DNA of 64,000 nt from Argentina anserina (Eukaryota; Streptophyta; Magnoliopsida; Rosales; Rosaceae). Each line of letters opens with the position of its first letter. Position 1 is the first letter of the stretch. Both the position numbers and the translations under genes were made by a program. Where the stretch lies: assembly GCF_933775445.1 (NCBI RefSeq), contig NC_065876.1:13888001-13952000 (forward strand). The letters are read 5' to 3'. Under the pieces are notes generated by a model. That model was not told where the DNA came from. It did no database searches and saw only the letters and a program-made list of their open reading frames with translations. This document shows, one piece after another, positions 1 to 64,000 of this stretch.

Positions 1-12
1 CTCCAAACTTAC

Positions 13-2404
13 CTCGAAAACTCGTCCAAGTCAAGATCACCATCTCTGGACTCCATCCCTGAACCACTGCTTGCTGGCCTATTAAAAAAAAATATAAATA
101 AATTAGTAAGACCACCAAAACCATTGCACGGAATTTCTTTCGGGTTCAACAAAAATGTGCATAATGGGAAAATCCCACAGTACTTTTTCACTGATGGCCT
201 TCTAAAGGGTCTCTCTTCCTCCACATTTCTCATATCTTCAAACCTTGTACTTTTATTAAATAAAGGTCGACTCTGCAGTCATGTCAAAAACACAAATGTC
301 AATACCATTGGATATGAAAAGGACCCCTTAGGATTTAAGAATAATCATTAGGTGAATTGAGTACTTAAAATTCACATTACCCATTTGTCTACTAATTCCT
401 TGGCAAGTTTTCTGTTAGAAGGTGTTTCGTCATCAGATTTTGACAAAAACATAATGACCTGCCAAAGCATAAAGGTGTCACATTTGTTACAAAACATAAA
501 CACAAATGTTCTTATGAGATCCTAGCCTCTTTTTCTAAAAATACAAGATGCCTAACCTTTCCAAGCCCACTTTGCTTCAATTGTTCTCTTCTATCGTACT
601 GCTCTAGATCAAGAGGGTACTGCATAACAGAAGCAACAATTCAGGTTCAACATAAAGGTGCTGACAGCCCTTATTCCATGTCAAACATTTAAATGAGGGA
701 AGGTATACATCACTTAAGATCTTCAAAATTGCTGCTCGAATGTTTATGTTTGGTAAACTTCCATCTGGAAGAGGTTCAAGCCAATTCTTAAGTAGAGTTA
801 GCACTCCATGATCCAAGAACTCTAGCTGAAGCTGCTTCCTGTGACAAGTTCAGTAAAGACCAATGTAAATAGGTAAACAATAGAGATATATATGTTTTAC
901 AACTTCAGAGAAAAAAGAGAGTGCAGCCAAGCTTACTTTGAGAGGACTTCTGTGAGAAGAGACACTTTCTTGAGTTTATTAATGGCAGGTTTCCCCTGTC
1001 TATTAAGTTCTGCATCCTCTTCAGCTGTAACCTCCAGGTCAGCCATGATATTCTCAACTACCATTGCTATTTCTGCTGGACTTCTTTCATTCTTCTTCTT
1101 TTTCTTACCCACCTTGAAAAGCTGATCGATTTCATTCTCCTCACCCTCTTCAGCCTAAAAAGATACGAACACACAAAACAATTGGTCCATGAGTTTGCAT
1201 CTCAACCTAGAGGTGAACAATCACTTGCAACATAATAGATGTCGTATCATATGGCTGAAAAGCAGAACACCAATCAACCAAAGTTCTGAAAATTTCCCGA
1301 CTTTATATCCAATGCTTGGGCATTACATAATCAGCATATAGATGGAAGCAGAAGTGCACAAAAACTCACCTGCGGATGATGAATGGGAGATCGGTCATTG
1401 TCACTTCCGTACCGATCAGAAGGATGCACGCCAGTGTCATCTATAAAGTTGTCATCATCCAAATTCCTCTGACCCTCGTTATCATCCTATTTCATTGAAG
1501 AAGAAACATCATTAGTAACTTCAATCATAAACTTATATAAGCCTCTCATAGAAACAAAACAAAAATCAACTCTCTCTAGGACTCACACTCACCAGAAAAG
1601 ATAGCAAAAGTCATTCTAGTTACAAAAAAATAAAAGGAAACACTTAAAGCCTACAACCTTCTCAAAACCATCAAACGAAAAATTACTTTCACTGAGAAAT
1701 TTGCAGACACGGCATATCTTAATCCTTGCACAACTATTGCAATAACGAATATACTAATGGTCAAGTTCAGCTCGAAACATCACCAATCCAGCTACTCTAT
1801 CTACATCAATCAAAGCAATAAAACTTCAATTGCTGTCAAATTAATCACATAAATGTAAACAAACTCAATCCAATCAAGCTGAAACAGACCTCAGAATCGC
1901 CGGCGCCAACTCTATCCCACAGCTCTTCCACCTCGCTAGCCATCGCCGCCTTCCCAGGCAATCTCAGCCCCCTCTTCTCCTTCTTCATCCTCTTCACCCT
2001 GCTCTGTTCCTCCTCCTCATCACTATCCCCCACCAACTCATGAAACTTATCGTCCGTCCAATGCTCCCCTTCTTTCAACACCACCTTCCGACTCTCGCCG
2101 TCGCCGCCCTTCTTCACCAGCCGCTTCCTCGGCCGGGATTTCGACGCCGCATCGTCCGGATCGTACACCGGCGTCTGCGACCGCTCCCGGTCGCGCCAAT
2201 TGCCCTCGTACTCGTCAGCATCGAGCAGCGGCTCCGGCGACGGCTCGCGATCGAAGTCGTCGGGGTTCATCAACGGCTCCCCGTCTTCGTCGCGGTACCT
2301 GAAACAAACAACGATGAGGATCGTGAGGGATCGGAATCGGAGAAAACCGAAACCCTAACCCTAATTTTGAGAGCAGAGGCGTACGGATCGTCTTCGTAAG
2401 CCAT
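13..2404 (-). CDS. IWS1: IWS1-like transcription elongation factor (3' end beyond window)
   Basis: Nuclear factor that binds SPT6 and RNA polymerase II during elongation; in Arabidopsis it also assists brassinosteroid-responsive transcription. Nine exons can be joined in frame: 2385-2404, 1890-2298, 1370-1486, 937-1154, 709-838, 557-619, 381-458, 184-272 and 13-78, the last running off the window. About 396 residues are visible. The protein opens MAYEDDPYRDEDGEPL, a plant IWS1 N-terminus, followed by an acidic and lysine-rich disordered half (exons 2-4). Exons 4-7 encode the conserved TFIIS N-terminal-like (LW) helical domain, roughly residues 220-345, with LDHGVLTLLKNWLEPLPDG and YPLDLEQYDRREQLK. 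Exon 8 carries STRFEDMR. All junctions show GT-AG and phases agree. The start is the first ATG, in a short first exon. AE7 lies divergently upstream. Identity is firm; exon borders are by eye. Confidence 0.93.
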
Positions 2405-3340
2405 GGTGCGGATGCGAGCTGCGATTCGATGAGAGAGCGAGAGAGATAGAAGTGCGCAGTGCGTTTGTTTTTGGCGCTGTGAGCCGAATTATAAATAGGA
2501 AAAATATATCAAAAATTGCATTTTACTACGTGTAGTTTCTGAAACTCTTGTTTTTTTGGCCAATGGCCCAATGTTTTCTTTTTTCTTGATCAAAACTTGG
2601 CCGGATTGTCCTTTAAAAAAGGTTCATTTTGGTTTCGAAAGTTTATTTCACTTATTTAGCACTAAATAGTTTGTTAGGTTAAATCGTACGTCCATGTTGG
2701 TTGAAGTCGTTTTTCTCTATTCAAGTTGAAATGTGAGAAACAACAACCTGCACCGGGAGGGACAAAAAACCTAAATCCCGGGTTGCAATAGAAATATGAC
2801 AAATACTTTCAAAAAATACATCCTAAATAATAGATGGTGTCAAACGGCTCAAACAATTATAAATTCAAATCAAATAAAGAGATTAAAAACAAATTATAAA
2901 GTGGAAGACTTCGATATCTAGAACCATAAAAGATAATTATTTTAACTAAGTTACTGTGTCTAATGCATTTTGGTATATATATATATGCGATTTAAAGTTA
3001 GAGGCGTTGGACTTCTGGAACCATAAAAGAGAATTGTTTTGACTAAATTACTGTGACATTTTGGTACATAGTATAAGCGATTGAGGTATAAAAACTATAC
3101 ACATTCTTATTTATTAAGTAGATTTTGATCTTCTGTGTCATATTAATTCACATGACCAGTCACCAGACCCACGCTGTTAATGAGTTGTGAAAAAACATGA
3201 AATGCAATCAATTATGAACCCAAAAAAAGAAGGAAATTACATGATACTCATTGGATCAGTACTAAAGCAGGGACCAAAGTGGCAAAAATAGAAAACACAG
3301 GGCAACAATTATAATTTACCAGAATGGACTTCGGGGTTTT
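2405..3340. other. Intergenic spacer between divergent IWS1 and AE7
   Basis: AT-rich spacer separating two divergently transcribed genes, so it probably holds both promoters. A GA-rich stretch just upstream of the IWS1 start (about 2428-2452) probably lies in its 5' leader. The only other structure I see is a direct duplication at 2906-3084, listed separately. No coding potential was found. Confidence 0.6.
2906..3084. repeat. Imperfect ~100-bp direct duplication
   Basis: Two adjacent similar segments share the blocks GAACCATAAAAGA, TTACTGTG and CATTTTGGTA followed by GCGATT. The first copy starts near 2906 and the second near 3005. The first copy contains a short TA run. It lies between IWS1 and AE7, so it may have duplicated promoter elements, but nothing shows this. 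Confidence 0.6.
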
Positions 3341-3344
3341 TAAA

Positions 3345-3524
3345 CCGCCTTTAGAAGTTGGAGAAGAGACGAACCAGCAGCAAGGGATTTTTTCAGCTCT
3401 GCGAAATCGATCATCAAACAGGTGAGCCACATCGCCTTCATGACCTTGAATTTATACACGGCAGTTTATTCCAGTGTTCATATGTGTTTATTGTTATTGG
3501 GTTTTGCGTTTTGATTACTGCTTA

Positions 3525-3576
<52 letters not shown>

Positions 3577-4249
3577 GCTAAATTTGATTCAAGTTAGCTT
3601 CCACCCTTTTCCTCATTTCTCAATCCCTAACTCGTCCCATTCTAATTACAAGGAAATTAAGCATATTCACTTGTTTCTTCCAAATTCACAAGCCAACCCT
3701 AAACTCTATATTCATGTTCCAGCTTCTGAATTAGCCTCTAATTTTTTTTTTTTGAATGTTATGGATGTTCTATATGTCTTTCTGGTGTTATATTCTACTG
3801 TGTTGGAATGGGTTCAAAATTTCAGTTACTTGCGTTATTAAATTACTAATTCCACTGCTCAAAAGTCCTTTTATGCTACTTTTGATTATATGGTTGCTAA
3901 CAATGAATAACAGAATCACTTATGGCATGAAATTGCTCAGCTGAAACCTCTTACTTCTGATCTTTGGTTAATTATAGAGGAATTTTTAATTGTATTCTGA
4001 ATTTTGTTTATTTGTTAGTATAAGAAAAGTTAGTTTTCCTTTAGGTCAGTAATTATACTTTTGCTACACGGGAAGATTGCTGGGAAGGCTGCTAAGCAAA
4101 ACCTTTAATACTGAAATTCAATCTATTGGTTGTGCTCTATAGGTTTATTTAGGGGTTTTTTAGATTTCTGCATTTTTACTTCCCCTTTTGTAAATAGGTT
4201 TATTTATATTCTGTAAATTTGTATAAGTTTTTTCTTTTATCCAGGAACA
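3345..4249 (+). other. AE7 5' UTR exon and leader intron
   Basis: A donor (AACAG then GTGAGC at about 3421) and an acceptor (TATCCAG at 4237-4243, six bases before the start codon) define a likely leader intron of about 820 bp, so the first exon is noncoding and ends near 3421. The transcription start is not visible exactly. The intron holds the (GA)n tract and otherwise T-rich sequence with no coding signal. Confidence 0.55.
3531..3573. repeat. (GA)n microsatellite
   Basis: About 43 bases of uninterrupted GA dinucleotide in the intron that separates the presumed AE7 5' UTR exon from its coding exons. GA tracts in leaders and first introns are common in plants and can bind GAGA-type (BBR/BPC) factors; here this is only a possibility. 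Confidence 0.9.
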
Positions 4250-6834
4250 ATGGTATCCAAGTTAATAAATGCAAATCCAGTCATCTATGAAAAGAAAGAG
4301 AGGCGGGTTCGTAGTATTCCAAGTGTTGCAGACGAATATGCTGTGGAACCAATTGACCAAGAAGAGATTTTTGATATCCTTTCTGATGTTTATGAATTCA
4401 CATAGTTCTCAATGATTTAAGAACTATTAGTGTGCAATTCATAGAATTAATCACTATACCTTTTAATTTAGGTTTGAATCATCAAGAACTTAGTATTTCT
4501 TAACTATTCTTAAATCATATTAGAGATATTAAAGACCCGGAACACCCATACTCTTTGGAAGAGCTAAAAGTAATTTCAGAAGATGCAATTGAGGTGGATG
4601 ATGGCCGTGGTCATGTTAGGTAGACAGTTTGATTTCCTGTTCATTTCTGAACACTTTTTCCTTTAATAATGTTGCATCAATGATATGTTAAATAAACGAT
4701 GAACTTTTTACTTCTGCAGGGTCACATTTACACCCACTGTTGAACATTGCAGTATGGCAACAGTTATTGGTCTTTGCTTACGTGTTAAACTATTAAGGAG
4801 CCTGCCTTCTCGATTCAAGGTATCACCCTTTGATTGTGTGGAATTGATTTTTTATAAAACATTCTTTATGTTTCATCAATATATATATATAGCTGAAACT
4901 GAGAGTGCTACTAGGTTGTATTTTCACTGGAATTCTGATCATCGTGAGTTAATATTCTTTACGCGTTTGATATACAAGAACTGTTGAGGGATGTTATTTC
5001 ACTATGTCAGTCATATTGTTGTAGTGGTCGAACCAAAAAGAAAGGTCAGGTTTTGCCTTAAGTGTGCATATGCACAAAGCAGATTCTACGATACTTAAAC
5101 ATCAAGTATCTTGTGGCATACTTGGCATTGAATGCTCTATCGACTATTGCTTGTTCCCTCGGTTTTATATTTTTCAACTTTGTTGCCGAACTACATAGGC
5201 TTCCCTTGCTCTTATCTCTGCCCTTCAATTCATCATTTCACTAGTTGTTTTCTTTTCTTCTTTAAGCTTCAATTAATCGAATGATTTATGTTGTTTTGGG
5301 GTGATTGCTTGATACTCTTGCTATTCTTTTGTTCCTGTTCATGGAACTTCCATGTGAATGTGAAAATGGATATCATAAAAGTTATCCGGGAGCCACCTTG
5401 TGTAACCACTCTAATTTATATTGCATTTGGAAAAGTAAAGTTGCACATGCAATCTGTATGTGGTCAGTGGTTTTTTAAGTACAGTGCTTATGAAGAACCT
5501 TGTTGAACAGTTAAAAGACAAATGAAATCTGATATTACATTAAGAAGCAGTATCTGGTAGCTAATGTTAATTTGTATCCCGCCCTGCAGATTGGGTGATC
5601 AAGTAGCATCAGTGATCAATCCATTAAATTAGAAAATATTAATTGTCCGTTTGTCCTTATAGTTTTAGGCTTGTTGAGCATGGGACCCAAATACCCATTG
5701 ATTATTTAACAGGTCTTATGGATTAATATACCCATTTAGTGATTCTGTAAGTCTGATTTATGTTTGTACGACCCAAATATTTAGTGTTTACTCTATCCTT
5801 CTAATTTCAGAGGCGTATAAACCTGTCATAGTGCTTATCGACTCCAGTTTTGTTCTCTAGTATGAATAGTAATCTAGTAGTTGCTCTATGCTTTCTCTAT
5901 GACTGGGTAATTTGGTTGTTGTATTTTCACTCAAGGGGTTATTAGTTTATACCCTGCCAATTTAGTTAAGTGTTGAATAGTCATTTATAGGGTCGCTTCC
6001 TGTGAGGTTGGGACACGAAGATCATGAGTGACTGCCATAAAGTCTGCCTAGTTGCTCTGAAAACCATGCATTGTGAGAAATTCTGTATGGCTTAGTTGCA
6101 TGTGTACTCTAATTTCAACTTATTTTTATTATCACAGTTCATAATGTGATTGCTAGTTGGTTTGGTTTGTGTAATGTAGTACTTGCTTCTAGTGGCTCTG
6201 ATGAAACATGCATTCACAGAAATCCTGTACTGCTTAGTTGCATATATACTCGGATGTCAAATTATTGTTGATGATTGCATTTGAAAAAATGTGATTTATA
6301 GATGGTGTGTACTAATTTATTTGATTTGTCCTCCTGTTGTTTAGGTCGACATTAGGGTGGCACCTGGATCTCATGCGACTGAAGCAGCAGGTATTTAACA
6401 CTCACTGCAAACACACTCTCTCTAATGATCATACACCATACATGAAGCTGAGCATCTGTTTGTTATTGATGTCTGTTAACAAACCTTGATCATTTCTTCA
6501 ACCCTTGATATTTCGGTATTATTTTGGAGACATGTGAAGTCAGTCTTGCTGACAGCTTGTTTATAAAATGATATCCAGTACAGAAACATCTTGGACGAAT
6601 GAAGCATCCGATATATTATGTGTCTGCATGTTGTTACGTACTGTGTGACCGGGGCTGATCTTTTAGTCCGCTTGATAAAAAATTGATTAGTTTCAGCCTA
6701 ACTTTCATGCTTTTACTTTTCTCCTGTGCACAGTTAATAAGCAACTGAATGATAAAGAGCGGGTAGCAGCAGCACTGGAAAACCCAAATGTTGTGGAAAT
6801 GGTCGATGAATGCCTTACTCCTTCATATGAGTGA
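4250..6834 (+). CDS. AE7: AE7, MIP18-family cytosolic Fe-S assembly protein
   Basis: Component of the cytosolic iron-sulfur assembly (CIA) targeting complex, working with CIA1 and MET18 to deliver Fe-S clusters to cytosolic and nuclear enzymes such as DNA repair proteins. Exons 4250-4373, 4514-4619, 4720-4819, 6345-6390 and 6734-6834 join in frame to 158 residues, the usual family length. The protein starts [19 protein letters not shown]. It contains the DUF59/MIP18 core with [18 protein letters not shown], the conserved cysteine motif [16 protein letters not shown] (reactive Cys of the family) and ends [11 protein letters not shown]. Introns 2-4 are GT-AG; the first coding intron is not (see separate entry). 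The start is supported by the family N-terminus and the acceptor just upstream. It is divergent from IWS1. Very secure. Confidence 0.96.
4374..4513 (+). other. Probable U12-type (minor spliceosome) AT-AA intron in AE7
   Basis: The intron begins ATATCCTTTC, an exact match to the U12 donor consensus. It has TTTCTTAACT at 4496-4505, matching the U12 branch site, with the presumed branch A at 4503, ten bases from the acceptor. Family conservation (E-I-F-D-H-I-R-D-I-K-D) fixes the exon junction after the G of the Asp codon and forces the intron to end in AA. No in-frame GT-AG alternative gives the conserved sequence. Length is 140 nt. Confidence 0.8.
6048..6262. repeat. ~140-bp imperfect direct repeat in AE7 intron
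   Basis: Two segments in the large AE7 intron share GGCTCTGATGAAACATGCATT-like and GCTTAGTTGCAT blocks. The first begins near 6050 and the second near 6191. It looks like a local duplication. I see no convincing snoRNA C/D boxes or open frame in it. Confidence 0.55.
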
Positions 6835-9774
6835 ATGAGTTGATCATAAGGTGTAAGCGTCGCAGCTTGAGAACAGCATTTTACATCAGTTCTGCCACAT
6901 TTTCAAACAGCTGCCTGGTCATAGTTCTCTATTTGGTTAGCAACCGCCGTGAGTAATTCATGTGGACTCCTCTCTTATCTAGCGTCATTGTACAATTTTG
7001 TGATTCTTTCTGGCCACTTCTTGTATTATTATAGATTCTAAATGGCGAGCTAAATAGATGTCGTATGACTATAAAGGATAGACAAGAAACATAGAATGAG
7101 CTGAATGCTAGCATAATAGTTGGGGCGCCCCATGAAATTTTTGCATTGCGGTACACGAGGCTCAGTGAGGGTGACTGGTGTTGATGATATTAGATGTTTT
7201 TTATTTGTTTCCTTGTCTAGTATTGCAAAGATATATATCTGTTGAACATTGCCGTCCATTTTTGTTTTTAATTTGGTTCTTCAGATTCCAAGAAATTTCA
7301 TGATGTTAAATATCAATATATCTTAGTCGATATTGGTACTGGAAAACTAGTCTTTAAAAATAAAACTGGATTCGCAATGTTCACCAAAGCATGGAGGCCT
7401 TGTTGTACAAGAACTCCCTACTGTCGCAAGAATCCAGATAATTCTCACTCACATTCATTTTTTGAGCCAATGAAAATTATCACCTACACAACATTATCAC
7501 CGGCGCCAATGAACGTGTCTATACACTTGTAAACTGTCCACCGCAGCTTCATCATATGCTCTTGCATTTCCGTCTTTTATGATTGAGGTGAAATGCTTCA
7601 CTACATAGGATGACCGGAAAGGCCTACCGGTTTACGAGCCAAAACCTCTAAGCAACCACCCCGAAAAGCAGTGCGGAGTACGAAAAAGAAGGTTAAACAG
7701 TGGTGTAAAGAAGCAACGGTATCGCCAATAACTTCTTCTGCTTTAAATATATCAAATGACCAGTTTGGACATTTGAGATTGCCCTGCTATCTTCACTCTC
7801 TCTTCAAGCCAGGGACAAAAAATCTTTTATCTTTTTCTCATTTGTAGCAGTACTGATCATGCATGAACTGCCTACAGTGAATATGTATCACCTCGTAATG
7901 ATGAATGTGCTCTACTGCTTCCTCAGCAATTTGTTCATTATAAGTACGTGCCAATATCTTGAATACGTTCATAGACCAACCGGTAATCACATATAGATAC
8001 AAAAGTTTTATCGTCCTTGATTGCAACATGCAAACTGAGCAGCCAATAGCTCATGTATGTTCAATAATCAGTACCAATAACATTTTAACAAAAAGAACTT
8101 CAATATTTTCTAAAATCAAATACTACAAAGTGAAAACTGAAAAACCTTCTAAACAAATAATAGTGCAGTAATTGTTTATACATGTTCCTCTGGAAATATA
8201 AGGACTAGCGTAGTGACATAATGAATTCTTAGCAAAACCATGCCAAAGGACTGCGCCCGTGCATGAATGAGGATTGTTGTAATCACCAGTGCTTCGTTTT
8301 CCTCTTTGATAGGAGTAATGCATAGCCTAATTGCATCAAACAAACTGAATTAAGATCATTCCACCATAATCACAAGCACATATACATAATACAGAAGAAG
8401 TTATTCTAAAAAAAAAAACTAAGAATCATACCTAACTCCATCCCTCTCCTTTCACCAGTTGCAACAGATCCAAACATGATCACAAGAAGGAACTACACAC
8501 TAAGTCAGAATGATTAATAATAAGAGAGAAAGTCTCCTTCATATCTTCCTCCTTAAACCTGGGAATCTTTTCAGCCAGCAACAGATACCTACTTTTTAAA
8601 TTCCATCAAGGCTCTAACGCAAGTATATCAATTCAACTATGACAACTACACAGTATAAGAGGATGATCAGATTAGTACATGACTGAGTAATATAAAATTA
8701 GCATTTTTATAAACAATAAAACTTCTCAGCTCAAACAAACTAAACCCATTCACGGTTGCTTAGCATTAATTGAAAACATAAGTCCAATAGTATAAATTGC
8801 TTTCATATTTATACAGGAGCCACGATATATCCACTAAATTGCTCCAATCAGCTCTTATTTCTTCTTAGATGTGCAGTTTGATGAGGATGAAAGACCATGG
8901 ATCAGAAGCACAGTTGGTCACATATGTACCATATAGTGTTAAATTGTAATGAAGAGAGAAACTCTTTCTCTTCATTGTATTGATTGTTTTATTACAAATC
9001 ACATACATCCTGCAATACATGTAAATACATGAATGTTTCTCTTCTTTTTCTTTTGCTTCTGATATTGCTACTTTTCTGTGACCTATCTCAAAGTAGGAAA
9101 ACATCATATACCAGGATTCATTTATCCCTCGACATGATCATCACCTACCAGTGGTGATGCAATAATACATCATACAGTACATACTACATATGACACAATG
9201 CTACATATATGCTATCATGCCAAGCTGGTTTCGATTTCTTTGTTCCCTAAAATGATTGGTGCCTCCTATGATCCTATCCTATCATGCCATAAAACTGTCT
9301 CACCTTTCCTTGCAATATTACATAACAAGCAGACACAGTATATTATTGTTGGATTCTGTGTATGTTTTGTTACTTGTGAGATGAAATCTGAACTATAATT
9401 TGTGTCACCACCTACAGGGCATGCTACATTGGCCTCTATCAGGAGAATTAGTGGAGACTTTAGATTAACAAGTTGTCTTCGTGAGTACTGGCATGGGTAG
9501 CAATAGCATTTTATAGTCTCAATATATATAGTAAAGCTACTTTTCTCTTCTCTACTCATACAAGATTAAGAAACAATGATAATAACATGGGTAGCATTTT
9601 ATAGTCTCAATTTCCTTTCAGGCCTTACAGCATTTTATACTCCTCCATCCACGAATTCAGCAATCCCGGTAGCCCGACAAGAACACCATCGACAACCTTG
9701 AATTCGTGGCGGAGTTGCTCTCCATCGAGTAAGTGATTCTGAAATTGATAGAGAAATTGAAGATGTTGCCGGAA
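6835..9774. other. AE7 3' UTR and intergenic DNA
   Basis: About 2.9 kb without a gene I can support. The first few hundred bases are presumably AE7 3' UTR. The rest is AT-rich with scattered short open frames that have no domain, no conserved composition and no plausible splicing. I recognise no tRNA, rRNA or transposon ends. Confidence 0.5.
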
Positions 9775-9779
9775 ATTAG

Positions 9780-10282
9780 TGTTAGATCAATTTTGGACAT
9801 ATCACATATTATATGATTATCATGTTTAATGTCATAATCTATTTCTACATGGAAACAAAGATAGTATCAAATCTAGTTCCTAATGATTTCGTGTATTATA
9901 TCATTATGGTAAGGAATCCTAATTTAAGTCTAGAAGCAAGACTACAAATCAGTATTGAATCAGGAATCTAAATAAGATGACTTAACTTACAAGATGTCTT
10001 TAATGGAATGACTCTTAAGGGTTAAAGATTCTCTATATATAGATGGTAAACGTCTCTGTTATCACTACGAGTTATTTGCGTGAGTTTCTGTCCATTGAGA
10101 AAGCAGAGAGTAGTGACTAACAGAAGACCTTGCCTAGCACCTTGTGACTACGATTAAGGCACAATGGATCACGGTCTCGTCGTTCATGAAGATTGTAAGT
10201 TAATCTCATTCACTAAGTTAACGATTAGTTGTTATGCATATGATCTTTGGTTTTGTACTCATATCATGTAATTTGATTTACA
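9780..10282 (+). repeat. 5' LTR of the copia element
   Basis: 503 bp, begins TGTTAGATC and ends GATTTACA. It contains a TATA-like CTATATATAG at about 10033-10042, the likely promoter for element transcription. It pairs with 16398-16901. Confidence 0.95.
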
Positions 10283-10284
10283 TT

Positions 10285-10296
10285 TGGTATCAGAGC
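10285..10296 (+). other. Primer-binding site (initiator tRNA-Met type)
   Basis: TGGTATCAGAGC, two bases after the 5' LTR, is the classic complement to the 3' end of initiator methionine tRNA used by plant copia elements to prime minus-strand synthesis. Confidence 0.93.
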
Positions 10297-10380
10297 ACTT
10301 ATGAGCACAAAAATTTTCAGTTTTGCATAACTAAAAATTGGTTTTAGATTTTAACAAAAAAAAAAAGAAAAAAAGGAGAT

Positions 10381-10476
10381 GGTCGCGAACGTTATTTGAT
10401 GGTCGCGAGCGTCACTGAGGGTCGCGAGCGTGACTGTTGGTCGCGAGCGTTACTGCTGGTCGCGAACGTTACTACT
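10381..10476 (+). repeat. Five tandem ~19-20-bp units in the copia leader
   Basis: Five consecutive copies of a unit beginning GGTCGCGA(A/G)CGT, starting near 10381, 10401, 10420, 10439 and 10458. They are CpG-rich in an AT-rich element and sit between the PBS and gag. Function unknown; possibly a structured RNA leader or a variable-number repeat. Confidence 0.85.
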
Positions 10477-10825
10477 GAGGAATTTTGCTTTACGGGTCGA
10501 ACCAGTTGCAAACACGCGGATCCGGTCTCAACCCAATCCGAACTCAAGAACAACAACCCAGAAAAATTTTAGCCGTTGTGTTTTTCAAAACGTTGAGCTT
10601 CTAGATTTAGGAAGACGACTGGATCAGAAGCGATTGAGACCTTTATGTCTCTTACGGGATTCATAACCCAAATTTCTACGGATTAAGAAGACCAAAGGAA
10701 ATTGTTGCTGATTCAAAAATTTGTTCTATGCTTCCGCTACAAAAACTGCAGCAAATTTGGGGAAAAAGCAAAACAGGTTTTTCTTAAAAGTTTTCCGATT
10801 TCAATTCAAGCAGATTATATGAAGT

Positions 10826-10850
10826 ATATATATATATATATATATATATA
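10826..10850. repeat. (TA)n microsatellite in copia leader
   Basis: A short run of alternating TA in the untranslated leader of the copia element. No other signal is attached to it. Confidence 0.8.
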
Positions 10851-11653
10851 CATAAGAACCCTAGAGCACACCCAGCGTGCATATAAGAGTAGCTTAGAGA
10901 CTTGAATTGTGGTTGACGTGTGGTTCCTGTATGGCTAAGAAATTTAATTTTCTACGCAAATATATACTCTATGGTTGAATTGAAGGATTGCATTCTATGT
11001 GTGTGATGTAATTGATAGACAATGTATGTAGAAGTTTAAAGTCTCCCAATTTTATACATTGTAAAAGGTTTACATGACACAGAGCTTAGTTTTCTTATAA
11101 AGATTATCTGGGTAGAAAACAAAGTTATAAGCTCAAAATTGGTTTGTGGTTTCCTGTTGGTATAATTGAACATATTGCACAAAGCATTCTTCTTTGATAT
11201 CTGCAGGGAATTTTTAAGATAACAAACTGGAAAGTTGTGTTCTGTGTTTTTAAATTCATATTTTATTCTTCCAAAGAAGTGGTTAAAATATGATTTTAGA
11301 ATACAGACAACAATAAGCATATTTGATGAAAATAAATTCGGATACTTGGAATTAGATCTTCTATCTAAAGATGTTGATTTGATTATTTGGATAACATGTT
11401 TTTATGTTGTGTGGCTTATTGAAAAGAATTACAGAATGTTAAGTAATTGCTCAAAGGTATTGCTTAATGTTGATTAAAGTTATGGATTGAATTACATGCA
11501 AGTATATGACTGTGTTATTTTATGGTATTTTTTGTTTTATGCTTGTCTTGATTGGCATTGTATGACAAAACAAAAAACACTAAAAACTAAGAACTCATAA
11601 AAATTTTCTTTTGCTCCTTAGGTAGCACCTACCTCACCTTCAACAGTGTTTTA

Positions 11654-14600
11654 ATGCTTACTGGGTCAAACTTTAGAGCTTGGAAGGATTCTGTAGAAAC
11701 CTATATCACCATGAATGATAAGATAGGCTATTGTTTTCAAGAGGATAGACCTGAAACCCAAGCAGAAGATGATAAAACCACAGTCAAAGCTAACTATAAG
11801 AAGTGGATGCATTCAAACATGATGGCTAAGAATGTTATTAGGCAGTCTATATCTAAAAGCATTAGAGGATGCGTGGCTGAGCCGGAATTTGCTACTGCTT
11901 TTCTGGAGGCCGTGTCCGCTAAGTTCAAGGAGAGTGAGAAAGCCGAGATAGCTAGGCTAAACAAGGAATATCATAGCCTGCAATACTCAAGAACTGGAGA
12001 AGTCAGGGAGCATTTATTAAAGTTGATTAATATCAACAATAGGCTTAAAGAGATGATGGTGGGAGTACAAGACACCTTGCTGGTGCATCATGAACTGGAC
12101 ACACTCCCAAGCAGTTTTGACCATCTCAGGACTAGCTATAATGCTCAAAAGGAAAACTGGACTCTAGATGAATTAATAGCCATATGTTCTGATGAGGAGG
12201 AGAGGATTAAGAAGCAAACCCCAACCATTTACCTGCTTGAAAAGCCTAAGAAAAGAAAGTCACATCCACAGAACAAGCTTAAGCCTAACAAGATCATCTC
12301 TAAGACATCAGCAACCACAGGGCCAAAGGATAACAAACCATTCAGATTCAAGTGCTACTTTTGTAAGAAAGTAGGACACATGAAAAAGGATTGTACTGGC
12401 TATAAGGCTTGGCTAGCTAAAAAGGGTAAGATTATTTCTAATACAGTTTTTTCTTTAGAAGTTAATCTTGTTAATGTCAATCCACAATCTTGGTGGATTG
12501 ATTCCGAGTCACCTATTCACATAACTAATTCCTTACAGGGGTTCAAAAGGACCAGGACTCCAAGAAGTGAGGATGTTAGCTTGCGTGTTGGAAACGGGAT
12601 GAAGGTGGTAGTAAAAGCTGCAGGATGTCTTAGGCTTGATTTAGGATCTGGAAAATTTCTAGTCTTGAATAACGTTTATTATGTACCTTCCATGAGAAGG
12701 AATTTAGTTTCAGTCTCTCAATTAGTTAAATCTGGATGTAGTTTTTTTATTGACAATAAAGGAATTCTTATTTTTCGAAATAAAGAGAAAATTGGTTCTG
12801 GTGTGATATTGGATGATCATATAAAGTTAAATTGTTCAATATCTCAACAAGATATTTCTCTTGTTAAAACAGATAACACTAAAAGTACTAGCATCTTAAC
12901 TGGTGTTAAGAGAACCAGGAACAATGAAAAATATGCATATTTATGGCATAGAAGATTAGACCATGTATCCAAAGAGAGACTGAAACTATTAGTAAGGAAC
13001 AAAATTTTAAACGAGTTAGACTTTTCAGACCTTCATGATTGTATTGAATGTTTTAAGGGTAAGATGACAAACAAACGGAAAAAGATTACAGTAAGAAGTA
13101 AAGAGTTGTTGGAACTCATACACACTGATATCTATGGTCCATTTAAACACCAAACTATCTGTGGAAACGTGTATTTCATTACATTCATTGATAATTTCTC
13201 TAGATACGGTCATGTTTCTCTACTCTCAGAAAAATCACAGGCACTTAAAGCCTTTCAAATCTATAAGGCTGAGGTAGAGAATCAACTAGAGAGAAAGATC
13301 AAAACAGTAAGATCAGATAGAGGTGGGGAATTTTATGGAAAATATACAGAAAACGGTCAACAAAAGGGTCCTTTTGCCTTGTATCTGCAAGAGCATGGAA
13401 TTAAAGCTCAATATACAACACCCTATAATCCCCAACAAAATAATGTTGCAGAGAGAAAGAATAGAACCCTTCTAAATATGGTTAGATGTATGATACTATG
13501 ATGTGTACTACTGGGTTGCCAAAATTCTTATGGGGAGAGGCTTTAAAAACTGCAAATTATATTTGCAACAGAACACCAAGTAAAGCCATAGAGAAAACTT
13601 CTTTTGAATTATGGTGTGGTAGAAAACCAAGTCTTTTTCATTTTCATGTATGAGGTTGTCAAGCAGAAGCTCGGATTTATAATCCAAAAAATGAGCAAGC
13701 TTGATGAAAAGTCTGTTAGCTGCTATTTCATAGGTTATCCAGATAAATCTAAAGGTTACAAGCTATATTCTGCTAAACACTCACCCAGAATTTTTGAAAC
13801 TCATCAAGTAAAATTCATAAATGAGAAAATTCACAATACAATTTATGAGGATTTATCCTCAGACTTTGAAGAACTTGTGATGGATGAGGATTTAGCAAAT
13901 ACATTACCTTTAGATAATGAATTAGCAGATGACATCATTAGAGAAAATCAAGATGCAGATGATTATGAAATTGATCAAGGAATGCGAATTGACAATCCAG
14001 AAAACAATATAGTTATTCAGAATCCTCCCATTGCTGCAATTGCACCTATAGCAGAAGGTAATCTAATTCCACAACCTCCACAACCTCAAAATAATCTAAT
14101 TCCAGCTCTTCCTCAAAATCCTATGCTTAGAAGATCCGAAAGAGCTAGAAAAGCAAAATTTGGGGGGGGGGGAATTGTCCTTACATTGTCAGTTATCTAA
14201 CTGAGGCAGACGTAGTAGAAGATTGTGCAGAAGACAATGATCCAACAAATTTTGTTCAAGCTACAGAATGTGTTGAGTCAGAGAAAAGGCAAGAAGCTAT
14301 GCAATCTGAAATTGAGTCAATAGAGAAAAATGGAGTTTGGGAATTAGTTGAAGCTGATCCAAGTCAAAAAGCAATTGGCTGCAAGTGGGTTTACAAAACC
14401 AAGAAAGATGCAACAGGAAACACTGAAAGACACAAGGCAAGGTTAGTTGCAAAAGGATTTACGCAGAAAGAAGGCATAGACTACACTGAGACTTTTTCTC
14501 CAGTTTCTTGTAAAGATTCTTTTAGGATTATTATGGCATTAGTTGAACACTATGATATGGAGCTACACCAAATGGATGTCAAGACAGCCTTCTTAAATGG

Positions 14601-15833
14601 AGAGCTTGATGAAGTGATCTACATGAAACAACCAAAAGGATTTATTGAAGCAGGGAATGAGAATTTGGTCTGCAAGCTGAAGAAATCAATTTATGGACTC
14701 AAGAAAGCTTCCAGGCAGTGGTACAAGAAATTTGACTCAGTGATTTCCTCTTTTAGATTAACTGAAAATCCAGTTTATGAGTGTGTTTATTTAAAAATAG
14801 TTGGAGATCAATTTATTTTATTAGTACTATATGTTGATGATATACTTTTGGCTAGCAGCAATCTAAAACTGCTAAAAGATACCAAAAGCTTTCTGTCAGA
14901 GAATTTTGACATGAAAGATCTAGGTGAAGCATCATATGTACTAGGGATTGAGATTAAAAGAGATAGAACACATAAACTGTTGGGATTGTCCCAAGAAAAT
15001 TACATTTCTAAAGTTCTGAAGAGATTTAGTATGGAACAGTGCTCTGGAGGAGAAGTTCCAATGTCTAAAGGTGACAAGCTCACAAAAGGTCAAAAATCAC
15101 AAACTGAAACTGAGAAGGAGAACATGAAGGAAGCCTCATGTATGCTCAAGTTTGCACAAGACCTGACTTAGCTTTTGCAGTTGGGATGTTATCAAGGTTT
15201 CAATCTAATCCAGGTTATGAACACTGGGTTGTAGGAAAAAATGTGTTGAGGTATTTACAGAAGACAAAGAATCACATGCTAGTTTACAAACAAGTCAAGG
15301 ATTTGAAGGTTATTGGATTTTCATATTCTGATTTTGCAGGGAATTACCCTGATTCAAAGAAGTCCACTTGTGGATACATGTACATGCTAGCAGGAGGAGC
15401 TATTGCTTGGAAAACTATGAAGCATGCATTGATCGCAACCTCAACCATGCAAGCTGAGTACATAGCAGTATATGAAGAAGTGTGTGAAGGGGTATGGATA
15501 AGAAATTTTCTACAGCAAACTCAAGTACTCAGTCACATTGTGGAAGACAAATTGGAAGTCTTTTGTGATAATGAGGCAGCTGTGTACTTCTGCAAGAACA
15601 ATAAGAGATCTAGCAATTCCAAGCATATAGATTTAAAGTATTACAGTGTTAGGGAGATGGTTAAAAGGGGTGAGTTAGTGGTTCTAAGTATAGATACAAA
15701 CTCACAACTAGCTGATCCTTTCACAAAAGCATTACCAGTTAAAGTGTTCAAGAAACACATAGAGAGCATAGGCATTTTGCCTAACTTAGATGCTTTAGGT
15801 CAGTGGGAGCTAAGTCCAGTAGGAGCAAACTAA
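11654..15833 (+). pseudogene. Copia gag-pol polyprotein, frame-broken
   Basis: Gag (from about 11654) ends with a zinc knuckle CYFCKKVGHMKKDC at about 12355-12396. The protease follows, but its usual D-S-G core reads DSES, so glycine is lost. Integrase shows the HRRLDHVS zinc-binding start, CIECFKGK, and catalytic-core blocks up to RSDRGGEF. Reverse transcriptase has the YVDD active site (about 14831-14842). RNase H follows, ending at 15833. Damage: a frameshift near 13495, an in-frame TGA near 13648, a frameshift at a poly-A run near 13690, a frameshift at a run of ten G at 14162-14171, and another near 15140. The long unbroken blocks agree with a young element inactivated by point lesions. 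Confidence 0.92.
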
Positions 15834-16386
15834 AATTTACAAGTTTTGAGTTCTTGTTTTAATTATCCTTGTGATAACAGTTTTCTTTGTTTTAAATAAA
15901 GTCTTGAGGTATTTCAGAATTGTTATGTCGTGCTGCAGCTTTACATTAGTTTCTGAAAAACTTACACAAATAAGTTACAGTTGTATATATACTTGCATAT
16001 CAGATGACTTTAATCATGTCTAGCATGATGATATGGTTCAAGCAAGTTATAAAGTCATTGGTGTCCAGTATATTGCTTGAAGTTCTGGTTTTAGAACATA
16101 CGGTAGGACTTGATGTATATGTATTCTATACTTGTTAATACACATTATACATATATCTCAATACTGAGGGTTTGGACATATGTATTTTGCAGGAGTTTAT
16201 GTTGTAGCAAAGAAACTCTGCATTTTTGTTAAAGTGTAACTCGTTTCTTGTTCTGCATAAGTAACTGCAAGGTGACCATGTTGTGATGGGATTTTTGATT
16301 CAATTGTTTCTGGCGCGCACTACAGTAGGTAGTATAGTTTCTGACATTACAGGAACTTGATTTTCATAAACCGGAAGTGATTGTCC

Positions 16387-16397
16387 AAGTGGGAGAT
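16387..16397 (+). other. Polypurine tract of copia element
   Basis: AAGTGGGAGAT immediately precedes the 3' LTR and would prime plus-strand DNA synthesis, as in related plant copia elements. Confidence 0.8.
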
Positions 16398-16901
16398 TGT
16401 TAGATCAATTTTGGACATATCACATATTATATGATTATCATTTTTAATGTCATAATCTATTTCTACATGGAAACAAAAATAGTATCAAATCTAGTTCCTA
16501 ATGATTTCGTGTATTATATCATTATGGTAAGGAATCCTAATTTAAGTCTAGAAGCAAGACTACAAATCAGTATTGAATCAGGAATCTAAATAAGATGACT
16601 TAACTTACAAGATGTCTTTAATGGAAGGACTCTTAAGGGTTAAAGATTCTCTATATATAGATGGTAAACGTCCATGTTATCACTACGAGTTATTTGCGTG
16701 AGTTTCTGTCCATTGAGAAAGCAGAGAGTAGTGACTAACAGAAGACCTTGCCTAGCACCTTGTGACTTCGGATTAAGGCACAATGGATCACGGTGTCGTC
16801 GTTCATGAAGATGGTAAGTTAATATCATTCACTAAGTTAACGATTAGTTGTTATGCATATGATCTTTGGTTTTGTACTCATATCATGTAATTTGATTTAC
16901 A
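16398..16901 (+). repeat. 3' LTR of the copia element
   Basis: 504 bp, same ends as the 5' LTR. Differences seen by eye are about nine substitutions plus one indel, clustered in the last 250 bp. Followed directly by the target duplication ATTAG. Confidence 0.95.
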
Positions 16902-16906
16902 ATTAG

Positions 16907-17760
16907 AAGATGGAGGATCGATGAGAATCCAGTGGAGAGATTCTGGGCAACCAAGTTTTGGGATGAATGCAAAGAAGATGTTTGGATTTTGGGAGAAAGG
17001 AAGAGAATAGGCCTACGATAAAAGAGGGGTAGATTTTGGGAGGCGCATCGCGTGTTATTCCTTACCAACCAAAGTGTCCGAAACACGCGATGGGAATTAC
17101 TGCCGTGGAGGGAATACGCTCCGTGATATTGCAGATTTGCAGACCATGCCCAAAAGAGCAATCATCAAAAATAAAACTAATTCAAATGTTTACAAACTAG
17201 ATTACACGTTTAAAACAAAATAATTGCAAAAGCCAATGTAATCGTAACTTAACAAGTAAATTGATCCAAACCCAATTCTTAAATCAACTCAAAAATCGAA
17301 CATTTCCCAGGAACAAGAATCAAATCATTAAACAAAACATCATTACTCACCAGAAAATCATGAACAAGAGCTTGATTGAGGCTTCGATCGAACTCGTATC
17401 GAATCGTGATGCATGTTTTGATACACGAAGACAGAAGAAGGATAGGCTAGAGGGTTATGGAGATAGGTCATGCTTCGATAAGTCGAGTGCAGCTGTGAAG
17501 GTCTTCGACTCTGGTGAAGGAAAGAGAAAAGACTCAAAAGAGTTCCGAAGACACCGTGTAATGTCATTAAGCTGATAAGGGTACCGGTGGGATTTTGAAA
17601 ATTTCATTTAATTTTCACTATAAATTTCATTAATGTTCGGTCAGCTTCTGCTCTTTAAAAGGAGGTCTAGAGGTACTTCGGATTTTTTTTCTAAAAAGCC
17701 AATGCTTCTTAGAGAAGCCCCCATGGAGTTTACCCAACACTAAATAGAGCTTAGCTTATA
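16907..17760. other. Intergenic spacer between copia and hAT elements
   Basis: No gene supported. Short open frames on both strands near 16.9-17.6 kb overlap each other and lack recognisable domains. The sequence before 9775 and after 16907 was contiguous before the copia insertion. Confidence 0.5.
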
Positions 17761-20700
17761 ATGGTTGACAGGGGCGGAAGTAAGTGGCGGACTGGTAGGG
17801 CTATAGCCCATCCGAAATTTTGACTAAAATACCCCCAACTATATATATCATCTATACCAGTCCTGCAGCCCAGATAAAAAAAAAGTTAAGCTAACCTCAA
17901 CTCTTATTCTGTTGACTTCCTCAGTTGTGTGATGTGGGTCAGTGGACATGGTTGCCAAGGTTGGAGTTCATCACTAGTTTGTTGAGTGCTGAATGCTGCA
18001 ATATGTTGCTGTGGAAGCAACCCCATTAGTGGAAGCTGGCTGCTCTGCTTTGGTTTCTATCAGAAACAAAAAATCATCCATCCATCCATCAACTGATCAA
18101 GGCTTTTTTGATGTCATCCACAGACACACACAGCATGTCAGTTTCTATCTCTCTCTTTGTTATTATTGCAATTTGTGTTATAGTTCGTTGTTTTGCTTTG
18201 AATATATGCTCTGTAATCAGATCCTCTTGAGTCTTGAACTGATTAGATCACTGTGTATACTTTGTAGTCTACATGGGACTCTTAATTGGTAATTGGAAAT
18301 TAATAGCTACATATTCTTGTTAGTTGTTAGTTGTTAGTGTACTTCTGAATTAAAGGCACCCCCAATCATCATGAGAATTCGAACTAGAGCACTCAGGCAT
18401 GCAACTAGGGTAGTTATTGGGGGCGTTTGAGGTCCATCTCAACTTGTTGGATCGTCCATTGCATATTTTCCAACTTATGTGACAGAATGTTAATTAGTTC
18501 AGCATTAAGAAACTAAATAATTAATGGAAGGTAATTGACCACTTTAAGCATTTCCATTACCTGTACAATATCATGGTACTACCTTGCAATGTTATTGAAG
18601 ACCTAGTTTTGTGCAAAAAGACCATCTGTTATATATCCTCCTAAACATAATATAGTTGTTATCAGTCTGCAGGAACAAAAAATTATGTACTTGTTTCATA
18701 CGTTGTAGTATTCAGTCAATTTTCTATCTGCTGAATACTGATCTTCCTTCAGAGCTGCTTCCTCCCCTTCCCGCTCCTCAATTATTAACTTTACCCTGAT
18801 ATACTCACCAGGAAAAGACAAACACACCATAGATCACCTTCTTAAAAAAAATACACACACACACACAATAGATCACACAGTAACAAGATGAAATATGACA
18901 GTAGTGCAGAAAATTATATATATTTGATTGTTCTCCCAAAGAATGGGTCTATAGATGCATCAAGTATAGTCACAGACTCTTGACACACACAATTATATTC
19001 ATATTGATTAGTACTTATAAAAGATGAGGGGGCTAATGATCTAGCAGAAAATGACATCTTAACTACTTTCTTGACATATAGGACACCTCATCTTAAGCCA
19101 CGAAACGTTTTCTGATATAATTCTCTAATTTCGATTATTAATGTCAGCTACTAGCACATGACAATGTTGTTAAGAGCGAAAGGAAATAAATATTTTGAAG
19201 GCGCAAAAGCACTCACCATATTGAGCTTCTGCGAAATGGGTAATGCAATTCCTTTTATAAGCAGGCACGGTCTATTTCGTTTTTTCGTCGCAGTTGTGTT
19301 TCAAAATGAAAGCATAATACTGATAATCACTGTTAGATGTATTGGTCAAAACCAACTGCCAATTTTTTCTTATTACTTGATTAATTTGCATGCAATTGTT
19401 GCCGCTGACAAACTATGTATGCATCTCCTAAATCAAGATATATAGACGAAAAAAATTTGCATGCAAATGACAACCTAATGGACGTCAACATTCACCAAAT
19501 TTTATATTGATCAATTTAAATTGCATGGATAGATGAGTTAACAATGGCGATGCTCATCTTATTTTGTAAAACTCAGCATATGACGTAATGTTGTGTGCAT
19601 ATAATTCTAATTTGGGCAAGCTTTGTACTCGTGTGCATATAATTCTAATATTGATACATTCATACATATATTATTATAGGTATTGACGTATTGTCTTATT
19701 GAGCATAATGACGGATAACAGAGAGCCAAAACGGTTGAAAAATCTTCTTGCATAGTTTGTGAGGGATCAAAGTAGTGGGAGTGAAAGTGGGAGAAATGAG
19801 ATTAGAAGTGAGGTTAGGAGTAGAAATGAAAATGTTGGTTCAGTGAATAATATTCTTGTAGAGTCTTCTCCATCTAGTCCACTAGAAGAGTCTCCATCTG
19901 TTCCATTAGAAGATGATCATAATGATAGAATTGGGGAGCAAACAATATTGATTTCACTTCTCTTCAACGTGACCCAGGATTAAGACAACCAATAGGCCAA
20001 TATCCTTTCAAATTCCGTGATAATGTTCGGAGAGCTTATGTTGTCTTAGGACCATATCAACCCTACTTAAGTAGTTATCCATCCTTTTGGGATGGAGGGC
20101 AGGGTCGAAGATTTTGTCACAAATGGTTTAAAGATTGGTCGTGGCTTAAGTATTCTGTAGAGGTGGACAAATCATTTTGTTTTCCTTGTTTCCTATTTAA
20201 TAGTTATCCATCCCACCATCCGGCATTCACTACATATGGGTTTAATAGTTGGAAGAATGTCAATTCAAAGAAGTCAGGCCTTCTTAAGTATGTGGGAGCC
20301 CTCAATTCTCCACATAATGCTTGTATGCGCCAATGGGAAGTTCTAAGAAATCCGTCTAAGCACATTGAGAGTGTGATTAGCACTCAATCAACACATGAAA
20401 AATTAGATAATCGACTTCGGCTTGTTGCTGCTATAGAGAGTGCAAGGTTGTTGGCACATCAAGGATGTACTTTTAGAGGTCATGATGAGAGTAGTAATTC
20501 ATCAAATGGTGGCAATTTCACTGTTTTACAAAATGCTTTTGGGAGGATGAATTTAGAAGTAAAAAGAGTCTTGGATAATGCCCCTGGTAATGCCAAGTAT
20601 TCTTCTCCACTTATTCAAAAACAAATCATAAATATACATGGTAACAAAGTTAGGACCAAGATTCGTGATGAAGTGGGAACTTCCAAATTATGTATCTTGT

Positions 20701-20881
20701 TGATGAAGCTGTTGATGTATCTAATAGGGAGCAAATGACTATCATTCTTCACTTTGTTGATTGTCATGGGTTTATTAGAGAACGATTTTTCAAAGTTATT
20801 TGTGTTGGAGACACTTGTTCTCAAACTTTGAAAAATGAGATATCCAAGGTGCTTGCTCAATATGATCTTCAAGTAAAAAAT

Positions 20882-21969
20882 AGGCATAAATGCCGATTTG
20901 CACCCCAAACTTGGCTGAAATTGTCAATTTGCACCCTGAACTTGTATTTGAGTCAATTTACCTCCTAAACTTGGTAAAAATTGCCGATTTACACCCCGAA
21001 CTTGTATTTGAGTCAATTTACCTCCTAAATTTGGTAAAAATTACCGATTTGCACCACATCCGTTAAATTTAACTGTTTTTATCCAATTTTGCGTCACATG
21101 TCATGCACATGAGGGGTAATATTGTCATTTTCTATTTATATTTTTCTTAAAAACAAATAAAAATATTCTTTAAAATGAGGATTATTTTGTTAATCAAATT
21201 ATTTATTTACATCTTTTTTTCTACTCACTTAACCCTATTTTGAATTATATATTCAATATACCCACCCATTCAAATATAGTGTGTTGTGTATAAATATATT
21301 TTTATATGTACACATTGTTGGAGGATGAACAAAACGAGAATAATAGCGACGTAATAGAACAGAACGTAACCGTTTATTGATTGATAATGTGGCCAATATA
21401 TAGGCATTACATAACCACAATCCCGTAGAATTCAGAGTCCTAATCTATTACAGAGATGCGAATCTATCTCTAACAGGAAACCTAATAAGGCTAAGACACA
21501 CACAATGGTAGAATAGTATTTCTCTCAGAACACACATTTATTTTTAATTTTAAATGTATTTATTTATTTATATTTTTTCTAATATCTTTTGACATACCAT
21601 ATCACATAAAATAATAAATATATAAATCAATAACATGTTTTGAAAAAACAAACATTGTAGCAAGTGTTCCTCTTAAGTAATTTTATTAATTTATTTCATT
21701 ATTCAATATGAATAAATATATAATGACAATATTACCCCTTAAATGCTTGACATGTGACGCAAAATTGGATAGAAACAGTTAAATTTAACGGATGGGGTGT
21801 AAATCGGCAATTTTTACCAAGTTTATGAGGTAAATTGACTCAAATACAAGTTCGGGGTGTAAATCGGCAATTTTTACCAAGTTTAGGAGGTAAATTGACT
21901 CAAATGCAAGTTCAGGGTGCAAATTGACAATTTCAGCCAAGTTTGGGATGCAAATCGGCATTTATGCCT
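20882..21969. mobile_element. Inverted-repeat (MITE/MULE-like) element nested in the hAT transposase
   Basis: 1,088 bp with long inverted ends: AGGCATAAATGCCGATTTG at the left and its complement at the right. It is flanked by a 7-bp duplication AAAAAAT (20875-20881 and 21970-21976). Each arm holds 60-bp subrepeats (GAACTTGTATTTGAGTC... spaced exactly 60 bases). It has no transposase, so it is non-autonomous. Removing it with one duplication copy rejoins the transposase frame exactly, which proves the insertion boundaries. The superfamily is unsure: the long, repeat-bearing arms suggest Mutator-like, but a 7-bp duplication is shorter than the usual 9. Confidence 0.85.
21316..21532 (-). mobile_element. 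Solo LTR nested inside the inverted-repeat element
   Basis: 217 bp, starts TG and ends CA, flanked by the perfect 5-bp duplication CACAT (21311-21315 and 21533-21537). Read on the minus strand it starts TGTTCTGAGAG and is clearly related along most of its length to the LTR of the copia relic at 43787-43970. It is a footprint of LTR-LTR recombination, and the innermost layer of a three-level nest. Confidence 0.88.
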
Positions 21970-23769
21970 AAAAAATATGAGGGGTCAAGGATATGATGGT
22001 GCGAGTAACATGCGAGGTCAATTTAATGGTTTACAAGCTTTGTTTAGAGAAGAATGTAAATATGCATATTATGTGCACTGCTTTGCTCATCGCTTACAAT
22101 TGGCTTTGATTGCCTCATCTAGAGGAGTGCATGATGTTTGACAATTCTTTTCTTCTCTAAATGTGATTGTGAATTTTGTTGACTCTTCTGCAAAACATCA
22201 TTCAACATTAAGAGTTATTAGAGAAGAGGAAATTGCAGATTTAGTGGCTGCAGGTAAACTTGAAACTGGTATACGGCCTAATCAGACTACTACTTTGCAA
22301 CGGGCAGGGGCTACTCGTTGGGGTTCACATTTTCGCTCTATTTCAAGTTTGATAAAAAAATTTGGAGCCACCCAGAAAACTCTTGCATATTTGGTAATTA
22401 ATGGACTTCCCAAAATACAAGGAGAAGCAAAGAGTGTAGGTAAAGCTATGAAGAAATTTGATTTTGTGTTTTGCTTGTTTTTGATGCATGATACCAGGAA
22501 GATTACTGATTTTCTTTGTCAGTCATTGCAAAAAAAGGCCATGGACATCTTAAATGCTCTAAGAGTTCTTTCTATTGCAAAACAAAAGCTTCAAGCCATG
22601 AGAGATAATGGTTGGGATAATTTGATTTTGAGAATAACATCATTTTGTTGTGAGCATAATATCATTGTTCCAGATTTGTCTACTCCTTACAAGAAAGGTA
22701 CAGAACGAGCTTGTCCAGAGGATATTATAAAAGAGCATTATTATCGGATCAATATACTTAATGCTCTGATAGATGTTCAATTGGCAGAGTTGGAGAGTAG
22801 ATTCCCAGATTAGTCGTTAGAGCTCCTTACTCTTAGTTCTACATTTGATCCGCATGATAATTTTCAGGCATTCAAGCCTGAAGATGTTTGCTCTCTTGCT
22901 TTGAGATTTTACCCTATGAATTTTTCTGCAGGTGATATGCTTGCTCTAGAGATGGAGTGTGGATTTTTTCTATCAGATGTTCAGAGTGATCTAAGATTTG
23001 CAAATACAACTTCTATGTCTGATTTATGTCGGCGGTTAGTTGAATCAAGAAAGTCGATTTTTTTTCCAATTCTTTATAGATTGATATGTCTTGTATTAAC
23101 TCTACCAGTATCTACAACAACTACCGAGAGAGCATTTTCATCTATGAATATTTTGAAAACTAGACTTCGAAATAGGATGGAAGATGACTTTCTTGATGAT
23201 TTGATGGTTCTCTACATTGAGAAAAAGTTTATTGATAGTGTTCACAATAATGATGTAATTGAGGAGTTCACAAAGTTAGGACCTCGGAGGGTATCATTCT
23301 GTTAGTTTTTATATTATGATTGTTGTAATTTTAAATTTACAGGGTTTTAATTTTATGTCATTCATGTTGTTTTTTTGAATTTAAATAATAAAGGCGTGAG
23401 AATGAGTCTCTCATTGAGTTCCAAATCTCAAACAAAAATTTGTATGCATGTGAAAAGTAGCCATACGCATCTTGAAAATCTAGTTCCGCCACCTGATGAT
23501 TGATCGATTAAAATTAAAGTTTCTCATTCTCTACGAATTCGTTACTTATCTTCTGATCGGGTAAATAACTAAAATACTAAAAAACGAGTGTTTTGTGAGT
23601 TGAACGACCTGTAACCAAGGGAGAGTGACATAGTAAAGTACCAAATAGTTACTTTTACAGTTTTACTGCAAAATGAAAAAGGATTTGTAAAAAATTGTAA
23701 CTTTTTACTGGAAGATGAAAAAGAAGCTTTCGAGTCACACACATTAAAGACCACGTTGAAAACCAAAAC

Positions 23770-23865
23770 ATTTTGTGCTCCTTGGAACCCGATCGGCATA
23801 AAGACGAAGACTTTGAGTTCTGATTAAACCCAACCGGTGATTGCTCCGGCCACCGCGGACCGGTA
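23770..23865 (+). other. Probable VPS25 5' UTR exon
   Basis: A donor GGACCG then GTATGT near 23862 and an acceptor GACAG at 24070-24074, just before the start codon, suggest a noncoding first exon ending near 23862. The 5' limit is not visible. Confidence 0.5.
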
Positions 23866-24081
23866 TGTATTCTTTCCCTCTTTTATTTGACAAAAGCTAC
23901 AAACTTTCCAGGTCTCCATTAACTTGCTCAAGATTTTCAGCCACATGCTTCACTGCTATCATTACATCATTGCTGCACCCAATTTGGTTTTGTTTGTGTA
24001 GACTCTGAGATTTGTTTTCTTGATAAGCTGTGTTTGTTTACAGAGACCAGTAATTGGGTGTTGTGCTTTGACAGTAAAGTG

Positions 24082-27000
24082 ATGCAGAAATTGGGTGATT
24101 ACAAGCTGCCTCAGTTCTTCAATTATCCACCTTACTTCACGTAACCTCCTGCACTCTTTGCTACCTGCTTAGCTTTTGTTATATTTTTCATTAAGACCTT
24201 TGAGGATTGAATATGAATTGCTTAGCATGTCACTGTTATTTTCGCCTTACTCGTGCTAGATTAATCAAGTACATTTTGAAAGTGGAGCATGTTTTTTGTG
24301 AATTAGAAATGTGCTGGGCGTATAAGTTAGCTTAGGCAGTTCTTGAGTGGGATTCGATTCTTGGCAAGGGTCTATAGTCCTTCTGTTTTCGTCAACTGGA
24401 TTGAGCAGTGTGACTACTTTTACATTGATAGTTGGTGCCTGGCTGATGTTTTGTGAGAAGGAGAGGCCTCAAGGAAGGGGATTTTCTGGACTTCTTAATG
24501 TTTTTAGTATAGCTGTGGGAGTTTGTTTCCTAGGTGATCCATCACGCAATCTAGTCCGGATTCTGCTTTCCCTGGCAGTGTGAGAAGAGGATATAAACTC
24601 TTTTTTGCTTTGCAGTTATTTGCCTATGATTTGTTGTGGTGATTTGAAATCTGAAATTTTCCGGCAAATGGAGTCTGGGATATCTCTGAACGAGCTTTCA
24701 ACAATTAGATAGTTTATTCCTTTGGGCATACTCTCTTTTCCATTATTTAGGTGATCCTTTACTTCCATGGAGTTCAAGATTTCCTCAATTTTTGGATGTT
24801 ATAGGCTTAAATTACAGTTGGGAAAGTAATTTAAATTTTTTGCTGGCAAACCTAGATATACCAATTGGTCATCAATTGTTCAGGTGTTGTGGTCATCCCC
24901 TTTGATGCTTCCTAATATTTTTCTTATCTAAGTAAAGGAGAAGACATAGATCTTTTCCGTTGAATGCTGCCAAAGTGGCCTGGCCGAATTGTACCCCTAA
25001 AAGTGAAGGTCATTTTCGATTGCCTAGGTTACATATATGGATAAAACCTTTGTGCTTCGTCAAATATGAAAATTAATTGCAAACCTAAATTTTGGTCCAG
25101 TTGGTAAAGACGTTCTTGTGGATAATTTTGCTTCCAATGTTTCCTGCCTAGTTTGACTTGGGCTGAAATCTCTAAGGGTCTTCAGCTCCCTCTTTGTCTT
25201 TCCTGTTATTGCCTATGGGTGAGTGGTGACGATTGTCTTTTGTTTGACAATTGCTACTTACTTGGTCTCCTCCTCCTTAGGTGGCCGGCTTGTATCATAT
25301 TTGGTCCTTGCCTGCCACATTTCTTAGGTTAGTGATATTAAGTTTGAGAATTAATGGCATTGATCTTCTTCCCTTCTAAGGATCTACCTGAAATTTGAGT
25401 TCCCTGCTCCTCTTGTCTGTATGGTGCAGTCCCTGACTTGGTTAGATGGTTGACTTATAATGGAATATGTTCTCTCTGGTTGGAATGCTCTAGCCCTCAC
25501 CTTAAAGTCCGTTAAATAAATTTGATCAGGTTTGAGCATGTTCCTAGGCTGAGCTTTATTTAGAGGCTTTTAATTGTTGTAACCTGTCTAGCCTCCAGAA
25601 TTGTTTTTCTTGGCGCATGCCACTTCTTTATATTGTGTTTACTTGCCTGAGAAATTTTAATGAATGCCATGATCACCTATTTTAAACTGTCTATTTGGTT
25701 GTGGTGTTCTCTCATTTCTTCTCAAGTCCTACCCTTGGCTTGATTTGACCTCATTTCAACTCTTGGTTTCTTCTGCTTGGAAGGGTCATAAGTCAGAGGC
25801 TAATGTTGTCCGGAAATCACCCTTAAGTAGTATGAGATTCGTAGGGGGCATGTTCACTGAAAACTCAGGAATTCAAGCTTTATGCGTATTGCTTGTGTTG
25901 AGCTGTCAGTGCTCATAATGGACCCTTGTGATCTCCTTGTGATCTCCTTGGAAATTCCCTACTCTTAAACCAACCTGCTTATTTGTTGGGGGACAGTGTC
26001 TGTTAGACTTTGGATACTTAGAGTTCTTGGTTTGTTCAGTTTTGCTACGATGAGAGATCTAGGATGCTCATCGCGAGCTGAATAAATAGAAAATCAGGCA
26101 TGCAAAACTCCATCCTATTGCTGTTTTCAAGCCTTTAACGTTCATGACAGACCTAGAGTCGTTGGAATTCTTTGCTCTTCTGTAAGCTTGCCTATTGTTG
26201 AGAAAGTCTTTGACTATTTCTAGTTATCTGGTTTTGTGTTCTTGTCCTCTTCAGCATTTGGTTGCTAGTCTCCCTTGTTTGAGGGGTTTGCTTTTGCTTA
26301 CTTATTGTTGCATTCTGGGGGTGGTGTTGTATGCTGGTTGCCAAAAATGATGTGAAATAAAATTTATCTAAGATTAAATAATTGTGGTTGGAGGGTACAC
26401 GTTTTCTCTTATTAAGGTTTTGCACATTATCCACTCTGTCCTCACTTTGTATAACCGTTATGTTATTTTACCCCTCCCATATCAATAACTAGAATGAAAG
26501 AAACGAAAATATCATTACATCAGGGATAAAGATAAAAAGAACTATTGACCTCTATCAATAAAACTGTTTAAGACTTGATGATTTGGTACCTTGTTTTCAA
26601 TTCTTGCTTTTTGCACATTTTCAGGTTACAACCAGTAAGGGATACGCGTGAGAAACAGATACAACTATGGAAGGATCTTATTCTTGATTACTGCAGAACA
26701 CAAAAGATTTTTGTAATTGCACTGGAAGAAGATTTTCCTCTGTTCTCTAATCCTGCGATTGAAAGTGAGTTTAATGAATGCTCAATGGTAAATAATGTCA
26801 TTGGGATTGACTGTTTAAGTTGTTTGACAAAACTTGCGTCAATCCAAATTTTTTGAATATGAGATCCAGGGGGGTGGCACATAATTATTACTTAACGTTT
26901 TTCGTCAATATAATTTCAGGATGTTATAATTGCAACTTTGCAAGAAAAATTTGATTGTCTATTGTTAAAAATATAATTATAAAGTTTTTATTTTTCTCCA

Positions 27001-29272
27001 TTTTCTTGCCTGATAATGTCAACCTCTATACCTTAAGGTTCTTTAAATAATGCAGACAGTTATGGGCACTGGAAATGGTCAAATGATCACATGAAGTTGA
27101 CATTGTGTAAGGGTCAAGACTTGAGGGTATAACACCGATGTACTTGGTAGAAAATAGGATCAATTATGACATTTTGACTTTAAGGCCCTCAGATCTCATA
27201 AGGTGCTAAGGACTATTAGTCAAGTCACTAGTTCTACTTAACTGAAAATTTTCTGAGAAGTTGGCTTTGGTTGGATTATACAAATAATGCTTGCCTAAAC
27301 GGTACATAGGAATGCATGTGAATCAGAAAGTCAGCAGATTTTTCTTTCTTGAATTCAACCAAGTAGAACATCTTGTTGATCTGATTATCGTCTATTGTTG
27401 ATATAACTAGCATTGACATATATATACAGTTCAACTCCGTTGGTTATTCTATTATATCCGGAAAAGAAATTTAGTTTAAACTTTATCATCTTTACTTGTT
27501 GCCTTGGATCTTATCTGTTCAAGTTAAATATGAGATATCAAGTGCTACTTGGTGGTTTTTTGCATAAATAAATTTGTGACTACCTTCGTTGAAAAATGTT
27601 AACACTATCTTTCCTGGGCTTGTTTGACTCCAGTGATAGACCTTCGAGATTCTAGCTTTAATTATGTAATAAATCAATATTTCTTGGTCACTTTTAGAGG
27701 TCCTTATGGGGATTGATGGACACCAAGCTGAAACATAGTACCGCTTTTCATCCTCAAACAGATGGTCAAACATAAGTGGTCAATCGGACCATGGTGCATC
27801 TGTTAAGAGGATATAACTCTAAGCATCCTCGTACTTGGGATGCAGATTGCTACATCAGTTGGTTGCAGATTGCTGGGTTGTTCTGTTTTTGAGTAACCGA
27901 CTCCGATTTACAGTACTTCTCCTTGACTCCTTGTAATCCAAAAAGAGGACTAGGCTTGAAAATCACTACAATCAATCTTTCTTTTCTGTTTGTTTTCTAA
28001 TTACACCTTTGAGCTTCTAGCTTTAATTAGGTATATCAATCTTTCTGTTCTGTTTGTTTTCTATTTACTCTATATAACTGTGAAGTGCAGGATCGCTCAC
28101 TCATGAAGCCCGGGAAGCATTCCTTTCCATTTTAGTTTCAGATGGTGATTAACTGATAACTTCTTCTTTGTTTCTTTGTTGTTCCTGTTTTTTTAATGTC
28201 TCGTCTCATCTTTAGCATGTTAGTGATGGAATGCTGTTTTTCTCAAGCAGGTCGTGCAGAATGGTTAGATAAAAGACATAGTAAATGTCTAATCCTCTGG
28301 CACAGGATTCAAGAGTGGGCTAACATAATTCTGAACTTTGTAAGTTAAAATGGTTATTATACTGAAATTGGACACTGGTAGCTATGAACCACCTAAAATT
28401 TTAGTCCATTTTTGTTGCCTTTGATTAGGTGAAAGAATATGGATTGGAGGATAGTGTTATGACTGTTGAGGAAATTCGTTCCGGGATCGAATCAAGAGGA
28501 ACAGGTACGTAAAGATTTCATGTGCTGCTAAATAGAAGTATATATTTGCTAAATTTAGATCACTTTGAAGGTTAGACCTCTTCTGATACAGTAGTAGTAT
28601 GGAGACTTTAGGACTTAATGGACACATATAATGACACATTCCTAAATTTCCTTGGCTTACATTGAGAAGCTGAACGTACTGTTGATTCTAAGACTATAAA
28701 TATACGCTTTTAAAACCATTTTCTTCAGCTGTTTATTCTTTGGCCAAACTGTGAGTTAGTGTTTCTAGGGCTGCACTGACTCTTGAGAGTAAGCTCTCCT
28801 ACATGGCTTTGAATCCTTAAGAATCTCGCTGTGGGTATACTTTTTAAGTTTTCTGTTGTCAATGTTAGTACTTAACAATTAAAGATAATACATCTTTTTA
28901 AAAATATGATAGGAGACGTAGTAGGGATTTTAGTTCAATGATCCTGAACTGGAATAGGAAAATATACAGTACAATTTTGTTACAGTGCCAATTACTTGTG
29001 TGCATAACGTCGTTAACCTTACAAGTAATGGATGGACTGAAACCGTTTTTTGCCTACATGCATTCTTTTTATTTTATATTACTATCTCCATTATACTTTC
29101 ATATTTGAGTAATATCTGACATTCCGCTCCCCCTGTGTTGGATATCGCAGAGCTGCACGGTATCGACCGTACAATTCTGATGCGAGCTCTGAAACTTCTA
29201 GAACAAAAGGGTAAGCTTGCAATCTTCAAGGGGACTACAGCTGATGATGAGGGTGTGAAATTCTCTATCTGA
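24082..29272 (+). CDS. VPS25: VPS25, ESCRT-II subunit
   Basis: Subunit of the ESCRT-II complex (with VPS22 and VPS36), which sorts ubiquitinated membrane proteins into multivesicular bodies at endosomes; VPS25 links to ESCRT-III. Coding exons 24082-24140, 26625-26764, 28091-28144, 28251-28339, 28429-28504 and 29151-29272 join in frame to 179 residues, the normal length. The N-terminus (MQKLGDYKLPQFFNYPPYFT) has the Pro/aromatic stretch that binds VPS22/VPS36. It is followed by QLWKDLILDYCR and the two winged-helix domains; WHRIQEWA and HGIDRTILMRALKLLEQKGK are typical. All introns are GT-AG with matching phase. The 2.5-kb intron 24141-26624 shows no gene or clear transposon; the next (26765-28090) contains a gypsy scrap. 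Very secure. Confidence 0.95.
27698..27850 (+). pseudogene. Ty3/gypsy integrase fragment in a VPS25 intron
   Basis: About 150 bp translate to a typical gypsy integrase C-terminal core block (STAFHPQTDGQT followed, after an in-frame stop, by VNRTMVHLLRG and WD). There are no LTRs or other domains, so it is a short dead remnant in intron 26765-28090 of VPS25. Confidence 0.82.
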
Positions 29273-30566
29273 TCATTTGATTCATAGCCAGGAAAAGTGA
29301 AGTGGTCTGCCCTTTTTTTGGTTTTTGCTTTCTCTGCTTCAAAGTGTGTTTGCTTTGATTTGTGGTGCTTATGAATTTTTAAAAAAGTTATAATGAAAAT
29401 ACTCTCAGTAATCTTTTGTTCGTCACTTCCTTCCAGCGATATATTTGGCTGATGGGAGATTTGCTCCCGTTTGTGCATGCTGCATTATAAGATCACTATC
29501 TTGTTTACACTTGATCTTAAAATAGTGATGGTCTTCAATGGCAAAGATTGATAATTTGATAGGCTGCAATTTTTTAATGATGAATGATGCTCGAGAAGAC
29601 TGGTATATAAAACCGAGTTGAGTATCATATAATTTGGATGGCCCAGAAACCAAGTTGAGTACCAGATATACTACCTTGGATGGTTGTACCGTATGCCACA
29701 GCAGGGCAAGCAAACTGTTCCTGCCTTCATGGTCAATTGCGACGTTGGAGAATTGGGATTTTTCAGAAAATAAACGGTAGTGTACAGATTATTTCAGATT
29801 AGTAGACAAAAGAGAATATTGATGGAACAATTTTTCAACCAAGATTACCAAACACATCTTCAATACTAAAAATCAATAAGCTTTTAGCATTGAGGTTTGC
29901 CGGCATGATGTCTCTGAGGTTTTTGAGGACGAGATAAAAAGAGAAGCTGGTTGTAAGTTTCCTGGGAATGATTCCAATGAACAGCTCTGAGTTCTTAAAA
30001 TGAAAAAGAAAATAAAGACGAAAGACGAAGAGACTTTGGTAAAACAAGCAGGTGTAATTGATTTTAACTCACTGTCCAAACATGTCAATTTCTGCAAAGG
30101 AAAAACAATCTTCAATAGTTGAAAATGTCAATTTCTCCGACTGGTGAAAATTTATCGGGCAGTCAACTAATAATTGTGTAGTTCATTTGTATATGTAGTT
30201 TTTTTCAAACTCTGAAGTCACCAAGAATCAGATGTGACATACATACACAACCAAGTCTTCCGATATATATATCCTTTTTGTCTATCTTAGCCAATGACTA
30301 GCGAGGTTAACAATGCAACACTATAATGAAACCCTTAATTTCATGAATAACATCGAGCCAGCTCACTCATATAAGTCCCAATATATTGTTTGCAAGTAAT
30401 TGACCCTAAGCAACTGTCTTCTTGGAGCTACCTAGTTAATTCATATACAGAGTGTTTTGCTAGTACATATCGTGGTCATCGATAATGTACTTGTAATTAG
30501 CCGCTTCATCATTTTTTATTTGTATCGAAGTTTCAATCTGAACCCTCAATTTAGAACCACAGAACT
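29273..30566. other. VPS25 3' UTR and VPE upstream region
   Basis: No gene supported in this 1.3 kb. The first part is VPS25 3' UTR. The last few hundred bases should hold the promoter of the vacuolar processing enzyme. Minus-strand open frames near 29.1-30.1 kb overlap the VPS25 last exon or are low complexity. Confidence 0.5.
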
Positions 30567-30575
30567 TATATAAAT
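30567..30575 (+). promoter_or_regulatory. TATA box for the vacuolar processing enzyme gene
   Basis: TATATAAAT about 75 bases upstream of the start codon at 30645, a standard distance for a plant TATA box with a short leader of roughly 45 bases. Confidence 0.6.
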
Positions 30576-30644
30576 TAGCTCACTACTTCTGCTAGAACAT
30601 AGAAGTTCAAGGTCAATAATTAGTTCCCAAAAGAGAGAGTCACA

Positions 30645-33547
30645 ATGAGAGGGCAGTACTGTTCAAGTGGAGTTTTTCTGTTATTGCTTACCATCTTTGG
30701 TATGAGCAGTGCCCAATCACTTAATTTGATGCCACAAGAATTTCCTGAGGAATTCATTATTCATGTTGATAAGAGTTCAAGGAACAGTGACACAAATGGA
30801 ACAAGATGGGCAGTTCTTGTTGCTGGGTCTATGGGTTATGGAAACTATAGGCATCAGGTACATAATGGATCCAGTGCATAGTTGCATACCATAAGTTCAA
30901 TAATTAGTATAAACTACATGCATGATGCATCTGTAGATATTCAAGTGAAATCTGGGTGAAAATAAATAGCCAAACATCATAATGTAGCCATCACGTAGTC
31001 TTTTGTTTTTATAATGTCTTGATAATATGACTACATTTTTGTTAATCTGTTGCAGGCTGATGTGTGTCATGCGTATCAAATTTTGAAGAAAGGTGGACTG
31101 AAAGATGAAAACATTATCGTTTTCATGTACGATGACATTGCAAACAATCCTGCGAATCCAAGGCCTGGTGTCATCATCAACAAGCCCGACGGTGGCGATG
31201 TTTACCAAGGAGTTCCCAAGGTACGTCCTCTAGTCCATTGTCAACTCAGTTCTAAACTAGCACACTACTTTGATCATGTTGCAAAGTGCGTACCAAGTTC
31301 TAGGTTGATACTATTTTTAATTTTAATCTAATTAAATCGTCAAGTGAGTTCAAGCCTGAAACATTTCGAGAAGTTTTGGACACATTGTTTGAAAACACAC
31401 TAGAGCATATCTGCATGGTTTTTCGACCCTTTAAATTCAGATAACATTGGTGGATTAGACTAGGGCACAATTTACTTACTGTACGTCATCATATATATGC
31501 AGGATTATGCAGGAGAGAATGCCACTGCTGCTAATCTTTATGCTGTAATTCTTGGAGATAAATCTAATCTCTCTGGGGGTAGTGGAAAGGTCCTTAACAG
31601 CGGGCCAAACGATAATGTCTTTATCTATTACACAGACCATGGCGGCTCTGGGCTCATTGGTTAGTAGCTTGACATGATGAACTTACTAATTTATGAGTGC
31701 AGAATGACACAACTGAGAAGCCACTGCCTTAAATTGGTTTTCATTGTATATGAAATTAATTCAAACATACTTTTTTGACACCATATCATACATTCTTTAT
31801 TTCAGGAATGCCTGAAGGCGATTATGTCTATGCCAATGATCTGGTAGATGTTCTGATAAAGAAGCATGAAGCTAATGCATATAAGAACATGGTGTGTACA
31901 TCACATAATGACTATATGAACAACGTTGCTGGTTGATTACTGCATGTACATTAATTTACTCTATTCCAGGCTAGGATTGATAGAGCTTCCAAACTAAATA
32001 CTTTTCTTATGATACTGAAATACTTGGTCAGGTGTTTTACCTTGAAGCTTGTGAATCCGGGAGTATGTTTGAGGGTTTACTGCCGACAAATATAAGCATC
32101 TATGCAACCACAGCATCAAATTCAACTGAGAGTAGTTGGGGAACGTACTGCCCTGGAATGTCTCCTCCCCCACCTCCTGAATTTGACACTTGCTTGGGTG
32201 ATTTATATAGTATTGCCTGGATGGAGGACTGGTACGTAGTCAAGTTTTGTTTCATTATATACTCGAACAGTATATCGTTTTAAGCTGGAGAAATAAATTA
32301 AACCAAAATTACACATAATGATAGTCTTAATCAACGACGATATGACAATAAGAAACCATTTACTCTAGCAATCTCACGTTCGGCATTGGTCACAGCACAA
32401 GAAATTAACACAAATAATATATCTTAATTTCTTATGTCCACTTTTGTGGTATAACCCCTAGCACATCAAACTCATTGCACTCGCCCATTTTTCCGGCACT
32501 TCCAACTTTCAGGCTTTAGTTGTGTCCCTTCTTCAAATAACTAATAGTCTAATACAGATTTAACGGCCAAATAGTTCTATGTGTGATTAACTTTCGGTCT
32601 GTCGAATACGAGCAGTGACTTGCAGGATTTGCGCCAAGAGTCTCTACAAGAGCAGTATCAATCGGTAAAAAACTGAGATGATATATTGCATTTTAGTTCA
32701 CCGGGACAATATCATGAATTAACAATTCTAATGGTAGTATTGTTCTGCTTATTGTAGGTTAAAGAGAGAACACTAAATCGTAATAATACAGAAGAAGGTT
32801 CTCATGTTCAACAATTCGGAAATATGGATCAAACCTCAGATTTAGTATCCTTTTACTTGGGTGCAAATGATAACTCTTCCTCCGTCGAAAGCAAATCGGC
32901 ACAGGCAATCTTAGAAGTTGTTGACAATCGCGATGGAGATCTTCTTCATCTTTGGCACAAGGTCTAGATTATTAATTAATCATCCCGATCTCAGATTTCT
33001 TAACATTGATTAGGTTTAACCTTCTAGCTAGCTGGAGAATTTAATTAGTATCTATCTACTCAATCATATATATGCAGTTCCAACGTGCACCCGCTGGCTC
33101 TGGATTGAAGCAGGAAGCTAAAAAGGCTCTAGATGATGAAATTTCCAGTAGGCAGCGCATTGACAACAACATGAAACAAATCGAACAACTTGTTTTGGGA
33201 TATTCGAGTAACGTTAACTTTGTTCGTCCCGGAGGCCAAGCTCTTGTTGATGATTGGGATTGCTTTAAGACGCTTGTAAGTCTTTAGTTGCTATTTGATT
33301 ATCGACAACTAAATAGGCATGCAGAAAGTTTAACCCACATATTCGAATCGTTTCTGATCAGATGGACTGACAAACTATTTTGTCTAATATAACTTTCAAC
33401 TGTTTAATCATACAGGTGAAAACTTACGAGAATCATTGTGGATCTTTGACAAATTACGGGATGAAGCACACTGGAGTGTTTGCCAACATGTGCAATGTTG
33501 GGGTCAGCGTGGACCAAGTGGTTGTTGCTGCAGCTCGAACTTGCTAG
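30645..33547 (+). CDS. Vacuolar processing enzyme / legumain (C13 cysteine protease)
   Basis: Asparaginyl endopeptidase of the vacuole or seed storage vacuole that matures storage proteins and acts in programmed cell death; some members also ligate peptides. Nine exons (30645-30857, 31056-31220, 31503-31659, 31806-31891, 32032-32231, 32616-32664, 32758-32961, 33078-33275, 33416-33547) join to 467 residues. A signal peptide covers about residues 1-23. The catalytic dyad is intact: His172 in YYTDHGG and Cys214 in [11 protein letters not shown]. The C-terminal prodomain with its cysteines ends AARTC. Odd: the usually invariant AGSNGYWNYRHQ reads [12 protein letters not shown] (Met63 for Asn, Gly66 for Trp), and DHGGPG is DHGGSG. 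Prodomain and exon phases are normal, so the gene looks intact but diverged. The subclass is not assigned. Confidence 0.94.
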
Positions 33548-35550
33548 ACTACATTTTCTTTCCCCCCTTCTTTTCTTTGAAAGAAATAAATGTGGATGTA
33601 AATGATAAAATGATGAGCTAGAATAATCAAACGCACGTCCATGCCACCTATCTTTATTTTTTCGTTATCATGTATATCAAGTATTAATCTTCTCATGTCC
33701 TAAACGATTTTACATGTTTACACGTTTAATGTTGGAACAGAGACCTATTACTTGAATGTTTGGAATTGCAATCATATTACACAACTAGACCAATCAGCAA
33801 CGAGTAGTTCTCTAGAGAAACAGATAGTGGCAACTTATGGGAAAGATTCTCAACTTAAACTACAATAATTGCTCTTGTTACAAATTACTAGTGACACGTT
33901 TAGTTACATGAAATAAAATTGAAATGTGAGGGAATGATTTGAAATCTCGGCTCCTCTTGAAAAGTTCCTTTCAAAAAGAGTAAAAGAAAAACATGAAAAC
34001 GTTTATCGGGGTAATTTATTTGCAATAAAATTTCGATCTTAATTAACTCTCGACTGTAGATCACTTTTGAAATTTGCCTGCAGCTTCGAAGATCCTTAGT
34101 GCAAGTGTTGTGTTTGCTGCTTTCCTAAATTTATGAGTGAGTGCATGCGATAATGAGGCTGCTATATGCCTATATGAGTCACGAAGATGCCAAAAATCCT
34201 TGGGGAGTAAAAATAAGAATCATGGATTTGTCTATTATTATGATAATCGTAATAAAGGGGTACAGAAGTAATACCATTTGTAGTTCAACAAGACCAATGA
34301 CACAAACATTACAACCACAAAATAGAAATAACATAACAGAAAATATTCATGACACTTATTAATGGAAGACAGATATCCGGAATGAAATGAAACACCTGTT
34401 TTTTGAAAGCACAACCATCATAAATTATGGAGAAACTTCAAAGCCATTGAAGAGATGCAATACACATCAATCTGCAGTTCTGCGCATTGCCAACATGGGT
34501 TCATCTGAACTTCTTTTGCAAGTGTCTGAGCCTCATGCTTCCCAAACCAAGCGTTGATGCAACATTATTATAAAGATCCTGTCTGATGGTTCTCTTACAA
34601 CCTAGACACAACGAAACAAATCTCATTATAAATCAGAAGGAAAGTACTTGGAACCATATGATGATTAGTTATCAACTGAGTCATTCTGGGAAACCTTGTA
34701 ACAACAACCAAACAAGAAAAAGGGAGAGATCTGAGTATCAAATTTATAGATACCATTGAAAAATGAGTCAACAGTAAATTTATGATTTCAATAACAAAAA
34801 ACAAAAAATCATACAAGAAGGCCAGCTCTACAAGACTAAATTGAGACTCCAAATGTCAGAAACTTCAGGCTGTACATCTATTATGCAATCCATAAAGAAA
34901 ATGAGCAACTATATGAAGGCTGATTATTCTCATGCTATACCAGTTCACACTTTACACAAAAACAAACATAAAATAGGGATCACCCTCACCTTGGCCATTC
35001 CGTAGTATAATGCAATGATAGAAACTTTTCAATCGTTACAACTTTCTTCAAAGATTATTCCGACTTAAGATGAAATGAAATGAAATGATTAACTTGCAAA
35101 TGATTAGCTTGGCCATTCCGTAGTTAATTCTTGCAAATTAACTTGCATACATACAGAAAATGTGAAGTATCAGAGAAAGAAGACCATCACTGAAAGTGTG
35201 AGGCACTTGACAGATCTGTCAAACTTTACAGCAACATTAAACTAATTATACTACTTTAGACAACTCAAAGCGTTTAAAACATCACTAGTAGAGCCAACAA
35301 AGAAAAAATCCCTTTGAAGGCCTGCAGGCAGCAAATTCAAGCCCTGCCGTCCCTATATTCAACACTAGTTGAAACTTCAAACAGAAGTTGATTCACGTTT
35401 TAAGAAGCAGATCAAAATGAGAACCAATTGATATTAGGCAAAATGATACGCATTCATGCTGAAGTAGACAAACCGGAAATTAAAATCATATAAATTCTAA
35501 AATAAAACAATGAGTTTTGTGTTAACAGTCTAATGTCCAATACCTGAACA
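33548..35550. other. Convergent intergenic region between VPE and CNL
   Basis: Two genes converge here. VPE 3' UTR lies at the left and the CNL 3' UTR at the right. I see no coding or transposon signal. A 17-base word TTGGCCATTCCGTAGT occurs twice (about 34993 and 35109), a small local duplication. Confidence 0.5.
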
Positions 35551-38403
35551 TTACGGTTGAATTCTCCCATCCTCGGTTTCTATGTGGCTAACCCCTCTAA
35601 TCATACCCCAATCACCTTTATTCACCCTACAGTACTTTTGCTTCAATATCTCACTTTCTGAAATGATCAACCTTTTGAGTGATCTTGGTAGTCCTCTCCC
35701 CGGAAATGATTGAAGCTTAGGGCAACCATCGATTTCTAACTCCTCAAGAGCAGCTAAGTAGTACAATGGAGGTAGGTTGCGAAATTCCTTGCAAGCTATA
35801 ATGGTAAGCTTTCTAAGGCGAGGCATGTCAGATGCTTCCATTCCTCCCCAAGTACGCAATGCAGGCATTTCACTAAACTTTAGAGTTTCCAAAGATGGAA
35901 AACCCTCTTGCCCACCATCTGATTGAAAAAACGGACTATCCACAGTTACCAAACTTTTCATTTCTTCAATGACAAGATGTTTGAGAAGATGAAGTCCCCC
36001 TAGTGAAGGGAGGAGTGTACAAGATCCGCACTTTCTTAGATTCATGGTCACAAGCTTGCAAAACAAAGGGTTACTCATCCAATCTGGAAATTTTGAACCA
36101 CAGTAACCTATAATTTGTAACTTTAGCACGCTTGGATGAGGTTCGAGGCCCTCAAGAACTGCTTGATCGACTGTGTTGGATCTATTAGCTTCCCATCGCA
36201 GCTCCAATTCCTCCAAGTATTGCTTTTCTTGTAACTTAGCAGCCTTAGCTTCTTGGATAGTTTTCACCTTCTCAAGCTTTTTAATGCAAATTGATCCACG
36301 GAGGCATCTCATCTCTTTTAGCTCCTCTATTGTTTTACCCCGTTCACTTCCCACTACAAAAACAGTGAGGGTTTCAAGACTAGTCAACTTCCCAACATCA
36401 ACAGGCATGGAATTGACTTTACCAAGTTTCTCAAGGTCCATGTGCCGTAGCTTGATCAACTTGTTTAAGTTCTCAGGCAGCTCCTCAAGGTTGGAACAAT
36501 TTTTGACATTGAGTCTCTCTAACCCATTTAATTGATCTATCTCCTGTGGGAACTTTATTATCAAGGTACCGCTAACATTGAGGTGACGAAGATGTCTCAA
36601 CATTTTAATATCTCCAGACAATTTAGAGATGCGAGTACCACTCAAATTTAACACTCTTAAGCATGGAAACTTCCGAAAGAAATCAACAGGAACACTTAAA
36701 AGCTTGTGTGGGTACTTAGAGAGCAACATAAAAGTCCTTAACTTCTCATACCTGTAAAACTCTTCGAACAGACCTGATTCAACTTGTTCATGACAAATCG
36801 AGGAATGCCGGATATTTGTCGATATGGGCAAGACTTGTGGCCTTGTATCCTCAGAAGAAAAGCATAAGTTGGTTGAAACTATTTTCGCCAAGTCATGAAT
36901 GAAGCCATGCATTTCATACTTTCCTTCACAGGGTTTCTCTGATGAAACTTGAAAAAAGGACCTTGAGCACAACTCATCGAAGTACTCTATTCCAATATCT
37001 TCAATTCTTCTTGTTCCTCGGGCTTGAATGAAGCCTTCAGCTGCCCATAGTTGGATCAAATCATCCCTTTGGAAGGGACGATTGCGAGGCAGAAGAGAAG
37101 AATACGCAAAACATCTCTTCAGATAAGCTGGCAAATGATCATAACTTCGTTTTAGCACTGGATAGATCAGATTCTTATCTTCTGCCAAATTCCACAGCTC
37201 ACATCTTAGAATCTCATCCAACTCCATCTCTTTCGATTTGAGACGCATGACACTCCCGATCAACTTCGCCACCAATGGAACACCTTTACACTTCTCTGCT
37301 ATGTTTACCCCACTCTCCTCACTAAGACTTGATTTCATCAAGCTTTTATTGATAATATCAAGACAATGTTTATCTGACAAACCACCCAAGCAATATGTAC
37401 TGCTATGATCAGCAACAATGGATGAAACAACATGGCTCCGAGTAGTTACCACAATTACGCTCCCGGGTGCTGCAAATCTAAATGGCAATGTCAAGGCATC
37501 CCAATTAATGGGATTCTCATCACACATGCCATCTAGCACGAGCAAAAACTTGTCCTTTTCCCCTACAGTCTCCTTCAATTTGAGCTGAACAGAGTCGAGA
37601 GTCGACAACTGCGCAATGCTGGGATCCGGAACTGTCTTCGTAGTGGCTTCACATATGGACTTGGTGATCTTGAGCACATCATCGCCGAAACCAACACTGA
37701 CCCACCACATTCTTTTGGCCCCAAACTCCTTAACAACCTCTTGGTCATTGAAACCCAGCTGCGCAAGTGTTGTCTTCCCAATCCCAACCAAACCCACTAT
37801 TGAAACCACAGAAACTGCTGTCTTGTCCCTCTGCTTAGACACCAACTCCAGGACTTGCAGCCTATCCTTTGTCCTCCCAACTACAGAGCGCTCATCAACC
37901 ATAGAACCTCTGTGACTCTGAGGAGGAGGAGCTGAAAATGTATGAGCAGGCCTGGGTTGGCTTAGTTCGGAGATAGTGTAACCCTCCATTTCGAGAGCTA
38001 AACCATTCACCTGATCCACCATCGCTCCGACCTCTTTCCCGAGCTTTCCCTCAAAGGCTTTCAAATCCTTGTCCAACTTGGCTGGCCTCAGTTGCTGAGA
38101 GTATATCCTCTCATATTCCAGAAGAGTCTTATCCAGCAGATCATCTGCATCCAGAAGAACATTCTTGAAATCTTCGATTATGATCTGATAGGCATTGGAG
38201 ATTGAAGCCTGGTTGTCGGCATCGTCGACATGGGATTGGAGTTTCAGCAGTCTTCTTTCCAGCTGTTGGACCTTTAGGTTGATCTCCGGGTCTCGTGATC
38301 TCAGCTTCCGACCGACTTGAACGAGTTTCTTAGCAACGTCAGGCAGGAATGCCGACGTGATGCCGGTCCCCAGTACTAGAGACAGTATTTCGACAATCGG
38401 CAT
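35551..38403 (-). CDS. CC-NB-LRR (CNL) disease-resistance-like protein
   Basis: Intracellular immune receptor of 950 residues in one exon. A coiled-coil/Rx-type domain (about 1-150) has an EDVID-like acidic stretch at DADDLLDK. NB-ARC follows: P-loop GLVGIGKTT at 204-212, kinase-2 LLVLDGMC at 287-294, RNBS-B GSVIVVTTR, GLPL variant GVPLV, winged helix CFAYSSLLP. The MHD position reads MHG (498-500), then IHDLAK. LRRs run from about 560 to the end, ending with the 'CPKLQSFPGRGLP' type seen in RPM1/I2-like plant NLRs. Odd: the second kinase-2 Asp is Gly292, the kinase-2 Trp is Cys294, and MHD Asp is Gly500, all normally strongly conserved. The frame is open throughout, so it may still act, for example as a regulator or sensor. 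It is head to head with the TIR-NLR at 44971. The start is the first ATG of the open frame. Confidence 0.95.
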   Translation of the reverse strand: MPIVEILSLVLGTGITSAFLPDVAKKLVQVGRKLRSRDPEINLKVQQLERRLLKLQSHVDDADNQASISNAYQIIIEDFKNVLLDADDLLDKTLLEYERIYSQQLRPAKLDKDLKAFEGKLGKEVGAMVDQVNGLALEMEGYTISELSQPRPAHTFSAPPPQSHRGSMVDERSVVGRTKDRLQVLELVSKQRDKTAVSVVSIVGLVGIGKTTLAQLGFNDQEVVKEFGAKRMWWVSVGFGDDVLKITKSICEATTKTVPDPSIAQLSTLDSVQLKLKETVGEKDKFLLVLDGMCDENPINWDALTLPFRFAAPGSVIVVTTRSHVVSSIVADHSSTYCLGGLSDKHCLDIINKSLMKSSLSEESGVNIAEKCKGVPLVAKLIGSVMRLKSKEMELDEILRCELWNLAEDKNLIYPVLKRSYDHLPAYLKRCFAYSSLLPRNRPFQRDDLIQLWAAEGFIQARGTRRIEDIGIEYFDELCSRSFFQVSSEKPCEGKYEMHGFIHDLAKIVSTNLCFSSEDTRPQVLPISTNIRHSSICHEQVESGLFEEFYRYEKLRTFMLLSKYPHKLLSVPVDFFRKFPCLRVLNLSGTRISKLSGDIKMLRHLRHLNVSGTLIIKFPQEIDQLNGLERLNVKNCSNLEELPENLNKLIKLRHMDLEKLGKVNSMPVDVGKLTSLETLTVFVVGSERGKTIEELKEMRCLRGSICIKKLEKVKTIQEAKAAKLQEKQYLEELELRWEANRSNTVDQAVLEGLEPHPSVLKLQIIGYCGSKFPDWMSNPLFCKLVTMNLRKCGSCTLLPSLGGLHLLKHLVIEEMKSLVTVDSPFFQSDGGQEGFPSLETLKFSEMPALRTWGGMEASDMPRLRKLTIIACKEFRNLPPLYYLAALEELEIDGCPKLQSFPGRGLPRSLKRLIISESEILKQKYCRVNKGDWGMIRGVSHIETEDGRIQP

Positions 38404-38859
38404 GATGAAAATATGGCAAGTTAAGAAAAGCTTAATTGGCCATGGAAATGTTTACGGTGGTTGACGAACCAGAGAAAAGCTTATTGTTTTTAGGAAAAAT
38501 TACAGATACACCCAATTTTCAAGCCCACTTTTCAAATACACCCACACCCTTTCTTTTTTTAATCTACACCCAAAACATAGAACAACATTCCTTAAAGAGT
38601 TTTTTCTATCATTTGATATATTCAATTTATTTGTTCCAGTTTACGTTTTTTCCCTTTTAATTAAAAAAGAAAATTGTCTCCCTAAATATAGTTGTCAATG
38701 ACAACGAAAAATATCTCCCTAAATCAATTAACAGGTTCAATCAAGTTAGAGAAACGTACGTAAAGTTAATGGAAAGTCTTTTTTAAAGGAAACTAACACA
38801 CCTATACTTTAGAGGAGTTATATGCTTGGAAAAAAATGACAAAATTATATGAAAAAGTC
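38404..38859. promoter_or_regulatory. Upstream region of the CNL gene
   Basis: About 460 bases between the CNL start and the copia relic. It holds a block with repeated TACACCC words (38500-38575) that resembles, in inverted orientation, sequence at about 44817-44900 beside the TIR-NLR. No clear TATA box is chosen. Probably the original spacer of the NLR pair. Confidence 0.45.
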
Positions 38860-38864
38860 AAAAC

Positions 38865-38956
38865 TGTTCCGGGAGAATTACTATTCTACCCTTGTGTGTG
38901 TCTTAGCCTAATATGTTTCATGTTAGGAGATAGATTAGCATCTCTGTAATAGATCA
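38865..38956 (+). repeat. Truncated 5' LTR of the NLR-spacer copia element
   Basis: The first ~92 bases match the right LTR (TGTTCCGGGAGAATTAC to CTCTGTAATAGAT) and then similarity stops abruptly. A deletion removed the rest of the LTR and probably the primer-binding site. Confidence 0.85.
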
Positions 38957-39069
38957 CGTTATCACGCACTTTACCCTAAAATCCTGAACTTTTAGAGCCC
39001 TAGAAATTTTTTCTATTTCTCCACCGCCGGCCGTCGTCGTGTCCGGCCTCCGACATCTTCTCGTCGGCG

Positions 39070-39310
39070 CAGCCCCTGCTCGCCGTCACTGCAGCCCCCA
39101 CCCCCCCCCCCCCCCCCCCCCCGCTGCTACCTCTGCAGCCCCGCACGCAGCCCCGCATCGCAGCTCCTGCAACCCCGCTGCCTCTGCACGCAGGCACGCA
39201 CACAGATTATGCCATGCAGCCCCTGCGACCCCCCTGCAGCCCCGCACGCAGATCCTGCGCTGCAGTCCCTGTGACCCCCCAGCTGCCCCTGCACGCAGCC
39301 CCGCAGGGTC
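39070..39310. repeat. GC-rich tandem repeat with poly-C run
   Basis: A run of 22 C (39101-39122) is followed by imperfect repeats of CTGCAGCCCCGCACGCAG-like units up to about 39310. It is strikingly GC-rich compared with all surroundings. It lies in the leader of the decayed copia element and generates several overlapping spurious open frames. Confidence 0.85.
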
Positions 39311-42300
39311 TCTTCCGCATTCGCTCCGTAAAAACATATTTTTGCCCCGCAAGACCCCGCATCAGAGGATTCAAAATTGATCCTCCCGCACAAGCAAACT
39401 CTTTGCTCAAGAGAAGCTACTCCCGTCTTCTCTACCCTTTTGGGCATATGGCCTATCGAGCACAATAGCCCTTTGGGCTTCATATTATATTTTCTTTTCC
39501 TTTTCCTTTTTCCTATTTCATTATTTAAATGTTCATTGGCACGTTTTTATTTCTAACGATATTTCACATGCTCATATAGGTAAAATCATTGCTCGTCGTA
39601 CTATAGTGATGACATTCATGCCGAGATGGATGATACTTTTGTCATCTACATACGATTTTGATCGTATCCTCCCAAGATTTTATGTCATCGGATGAAGATC
39701 GAAAAGGAATTCATCAAGCAACTTCATGTATGACGATCGATTTGCAGTGCAATTTAATTATATGCGGTCTATTTGGCAGACCAACAAGTATGTTTTTCTT
39801 AAAGTTGCTGCTTTTGAACATATATATATTATATCGGGCGCTATTAGCCTTCTTCTTGTCTTAATTCCGGCCTTTCTTATAACGCCGATGAGACTATAGA
39901 GGGATGGGTTTATTATTATTGGTGACCACCCACACCAATTGGATGGGTTTTACCACCCAAATTGTTTGGTATTCAACTGCTCCAATACCATGTTTTTCCG
40001 ACTCTTGAGTTGAAGAATGTAGTTCTATTGCCATGTGATACATTCGATGGAATTGCCATTTGTTTCAATCCCCTCTCTTACAATATCCTATGGCGTATTG
40101 TGTAGAGAAGTTCACCGCGTCGTTGACTCTCTTAATCTTCATTTTGAGAATGTCCCGCCGTGAAATCGAGTATCTTGCTAATTGCGTCACCACCCACACT
40201 GTCCTACGGCGCAGGTAGTTGTTTTACGGATCTCGTGCGGAGATTGTGTTATATATCTTCTTGTCTTGCTAAGTTTTAAAGGCCATACATGCCAATGATG
40301 GATTTTCATCTTGATATTTGTGTTCAGAATGGAGAGGAATAAATCTGTCAGATTTCATTGACAATATCTTTTTCAAGCTTCGACAGTAGCTTTGTTAGCC
40401 TGCAGACATAGTTTTGCTTGCCTGCAGCAGTAGTTTTATGTAACTCAAGATTCTTTGAATCATGGGTTCGGTTTTACTGTCTTCTCGGTTTTGACATGAT
40501 CATTTTTTTTGGTCATTTTGAACCAGATATGATGATTCGAGTTCTTTGAAATTCACATGATCATCTATTTTTCATGTTCACGAAGCGATTGGAGGACCAC
40601 CTCACCCATGCTCCACACGGTGAGGCCGTGCCTATCCGTGACATGCACGGTGAGGCCGAGCCTGCCTCTTTCGGCGGCTCCATGGAATTAAGGCCATCGG
40701 TGGCAGCATCCCCTCCTTCATAGGAGCTTGTGATGCCTCCCGTGTTTTCTAATGCCTCCATGACACTCTCTGATGTCTATCGCTCATTTTGCAAAGCTTG
40801 TTCTTTTGCTAGATTTCAAGGAAGTCCTTATTTTCTAAGGCTCAAACTGAGAACATTCCATTCTTACAAAGTATTTAAGGTGACATTAGTGGACCCTATC
40901 CAACCGAATGCAGACACTTTTCGGTATTTTTATGGCATAGGTTAAGAGCATCGACGCGTTGGTCACACGTCGCTTTGCTTTCCACAAGAAACGCTACATT
41001 CGCTAAAGTTTTTAGCTTGATCATCATCCTAAGGGATCACCACCCTTCCCATCCTCTCAAATCTATTTGATTAGATATCGTTGGAGAGTTCACCTCCACG
41101 ACTTTGATGATTTCGTTTTGCTTATCTACTGGGATCGTCGTTGAACATATTATTCCTCATGTTCATTCACTGCATGATCTAGCAGAGCCCGGACTTGGTT
41201 ATGGGTACTAACCTGCCGATTTTTGCATGGGGATATGTAATGATGTTGCATGCAGCGACACTTATTCGTTTCAGACCCACAACTTGCCAAGAGTTTAGTG
41301 CGTACCAGATGGTCACTGGATACGGTCCCAATGTTCTTTTCACTAAGGCCTATTTGGTTAAAATTGTTTATGTGCCTCTATTGTAGTTATCTCAATGGGT
41401 CTACTTGAAACGATTAAGTATTCTGGTTGGTTATGATTTATGAATCACCAACACTTAACCGCTATTTCCAATCTACAACCGTGGATCTCTATCCTGCAAT
41501 ATTAGCAGACGGTCACTTTGATGAGACATACTTCCTGTCGTTAGGAGGAGATATGGAATGCTCTCATTCCGGTTTTCACGCCAGGAATTGACGTGGTGTG
41601 GTACTATGTCTCATTAAGATCCCGCACTACTCAAAGTGAGCAAATGTGCAACGCATTATCTACCTCCAGAAAGTCAAAGATTCGATGCTCAATGACTTTA
41701 CCGATATTGCGAAAGTGACGAGATCGCACATAAATGATGTGATGTGCCGGTAAGGTTGGAACTCTCAGAATATGAGAGAATTTCATATGACCTGGTCCTA
41801 GCATTGTTGGCACAATCCCTGACAGTGGGAAGGAAGCCGGTGATGGCCCCATCGTAAGCTGTGGTGTTGTCGGCGCCCATGGTATTGCACCACAAAACAA
41901 GGGCGGCAAACGCAAAGATGGACTAGTAAGGGTCATAGCTTCGGTCTTGGCTCCTGCCTAGATGAGGGGGAGACCATTATTCTCTGGAATCAAAACCAGA
42001 AAGAAGCGAAGTGCGTAGGCACAAGTATTTCGCCCATCATCAAGAGATATTCTCTAAACATGTGTATCAACTAAGTTTCTGTGGGACGCTACAGACTCCT
42101 TTTGTTGATGTTAGAGAAGAATAGAAATCTCACGAATTGATCGTATATAGCGCGCGTGTGTTTAATAGATTGATCTACCATGATTAATGATGTATTCGCT
42201 TATGCTCTTATTCCATTGTAAAGCATCAACGATGAGCAACTTGACCGAAGTGGAAAGAATCAATACAGGTTGAACTAGACTTGTTATGTTGGTCGTTGTT

Positions 42301-43786
42301 CGTAAGTGTAATGAGAAAGATGAAGTCATGCGATATATGTAGGACTTATGGCGCAAAGATTGTCTCATTATCCTAGTATTGACTACGATGAGTTATATTC
42401 TCTCGTTATGGACATAATTTCTTTCTGCTACTTGATCAGTAGTAGTGTCCATGAAAACTGATTTGCAGCATATGATAGTGGTCATAGAATATCTGTAAAG
42501 GGATCTTGACGCAGATATGAGAGTGCCTGAGGGACTTTAAATGCCTTTAGACCACGGAGAGCTTATGTAATCAGATTGCGACGTTCGAGAGAACGTAGTA
42601 CAATCAGTTGCAAGAACTCATACCCATATGTGTTCATATGAAAGCTAATTCTTGATTCTCTATTCCGTCTAAGTATAGATGATGAAGAGATTCAATGAGC
42701 TATACATTCATACATGTTAGTGTTGTTGGGACACTATTGCTTTCATTATGACGTGATTACCTATGCGCCTATGCATCGTCATTGAACTTGCATTGCTCCA
42801 TTGACATGGGTTTAGTTCTACACTTAGTGAACCAACACAAATCCTATCCACAGCAACGCCGCCAACAGCTCCAGCAACATCAACGTACCCTTGGTGTAGC
42901 AGTCAACACTGGTAGTGTAAAGGATACGTACGGTTCCGCTTCGGACCAAATTCAGTCCTTCATTGGTCCATTCCCCCATTCTTTTTGCGAAAGACACATT
43001 AAATGTGACAAATCAGAATCTGTCTAGTTTTGTAGGTCAACTTCAACGAGACCTACAAGACAGCTCGCTTGATGAAATATGATGAAATTGATACCATTGG
43101 AAAGGCCTAAGTGTCGACTTTCCAGGGACACCAACCATTCATTCATAGCTATCATATTGAGTGAGTTATGGCCGTTTTAGCAAAGTATGACAGTCCTATC
43201 CGGAAATTTGCAAGTCAGACAACTTCGACAGAGCATTGTGAACTGCTCTGATCGGATAAGGTTGTTAACCTTATGTCACTGGAAAGCCACGGGTGTCTAA
43301 TTTTCAGAACATTTTACGGTTCACTGATACCTATTTTAACGAAGAAGTTATGGCCGTTTAAGTAAGTGAAGGTCATTTTACCCGAGAATCTGATTTTCAT
43401 TGCAAACTCTTGTTTTGAGTTGTTATGCAATCTTGTTTCCTAAGATCTAAGTTTGGCTAAGTATAGCATGTATGATCTAAGGATGTGTGGCTAGATTAAT
43501 GATTAATCATTATCCCAAGACTACGTTTGAGAAGCATGTAATGAACGTTGTGTACGTTGTTCTTTGTACTCCATGATTATGGCACTAATCAGGGGGAGTT
43601 ATTTCGTAGACTTCAGGGGGAGTCTAGCTCACATGATTCTATCAAATGTAGACGGTGCGTTGTACTTTTTTTCCCTTCGATCAAGCTTTTTTTTTTACCC
43701 AAGAGATTTTTATTTTGCTTGACAAGGTTTTTACCGAGGCAACGATATGTGCACCATGCAACCTAGGCATGCGACACAAGGGGGAG

Positions 43787-43970
43787 TGTTCCGGGAGAAT
43801 TACTATTCTACCCTTGTGTGTGTCTTAGCCTAATAGGTTTCCTGTTAGGAGATATATTAGCATCTCTGTAATAGATTAGGACTCCGAATCCTACGGGATT
43901 GTGGTTTTGTAATGCCTATATATAGGCCCCCATATCATTCAATCATACACAATTATTTCATTCTGAAACA
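43787..43970 (+). repeat. 3' LTR of the NLR-spacer copia element
   Basis: 184 bp, begins TGTTCCGGG and ends CTGAAACA, directly after the polypurine tract. It contains TATATATAGG, the likely LTR promoter. The same family as the solo LTR at 21316-21532. Confidence 0.88.
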
Positions 43971-43975
43971 AAAAC

Positions 43976-44970
43976 AAAAATGATAGAGCGTTAATTAAAA
44001 TGTCTATAATAAACTCTGTAAAACATCATCGTTAGTATAGAATAAACAGAGATCCTTCAGTTCGGGAAATTGAAGTGAACTCTAAACTTTTAGTATTAAC
44101 AAACCCCCTCTATCGAATAGGCACCTCATTCCTATCCCACAGACAAATACTATCAGATAGGTAGAACACCCTACCCAACCAGAAATTACACCCATAAGAC
44201 CCAACACTTTCTACGTAATAGCCAACTCCCTCCTACCACATATACAAATCCCATCAGAACGGAAAAACATCAAATAAGCAATTCCTACCTAACACAAAGG
44301 AAAATCCAACCTGAAATTAAAACCTCCACATCCAACACTCCCTCTCCAATACGTACCTCCTTCCTACCACACCGGACACACCTCCTCTCAAACCCACGAG
44401 TAGAGAGTTACATACCGGAATAAACAAATAAAACAGGTAGACAATATTACATACTGGAATAAGCAGAAATAAAACAAGCCGATGCCTCAATGCCACCCAC
44501 CACCACCCTCCGATTGAGCCATCCATTTATACCAAAAAAAAAACCGCCGGATATAGAGAATTAAAGTTGAGGATGCTGAAATTGAAACCGTTGTATTGAT
44601 TATATGATTTGACTAATGAAGGAGATAAGAAATACATAGCTAGAATCATGCAGATTCATGATTCTTGGGTTATGAAGGAGTTCGAAACGTAGTTTCAATC
44701 ACACGTGATATCGATTGTTTTGTTTTGGGTCTTTAGCATGGTTCGTAAATTCTTGCAAAACAGGGTACTGTTTACTAAGTTAAATATATATTTTTAAAAA
44801 TTAAAATTCAACCTAATAAATAGGTTTGGGTATAATTTGAAATAGTGGGTTTATTCTGAAAAAGGTCAAACATTTTGGGTGTATATCTAAATACCCCTTG
44901 TTTTTATGATTTGCCTTTGGAAACATCAAGTTGGCCGAGCCCAATTAGCCTCAGATCCAGTCCCGGAACC
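43976..44970 (+). promoter_or_regulatory. Upstream region of the TIR-NLR gene
   Basis: About 1 kb between the copia relic and the start codon. A C-rich/A-rich low-complexity stretch lies at 44100-44520, and a TACACCC-rich block (44817-44900) is inverted relative to the one beside the CNL. No confident core promoter elements could be named. Confidence 0.4.
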
Positions 44971-47900
44971 ATGGCCACCAGCAGCGGAACCGGTGTACCA
45001 TTTCCTCCGTCATCGGAACCAACATGGGAGCACGATGTCTTCTTGAGCTTCAGAGGTAAAGATACACGCCGTAGCTTCACATCCCATCTCTACCAGGCAT
45101 TGAAACATGCTGGAGTCCGCGTCTATTTTTATACTGAGCAATTAGGTAAGGGAGACGTTTTAGGCGGTCTGCTGAAAACAATAGAAAGATCGAAGATCTA
45201 TATCGTCGTGTTTTCCGAGAACTTTGCAAGTTCCGAATGGTGTTTGTTGGAGCTGGCGAAGATCATGGAGTGTAGATCAACGTATGGCCTGATGGTACTT
45301 CCAGTATTCTATCATGTCGAGCCTTCAGATGTGAGATACCAAAAGGGTAGTTTTGCAAAAGCATTTGCTGAACACGAAGTGAGGGGCAGGTCAAGTCGGG
45401 AGGAAATAGATATGTGGAGAAGGGCTCTAAAGGAAGCTGCGAGTTTGTCGGGCTGGAATGTTCTCAACTACGGGTAATTACTCATCTGCTTGCCGCATGA
45501 ATGATCTATTTGTCACTTTCAAACACAGATTAGTTCCTCAATTTAAGTTCTTTGATCTCGCTCACTTGAACAACTTATGTATATGTATTGCCAGATATAG
45601 TAACTGATCTAATTAAGCTGCCTGGACTAGAACCTAGAGTTCCATCATGCTTTTAGAGAGCTACTACACTGAGGGGTTTAGTCTGATCTGTGCTTCTCTT
45701 TGACACTTTAGTACTGCAAGCCAATGTGTTAAGAGTTGTTATATTTTTTGTTCTTTTTGCTGAAGCATATTGCTACCGAGTTTTCATAGTGAATTTCAAG
45801 GGTACAAAACCACTCTAATAATTCCTTCACTATTTGTCGAACCATAAAGTATTACTGTTTGAATTATAATTCCAGGAGTGATGCGGAGGTCATCAGGGAG
45901 ATTGTAAAGACAATTTCTAAACAGTTGGCGGAGCCGAACCCAGAATTCCATGCTGAGTCGCCAGAAGTTGATGATAGACAGTTAGTTGATCCAGAAGTGA
46001 CTGTAGCCAGATTTCCTGTTGGAATTAAGTCTCGAGTGGATGATTTGGTTCGTCATCTGAATTTTGGGTCAGACAAGGTACGAATGGTTGGAATTTTTGG
46101 GGTCTCAGGACTTGGAAAAACAACGATTGCCAAAGCTATGTATAACCAATATCATAAGTGCTTTGATGGTGCATGTTTTCTTGTCAATGTGAGGGGCATT
46201 ATAAAAGAACCGAATGGTCTGATTAGTTTGCAGGAACAACTTCATGATGTCTTGGAAACAAAGATAGACGTAGGAGTTGTTTCTGCAGGGGTCCAGCAGG
46301 TGAAAAGGGAAAGAAGGATGCTAGTCATGATTGATGACATAGATGATAGTAAACAACTAGATCAATTAGCCATAAACCGTGATAGGTTTGGTTCTGGAAG
46401 TAGAATTGTAGTAATAACAAGAGAGGATGGTTTGCTAAAGCAGCTTAAAGTGAATACAACATATTTGCCACGATCAATGAACAAAGAGGAAGCAAATGAG
46501 CTCTTCAGCTGGCATGCCTTTGGGAAGTGTTCTCCTGATAAAAAATATTCTGAACATTCAAGAACTGTGGTCTCTTATGTTGGGGGTTTGCCACTGTATC
46601 TCATGGCTGTAGGTAATAAACTTAATGGAGAAGGCATAGAGATGTGGCAACAGGCGCTGAGAGGTATTGCAATCAAGCAAGCTAGAATTTTGGAAGAGTT
46701 ATTGCTGTATTGTTATTCCCTCTTTCCAACAGGTTATGAATTCAGAAAAGATGAGTTGGTTCAATTGTGGATTGCTGAAGGCTTTATCGTGGACAAGTAT
46801 GCAGAGAGGATGGAGGATACTGGCATTTCATATTTCAGTGACTTGGAGAACGAAGGTTATTTTTTGCTCTCAAGAAGTGATTTTAGAGTTGATTTTGATT
46901 TGGTCTCCTCGGTGACATGCAATTCCAACAACCTGTACGAGCTTAATACTGACAAGGCTGATGTTGTGAAAAACAAAACTTCTCGGGATCATTATTCCAA
47001 AGGCATGGATCCGGTTTCTGTTTCAGAAAACATAGAATGTCGAGATGATTCTTTCAGAGCAGTGGATCCAGAGTCTATCTCACAAGACACAGCTTCTCAG
47101 GCTGAGGATGAATTAAAAGCGGTGGATGAACCTTCTAGTTCAGAAAAGATAATTTCTTTGGCTGATAGTATTTTTGAAACCCTGGATGTGATTTCTGTTT
47201 CAGAGAACACACTTTCCCCGGCTAATGATTTGAGAGCCAGGGAAATGGTTTTTGATTCAGGGTACACAGCTTCTGAGCTTGATTATCTTAGAGCCGTGGA
47301 TGCAAATCTTAATGGAGCCTCTGCAACTACACGACATTTATCTTTAACGAGCAAGGACATTGATGGTATATGTTTTGGGGTTGTTGAAAAACTGAACAAA
47401 CTGCGCACTCTGCTTTTTCTCTCGGATAGTGGATCTTCCATTACACATGTTCCTCGTAATTTCTTTTGGAGCTTAAAGTTATTGAGAACATTGAAGTTGC
47501 GTGGAACACATATTTCTGAATTGCCAAGCTCCATTCGAAATGTCAAAGAGTTACGATATCTTGATGTCTCTTACACACCCATTACACGGTTGCCTGAATC
47601 AGTAACTTACCTTCATAATTTACAAACCTTAAAGCTTCGAGGTTGTGTACAATTTGATCAGCTACCAAAGGATCTGGAGAAGCTAACCAAGCTACGCCAT
47701 ATTGAACTTGATATCATGCGGCAACTGGATTCCTTGCCTACAAACTTGGGGAACTTGACTCACCTTCAGACACTGTCAGCATTTCTTATTGATAAAGACG
47801 AAGGGTGCCATATTGGACAGTTGAAGAATTTAAATGACCTCAAAGGAGCACTCTGCATTTCAAGGCTTGAAAACGTGATGAACGTGGAAGAGGTCGTGGA

Positions 47901-48636
47901 AGCTTCTTTGGTTCAGAAGAAATTTCTCGATAGGTTGGAGCTCCGGTGGAGTCATCTGTTATCTACAAACAAAGAGGAACAAGAAGAAATCCTTGAATGG
48001 CTTGAACCCCATGGTGGCCTTAAAGAGCTACAAATACAATACTTTGGTGGATCAAAACTTCCAACTTGGATTAGTAGTCCATCTTTTGCTGTCCTTGTTG
48101 CTGTTACCCTCTATAGATGCAAAAATTGTACACTTATCCCATCCATGGGGCAATTACCAGCGCTTAAAGTGCTTTCCATTATGGAGATGAATGAGGTGAC
48201 AGAAATTAATCATCAATTTTTCCGGAATGGCCAATCTAATGATCAAGCTTTCCCTGCATTTCCAAAGCTTGAGAGACTAGAAATTGACATCATGCTCAAA
48301 CTGAAAGAGTGGAAGGAGCTTCAGACAGGTGACTTGCCATCTCTACTTAAGCTCACAGTGGACTCTTGCCCAGAACTTGAAACACTTCCGTCACTCTCAA
48401 GCATTTTTTCACTCAAGCAATTGGAATTTAGGAGCTGTCCAAAGCTTCAGCCCAGTGATCAACTACCAGATTCCCTTCAATCGTTGATGATTGTAGATTG
48501 CCCTCGAATCAAAGAATGGTTCCATGAGGGGGATGGTGAAGAATGGAGCAAGAAGCATCGTAGCATATGGCTTGATGAAGAAGAGGTAAGTAAAAATGGA
48601 ACCATGGTACATTATAATCTTTTTCAGTTCTCATGA
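44971..48636 (+). CDS. Chimeric TIR-NB-LRR: TNL-type TIR and NB core, CNL-type winged helix and LRR
   Basis: Immune receptor of 1,087 residues from two exons (44971-45473, 45876-48636; GT-AG, TNL-like intron position after the TIR). TIR domain about 19-165, with DVFLSFRGKDTR and SSEWCLLEL, whose Glu94 is at the TIR NADase catalytic position. The NB core is TNL-like: P-loop GVSGLGKTT (243-251), kinase-2 MLVMIDDIDD (316-325), GSGSRIVVITR, GLPL (405-408). Then it switches: YCYSLFPTGYEFRKDELVQLWIAEGFI (from 446) is a CNL winged helix. No MHD motif follows. Residues 545-641 are five ~20-residue repeats, and the LRR (about 655-1065) resembles the neighbouring CNL. Only ~37 residues separate GLPL from the winged helix, versus ~53 in typical CNLs. 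A strong donor (GAAGAG then GTAAGT, 48586) could give an alternative C-terminus. Start: ATG in a good CCATGGCC context. Confidence 0.9.
47005..47295 (+). repeat. Five imperfect 57-60-bp in-frame repeats in the TIR-NLR
   Basis: Each unit encodes about 19-20 residues of the pattern (V/M/L)DP-S-S---------D---(R/K)A. Units start at residues about 545, 564, 584, 604 and 623. DNA blocks such as GTGGATCC, TTTCTGTTTCAGAAAA and GCTGATGAT recur. Ser/Asp/Glu-rich and probably disordered. It sits exactly between the winged helix and the LRR. Confidence 0.8.
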
Positions 48637-51222
48637 ATAAAAATATATTGGTTTTGTATGCTCTGATCGATGAAGAAATAAGGAGAAAGTTCTTTGATTT
48701 GTTTATTGCTTAATAATGTTCCAGAAGTATTTATGCAAGATTAGTTGGTGGAACTCTGATGATAGATTGACTAAATTTTTTATTTATTCCTACTCTGCTG
48801 TATTTTGATCTTTTTGGAGTAACATCTTTAAAATCTCTTCCATTCTTTGAATATTCTTGCATGTCTCCTCTCTTTTTTGAGCTGGAGGAGGTCAGAAATA
48901 GCATGTCTCCTCTTTTACCTGGGAGCTACACAAAATGCGAAGCCTATTACATTTAGTCGTATCTGATAGTCTTTGCTTTTACTTGTTTTGAATCGGATAG
49001 GATAGGATGATTATGTCATGAGTTTTCGTGTATTTACTCCTTGCTAAAAGCCTTAGTACACTTAACTTATATTCATCGATAAAAAATTGTAATAATTGGA
49101 TTGGCCTTTTCACTTCTTTTTGGTAACACTCGACAGCCTACTTTTCAATAAGACTGTGGAGTGTTACCAAAAAACGAGAAGGTGCACAATCTGTCCCAGA
49201 GTATCAAGATACAAAATGCTTACTGTTTCATTGGTTTGTGTTGTTTCAGATCAAGTTCTAGCAGAAGGGTAAACTGGCATCATGTGTCTCTGAAGAGACT
49301 GCTCCAACGATTAGTAGAGAAGGTAATGTGTCTCTTTTCCTTCTCCTTAAAATAGGTTGTTAGGTTTCCTTTTCCATCTTTACTTTGCTTATGACATGAG
49401 AGACGCTGTTTTTGAATATATTAAGTATGTTGCTGTCATTATCAATGAAGCTTTATCAAAAACCCAATCAGTCCAACTCAATTAAACAGCAATCTAATCC
49501 ATTCAAAAAAAAAAGGAAGCAATCTAATAACTTTTACACTGCGCATTTAATTGTTTGGTATCATTGTGTGAGTTTGAACAAATTAGGACGAACGTGAGCA
49601 GTATCTTGATTGAATTTGAATAGATAAGCATCACCAAAAATTTTCCTGCAAAATCATCGATTGTGGACTTCCATATGCATGGGTATTATTTAGTGTTTCA
49701 TGAATTTATTTTAATGGAATTTTTTTATCTTAATAGCTGTGATGCGTCTGCTGATGGAAAATGAGCAATAAATACGAAATACTGCATTTATTGAAATCTT
49801 GCTCGTCAGTGTCTCAAATCATACATTCTTTCGTGATAAAACCAGTACCTTAGAATGAATTTGGGTTATACCACATGCATGTTGATCAATTAGCAACACC
49901 AAATTTAGGTTTAAAAATTAATTGGTTTGCATTATGAGCCTCTTTACCAGTTCATACAAGTGATGTATATCATTTTGGAATTTGACTCGTGCACTGGATT
50001 GATCAAACTATGACATTAATCGGTTTGTTCTTTTCTTGGCTTGATATAATTTGTTGATAGGTTCATGAAAAAATATTGCTCAAGATGTCTATCCACTTGT
50101 CAACATACGCCTTCGTTGGCGATACCGGCGGTGAGCTGAGATTTGCTGCAATAAAGAGCAAGATATTTGGTAGAAAATCTGGAAAAAACTGTTTCGTTCG
50201 ATGTATAATATTTGTTTGATGTCATTGAGATAGTACCAATAAGGTTGACATAAGAATCTCTGATAAACAGTTGATCCGAACTCGGAAGTTTAGGATAAAT
50301 TCTCCTGTAGTCCTCTCCAGGCATTACTTGTTCTCTCGATGTAATTATTATATACACATAGCATGAGTTGTGCATCCTTGCACAGAAGTTCTAGTGGTTC
50401 GTGTCTTTTCATCGAGTTTTTGTACGGAAGACATGCCTAAAGAAATATCACTATTAATGTCTTGTCTTTATGTACGAAAACTTCTTGAAATGCTCAATAA
50501 AAGGAGCCTATTCTGATTGATTTTCCAAAGTCAGACCATTGGAACTCAGTAATTCTCATTCCAGAGTATTGAGCCGCTCACATCATCCTCCAAAAAAAAC
50601 ATGTAGATTTGATATTCGAAGATTTCAATGGTATGTGCAGAGTGCACCATCCTTCATTTAACGACATTAGAGTTCCAACGCCTAAAATATGACAAGTTAA
50701 TCTGATATCATTTCCTTCTAGAACCAAAATTTTACTGCGCCAAACAATTGTACCAATTTTCTACAAGTTTCACCGATTAATAGTTCGTATGTTCCAAGGA
50801 TGTATCCTTTTGAGATAACAACTTGGTCAAGTTGATAGTGAAATCAACTTAGATAAGTCGATGTAAATCATGTAATACTGCATTAATGTTTAGAATTGCA
50901 ATAATGCAATTATATTAACAACTTGACCGCTCATCAACCGGCCAGTAGATTTTTAGAGAAACAGATACCGACAACTTAAGTGTAGATTCTCAAAAGTTAA
51001 ACTACAATTGTTGGCCCTTTTTATTAGAAGTCAATAATTGGATTAAATTGTATATCCCAAATTCCCAACAGTCGTAATTACTATCCGGGGGGCGGGGACC
51101 AAAGTCGAGAGTTTCCACTATTTCCAACTATGTTATGCACTGCTAGCTTCTAATTAATAATTATAAGGCTTATCATTGCTATTAGTGATCACTTATCAGA
51201 CATATCATGCTTTTGCTTGTGA

Positions 51223-51262
<40 letters not shown>

Positions 51263-52110
51263 ATTTCTTACGAACCTCTTCAGTCTCTAACAACTCTTTC
51301 ATGTACACTAGCTAGCTAGCAAATTAAGTTTCTTAGCTAGGATATGGTTCACTCATCTTCAGGTAGGTATATAACCTAAAAAGATTTCAACAGTCCATTG
51401 TTAATCTTAGAGAGGATAACTAAGAGTGGAACCATAAACTTTAATCAGCAAGATTAACGTAGTATCATTAATACGAGTTAATCATACCAAGATCATGCCC
51501 AGGGATCAGGAATGAAAAATCGAAAAAAGAAAAAGAAGTAAGAGTCGACACCCAGCAAATTAAGAATAGAAGAAGCTGTCAATCGTAACCCTAGACTGAG
51601 TACATAAGCAGTGTCTACGGTTTTGTATTTCTCTCTTGGAAACCTTATTTCGTGGCACAACAATAGTATGATCAATGTACGTATGTATTGTACTGAGATT
51701 AAGATCTATCAATAGGAAGCTTTTTAAATAATTCACATATATTGATGGAAACAATGCATTTCATACACACGCTAGGGTTCTTCTTTTTCATCTGCCTCTC
51801 ATATTTTGATCTTTATTCCCATTTTATGTCTTGAATCCATTCTATTTCCTGGTAAGGCTCCAAAGACTGACACACCGTTTCATTATCATAAACCGGTGGT
51901 CGTGCGCGCATTTTCACGTGCCCAACCGGCCAAGAACTTTTTTTTTAAATTTTAATAGAGGTAAACTGTCTTTAATTTATTAAAATCAAACTAACAAATG
52001 AGGAGGACAAAATAACATGGCTTCCTATATTTGATAAACTCAAACAAAGAGGATAAATAAAAGCTCAATCGGGCATTTGTACACCCACTCATGCAAAACC
52101 ATAGATATAA
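48637..52110. other. Intergenic region downstream of the TIR-NLR
   Basis: About 3.5 kb with no supported gene. The left part is NLR 3' UTR and may contain a 3' exon after the acceptor TTTCAG near 49250; spliced from 48585 it would stop after three codons. An AT microsatellite lies at 51225-51259. Otherwise unremarkable AT-rich DNA. Confidence 0.5.
51225..51259. repeat. (AT)n microsatellite
   Basis: About 35 bases of uninterrupted AT dinucleotide in the intergenic region. Confidence 0.9.
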
Positions 52111-52119
52111 AAAACTCAT

Positions 52120-52835
52120 AGCAAATAGCACTCAGCCAAGAAACTCTTAATTAAAGGACGTGATGAAGCTAGTAGCATTGATAGACAGTTGTGAGATACC
52201 AAGAATAGAAAAAATAGACATATCGTGATGTTTCTTGTAAGAATGAAAAGAATGCAGATCAGACTCTCTGAACCATTCCAAAAGATGACGTTGGGCTTCC
52301 AACACATTAAAAATCTTACCTTCAAAACGCACAAGATTCCTAGTGATTCAAATAAACCAAATTAGATTGCAGGAGACTAGAAACCAAAGTCGACGTTTAG
52401 GTTTTGGGAACGTTGAAACACCAACACCATTAAACACTTCATCAAGGGTACCCCAAGGTGAGAATGAATGAGAAAATAGAAGGCAAACTCATTCCATAAA
52501 GCCACAATTTCATAACAATGCAAAAGAAGATGTGTACCTGATTCCACATGACTTCCACAAAAAGAGCAACGAAATAGAAGTGAAAAACCTCACCGTTGTA
52601 AAACATCATCAATTAGTAAACGCCCATGAAGAGCCTTCCAACCAATAAGAGTTTTGCGGGGTTGAATTGCTTTACTCCAGATCACTTTACCCCATTTTTT
52701 ATGCTCACCATGATTTGAGAAGAAAACAAAAGCTTCTTTTGCTGTCATAATTCTTGAGGAGGAGTGCGGCCATAAAAGAGAGTCACATGTGTCTACATCA
52801 GGCAGAGCAATTCGCTCAAATTTTTTTTGCTGCTT
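52120..52835 (-). pseudogene. LINE-like reverse-transcriptase 3' part (zf-RVT), broken
   Basis: Read on the minus strand it gives the end of a plant LINE ORF2: TWKALHGR-like helix as LIGWKALHGRLLID, then, after a stop, CSFCGSHVESGTHLLLHC, the zf-RVT zinc-binding motif. The frame has stops and shifts. It continues leftward from the piece at 55256-55627; the two were contiguous before a solo LTR inserted. Confidence 0.82.
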
Positions 52836-53161
52836 AAGGGTGTAATACCCCGAATTTTTGGGTTCAAATTGTATGAATTCTTGGAAATTATTAAACTTGG
52901 AAATTGAATAAATCGCATTTTTACGCTTTAATCGATAATGTCAAACGAAACGAAACTGTCTTCGGAGATTTAAATTGGAAAAACGTTACGTCTTTGTGAC
53001 TTGAGAGTTGACTTTTATTTTGTCGCTCGTCTCTGAAAACTTCATTCACGGAAGTTGTAGAGCTCGTCGATACGAGTTCGTGGACACATCACGCATTCTA
53101 ATCGGACGTCGTATGTTGAAGTTATTATCAACGGAAGTTAGTTTCCGAAATTGAAAAAGAG

Positions 53162-53169
53162 TATAAAAG
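53162..53169 (+). promoter_or_regulatory. TATA box of the solo LTR
   Basis: TATAAAAG about 320 bases into the LTR, followed by a CT-rich leader. Likely marks the U3/R boundary and could still start transcription. Confidence 0.55.
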
Positions 53170-53785
53170 GGAAGTTTGGGAAACCCTAGTTTCCAAAATT
53201 GGAAACCGGGTCATTTCTCTCTCTCTCACCCTGCAACCCTCTTCTCTCCTCTCCCCGACCCTCTCTCCTTCCCTCTCCTCTCACTGGCGATCTCCCTCCA
53301 CCAACCACAGTGCACGACATTGCCTGTGTCGTTGGAACCACCAGGCCACGACGAGTCGACCGATGGTGACGGCTCCGATCGATTTTGACGTCATTGGCGT
53401 TGCAGGAGCTCGGGGTCACGAATCAAGCTGCAGCAGCTCCGATCTTCTCACCTCGATCCAAGACGTTGCGGCAGCGATTGCAGCGGCGATTGCGATGGTT
53501 TCCGGCCGGTTCTGAACAAGCTGAAGGTACGGTTGTGATCTCCTCCTCCTACTCTTCATTTTTCATGTTGATTGTGTGTTGATTGGATGAGTTTGGCGGA
53601 GGTGGTGGAGGGGCGCGTGTTCCCATCTGTGGCGGCGTGTAAGGGCGTGTGAGGGGTGCAAGAGACGGCCTAAAGGGTGGAGGAGATGAAAATGGAGAGT
53701 TTTGGGCGGCGGTGGGCAAGCTACGCGCGGGTTTTGATGTGGCACGTGAGCCCCACGCGTCGCCACGTGCGGCGACACGTGAACA

Positions 53786-54060
53786 GTGATTTCGAACAGT
53801 AAATTTTGGAAAAAGTAATTTTTGTATGGTAATTTCTGTAAGATAATTGTAAAAAGTAATTATGTACAATAAATGTAAAAGTAATTTCTGTACAGTAAAT
53901 GTAAAAGTAATTTTCTGAAACAGTAAATCGGTGATTAGTATTTACTGGAACAGTAATTATAATGAAACAGTACACTGGTGTACAATAATACGTAAACAGT
54001 ACGTACATGAACAGTAATTACGTAAAAAAATCGTAAATTGCTTAACAGTAAACAGTAGTG
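53786..54060. repeat. CAGTAA-type simple repeats in the solo LTR
   Basis: Many irregular repetitions of ACAGTAA and AAAGTAATT words over ~275 bp. Degenerate tandem structure typical of some long plant LTRs; no coding frame. Confidence 0.65.
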
Positions 54061-54576
54061 CTAATTCGGCATTTGAGGTTTTACTTAACGTTTCTAACCA
54101 CTTTTTATACAACTAGGTGATCGACAAAACAAGTGAAGGATTTGCTTTCGGTATTGTGGAAATTACGCTAAAAAAAATAAGGTGAGTAAATCTCACTATG
54201 ACGAGTTTACCCTTATCGGTGATTCATAATTACGCTTTATTTAAAAGACCGAACTATGATATGTATATGATATAGTGGGTTGTGTATGTGTATAAATGGT
54301 AAATACGATACATATATATGAGTTGCTATATTATATATTGTCATATTCTGATTTCTAATGAGTTTATTTATGGCATCAATATTTATTTTATTTGAGGTTA
54401 AGTCGTTTGGTTTGTACAATAACATGTGAGGATTGTATTGTACGTGGTTTTAACTTGAGTCATGTTAAAACATTTTTCTGTCTTTGGACCTGTCTTCGGA
54501 CGTGATGGCATATCGAAACCTAGCCTTGGCCGGGTGACAGTTACGATTCAGTTAGAGCTCTAGTCTGTCTGTCGGT

Positions 54577-54768
54577 GTACTACATGAGGGGTAACAAATG
54601 GGTTACCTGGGTCTCATGAGTACCTATATTTTGTGATATTGGGTAACATATGGGTTGCCCAATGTCTGACAGCGTACTGCATGAGGGGTAACAGATGAGT
54701 ACCTGGGTCTCATGAGTACCGGTATTATAAATGTATTTGGGTAAACAGATGGGTTGCCTAATGTCTCA
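54577..54768. repeat. Two ~97-bp tandem units in the solo LTR
   Basis: Copies start at 54577 and 54674, each with GTACT(A/G)CATGAGGGGTAAC, GGGTCTCATGAGTACC and GGGTTGCC. Internal duplication of the LTR. Confidence 0.75.
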
Positions 54769-55255
54769 TGAACACTTATATTTTCATATATTATTGGACA
54801 TCCAGATGGTTCGTCCTGTGATTTATGAGTGCATTTATAATCAAATGTTTTCAGTATTTTTCACCTGTATATTATGCGTGTTATACTGTTGTTTTACTTA
54901 TACGAGCTGCAAAGCTTACTGGGTTTGTGTTTACAATCCCGGTGCACTTATTCGATGGGGTAGGGGATAGTTTTGCAGGTGTGGACTAGCAGAATTGGAA
55001 AGCTACTCTTAAGATTTCAAAGTTTCATTATTTCTATTTGTGGTGAGGATTGAGAGAATTTTACATTTCCATTTGTTATAATGCTTGAATTATAAATTGG
55101 TTGTGTACTAATCAAATCGACTGAGTTATACTATGGACTCAGTTTCAATACATTGTCATGATAAGATGATTTCAATATATTTGAGATTGTTTTAGAGTTT
55201 TCATGGCTTCGAATTCGAATTTTTATCATTCGAATTTCGGGGCTGTGACAAAGGG

Positions 55256-55627
55256 AATGAAGAAATAAAATCTGCTGGGAGAACCTAATGAGAATCAACA
55301 ATAATATCATTCACCTTAGCATGAAGTGGAATAGAGCCACTTATTCCAACACTAGTAGCAAGAGGCTCACCCAACCAATTATCTTGCCAAAAAGATATAC
55401 TTTTACCATCACCAACACTCCAATGTAAAGAATTTAAAAACATTGGGCAAATTTTTTTTGAGACTCAACCAGACTGAAGATCTCTTGTAAGACTTTATAG
55501 GTTGGAAATTATCTTTCAAAAAACGAGCTCTAAGCAAAATAGAGGCTGGAGAGGAAGAATAGAACATCTTCCAACATCTCTTTATTAGAAGAGCACGATT
55601 AGCCTCAAATAAATCACGTAACTCCAA
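55256..55627 (-). pseudogene. LINE-like reverse-transcriptase fragment, upstream piece
   Basis: On the minus strand it encodes the typical block after the RT core: LLIKRCWKMFYSSSPASILL, then RARFLKDN, WLSLKK and, after a frameshift near 55409, the motif for a fish-hook like SFWQDNWLG segment. It leads into the piece at 52120-52835 once the solo LTR is removed. The N-terminal part of the LINE is absent. Confidence 0.8.
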
Positions 55628-57814
55628 GCCTCATTCTTCTTTGGATTTACAACAGTGACGTCAAACAACAAGAGACATGTCTATTTTCAAAGAACTTGTC
55701 ATCGACTATTAGCTCAGTAGGGTTCGGCTTTGAGACACTGAAGAATGGACAACTTACAAAGAAGTACATGCGTGAAAGCTTTGTTCACAATGTGCATAAT
55801 CCAAGCAAAGGATTTCCTTTGATGAATTGAGAGATGATGAGTTGTGCATTTGGCATCTAAAAAAATTAACATTGAATTCGACAGAAGCACATATATAGAA
55901 CTGATATATGACACGTGGAACATCACTGCAAGTTTGGAGCTATTGATTTGATCAAATGAGACCTTTTTGTTTCTGATCCGGCCATTCATCAATGGCTAAT
56001 GAGCATGATGGCATAGTTAATCATCTCCAATAAATTTAAAAAAAAGTGATGGTGAGCCACTAACCAGACTGACCAATTTAGGATGATAAACTTCATTTAG
56101 TGAAAAATTGTTCTTCTCTTCTTCCAAACCTTATACAATCCAAATTTGGTTTTAGACAAAAAAAATTGAACATAAGAGAGCATGAGGAAATCTGATTTGG
56201 GCTTCTTTGTATCATTATTGTTTCATGCGGTGTAAGATGGAATTAAATTTCCCAGCGCGTGTGGGCGATCGACATTGGCTTCCTAATTGTACAACATCGA
56301 GAAGTTGAGAACTCTTCTGGAGAAGGTGAATTGATTTCTTTTTTGTTGTTGTATAGCGCGGGATTTGTTATAAACGACACTACATTTTTACCCAAACGGT
56401 GCATTTTTACGTCAAATAATAGATAAATAAGAAATTTACATTTATAATCTTCAAGTTCAAAATAAGCAGATAGAGATTTGCCATGTGGCTGGTCCCACTT
56501 AGGCGTTCATTTACACAGTTGTATTCTAGCCGTTTCCATTTTATAGTTGATAGTTAACCAAAAAAATCATTGGTTCATATGGATGTTAACATACTGGTGA
56601 CAATTTTGAAAAGCATTCTTGCTAATGGAAGTTATGCATTCAAAAGTGGATTTAGTGGCAGTTTGTATAAAAAATTCATTGATGAAATTCTAAACTTAAA
56701 AATTAGAAATGAAATTTCAAACTATAAATTGAGAAGTGACAAGTCTTTAGATTTGTAATTTTTAACCCACAAAAGCATATGGCAACGGTAAGAAAAAAAG
56801 GGGTGTGAATCTAGTACAATATATACTATATAGAGGTGTGCTAATAATAATAATTCTATAAACTTTGTTTTCAATAAAAAATAAAAGGGCTTCTTATAAA
56901 AAAAAGTCATATTTGATACATGTATTTATAAAAGAGTCTAGTACGATCTCAAGATTAGAAAAAAGTCATTCAACTAAATATCTTAAAACGTTGCCCATAT
57001 TTTTTGTAAAAATTACGCTCACGCCACTATTACTTTTCTGCGTCCCTTTCCTCTATCGCCCTCGTGTTCCAACCAGACCAGAGCCTCGACTTCGCAGCCT
57101 TCCAACCCCGCCGCCCCTTGCCACCAGTATTAAACCTCCTACACGTGGCGAAACTCTTGTACCTCTCAAGACTAGTGACGCTGCTTTGTTTCTTTCTTGG
57201 CCTGAGCTCCACTCACATTGTCGGTGGTGTGTCTTAGCAGTGGGAATGTCCTCCATGGAGTAGCACAACCTTTCTTGCTCGGCAGAGATGCAACACTCTT
57301 TCTTGGGCTCAACGAGGTGGGCCGGCCACCGGAATCAATCGATGATGACATGACGTGAGGAGGGATATGGTTTGCTGCAATATCGCACACCAGATCTTTA
57401 GCAAGATTGTTGTTGGGGCGGGCATTTCTCGCTGGTGGAGCAGGTGCAGAAATTGTCGGGGAAGCAGGTATAGACGTCGTCGTCAGACCAAATGGAGAGC
57501 GTTGAGTGGTGGTGGTGATGGTGGCGCGTGGTGACCAGAGAGGATTTAAAGAGGATACAGAGATATTTGAGGATTTACAGTGACCACTTCAATTGAGGAT
57601 AATGACATGGGTAAAGACCAACATGTCAGACTTGTCGGCATGGCCAGACAACTTGGGTGGCTGATGTAGTGCCGAGACTAGATCAGAGAAGATGGTGTGG
57701 GTGCCCATAACAGTTTTTGGGTGCCCACATCAAAATTCTATGTTTTTTTTTTGTCAAAATCAAAATTCTATGTTAATGAAATTATTTCAGTTACAATGTT
57801 GCCCACAAATAGAA

Positions 57815-57868
57815 GTCACAACGACTGTCACAATCGGAGTCACACCGCCTATCACACTAGCCGTCACA
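57815..57868. repeat. GTCACA repeats, inverted relative to 58061-58256
   Basis: Several GTCACA/TCACAC words spaced ~9-18 bases. Their complement matches the GTGTGACA array 200 bases downstream, so the two could fold together. Confidence 0.6.
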
Positions 57869-58060
57869 AAACAATATTTGTGTGATATGTAGTGTGACAG
57901 ACAATTAAATAGTGTGGTTGGGGTGTGACATCACATTAATGTCGATATTTGGATTGTATGAGTTGATTTGAGAAGTTCATGATCACATAACAACATACAA
58001 ATGTTTGTTATTCTTCTTCTTTTTCTTCATCATCTTGTCACAACATAGTCACATAAAACA

Positions 58061-58256
58061 GTGTGAGAGCGGGTGTGACAGTTGGTGTGATAGGCAGTGT
58101 GACATCGGGTGTGATAGATACTGTAAGAGGGGATGTGACAGTTGGTGTGATATGTTATAGGTTGTGTGACAGCGGGTGTAACAACAGGTGTGACATCGGG
58201 TGTGATAGATAGTGTGACAACGGGTGTGATATGTAGTGTGACAATGAATGTGACAT
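58061..58256. repeat. GTGTGACA/GTGTGATA short tandem array
   Basis: About ten or more copies of GGTGTGA(C/T)A separated by short spacers (period about 9-20 bases). No recognised function. Confidence 0.75.
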
Positions 58257-59006
58257 GCCGAGAGGAAATGTCTAAATATGAGAAATGATGTTAAAATTCA
58301 AAGAAGATTGATATGAGTATGTTCAGAATGAAGAGAATAACTAGAATTAGGGAGACTTGAGCTCCGATTTTGCCGGAATAGCTTAGAGCACCAACATGTA
58401 AGGCCAAAGTCTCTTGTGAGGGTTGTTGCGTGTTGTACGGTGGTCAGTTCAGAGTGGATATTGTATCAAATGAAAGAGGGGAGAAAGATTTTTCCAACAA
58501 TACTAACTGGGCTCAAATCCATCGCCAGAAGACAAAATTATGGCCGGAATTAAAAGAAGAATGAAAAAGAATAAAAAGAGTGTAAGAATAATAAAACAGT
58601 CAGGAAAATATAAAATAAATGAATATTTTATAATTTTATTTAAACCTTATTGATTATTTTATAATTTTAATTAAAATGAGATTACATTTTTCTAATAAGA
58701 AAATAAAGGGTGACCTTTTCTTAATTTATAATATGGAATTGTACCTTTTTCTAATTTGTCCTAATTATAAAATGATTATAATTATTAATAATTATAAAGC
58801 AACATGAAAATTGTGTTTGTTTAGAAAAAAAAAAAGGTCAAATATGCAAGGTTGGTGACTGGTGGGGTGTTGGACAAAGTTGACCGCTGCCAGCGCTCAA
58901 CGTCAAAACCAAAGAACAAGTCCCCAACTCCATTGCCACTCTCAACTCTCTCTCTCTGTCTCTCTCCCATCTTCGAACCCCTCAACTCTCTTCCCATTTT
59001 TCAGCA

Positions 59007-60455
59007 ATGGCCGCCGTGTAAGTCTCCGATTCTCAACTCACCCATCTCACTTTCTTATTTCAAAACCAAAACTTGATCTCTGAATTGTGTTTTCAAATTT
59101 CACAGAGTTGCTTCAGCTCCGGGCAAGGTTCTGCTGACCGGAGGCTACCTAATTCTCGACAGACCCAATGCCGGTCTCGTCCTCAGCACCAACGCTCGCT
59201 TCTTCGCCATTGTCAAGCCTCTCTATGATCCCATCAAGCCTGACAGCTGGGCCTGGGTGCGTCTCTCTCTCTCTCTCTCTCTCTGATCTTGGGCCATCTT
59301 TGTTTACTCAAAGTCTTTGCCTTTTTCGGGGTCTGTTTTCAGGGATGGACAGATGTGAAGTTGACCTCTCCTCAGCTCTCCAGAGAAAGCTTGTATAAAT
59401 TGTCGCTGAAGAATTTAACCCTTCAAAATGTTTCTTCAGGGTAAAGTTTTGATCTTAATTTAGAGGGTACGCGATTATCCGTTGGTTTTCGAGTGTTGTG
59501 ATGTTGAGTGATGATTAGGTTGTTATATGAGTAATTGAGGTGTTCGTTGCTGACTGGTTTAAGTGGTTTTCGAGTTTCAGTGACTCGAGGAACCCGTTTG
59601 TGGAGCAAGCAGTGCAGTACTGTGTGGCTGCTGCTCGGGCAACACTTGACAAGGAGAAGAAGGATTCCTTGGAAAAACTACTGTTGCAAGGTAATGTTTG
59701 ATTCTCTTTATGTTTCTACTTCCTTTTTCCAAAGACATACAATGTCTGTTATCTAATGTGTGAACTGGATTAGTCATGCAGGTCTTGACATCACGATCTT
59801 AGGAAGCAATGACTTTTATTCGTATCGGAATTATGTATGTTACCTTTTTTTTTTGCTTCTTCTTTTGTTTAATTTAACTATCTTGTGGCCTTTGTCATTG
59901 ACTTTTTGCACATCTTACAGATTGGTGTACATTATAGTTACCAAAAACCACACTTATGTGAATATAATTTACATAATCATCAACAGAAACTCCAGAATCA
60001 GTTTATGCTGCACTTCTTTGTTTCTTTAATATGAATTCAAATTGCTAATTTAAAATATGGCTAAATTTTTGACTCATAGATTGAAGCCCGTGGTCTGCCT
60101 TTGACTCCAGATGCTTTGGCTGCACTTCCTGCCTTTGCATCTATAACCTTCAATGCCGAGGAATCAAATGGAGAAAATTGTAAACCAGAAGTTGCAAAAA
60201 CCGGGCTGGGTTCTTCTGCCGCAATGACAACTGCTGTGGTTGCTGCTTTGCTTCATTACCTGGGAGTTGTTAATCTTACTTCCGTGCTTCATCAAGAAAA
60301 GAACAATGCAGATCTTGATACGGTGCATTTGATAGCTCAAACTGCTCACTGTCTTGCACAGGGAAAAGTGGGCAGTGGTTTTGATGTTAGCTCTGCAGTT
60401 TATGGAAGTCACCGTTATGTCCGTTTTTCACCAGAAGTGATTTCTTCTGCACAGG

Positions 60456-60516
<61 letters not shown>

Positions 60517-63500
60517 CTCCCGCTCGGAAAAATTTTCCAAATTATATCAGCAAAACAGAAGAAATTCAAATTTTTATTTAGTTATTTTTTTTTCAATTTA
60601 ATAAATCTTTTAGTATTTTCAATATCAAAATATATGGAATAACCGTCCCTATTACTATCCATAACGAAAAAAGTCGTTGGATCCTTGAAGCTGCTTTCAA
60701 ACGACGTATAAGCTACAGGATAGACCTGGAGGGGAATCACTAATGTCTCCCTCTTAGTTGTCTAGTCTACTTACTTCTCCAAGAGCTATTTGCGGAAAAT
60801 GATCACTTTGACAGCTAGGGCCCGGACTCCCACGGGGGGCAGCAGTGGGGAATCTTCTTCGTGATATTGACCACATTTCTGATCCCTATTTGCATTTCAG
60901 TGGGTTCTGCCTGGATCCGGTATCATAAGTCATATCGTTTCGACTTTTTCTAAGAACCTAACAGAACTTTTTTGAAAGTCCGGATCGATCTTTCGCCCTC
61001 TCCTCACTTTCTCTTTCTCTTTTACTACCGAAAGCCAAGACGTGATGGGTCGATGCTGGTAAATCTAGTACTCCTGCTGGATATCTTACACGCAGGCTCG
61101 TTGAAGTAGTTCAACACAGTGAGATGGGACTAAAGGAAGAGGGACCGACGGTGTCAAAGATTCCGCAGCTACCGCTGCCCCCGCTTCCTCAGGCGGAACT
61201 CCAGGTTGAGGAGTTACATATATATATATATATATAGAATGGTTATCAAGTACGAACGTCCGCACAATACGGATTCGTCCATTCTGGCGACTTGCAACTA
61301 TGGCGGTGCGGGCCGTGTTCCCACCTCCTGTCTGTACCGGCCGGAGCTGCAGTGGCGGCCGAAATCTTGAAATTTCTGGAATTTGCACAGAAACTTGAAA
61401 TTTTCAGAAATTTCAAGATTCCGGCCGCCGCTGCAGCTCCAGCTGGCATAGACATGAGTGCCGGGAGGGGACGTCCGCACTTGAAACGGCTTATACACAA
61501 CACACACATTTTCTCTATATATGTGTGTTAGTTCTGCTAATGTGTGCACTGTACATATGTTGTTTGTTGTGTGGTTATGAATGTTATGAGATGGTATTTC
61601 ACATAAATAACAAGCTTATGAGGTGGCTTCTGGGTTGCCATGGTTTACTCTGTTTCCCTATCAAGGTCTCCGATTCTAAGTAAGATATAACATGTATCAT
61701 TCATATTTAGCTGTTTTATGTTTTCAAATATATTTCTTTCCCATTTGGTTTCAAGAGAGTGGCATGCTCTTAATCAGATTACCTTCCAAATTTTTGTTTT
61801 TAACACCGGGGTATAATTAGCACCATTTTTGCTCCAGGGTAGCTGTAAATCTAAGCATTTTTGGTCTTTATTTGGCTAAATTCAGACTAATGCGATCATT
61901 GCGATGTATCCTACCTTATATCTGTATTAGCTTCTATAGAAGTTTCTAGTATGTATTAGTGTATCACAATTTAAAATTTTATAAATAATATGTTCATTTT
62001 TGTATTAGTTACATTTTAAGAAGTCATGGACATGAAAAATACTCATTTTATGAAAACGTTACATGATTTAAACTTGGAGGCAAGGTAGTATATAAATTTA
62101 GCTCATATGTTGTTAGAGGATTTTACTCCTAACTAGATCTTATCTCTTTTGGAGTCTTGCTTCTTGAAAATTTTGGTAATACTTTTCTGGAAACAGAAAT
62201 GAATCATAATAATAATAGATTTAAAAGTACGAAATTGTACTACTTTACAGTCGCTGTACAGAATGGCTTTCTCCATACTAGGGGTTATGATTTTGATAAA
62301 GTGAGGATTCTATATTCGTAAATGCTCTTTCTGGGCCATGGTCTATCTGGCAATAAATCATCTAATTCACAGGGAGACTCAGTGATGGCCAAGTAACTTC
62401 TCCTTTCTGTGGTACACTTCAATTGTTTGAGCTATATTAAACACTATTAAGGAAGAAGAAGATGAAGTAATATTGTGAGAAGTAAAAACATAGTATCAGT
62501 TTATGGGTGTCTGATATTTATCTGCAAACCTCTTGTCAACGAGTATCATATTCAATGTTTAGTTATAAGTGAAAGCATAGGCAAGCTAATGCAGCAGCCA
62601 CAATGTGGTTAGAAAAGATCTATCCTCATTGGAAGCCCAACACTAAGCTCAGCCCTATAATGGTTCAAAGTAAAGTCTCTGTGGTAGTTTAAAGGTCTTT
62701 AAAGAGTCATTTTCAGATCTGTGATGACTAATATGATTCTCTAGCTTTTAGAGTCTATTTTAGTCTTAGGGTGAGTACTCAAGGGTCTCGTTGCAAATAA
62801 GTATCCAATTGAGTCTTCTGATGTTCAAAGGGGCCTATGGGTAATGCGTTTTAAGCCTATAAATCTGGCAACCTTTTGTAAATCCAATTTAGATGGGAAG
62901 GAATTAAACTCAAAATTTTATGGAAAGGCTTGGTTCTCCAAACTCTCCCTAACCTCCTTCATTCTTTTTTTTTCCTTTTACATCTAAAAAGACTGTCTTC
63001 TGAACTGATTCTGCTTTCTTAATTTCTAAACATTCCCCAACCCACCCTATTCTTACTCTCACCAATTCTTACTCTGTTCTGCATCCCAACCTGCCTATGT
63101 TTTGTTATTGGTATAATATTCATAACTATATGCAGTGGCATAGCCAGAAAAATGAATTAGGAAGGTCAAAGTTCATGATTAATGACTATAATATGGGAGA
63201 ACTTCCACCGACTCTAGGGGCGCTCTCCAGTGGAAAAATTATACATTCACATCAAAATAAAATAAATTTCATATTGATTGTTGAAAATATTGCATATATT
63301 ATCATTCTTCTGATTAAACAAAAATCATATAAATGATTACAGTATGTGTGTACAAAAGCTGATTTGGAGAAAAAATTTCGTAAAATCTAAATATTTATGG
63401 ATGATATTGGAACACTCATTGATTCATCAATTAATGCATAAAATATAGTAACAAATCTAAAGAATTGTGTGAATAAATGGGAGTTGGGGCAAAATTACTG

Positions 63501-63862
63501 AATCATTTCTCTAAGTTCCCGCTAGAAGGGTCAAAACACACTTTAGAATGTAGTATTCATGTTAAGATAATCTAATATTTCAACCAATCGTTCAAACATC
63601 TAAATCCTGAGGAGGGTCATTTGACCCTTCTAGCCGTGGTGTAGTTACGACCATGATGACATGCATAATATAAATAAAAAAATTGATGCTTAGGAAAAGC
63701 TTAAATAAGTGTCCATTAAAACCACTAACCGGTATTTTTGTTTCCCTATGGTTTCAGGTTGCAGTGATGGGAACTCCACTACCTGAAGTTGTTCTCAAAA
63801 TTCTAAAAGGAAAGTGGGATCATGAGAGGATGAAGTTCTGTTTGCCACCATTGATGACTCTT
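59007..63862 (+). CDS. PMK: Phosphomevalonate kinase (GHMP family), C-terminal exons beyond window
   Basis: Converts mevalonate 5-phosphate to the diphosphate with ATP in the cytosolic/peroxisomal mevalonate pathway, supplying isoprenoids and sterols. Exons 59007-59017, 59106-59256, 59343-59440, 59581-59690, 59782-59834, 60080-60454 and 63758-63862 join in frame (about 300 residues seen). The product opens MAAVVASAPGKVLLTGGYLI, the GHMP substrate-binding start. The ATP-binding glycine loop TGLGSSAAMTTAVVAALL is in exon 6, followed by AQGKVGSGFDVSSAVYGS. Exon 7 starts VAVMGTPLPEVV. The 11-base first coding exon rests on a good acceptor at 59105 and matching phase. A CT-rich leader at 58939-58968 precedes the start. 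Intron 60455-63757 is large and full of foreign DNA. The gene runs past the right edge. Confidence 0.95.
60455..60513. repeat. (CT)n/(TA)n compound microsatellite
   Basis: CT run from 60455 to 60486, directly followed by TA to about 60513, right after the exon 6 donor of phosphomevalonate kinase. It could influence splicing. Confidence 0.9.
60819..60857 (+). pseudogene. Mitochondrial small-subunit rRNA (rrn18) fragment
   Basis: About 39 bases containing the universal small-subunit word GGCAGCAGTGGGGAATCTT preceded by GGACTCCCACGGGG. The CCCACGGGGGG form is that of plant mitochondria rather than plastids. Too short to function. Confidence 0.85.
61159..61217 (-). pseudogene. Plastid rbcL fragment
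   Basis: On the minus strand 59 bases encode VTPQPGVPPEEAGAAVAAES, a signature stretch of the Rubisco large subunit. No further rbcL sequence adjoins it. Confidence 0.88.
61218..61236. repeat. (TA)n microsatellite
   Basis: Short TA run between the rbcL fragment and the hairpin element. Confidence 0.85.
61247..61483. mobile_element. Hairpin MITE-like element in a PMK intron
   Basis: Outer inverted ends of ~17 bp (CAAGTACGAACGTCC at 61247 and its near complement ending at 61483) enclose an inner pair of 36-bp arms (61343-61378 and 61405-61440). The arms differ at only two positions and surround a 26-base spacer. No coding capacity. No clear target duplication was settled. Confidence 0.65.
61500..63130. 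other. Remaining PMK intron sequence
   Basis: AT-rich intron DNA without recognisable coding, RNA or transposon features. Confidence 0.5.
63133..63652. mobile_element. Possible small hAT-like non-autonomous element
   Basis: Left end CAGTGGCATAGCCAGAA and right end complementary to CACCACGGCTAGAAGGGTC resemble hAT MITE termini, and GGTCAAA words are inverted near both ends. The match between ends is imperfect and I could not find a clean target duplication, so this is tentative. Confidence 0.3.
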
Positions 63863-64000
63863 GTAAGCATGTTACTATCTCTAATTGTTGCTTTCTTAAC
63901 TGTGCATGCACTTGTAAATATGGTCATGGATGCAAAGGAATATCATATTGGCAGTTCAGTCTAGTAATTAATTGCTTTCTAAGCCTCTAAATGTGTGGTG

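Follow-up and report, generated by a model that had tools for sequence, protein, structure and literature searches.

Known NLR pairs are mostly arranged head-to-head, with an integrated domain in the sensor and a helper that executes the response (PMC9528088). Integrated domains described so far include HMA, kinase, WRKY and VQ (PMC9528084, PMC9528088, PMC4759884), VQ being listed for Rosaceae (PMC4759884), and NB and TIR:NB appear in a published list as well (PMC9528088). Here we analysed a window of 64,000 nucleotides from C5 of the 237-Mb genome of silverweed, Argentina (Potentilla) anserina. One gene in this window is a genuine fusion between the TIR-NB part of a TNL and a winged-helix-LRR protein. 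Architecture and ancestry of this chimera are well supported, while we infer its function.

Gene model and sequence integrity

According to Pfam profiles, the gene encodes a TIR, an NB-ARC, a CNL-type winged helix and an R13L1-type LRR, in this order on the + strand. The translated exons are:

44971..45473, + strand: exon 1, TIR domain (residues 21-164; PF01582, E 1.8e-42), identical to P0001
45474..45875, + strand: intron 1 (GT..AG), placed, like that of the ordinary TNL P0031, between the exons for TIR and NB
45876..48585, + strand: exon 2, a single open exon with NB-ARC, winged helix, spacer and LRR
49250..49261, + strand: exon 3 of the annotated model, the final three codons and the stop

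Together they match the annotated protein of 1074 amino acids exactly (P0001, database title 'disease resistance protein RPV1-like [Argentina anserina]'). The preliminary description had given the gene as 44971..48636. Position 48636 is where an open frame ends; the annotated coding sequence runs to 49261. Both introns are bounded by GT..AG, and the TIR/NB intron interrupts the protein almost where it does in P0031, a TNL from this genome with residues 1-171 and 172-538 in its first exons. An RNA family search of the window gave no match.

Chimeric gene models are common in NLR clusters, which counts for an assembly or annotation artefact. We nevertheless consider such an artefact very improbable. 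The join falls within one open frame of 925 codons, with no intron at the join, and the window holds not a single N. Since the published silverweed assembly was built from 36-fold HiFi reads and reaches a QV of 55.3 (PMC11162522), an assembly error within the join exon, which had been considered earlier, is unlikely.

The front half derives from a TNL

45250..45252, + strand: codon of Glu94, the catalytic position of TIR NADases, aligned with RUN1 E100A
46081..46680, + strand: NB core of TNL origin (PF00931; NB tree)
46099-46125 and 46582-46596, + strand: P-loop and GGLPL, inside the NB core

The NB is preceded by a TIR with Glu at the catalytic position, as first read from the sequence; in the alignment Glu94 corresponds to the position mutated to Ala in RUN1 E100A (chain 7s2z). 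Taken alone, the TIR of an AlphaFold2 model fits the RPV1 and RUN1 structures well (Foldseek), and the TIR loop region is altered relative to TNLs. The NB-ARC matched PF00931 with an E-value of 2.9e-22 (profile positions 4-225 of 248) and kept the P-loop (residues 243-251), MIDDID (319-324), RNBS-B (342-350) and GGLPL (404-408). It is 53% identical to the NB of P0031 over 234 residues and was placed inside the Rosaceae TNL clade of the NB tree (support 0.948), in agreement with the TNL-like character initially ascribed to P-loop, kinase-2 and RNBS-B. The TIR-NB segment is an immune component. A remnant of a TNL LRR in the window was rejected: P0031 matched just the TIR, the NB and, weakly, LRR sequence, and this weak similarity was to the LRR of a neighbouring CNL and to that of the chimera itself.

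The join and the back half

46690..46710, + strand: join, about residues 440-446, inside a predicted helix (residues 422-450)
46708..46974, + strand: CNL-derived winged helix (PF23559 WH_DRP, E 6.3e-14, profile 1-49 of 71)
46930..46947, + strand: NLYELN in place of the CNL MHD (alignment, counts)
46975..47283, + strand: spacer, predicted disordered (pLDDT <50)
47326..48582, + strand: R13L1-type LRR of a winged-helix-LRR family (PF25019, E 6.1e-46; trees)

In BLASTP comparisons, similarity to the TNL P0031 stops at residue 443 and similarity to P0007, a member of the winged-helix-LRR family, begins at 440. CNL winged-helix homology, formerly placed from about residue 446, is thus seen from about 440. 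The chimera tracks five Rosaceae TNLs through ARC1, and about 14 residues that TNLs have between ARC1 and the winged helix are missing from it. Across the join, the AlphaFold2 model (53 sequences, mean pLDDT 76.2, pTM 0.60) predicts one continuous helix from residue 422 to 450; residues 535-637 were modelled with low confidence. Foldseek comparison of whole NLRs with the model yielded query TM-scores of about 0.2-0.34, and we take this to mean that the model leaves the domain arrangement unresolved, rather than as proof of a novel one. A shorter form of the spacer is found in the Fragaria protein P0002 (alignment). An origin of the spacer from tandem repeats was rejected, an array search having found none.

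The gene has the N-terminal TIR and the NB class of a TNL but neither the TNL winged helix nor an MHD, and it has the winged helix and LRR of a CNL but neither a coiled-coil front nor a CNL-class NB. Separate trees place the NB with TNLs (support as above), and the winged helix alone and the LRR alone in the CNL-derived family clade (100 and 97, respectively). Profiles, the single exon and these trees together uphold the original view of one gene that joins a TNL-class TIR-NB to a CNL-class winged helix and LRR.

The winged-helix-LRR family

We searched for relatives with the second exon, Rosa P0007 and Pyrus P0003 as queries (at least 120 matches each). Arabidopsis and monocots lay outside the deliberate sampling, and the best 7982-7988 candidates were scored per search, so that the taxonomic range sampled is a lower bound. 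When 90 of the 349 sequences were placed in a tree, the family formed one clade (support 0.999) with members from Aquilegia, Thalictrum, Caryophyllales, Lamiales, Gentianales, legumes, Fagales, Rhamnaceae and Rosaceae, and its branching roughly follows species order. A mixture-model tree of 55 rows placed all 40 family rows used on one side of a branch (99) and paired the chimera with F. vesca P0002 (support 100). Of 51 family rows, 12 were omitted from this tree and 15 from the winged-helix and LRR trees.

Pfam found no NB-ARC in 45 of the 52 family records among the matches listed, although P0002 and P0121 begin within the winged helix and P0124 opens with it, which gives the absence little weight in these three records. 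The seven members with an NB-ARC among these matches are P0001, P0003, P0149, P0167, P0235, P0237 and P0240, the first being the chimera with its NB-ARC of TNL origin. An MHD-like motif was counted in none of the 52 members versus 36 of 38 CNLs in the same alignment (regular expressions). At this site the chimera reads LYELN, consistent with the replaced MHD that characterizes the family; a YKVN-like pattern also matched 7 of the 38 CNLs. Argentina has four members that we found, the one in the window and three others:

C5:28.137 Mb: P0130
C4:21.757 Mb: P0121
C3:34.297 Mb: P0144

In 8.5-9.5 kb of DNA per locus, none of these three was found to have an NB-ARC of its own; on the strand of P0121, 9.5 kb contained none, and the sole NB match at the three loci is part of a CNL encoded by the other strand at the C4 locus. 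Judged by sequence comparison, the back half belongs to an old eudicot family, CNL-derived and mostly devoid of NB-ARC and MHD. This family is apparently undescribed. In a keyword search of open-access titles and the starts of abstracts we recognised neither a description of an NB-ARC-less winged-helix-LRR family nor a TNL/CNL join of this kind. Since the survey in PMC4759884 began from the NB-ARC, members without this domain would go unlisted there.

Fusion partners across the family

The family appears to join partner domains repeatedly, the fusions outside Argentina being known from gene models; the check at DNA level covered the Argentina members. Above the Pfam cut-offs we detected VQ (P0127, P0193), Myb (P0132), kinase (P0238, P0151, the latter also with IQ), CBP60-type calmodulin-binding domains (P0243), an importin-beta N-terminal domain (P0242), HMA (Rosa P0007, Argentina P0121), NB-ARC (P0237) and TIR (P0139, P0144, P0233). 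Under the cut-offs were WRKY in P0154 (17.9 versus 21 bits) and VQ in P0138 and P0150 (16.0 versus 20.5), and inspection by eye alone revealed a VQ in P0140 as well as a GARP-like Myb in P0162. In P0121, the stretches that carry the HMA follow the module downstream, and its membership in the same transcript is putative. In P0004, P0005, P0006 and P0008, different partners are attached to a module that shares 81-93% identity with the P0007 module; these fusions may be merged neighbours and were not counted. P0168 lay outside the partner group in the 55-row tree.

The kinase of P0151 is closest to plant MKK5 (E 6.4e-71; next 2.7e-29), and a regular expression for DFG matched none of the four kinase partners tested. 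The N-terminus of Rosa P0122 matched, in two blocks of swapped order, an open frame at C5:28405073-28406056, after which come kinase pieces (fragments lacking HRD, RDIKCANLLV and ADFGLAK). We take the P0122 N-terminus and this frame to be MEKK1-type. Another match to the MEKK1-type N-terminus lies at C5:20995731.

Seven members bear a TIR. Glu occupies the catalytic position of P0001, P0126, P0128 and P0233, and this position is changed in P0003, P0139 and P0144, so that a role as bait fits the latter three better than one as enzyme. P0139 and P0144 had no NB-ARC match at all, and the TIR and TNL-LRR found in P0233, P0126, P0128 and P0003 could be merged tandem genes. The NB of Pyrus P0003 groups with P0114 and P0115 (0.999), and a single clade of the window NB and the Pyrus NB was rejected (p-AU 0.0037). 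On the TIR alone, one capture for all seven was not rejected (p-AU 0.065; for a grouping of the window with Maleae 0.157); the TIR tree needs four changes, of which the starred branches force two. Because a single TIR origin gave 0.065 but one NB clade was rejected, we claim at least two captures and not four: TNL pieces were captured at least twice in the family.

At the P0144 locus, a TIR exon and a short GT..AG intron are followed by the start of a TNL-NB-like exon that runs straight into the winged helix; this second exon is devoid of an NB core. Such losses in the three Argentina relatives, together with the shortened ARC1 link, the missing MHD and the altered TIR loop of the chimera, are what one would expect of a fusion that lacks a selected function and is heading for decay. 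The 1074 open codons and canonical splice sites argue against decay, as does Fragaria P0002, in which the back half and some of the spacer are retained (84% identical over 398 columns), and we consider this explanation quite unlikely.

The neighbouring CNL

35551..38403, - strand: neighbouring CNL, proposed executor (NB-ARC, WH_DRP, R13L1 LRR; Rx_N below cut-off)
38404..44970, no strand: interval of 6567 bases between the divergent coding sequences

The CNL on the - strand and the chimera, starting at 44971 on the + strand, are divergent, that is, head-to-head. Since this CNL lies 6.6 kb off and likewise carries an R13L1-type LRR, a recent recombination with it was a possible source for the back half, and the preliminary description had assumed recombination within the cluster. 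The trees reject this CNL as donor (p-AU 1.4e-43; for the winged helix alone 38 log-likelihood units, p 0.0039), and a tree forced to unite the chimera plus the Fragaria orthologue with this CNL plus the C4 paralogue was worse by 208 log-likelihood units; we regard such an origin as barely credible. The CNL instead groups with the C4 paralogue (99 in the 55-row tree), and both group with Perilla P0276 and spinach P0013 and P0180 (97). With distant CNLs as the root of the 90-row tree, the winged-helix-LRR family joined this group (0.987). The resemblance of the chimera's LRR to that of its neighbour hence holds at the depth of shared CNL ancestry, but closer kinship does not.

Among the 49 matches listed from a whole-genome search that scored the best candidates, the C4 paralogue (C4:21736423-21738273, 51%) is the one close relative of the CNL, the next by score reaching 36%. 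It is in pieces: its front parts occupy 21754944-21755908 of that strand, and the 9.6 kb examined between the pieces contained Ty3-like retrotransposon frames. At the MHD site the window CNL reads MHG and the C4 copy MHE. P0121 starts at about C4:21756580 on the opposite strand, some 0.7 kb past the C4 CNL start, so that both CNLs found of this kind stand head-to-head with family members. CNL pairing was thus seen at two of the four Argentina family loci, once with the CNL in pieces; 8.5 kb around each of the other two contained no such CNL.

Proposed function

By analogy with known head-to-head pairs, in which the sensor bears an integrated domain and the helper executes (PMC9528088), we propose with about even confidence that the fusion of a TNL TIR-NB with an old CNL-derived winged-helix-LRR scaffold acts as a sensor paired with the neighbouring CNL. 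The chimera would be the sensor half of the pair, with its TIR-NB as an integrated domain that serves as bait or as auxiliary NADase. An effector would contact the TIR-NB or the LRR, this contact would be relayed via the scaffold to the CNL, and the CNL would execute the response. With 6.6 kb, the gap would be rather wide for a shared promoter, and this counts against pairing.

It is unlikely that the chimera's NB works as a canonical ADP/ATP switch, in view of a winged helix without MHD and an altered link between ARC1 and this winged helix. The earlier suggestion of a CNL-type ARC2 that serves as the switch for the TIR is doubtful, given the MHD count in the family, the roughly 14 missing residues and the continuous predicted helix. 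The LRR might control the TIR.

With Glu94 and the P-loop intact, direct output from the TIR is possible, and this makes a self-contained receptor the main rival. Here the winged helix and LRR would restrain the TIR-NB until ligand binding lets the TIR NADase assemble. The modelled fold of the TIR, similar to RPV1 and RUN1, and the retained catalytic Glu, P-loop, kinase-2, RNBS-B and GLPL fit such a receptor; the missing MHD-like motif, the shortened stretch between ARC1 and winged helix, the changed catalytic position in three TIR-bearing relatives and the lack of any NB-ARC match in P0139 and P0144 do not. We hold it to be rather unlikely.

For the family as a whole, the sensor proposal extends, tentatively and with somewhat less than even expectation, to a class of eudicot sensors older than the split of Ranunculales: a scaffold without a switch, with exchangeable ends and, in Rosaceae at least, a head-to-head CNL. 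The ends might be copies of immune hubs (MEKK1-type, MKK5, VQ, CBP60, HMA, perhaps WRKY) or, alternatively, pieces of NLRs (TIR, TIR-NB, TNL, CC-NB), and a related CNL would supply switch and output. In silverweed, another receptor class would then have supplied the bait, a TIR-NB. Neither integrated domains nor head-to-head pairs are new; the family-level reading is more novel and partly depends on gene models. Should sensors be able to do without the nucleotide switch, an NLR pair could have its switch in one protein and its recognition surface in another, and a class of candidate sensors would escape NLR inventories based on the NB-ARC. The partners in the family would, if the reading is true, amount to a list of likely effector targets. 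The chimera also makes it testable whether a TNL front end signals through, or is guarded by, CNL-derived parts.

Comparison with known systems

TNLs such as RPV1, RUN1 and Roq1 have the TIR, the NB sequence and the intervening intron in common with the chimera, which lacks their winged helix, MHD and LRR. CNLs with an R13L1-type LRR (RPP13-like protein 1 / RGA type) share its type of winged helix and LRR, but the chimera has no coiled coil, no MHD and an NB of TNL type. The name of the apple 'TCNL' genes suggests a combination of TIR and CC classes; unlike the chimera, the motifs tabulated for them are of TNL type throughout (FLDISCFF, MHDLLRE; PMC4169499).

RRS1/RPS4, RGA5/RGA4 and Pik-1/Pik-2 likewise combine a scaffold bearing extra immune-related domains with a divergent NLR, here a CNL. 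In contrast to pairs of the RRS1/RPS4 type, most scaffolds of the winged-helix-LRR family are devoid of NB-ARC and MHD, and pairing and function are putative. In Lr10/RGA2, Fom-1/Prv and RPP2A/RPP2B, one partner contains a second NLR piece, as here (PMC9528088). In those pairs, as tabulated there, the extra piece was added to a CNL or a TNL, whereas in the silverweed chimera it precedes a scaffold that otherwise has no NB-ARC, and it crosses the boundary between TNL and CNL.

The window CNL (35551-38403, minus strand), which lies head-to-head with the chimera of TNL-type TIR-NB and CNL-derived winged helix and LRR, carries LVLDG as its kinase-2 and MHG at the MHD position; MHE is found in its C4 paralogue and in two relatives from the spinach group. 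This paralogue (C4:21736423-21755908) is split into pieces, with gag-pol-like retrotransposon frames separating the NB part from the winged-helix-LRR part. Transposon-like frames were also recognized in the window, their translations being judged by eye:

11654-15833, plus strand: copia-type retrotransposon, frames broken
20163-22813, plus strand: hAT-type transposase-like frames

Two genes, at C5:28405073-28406056 and C5:20995731, match the N-terminus of P0122, a Rosa member of the winged-helix-LRR family to which the chimera belongs. The former, about 0.27 Mb away from the Argentina family member P0130, is followed by protein-kinase pieces, and together with these we take it to be of the MEKK1 type.

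In the family members from Prosopis (P0149), Senna (P0237), Sesamum (P0235) and Perilla (P0240), the front end is an NB-ARC piece. By eye, these pieces appear RPS2-like; judging from this sequence likeness, NLR pieces from another class seem to be among the family's partners beyond Rosaceae too.
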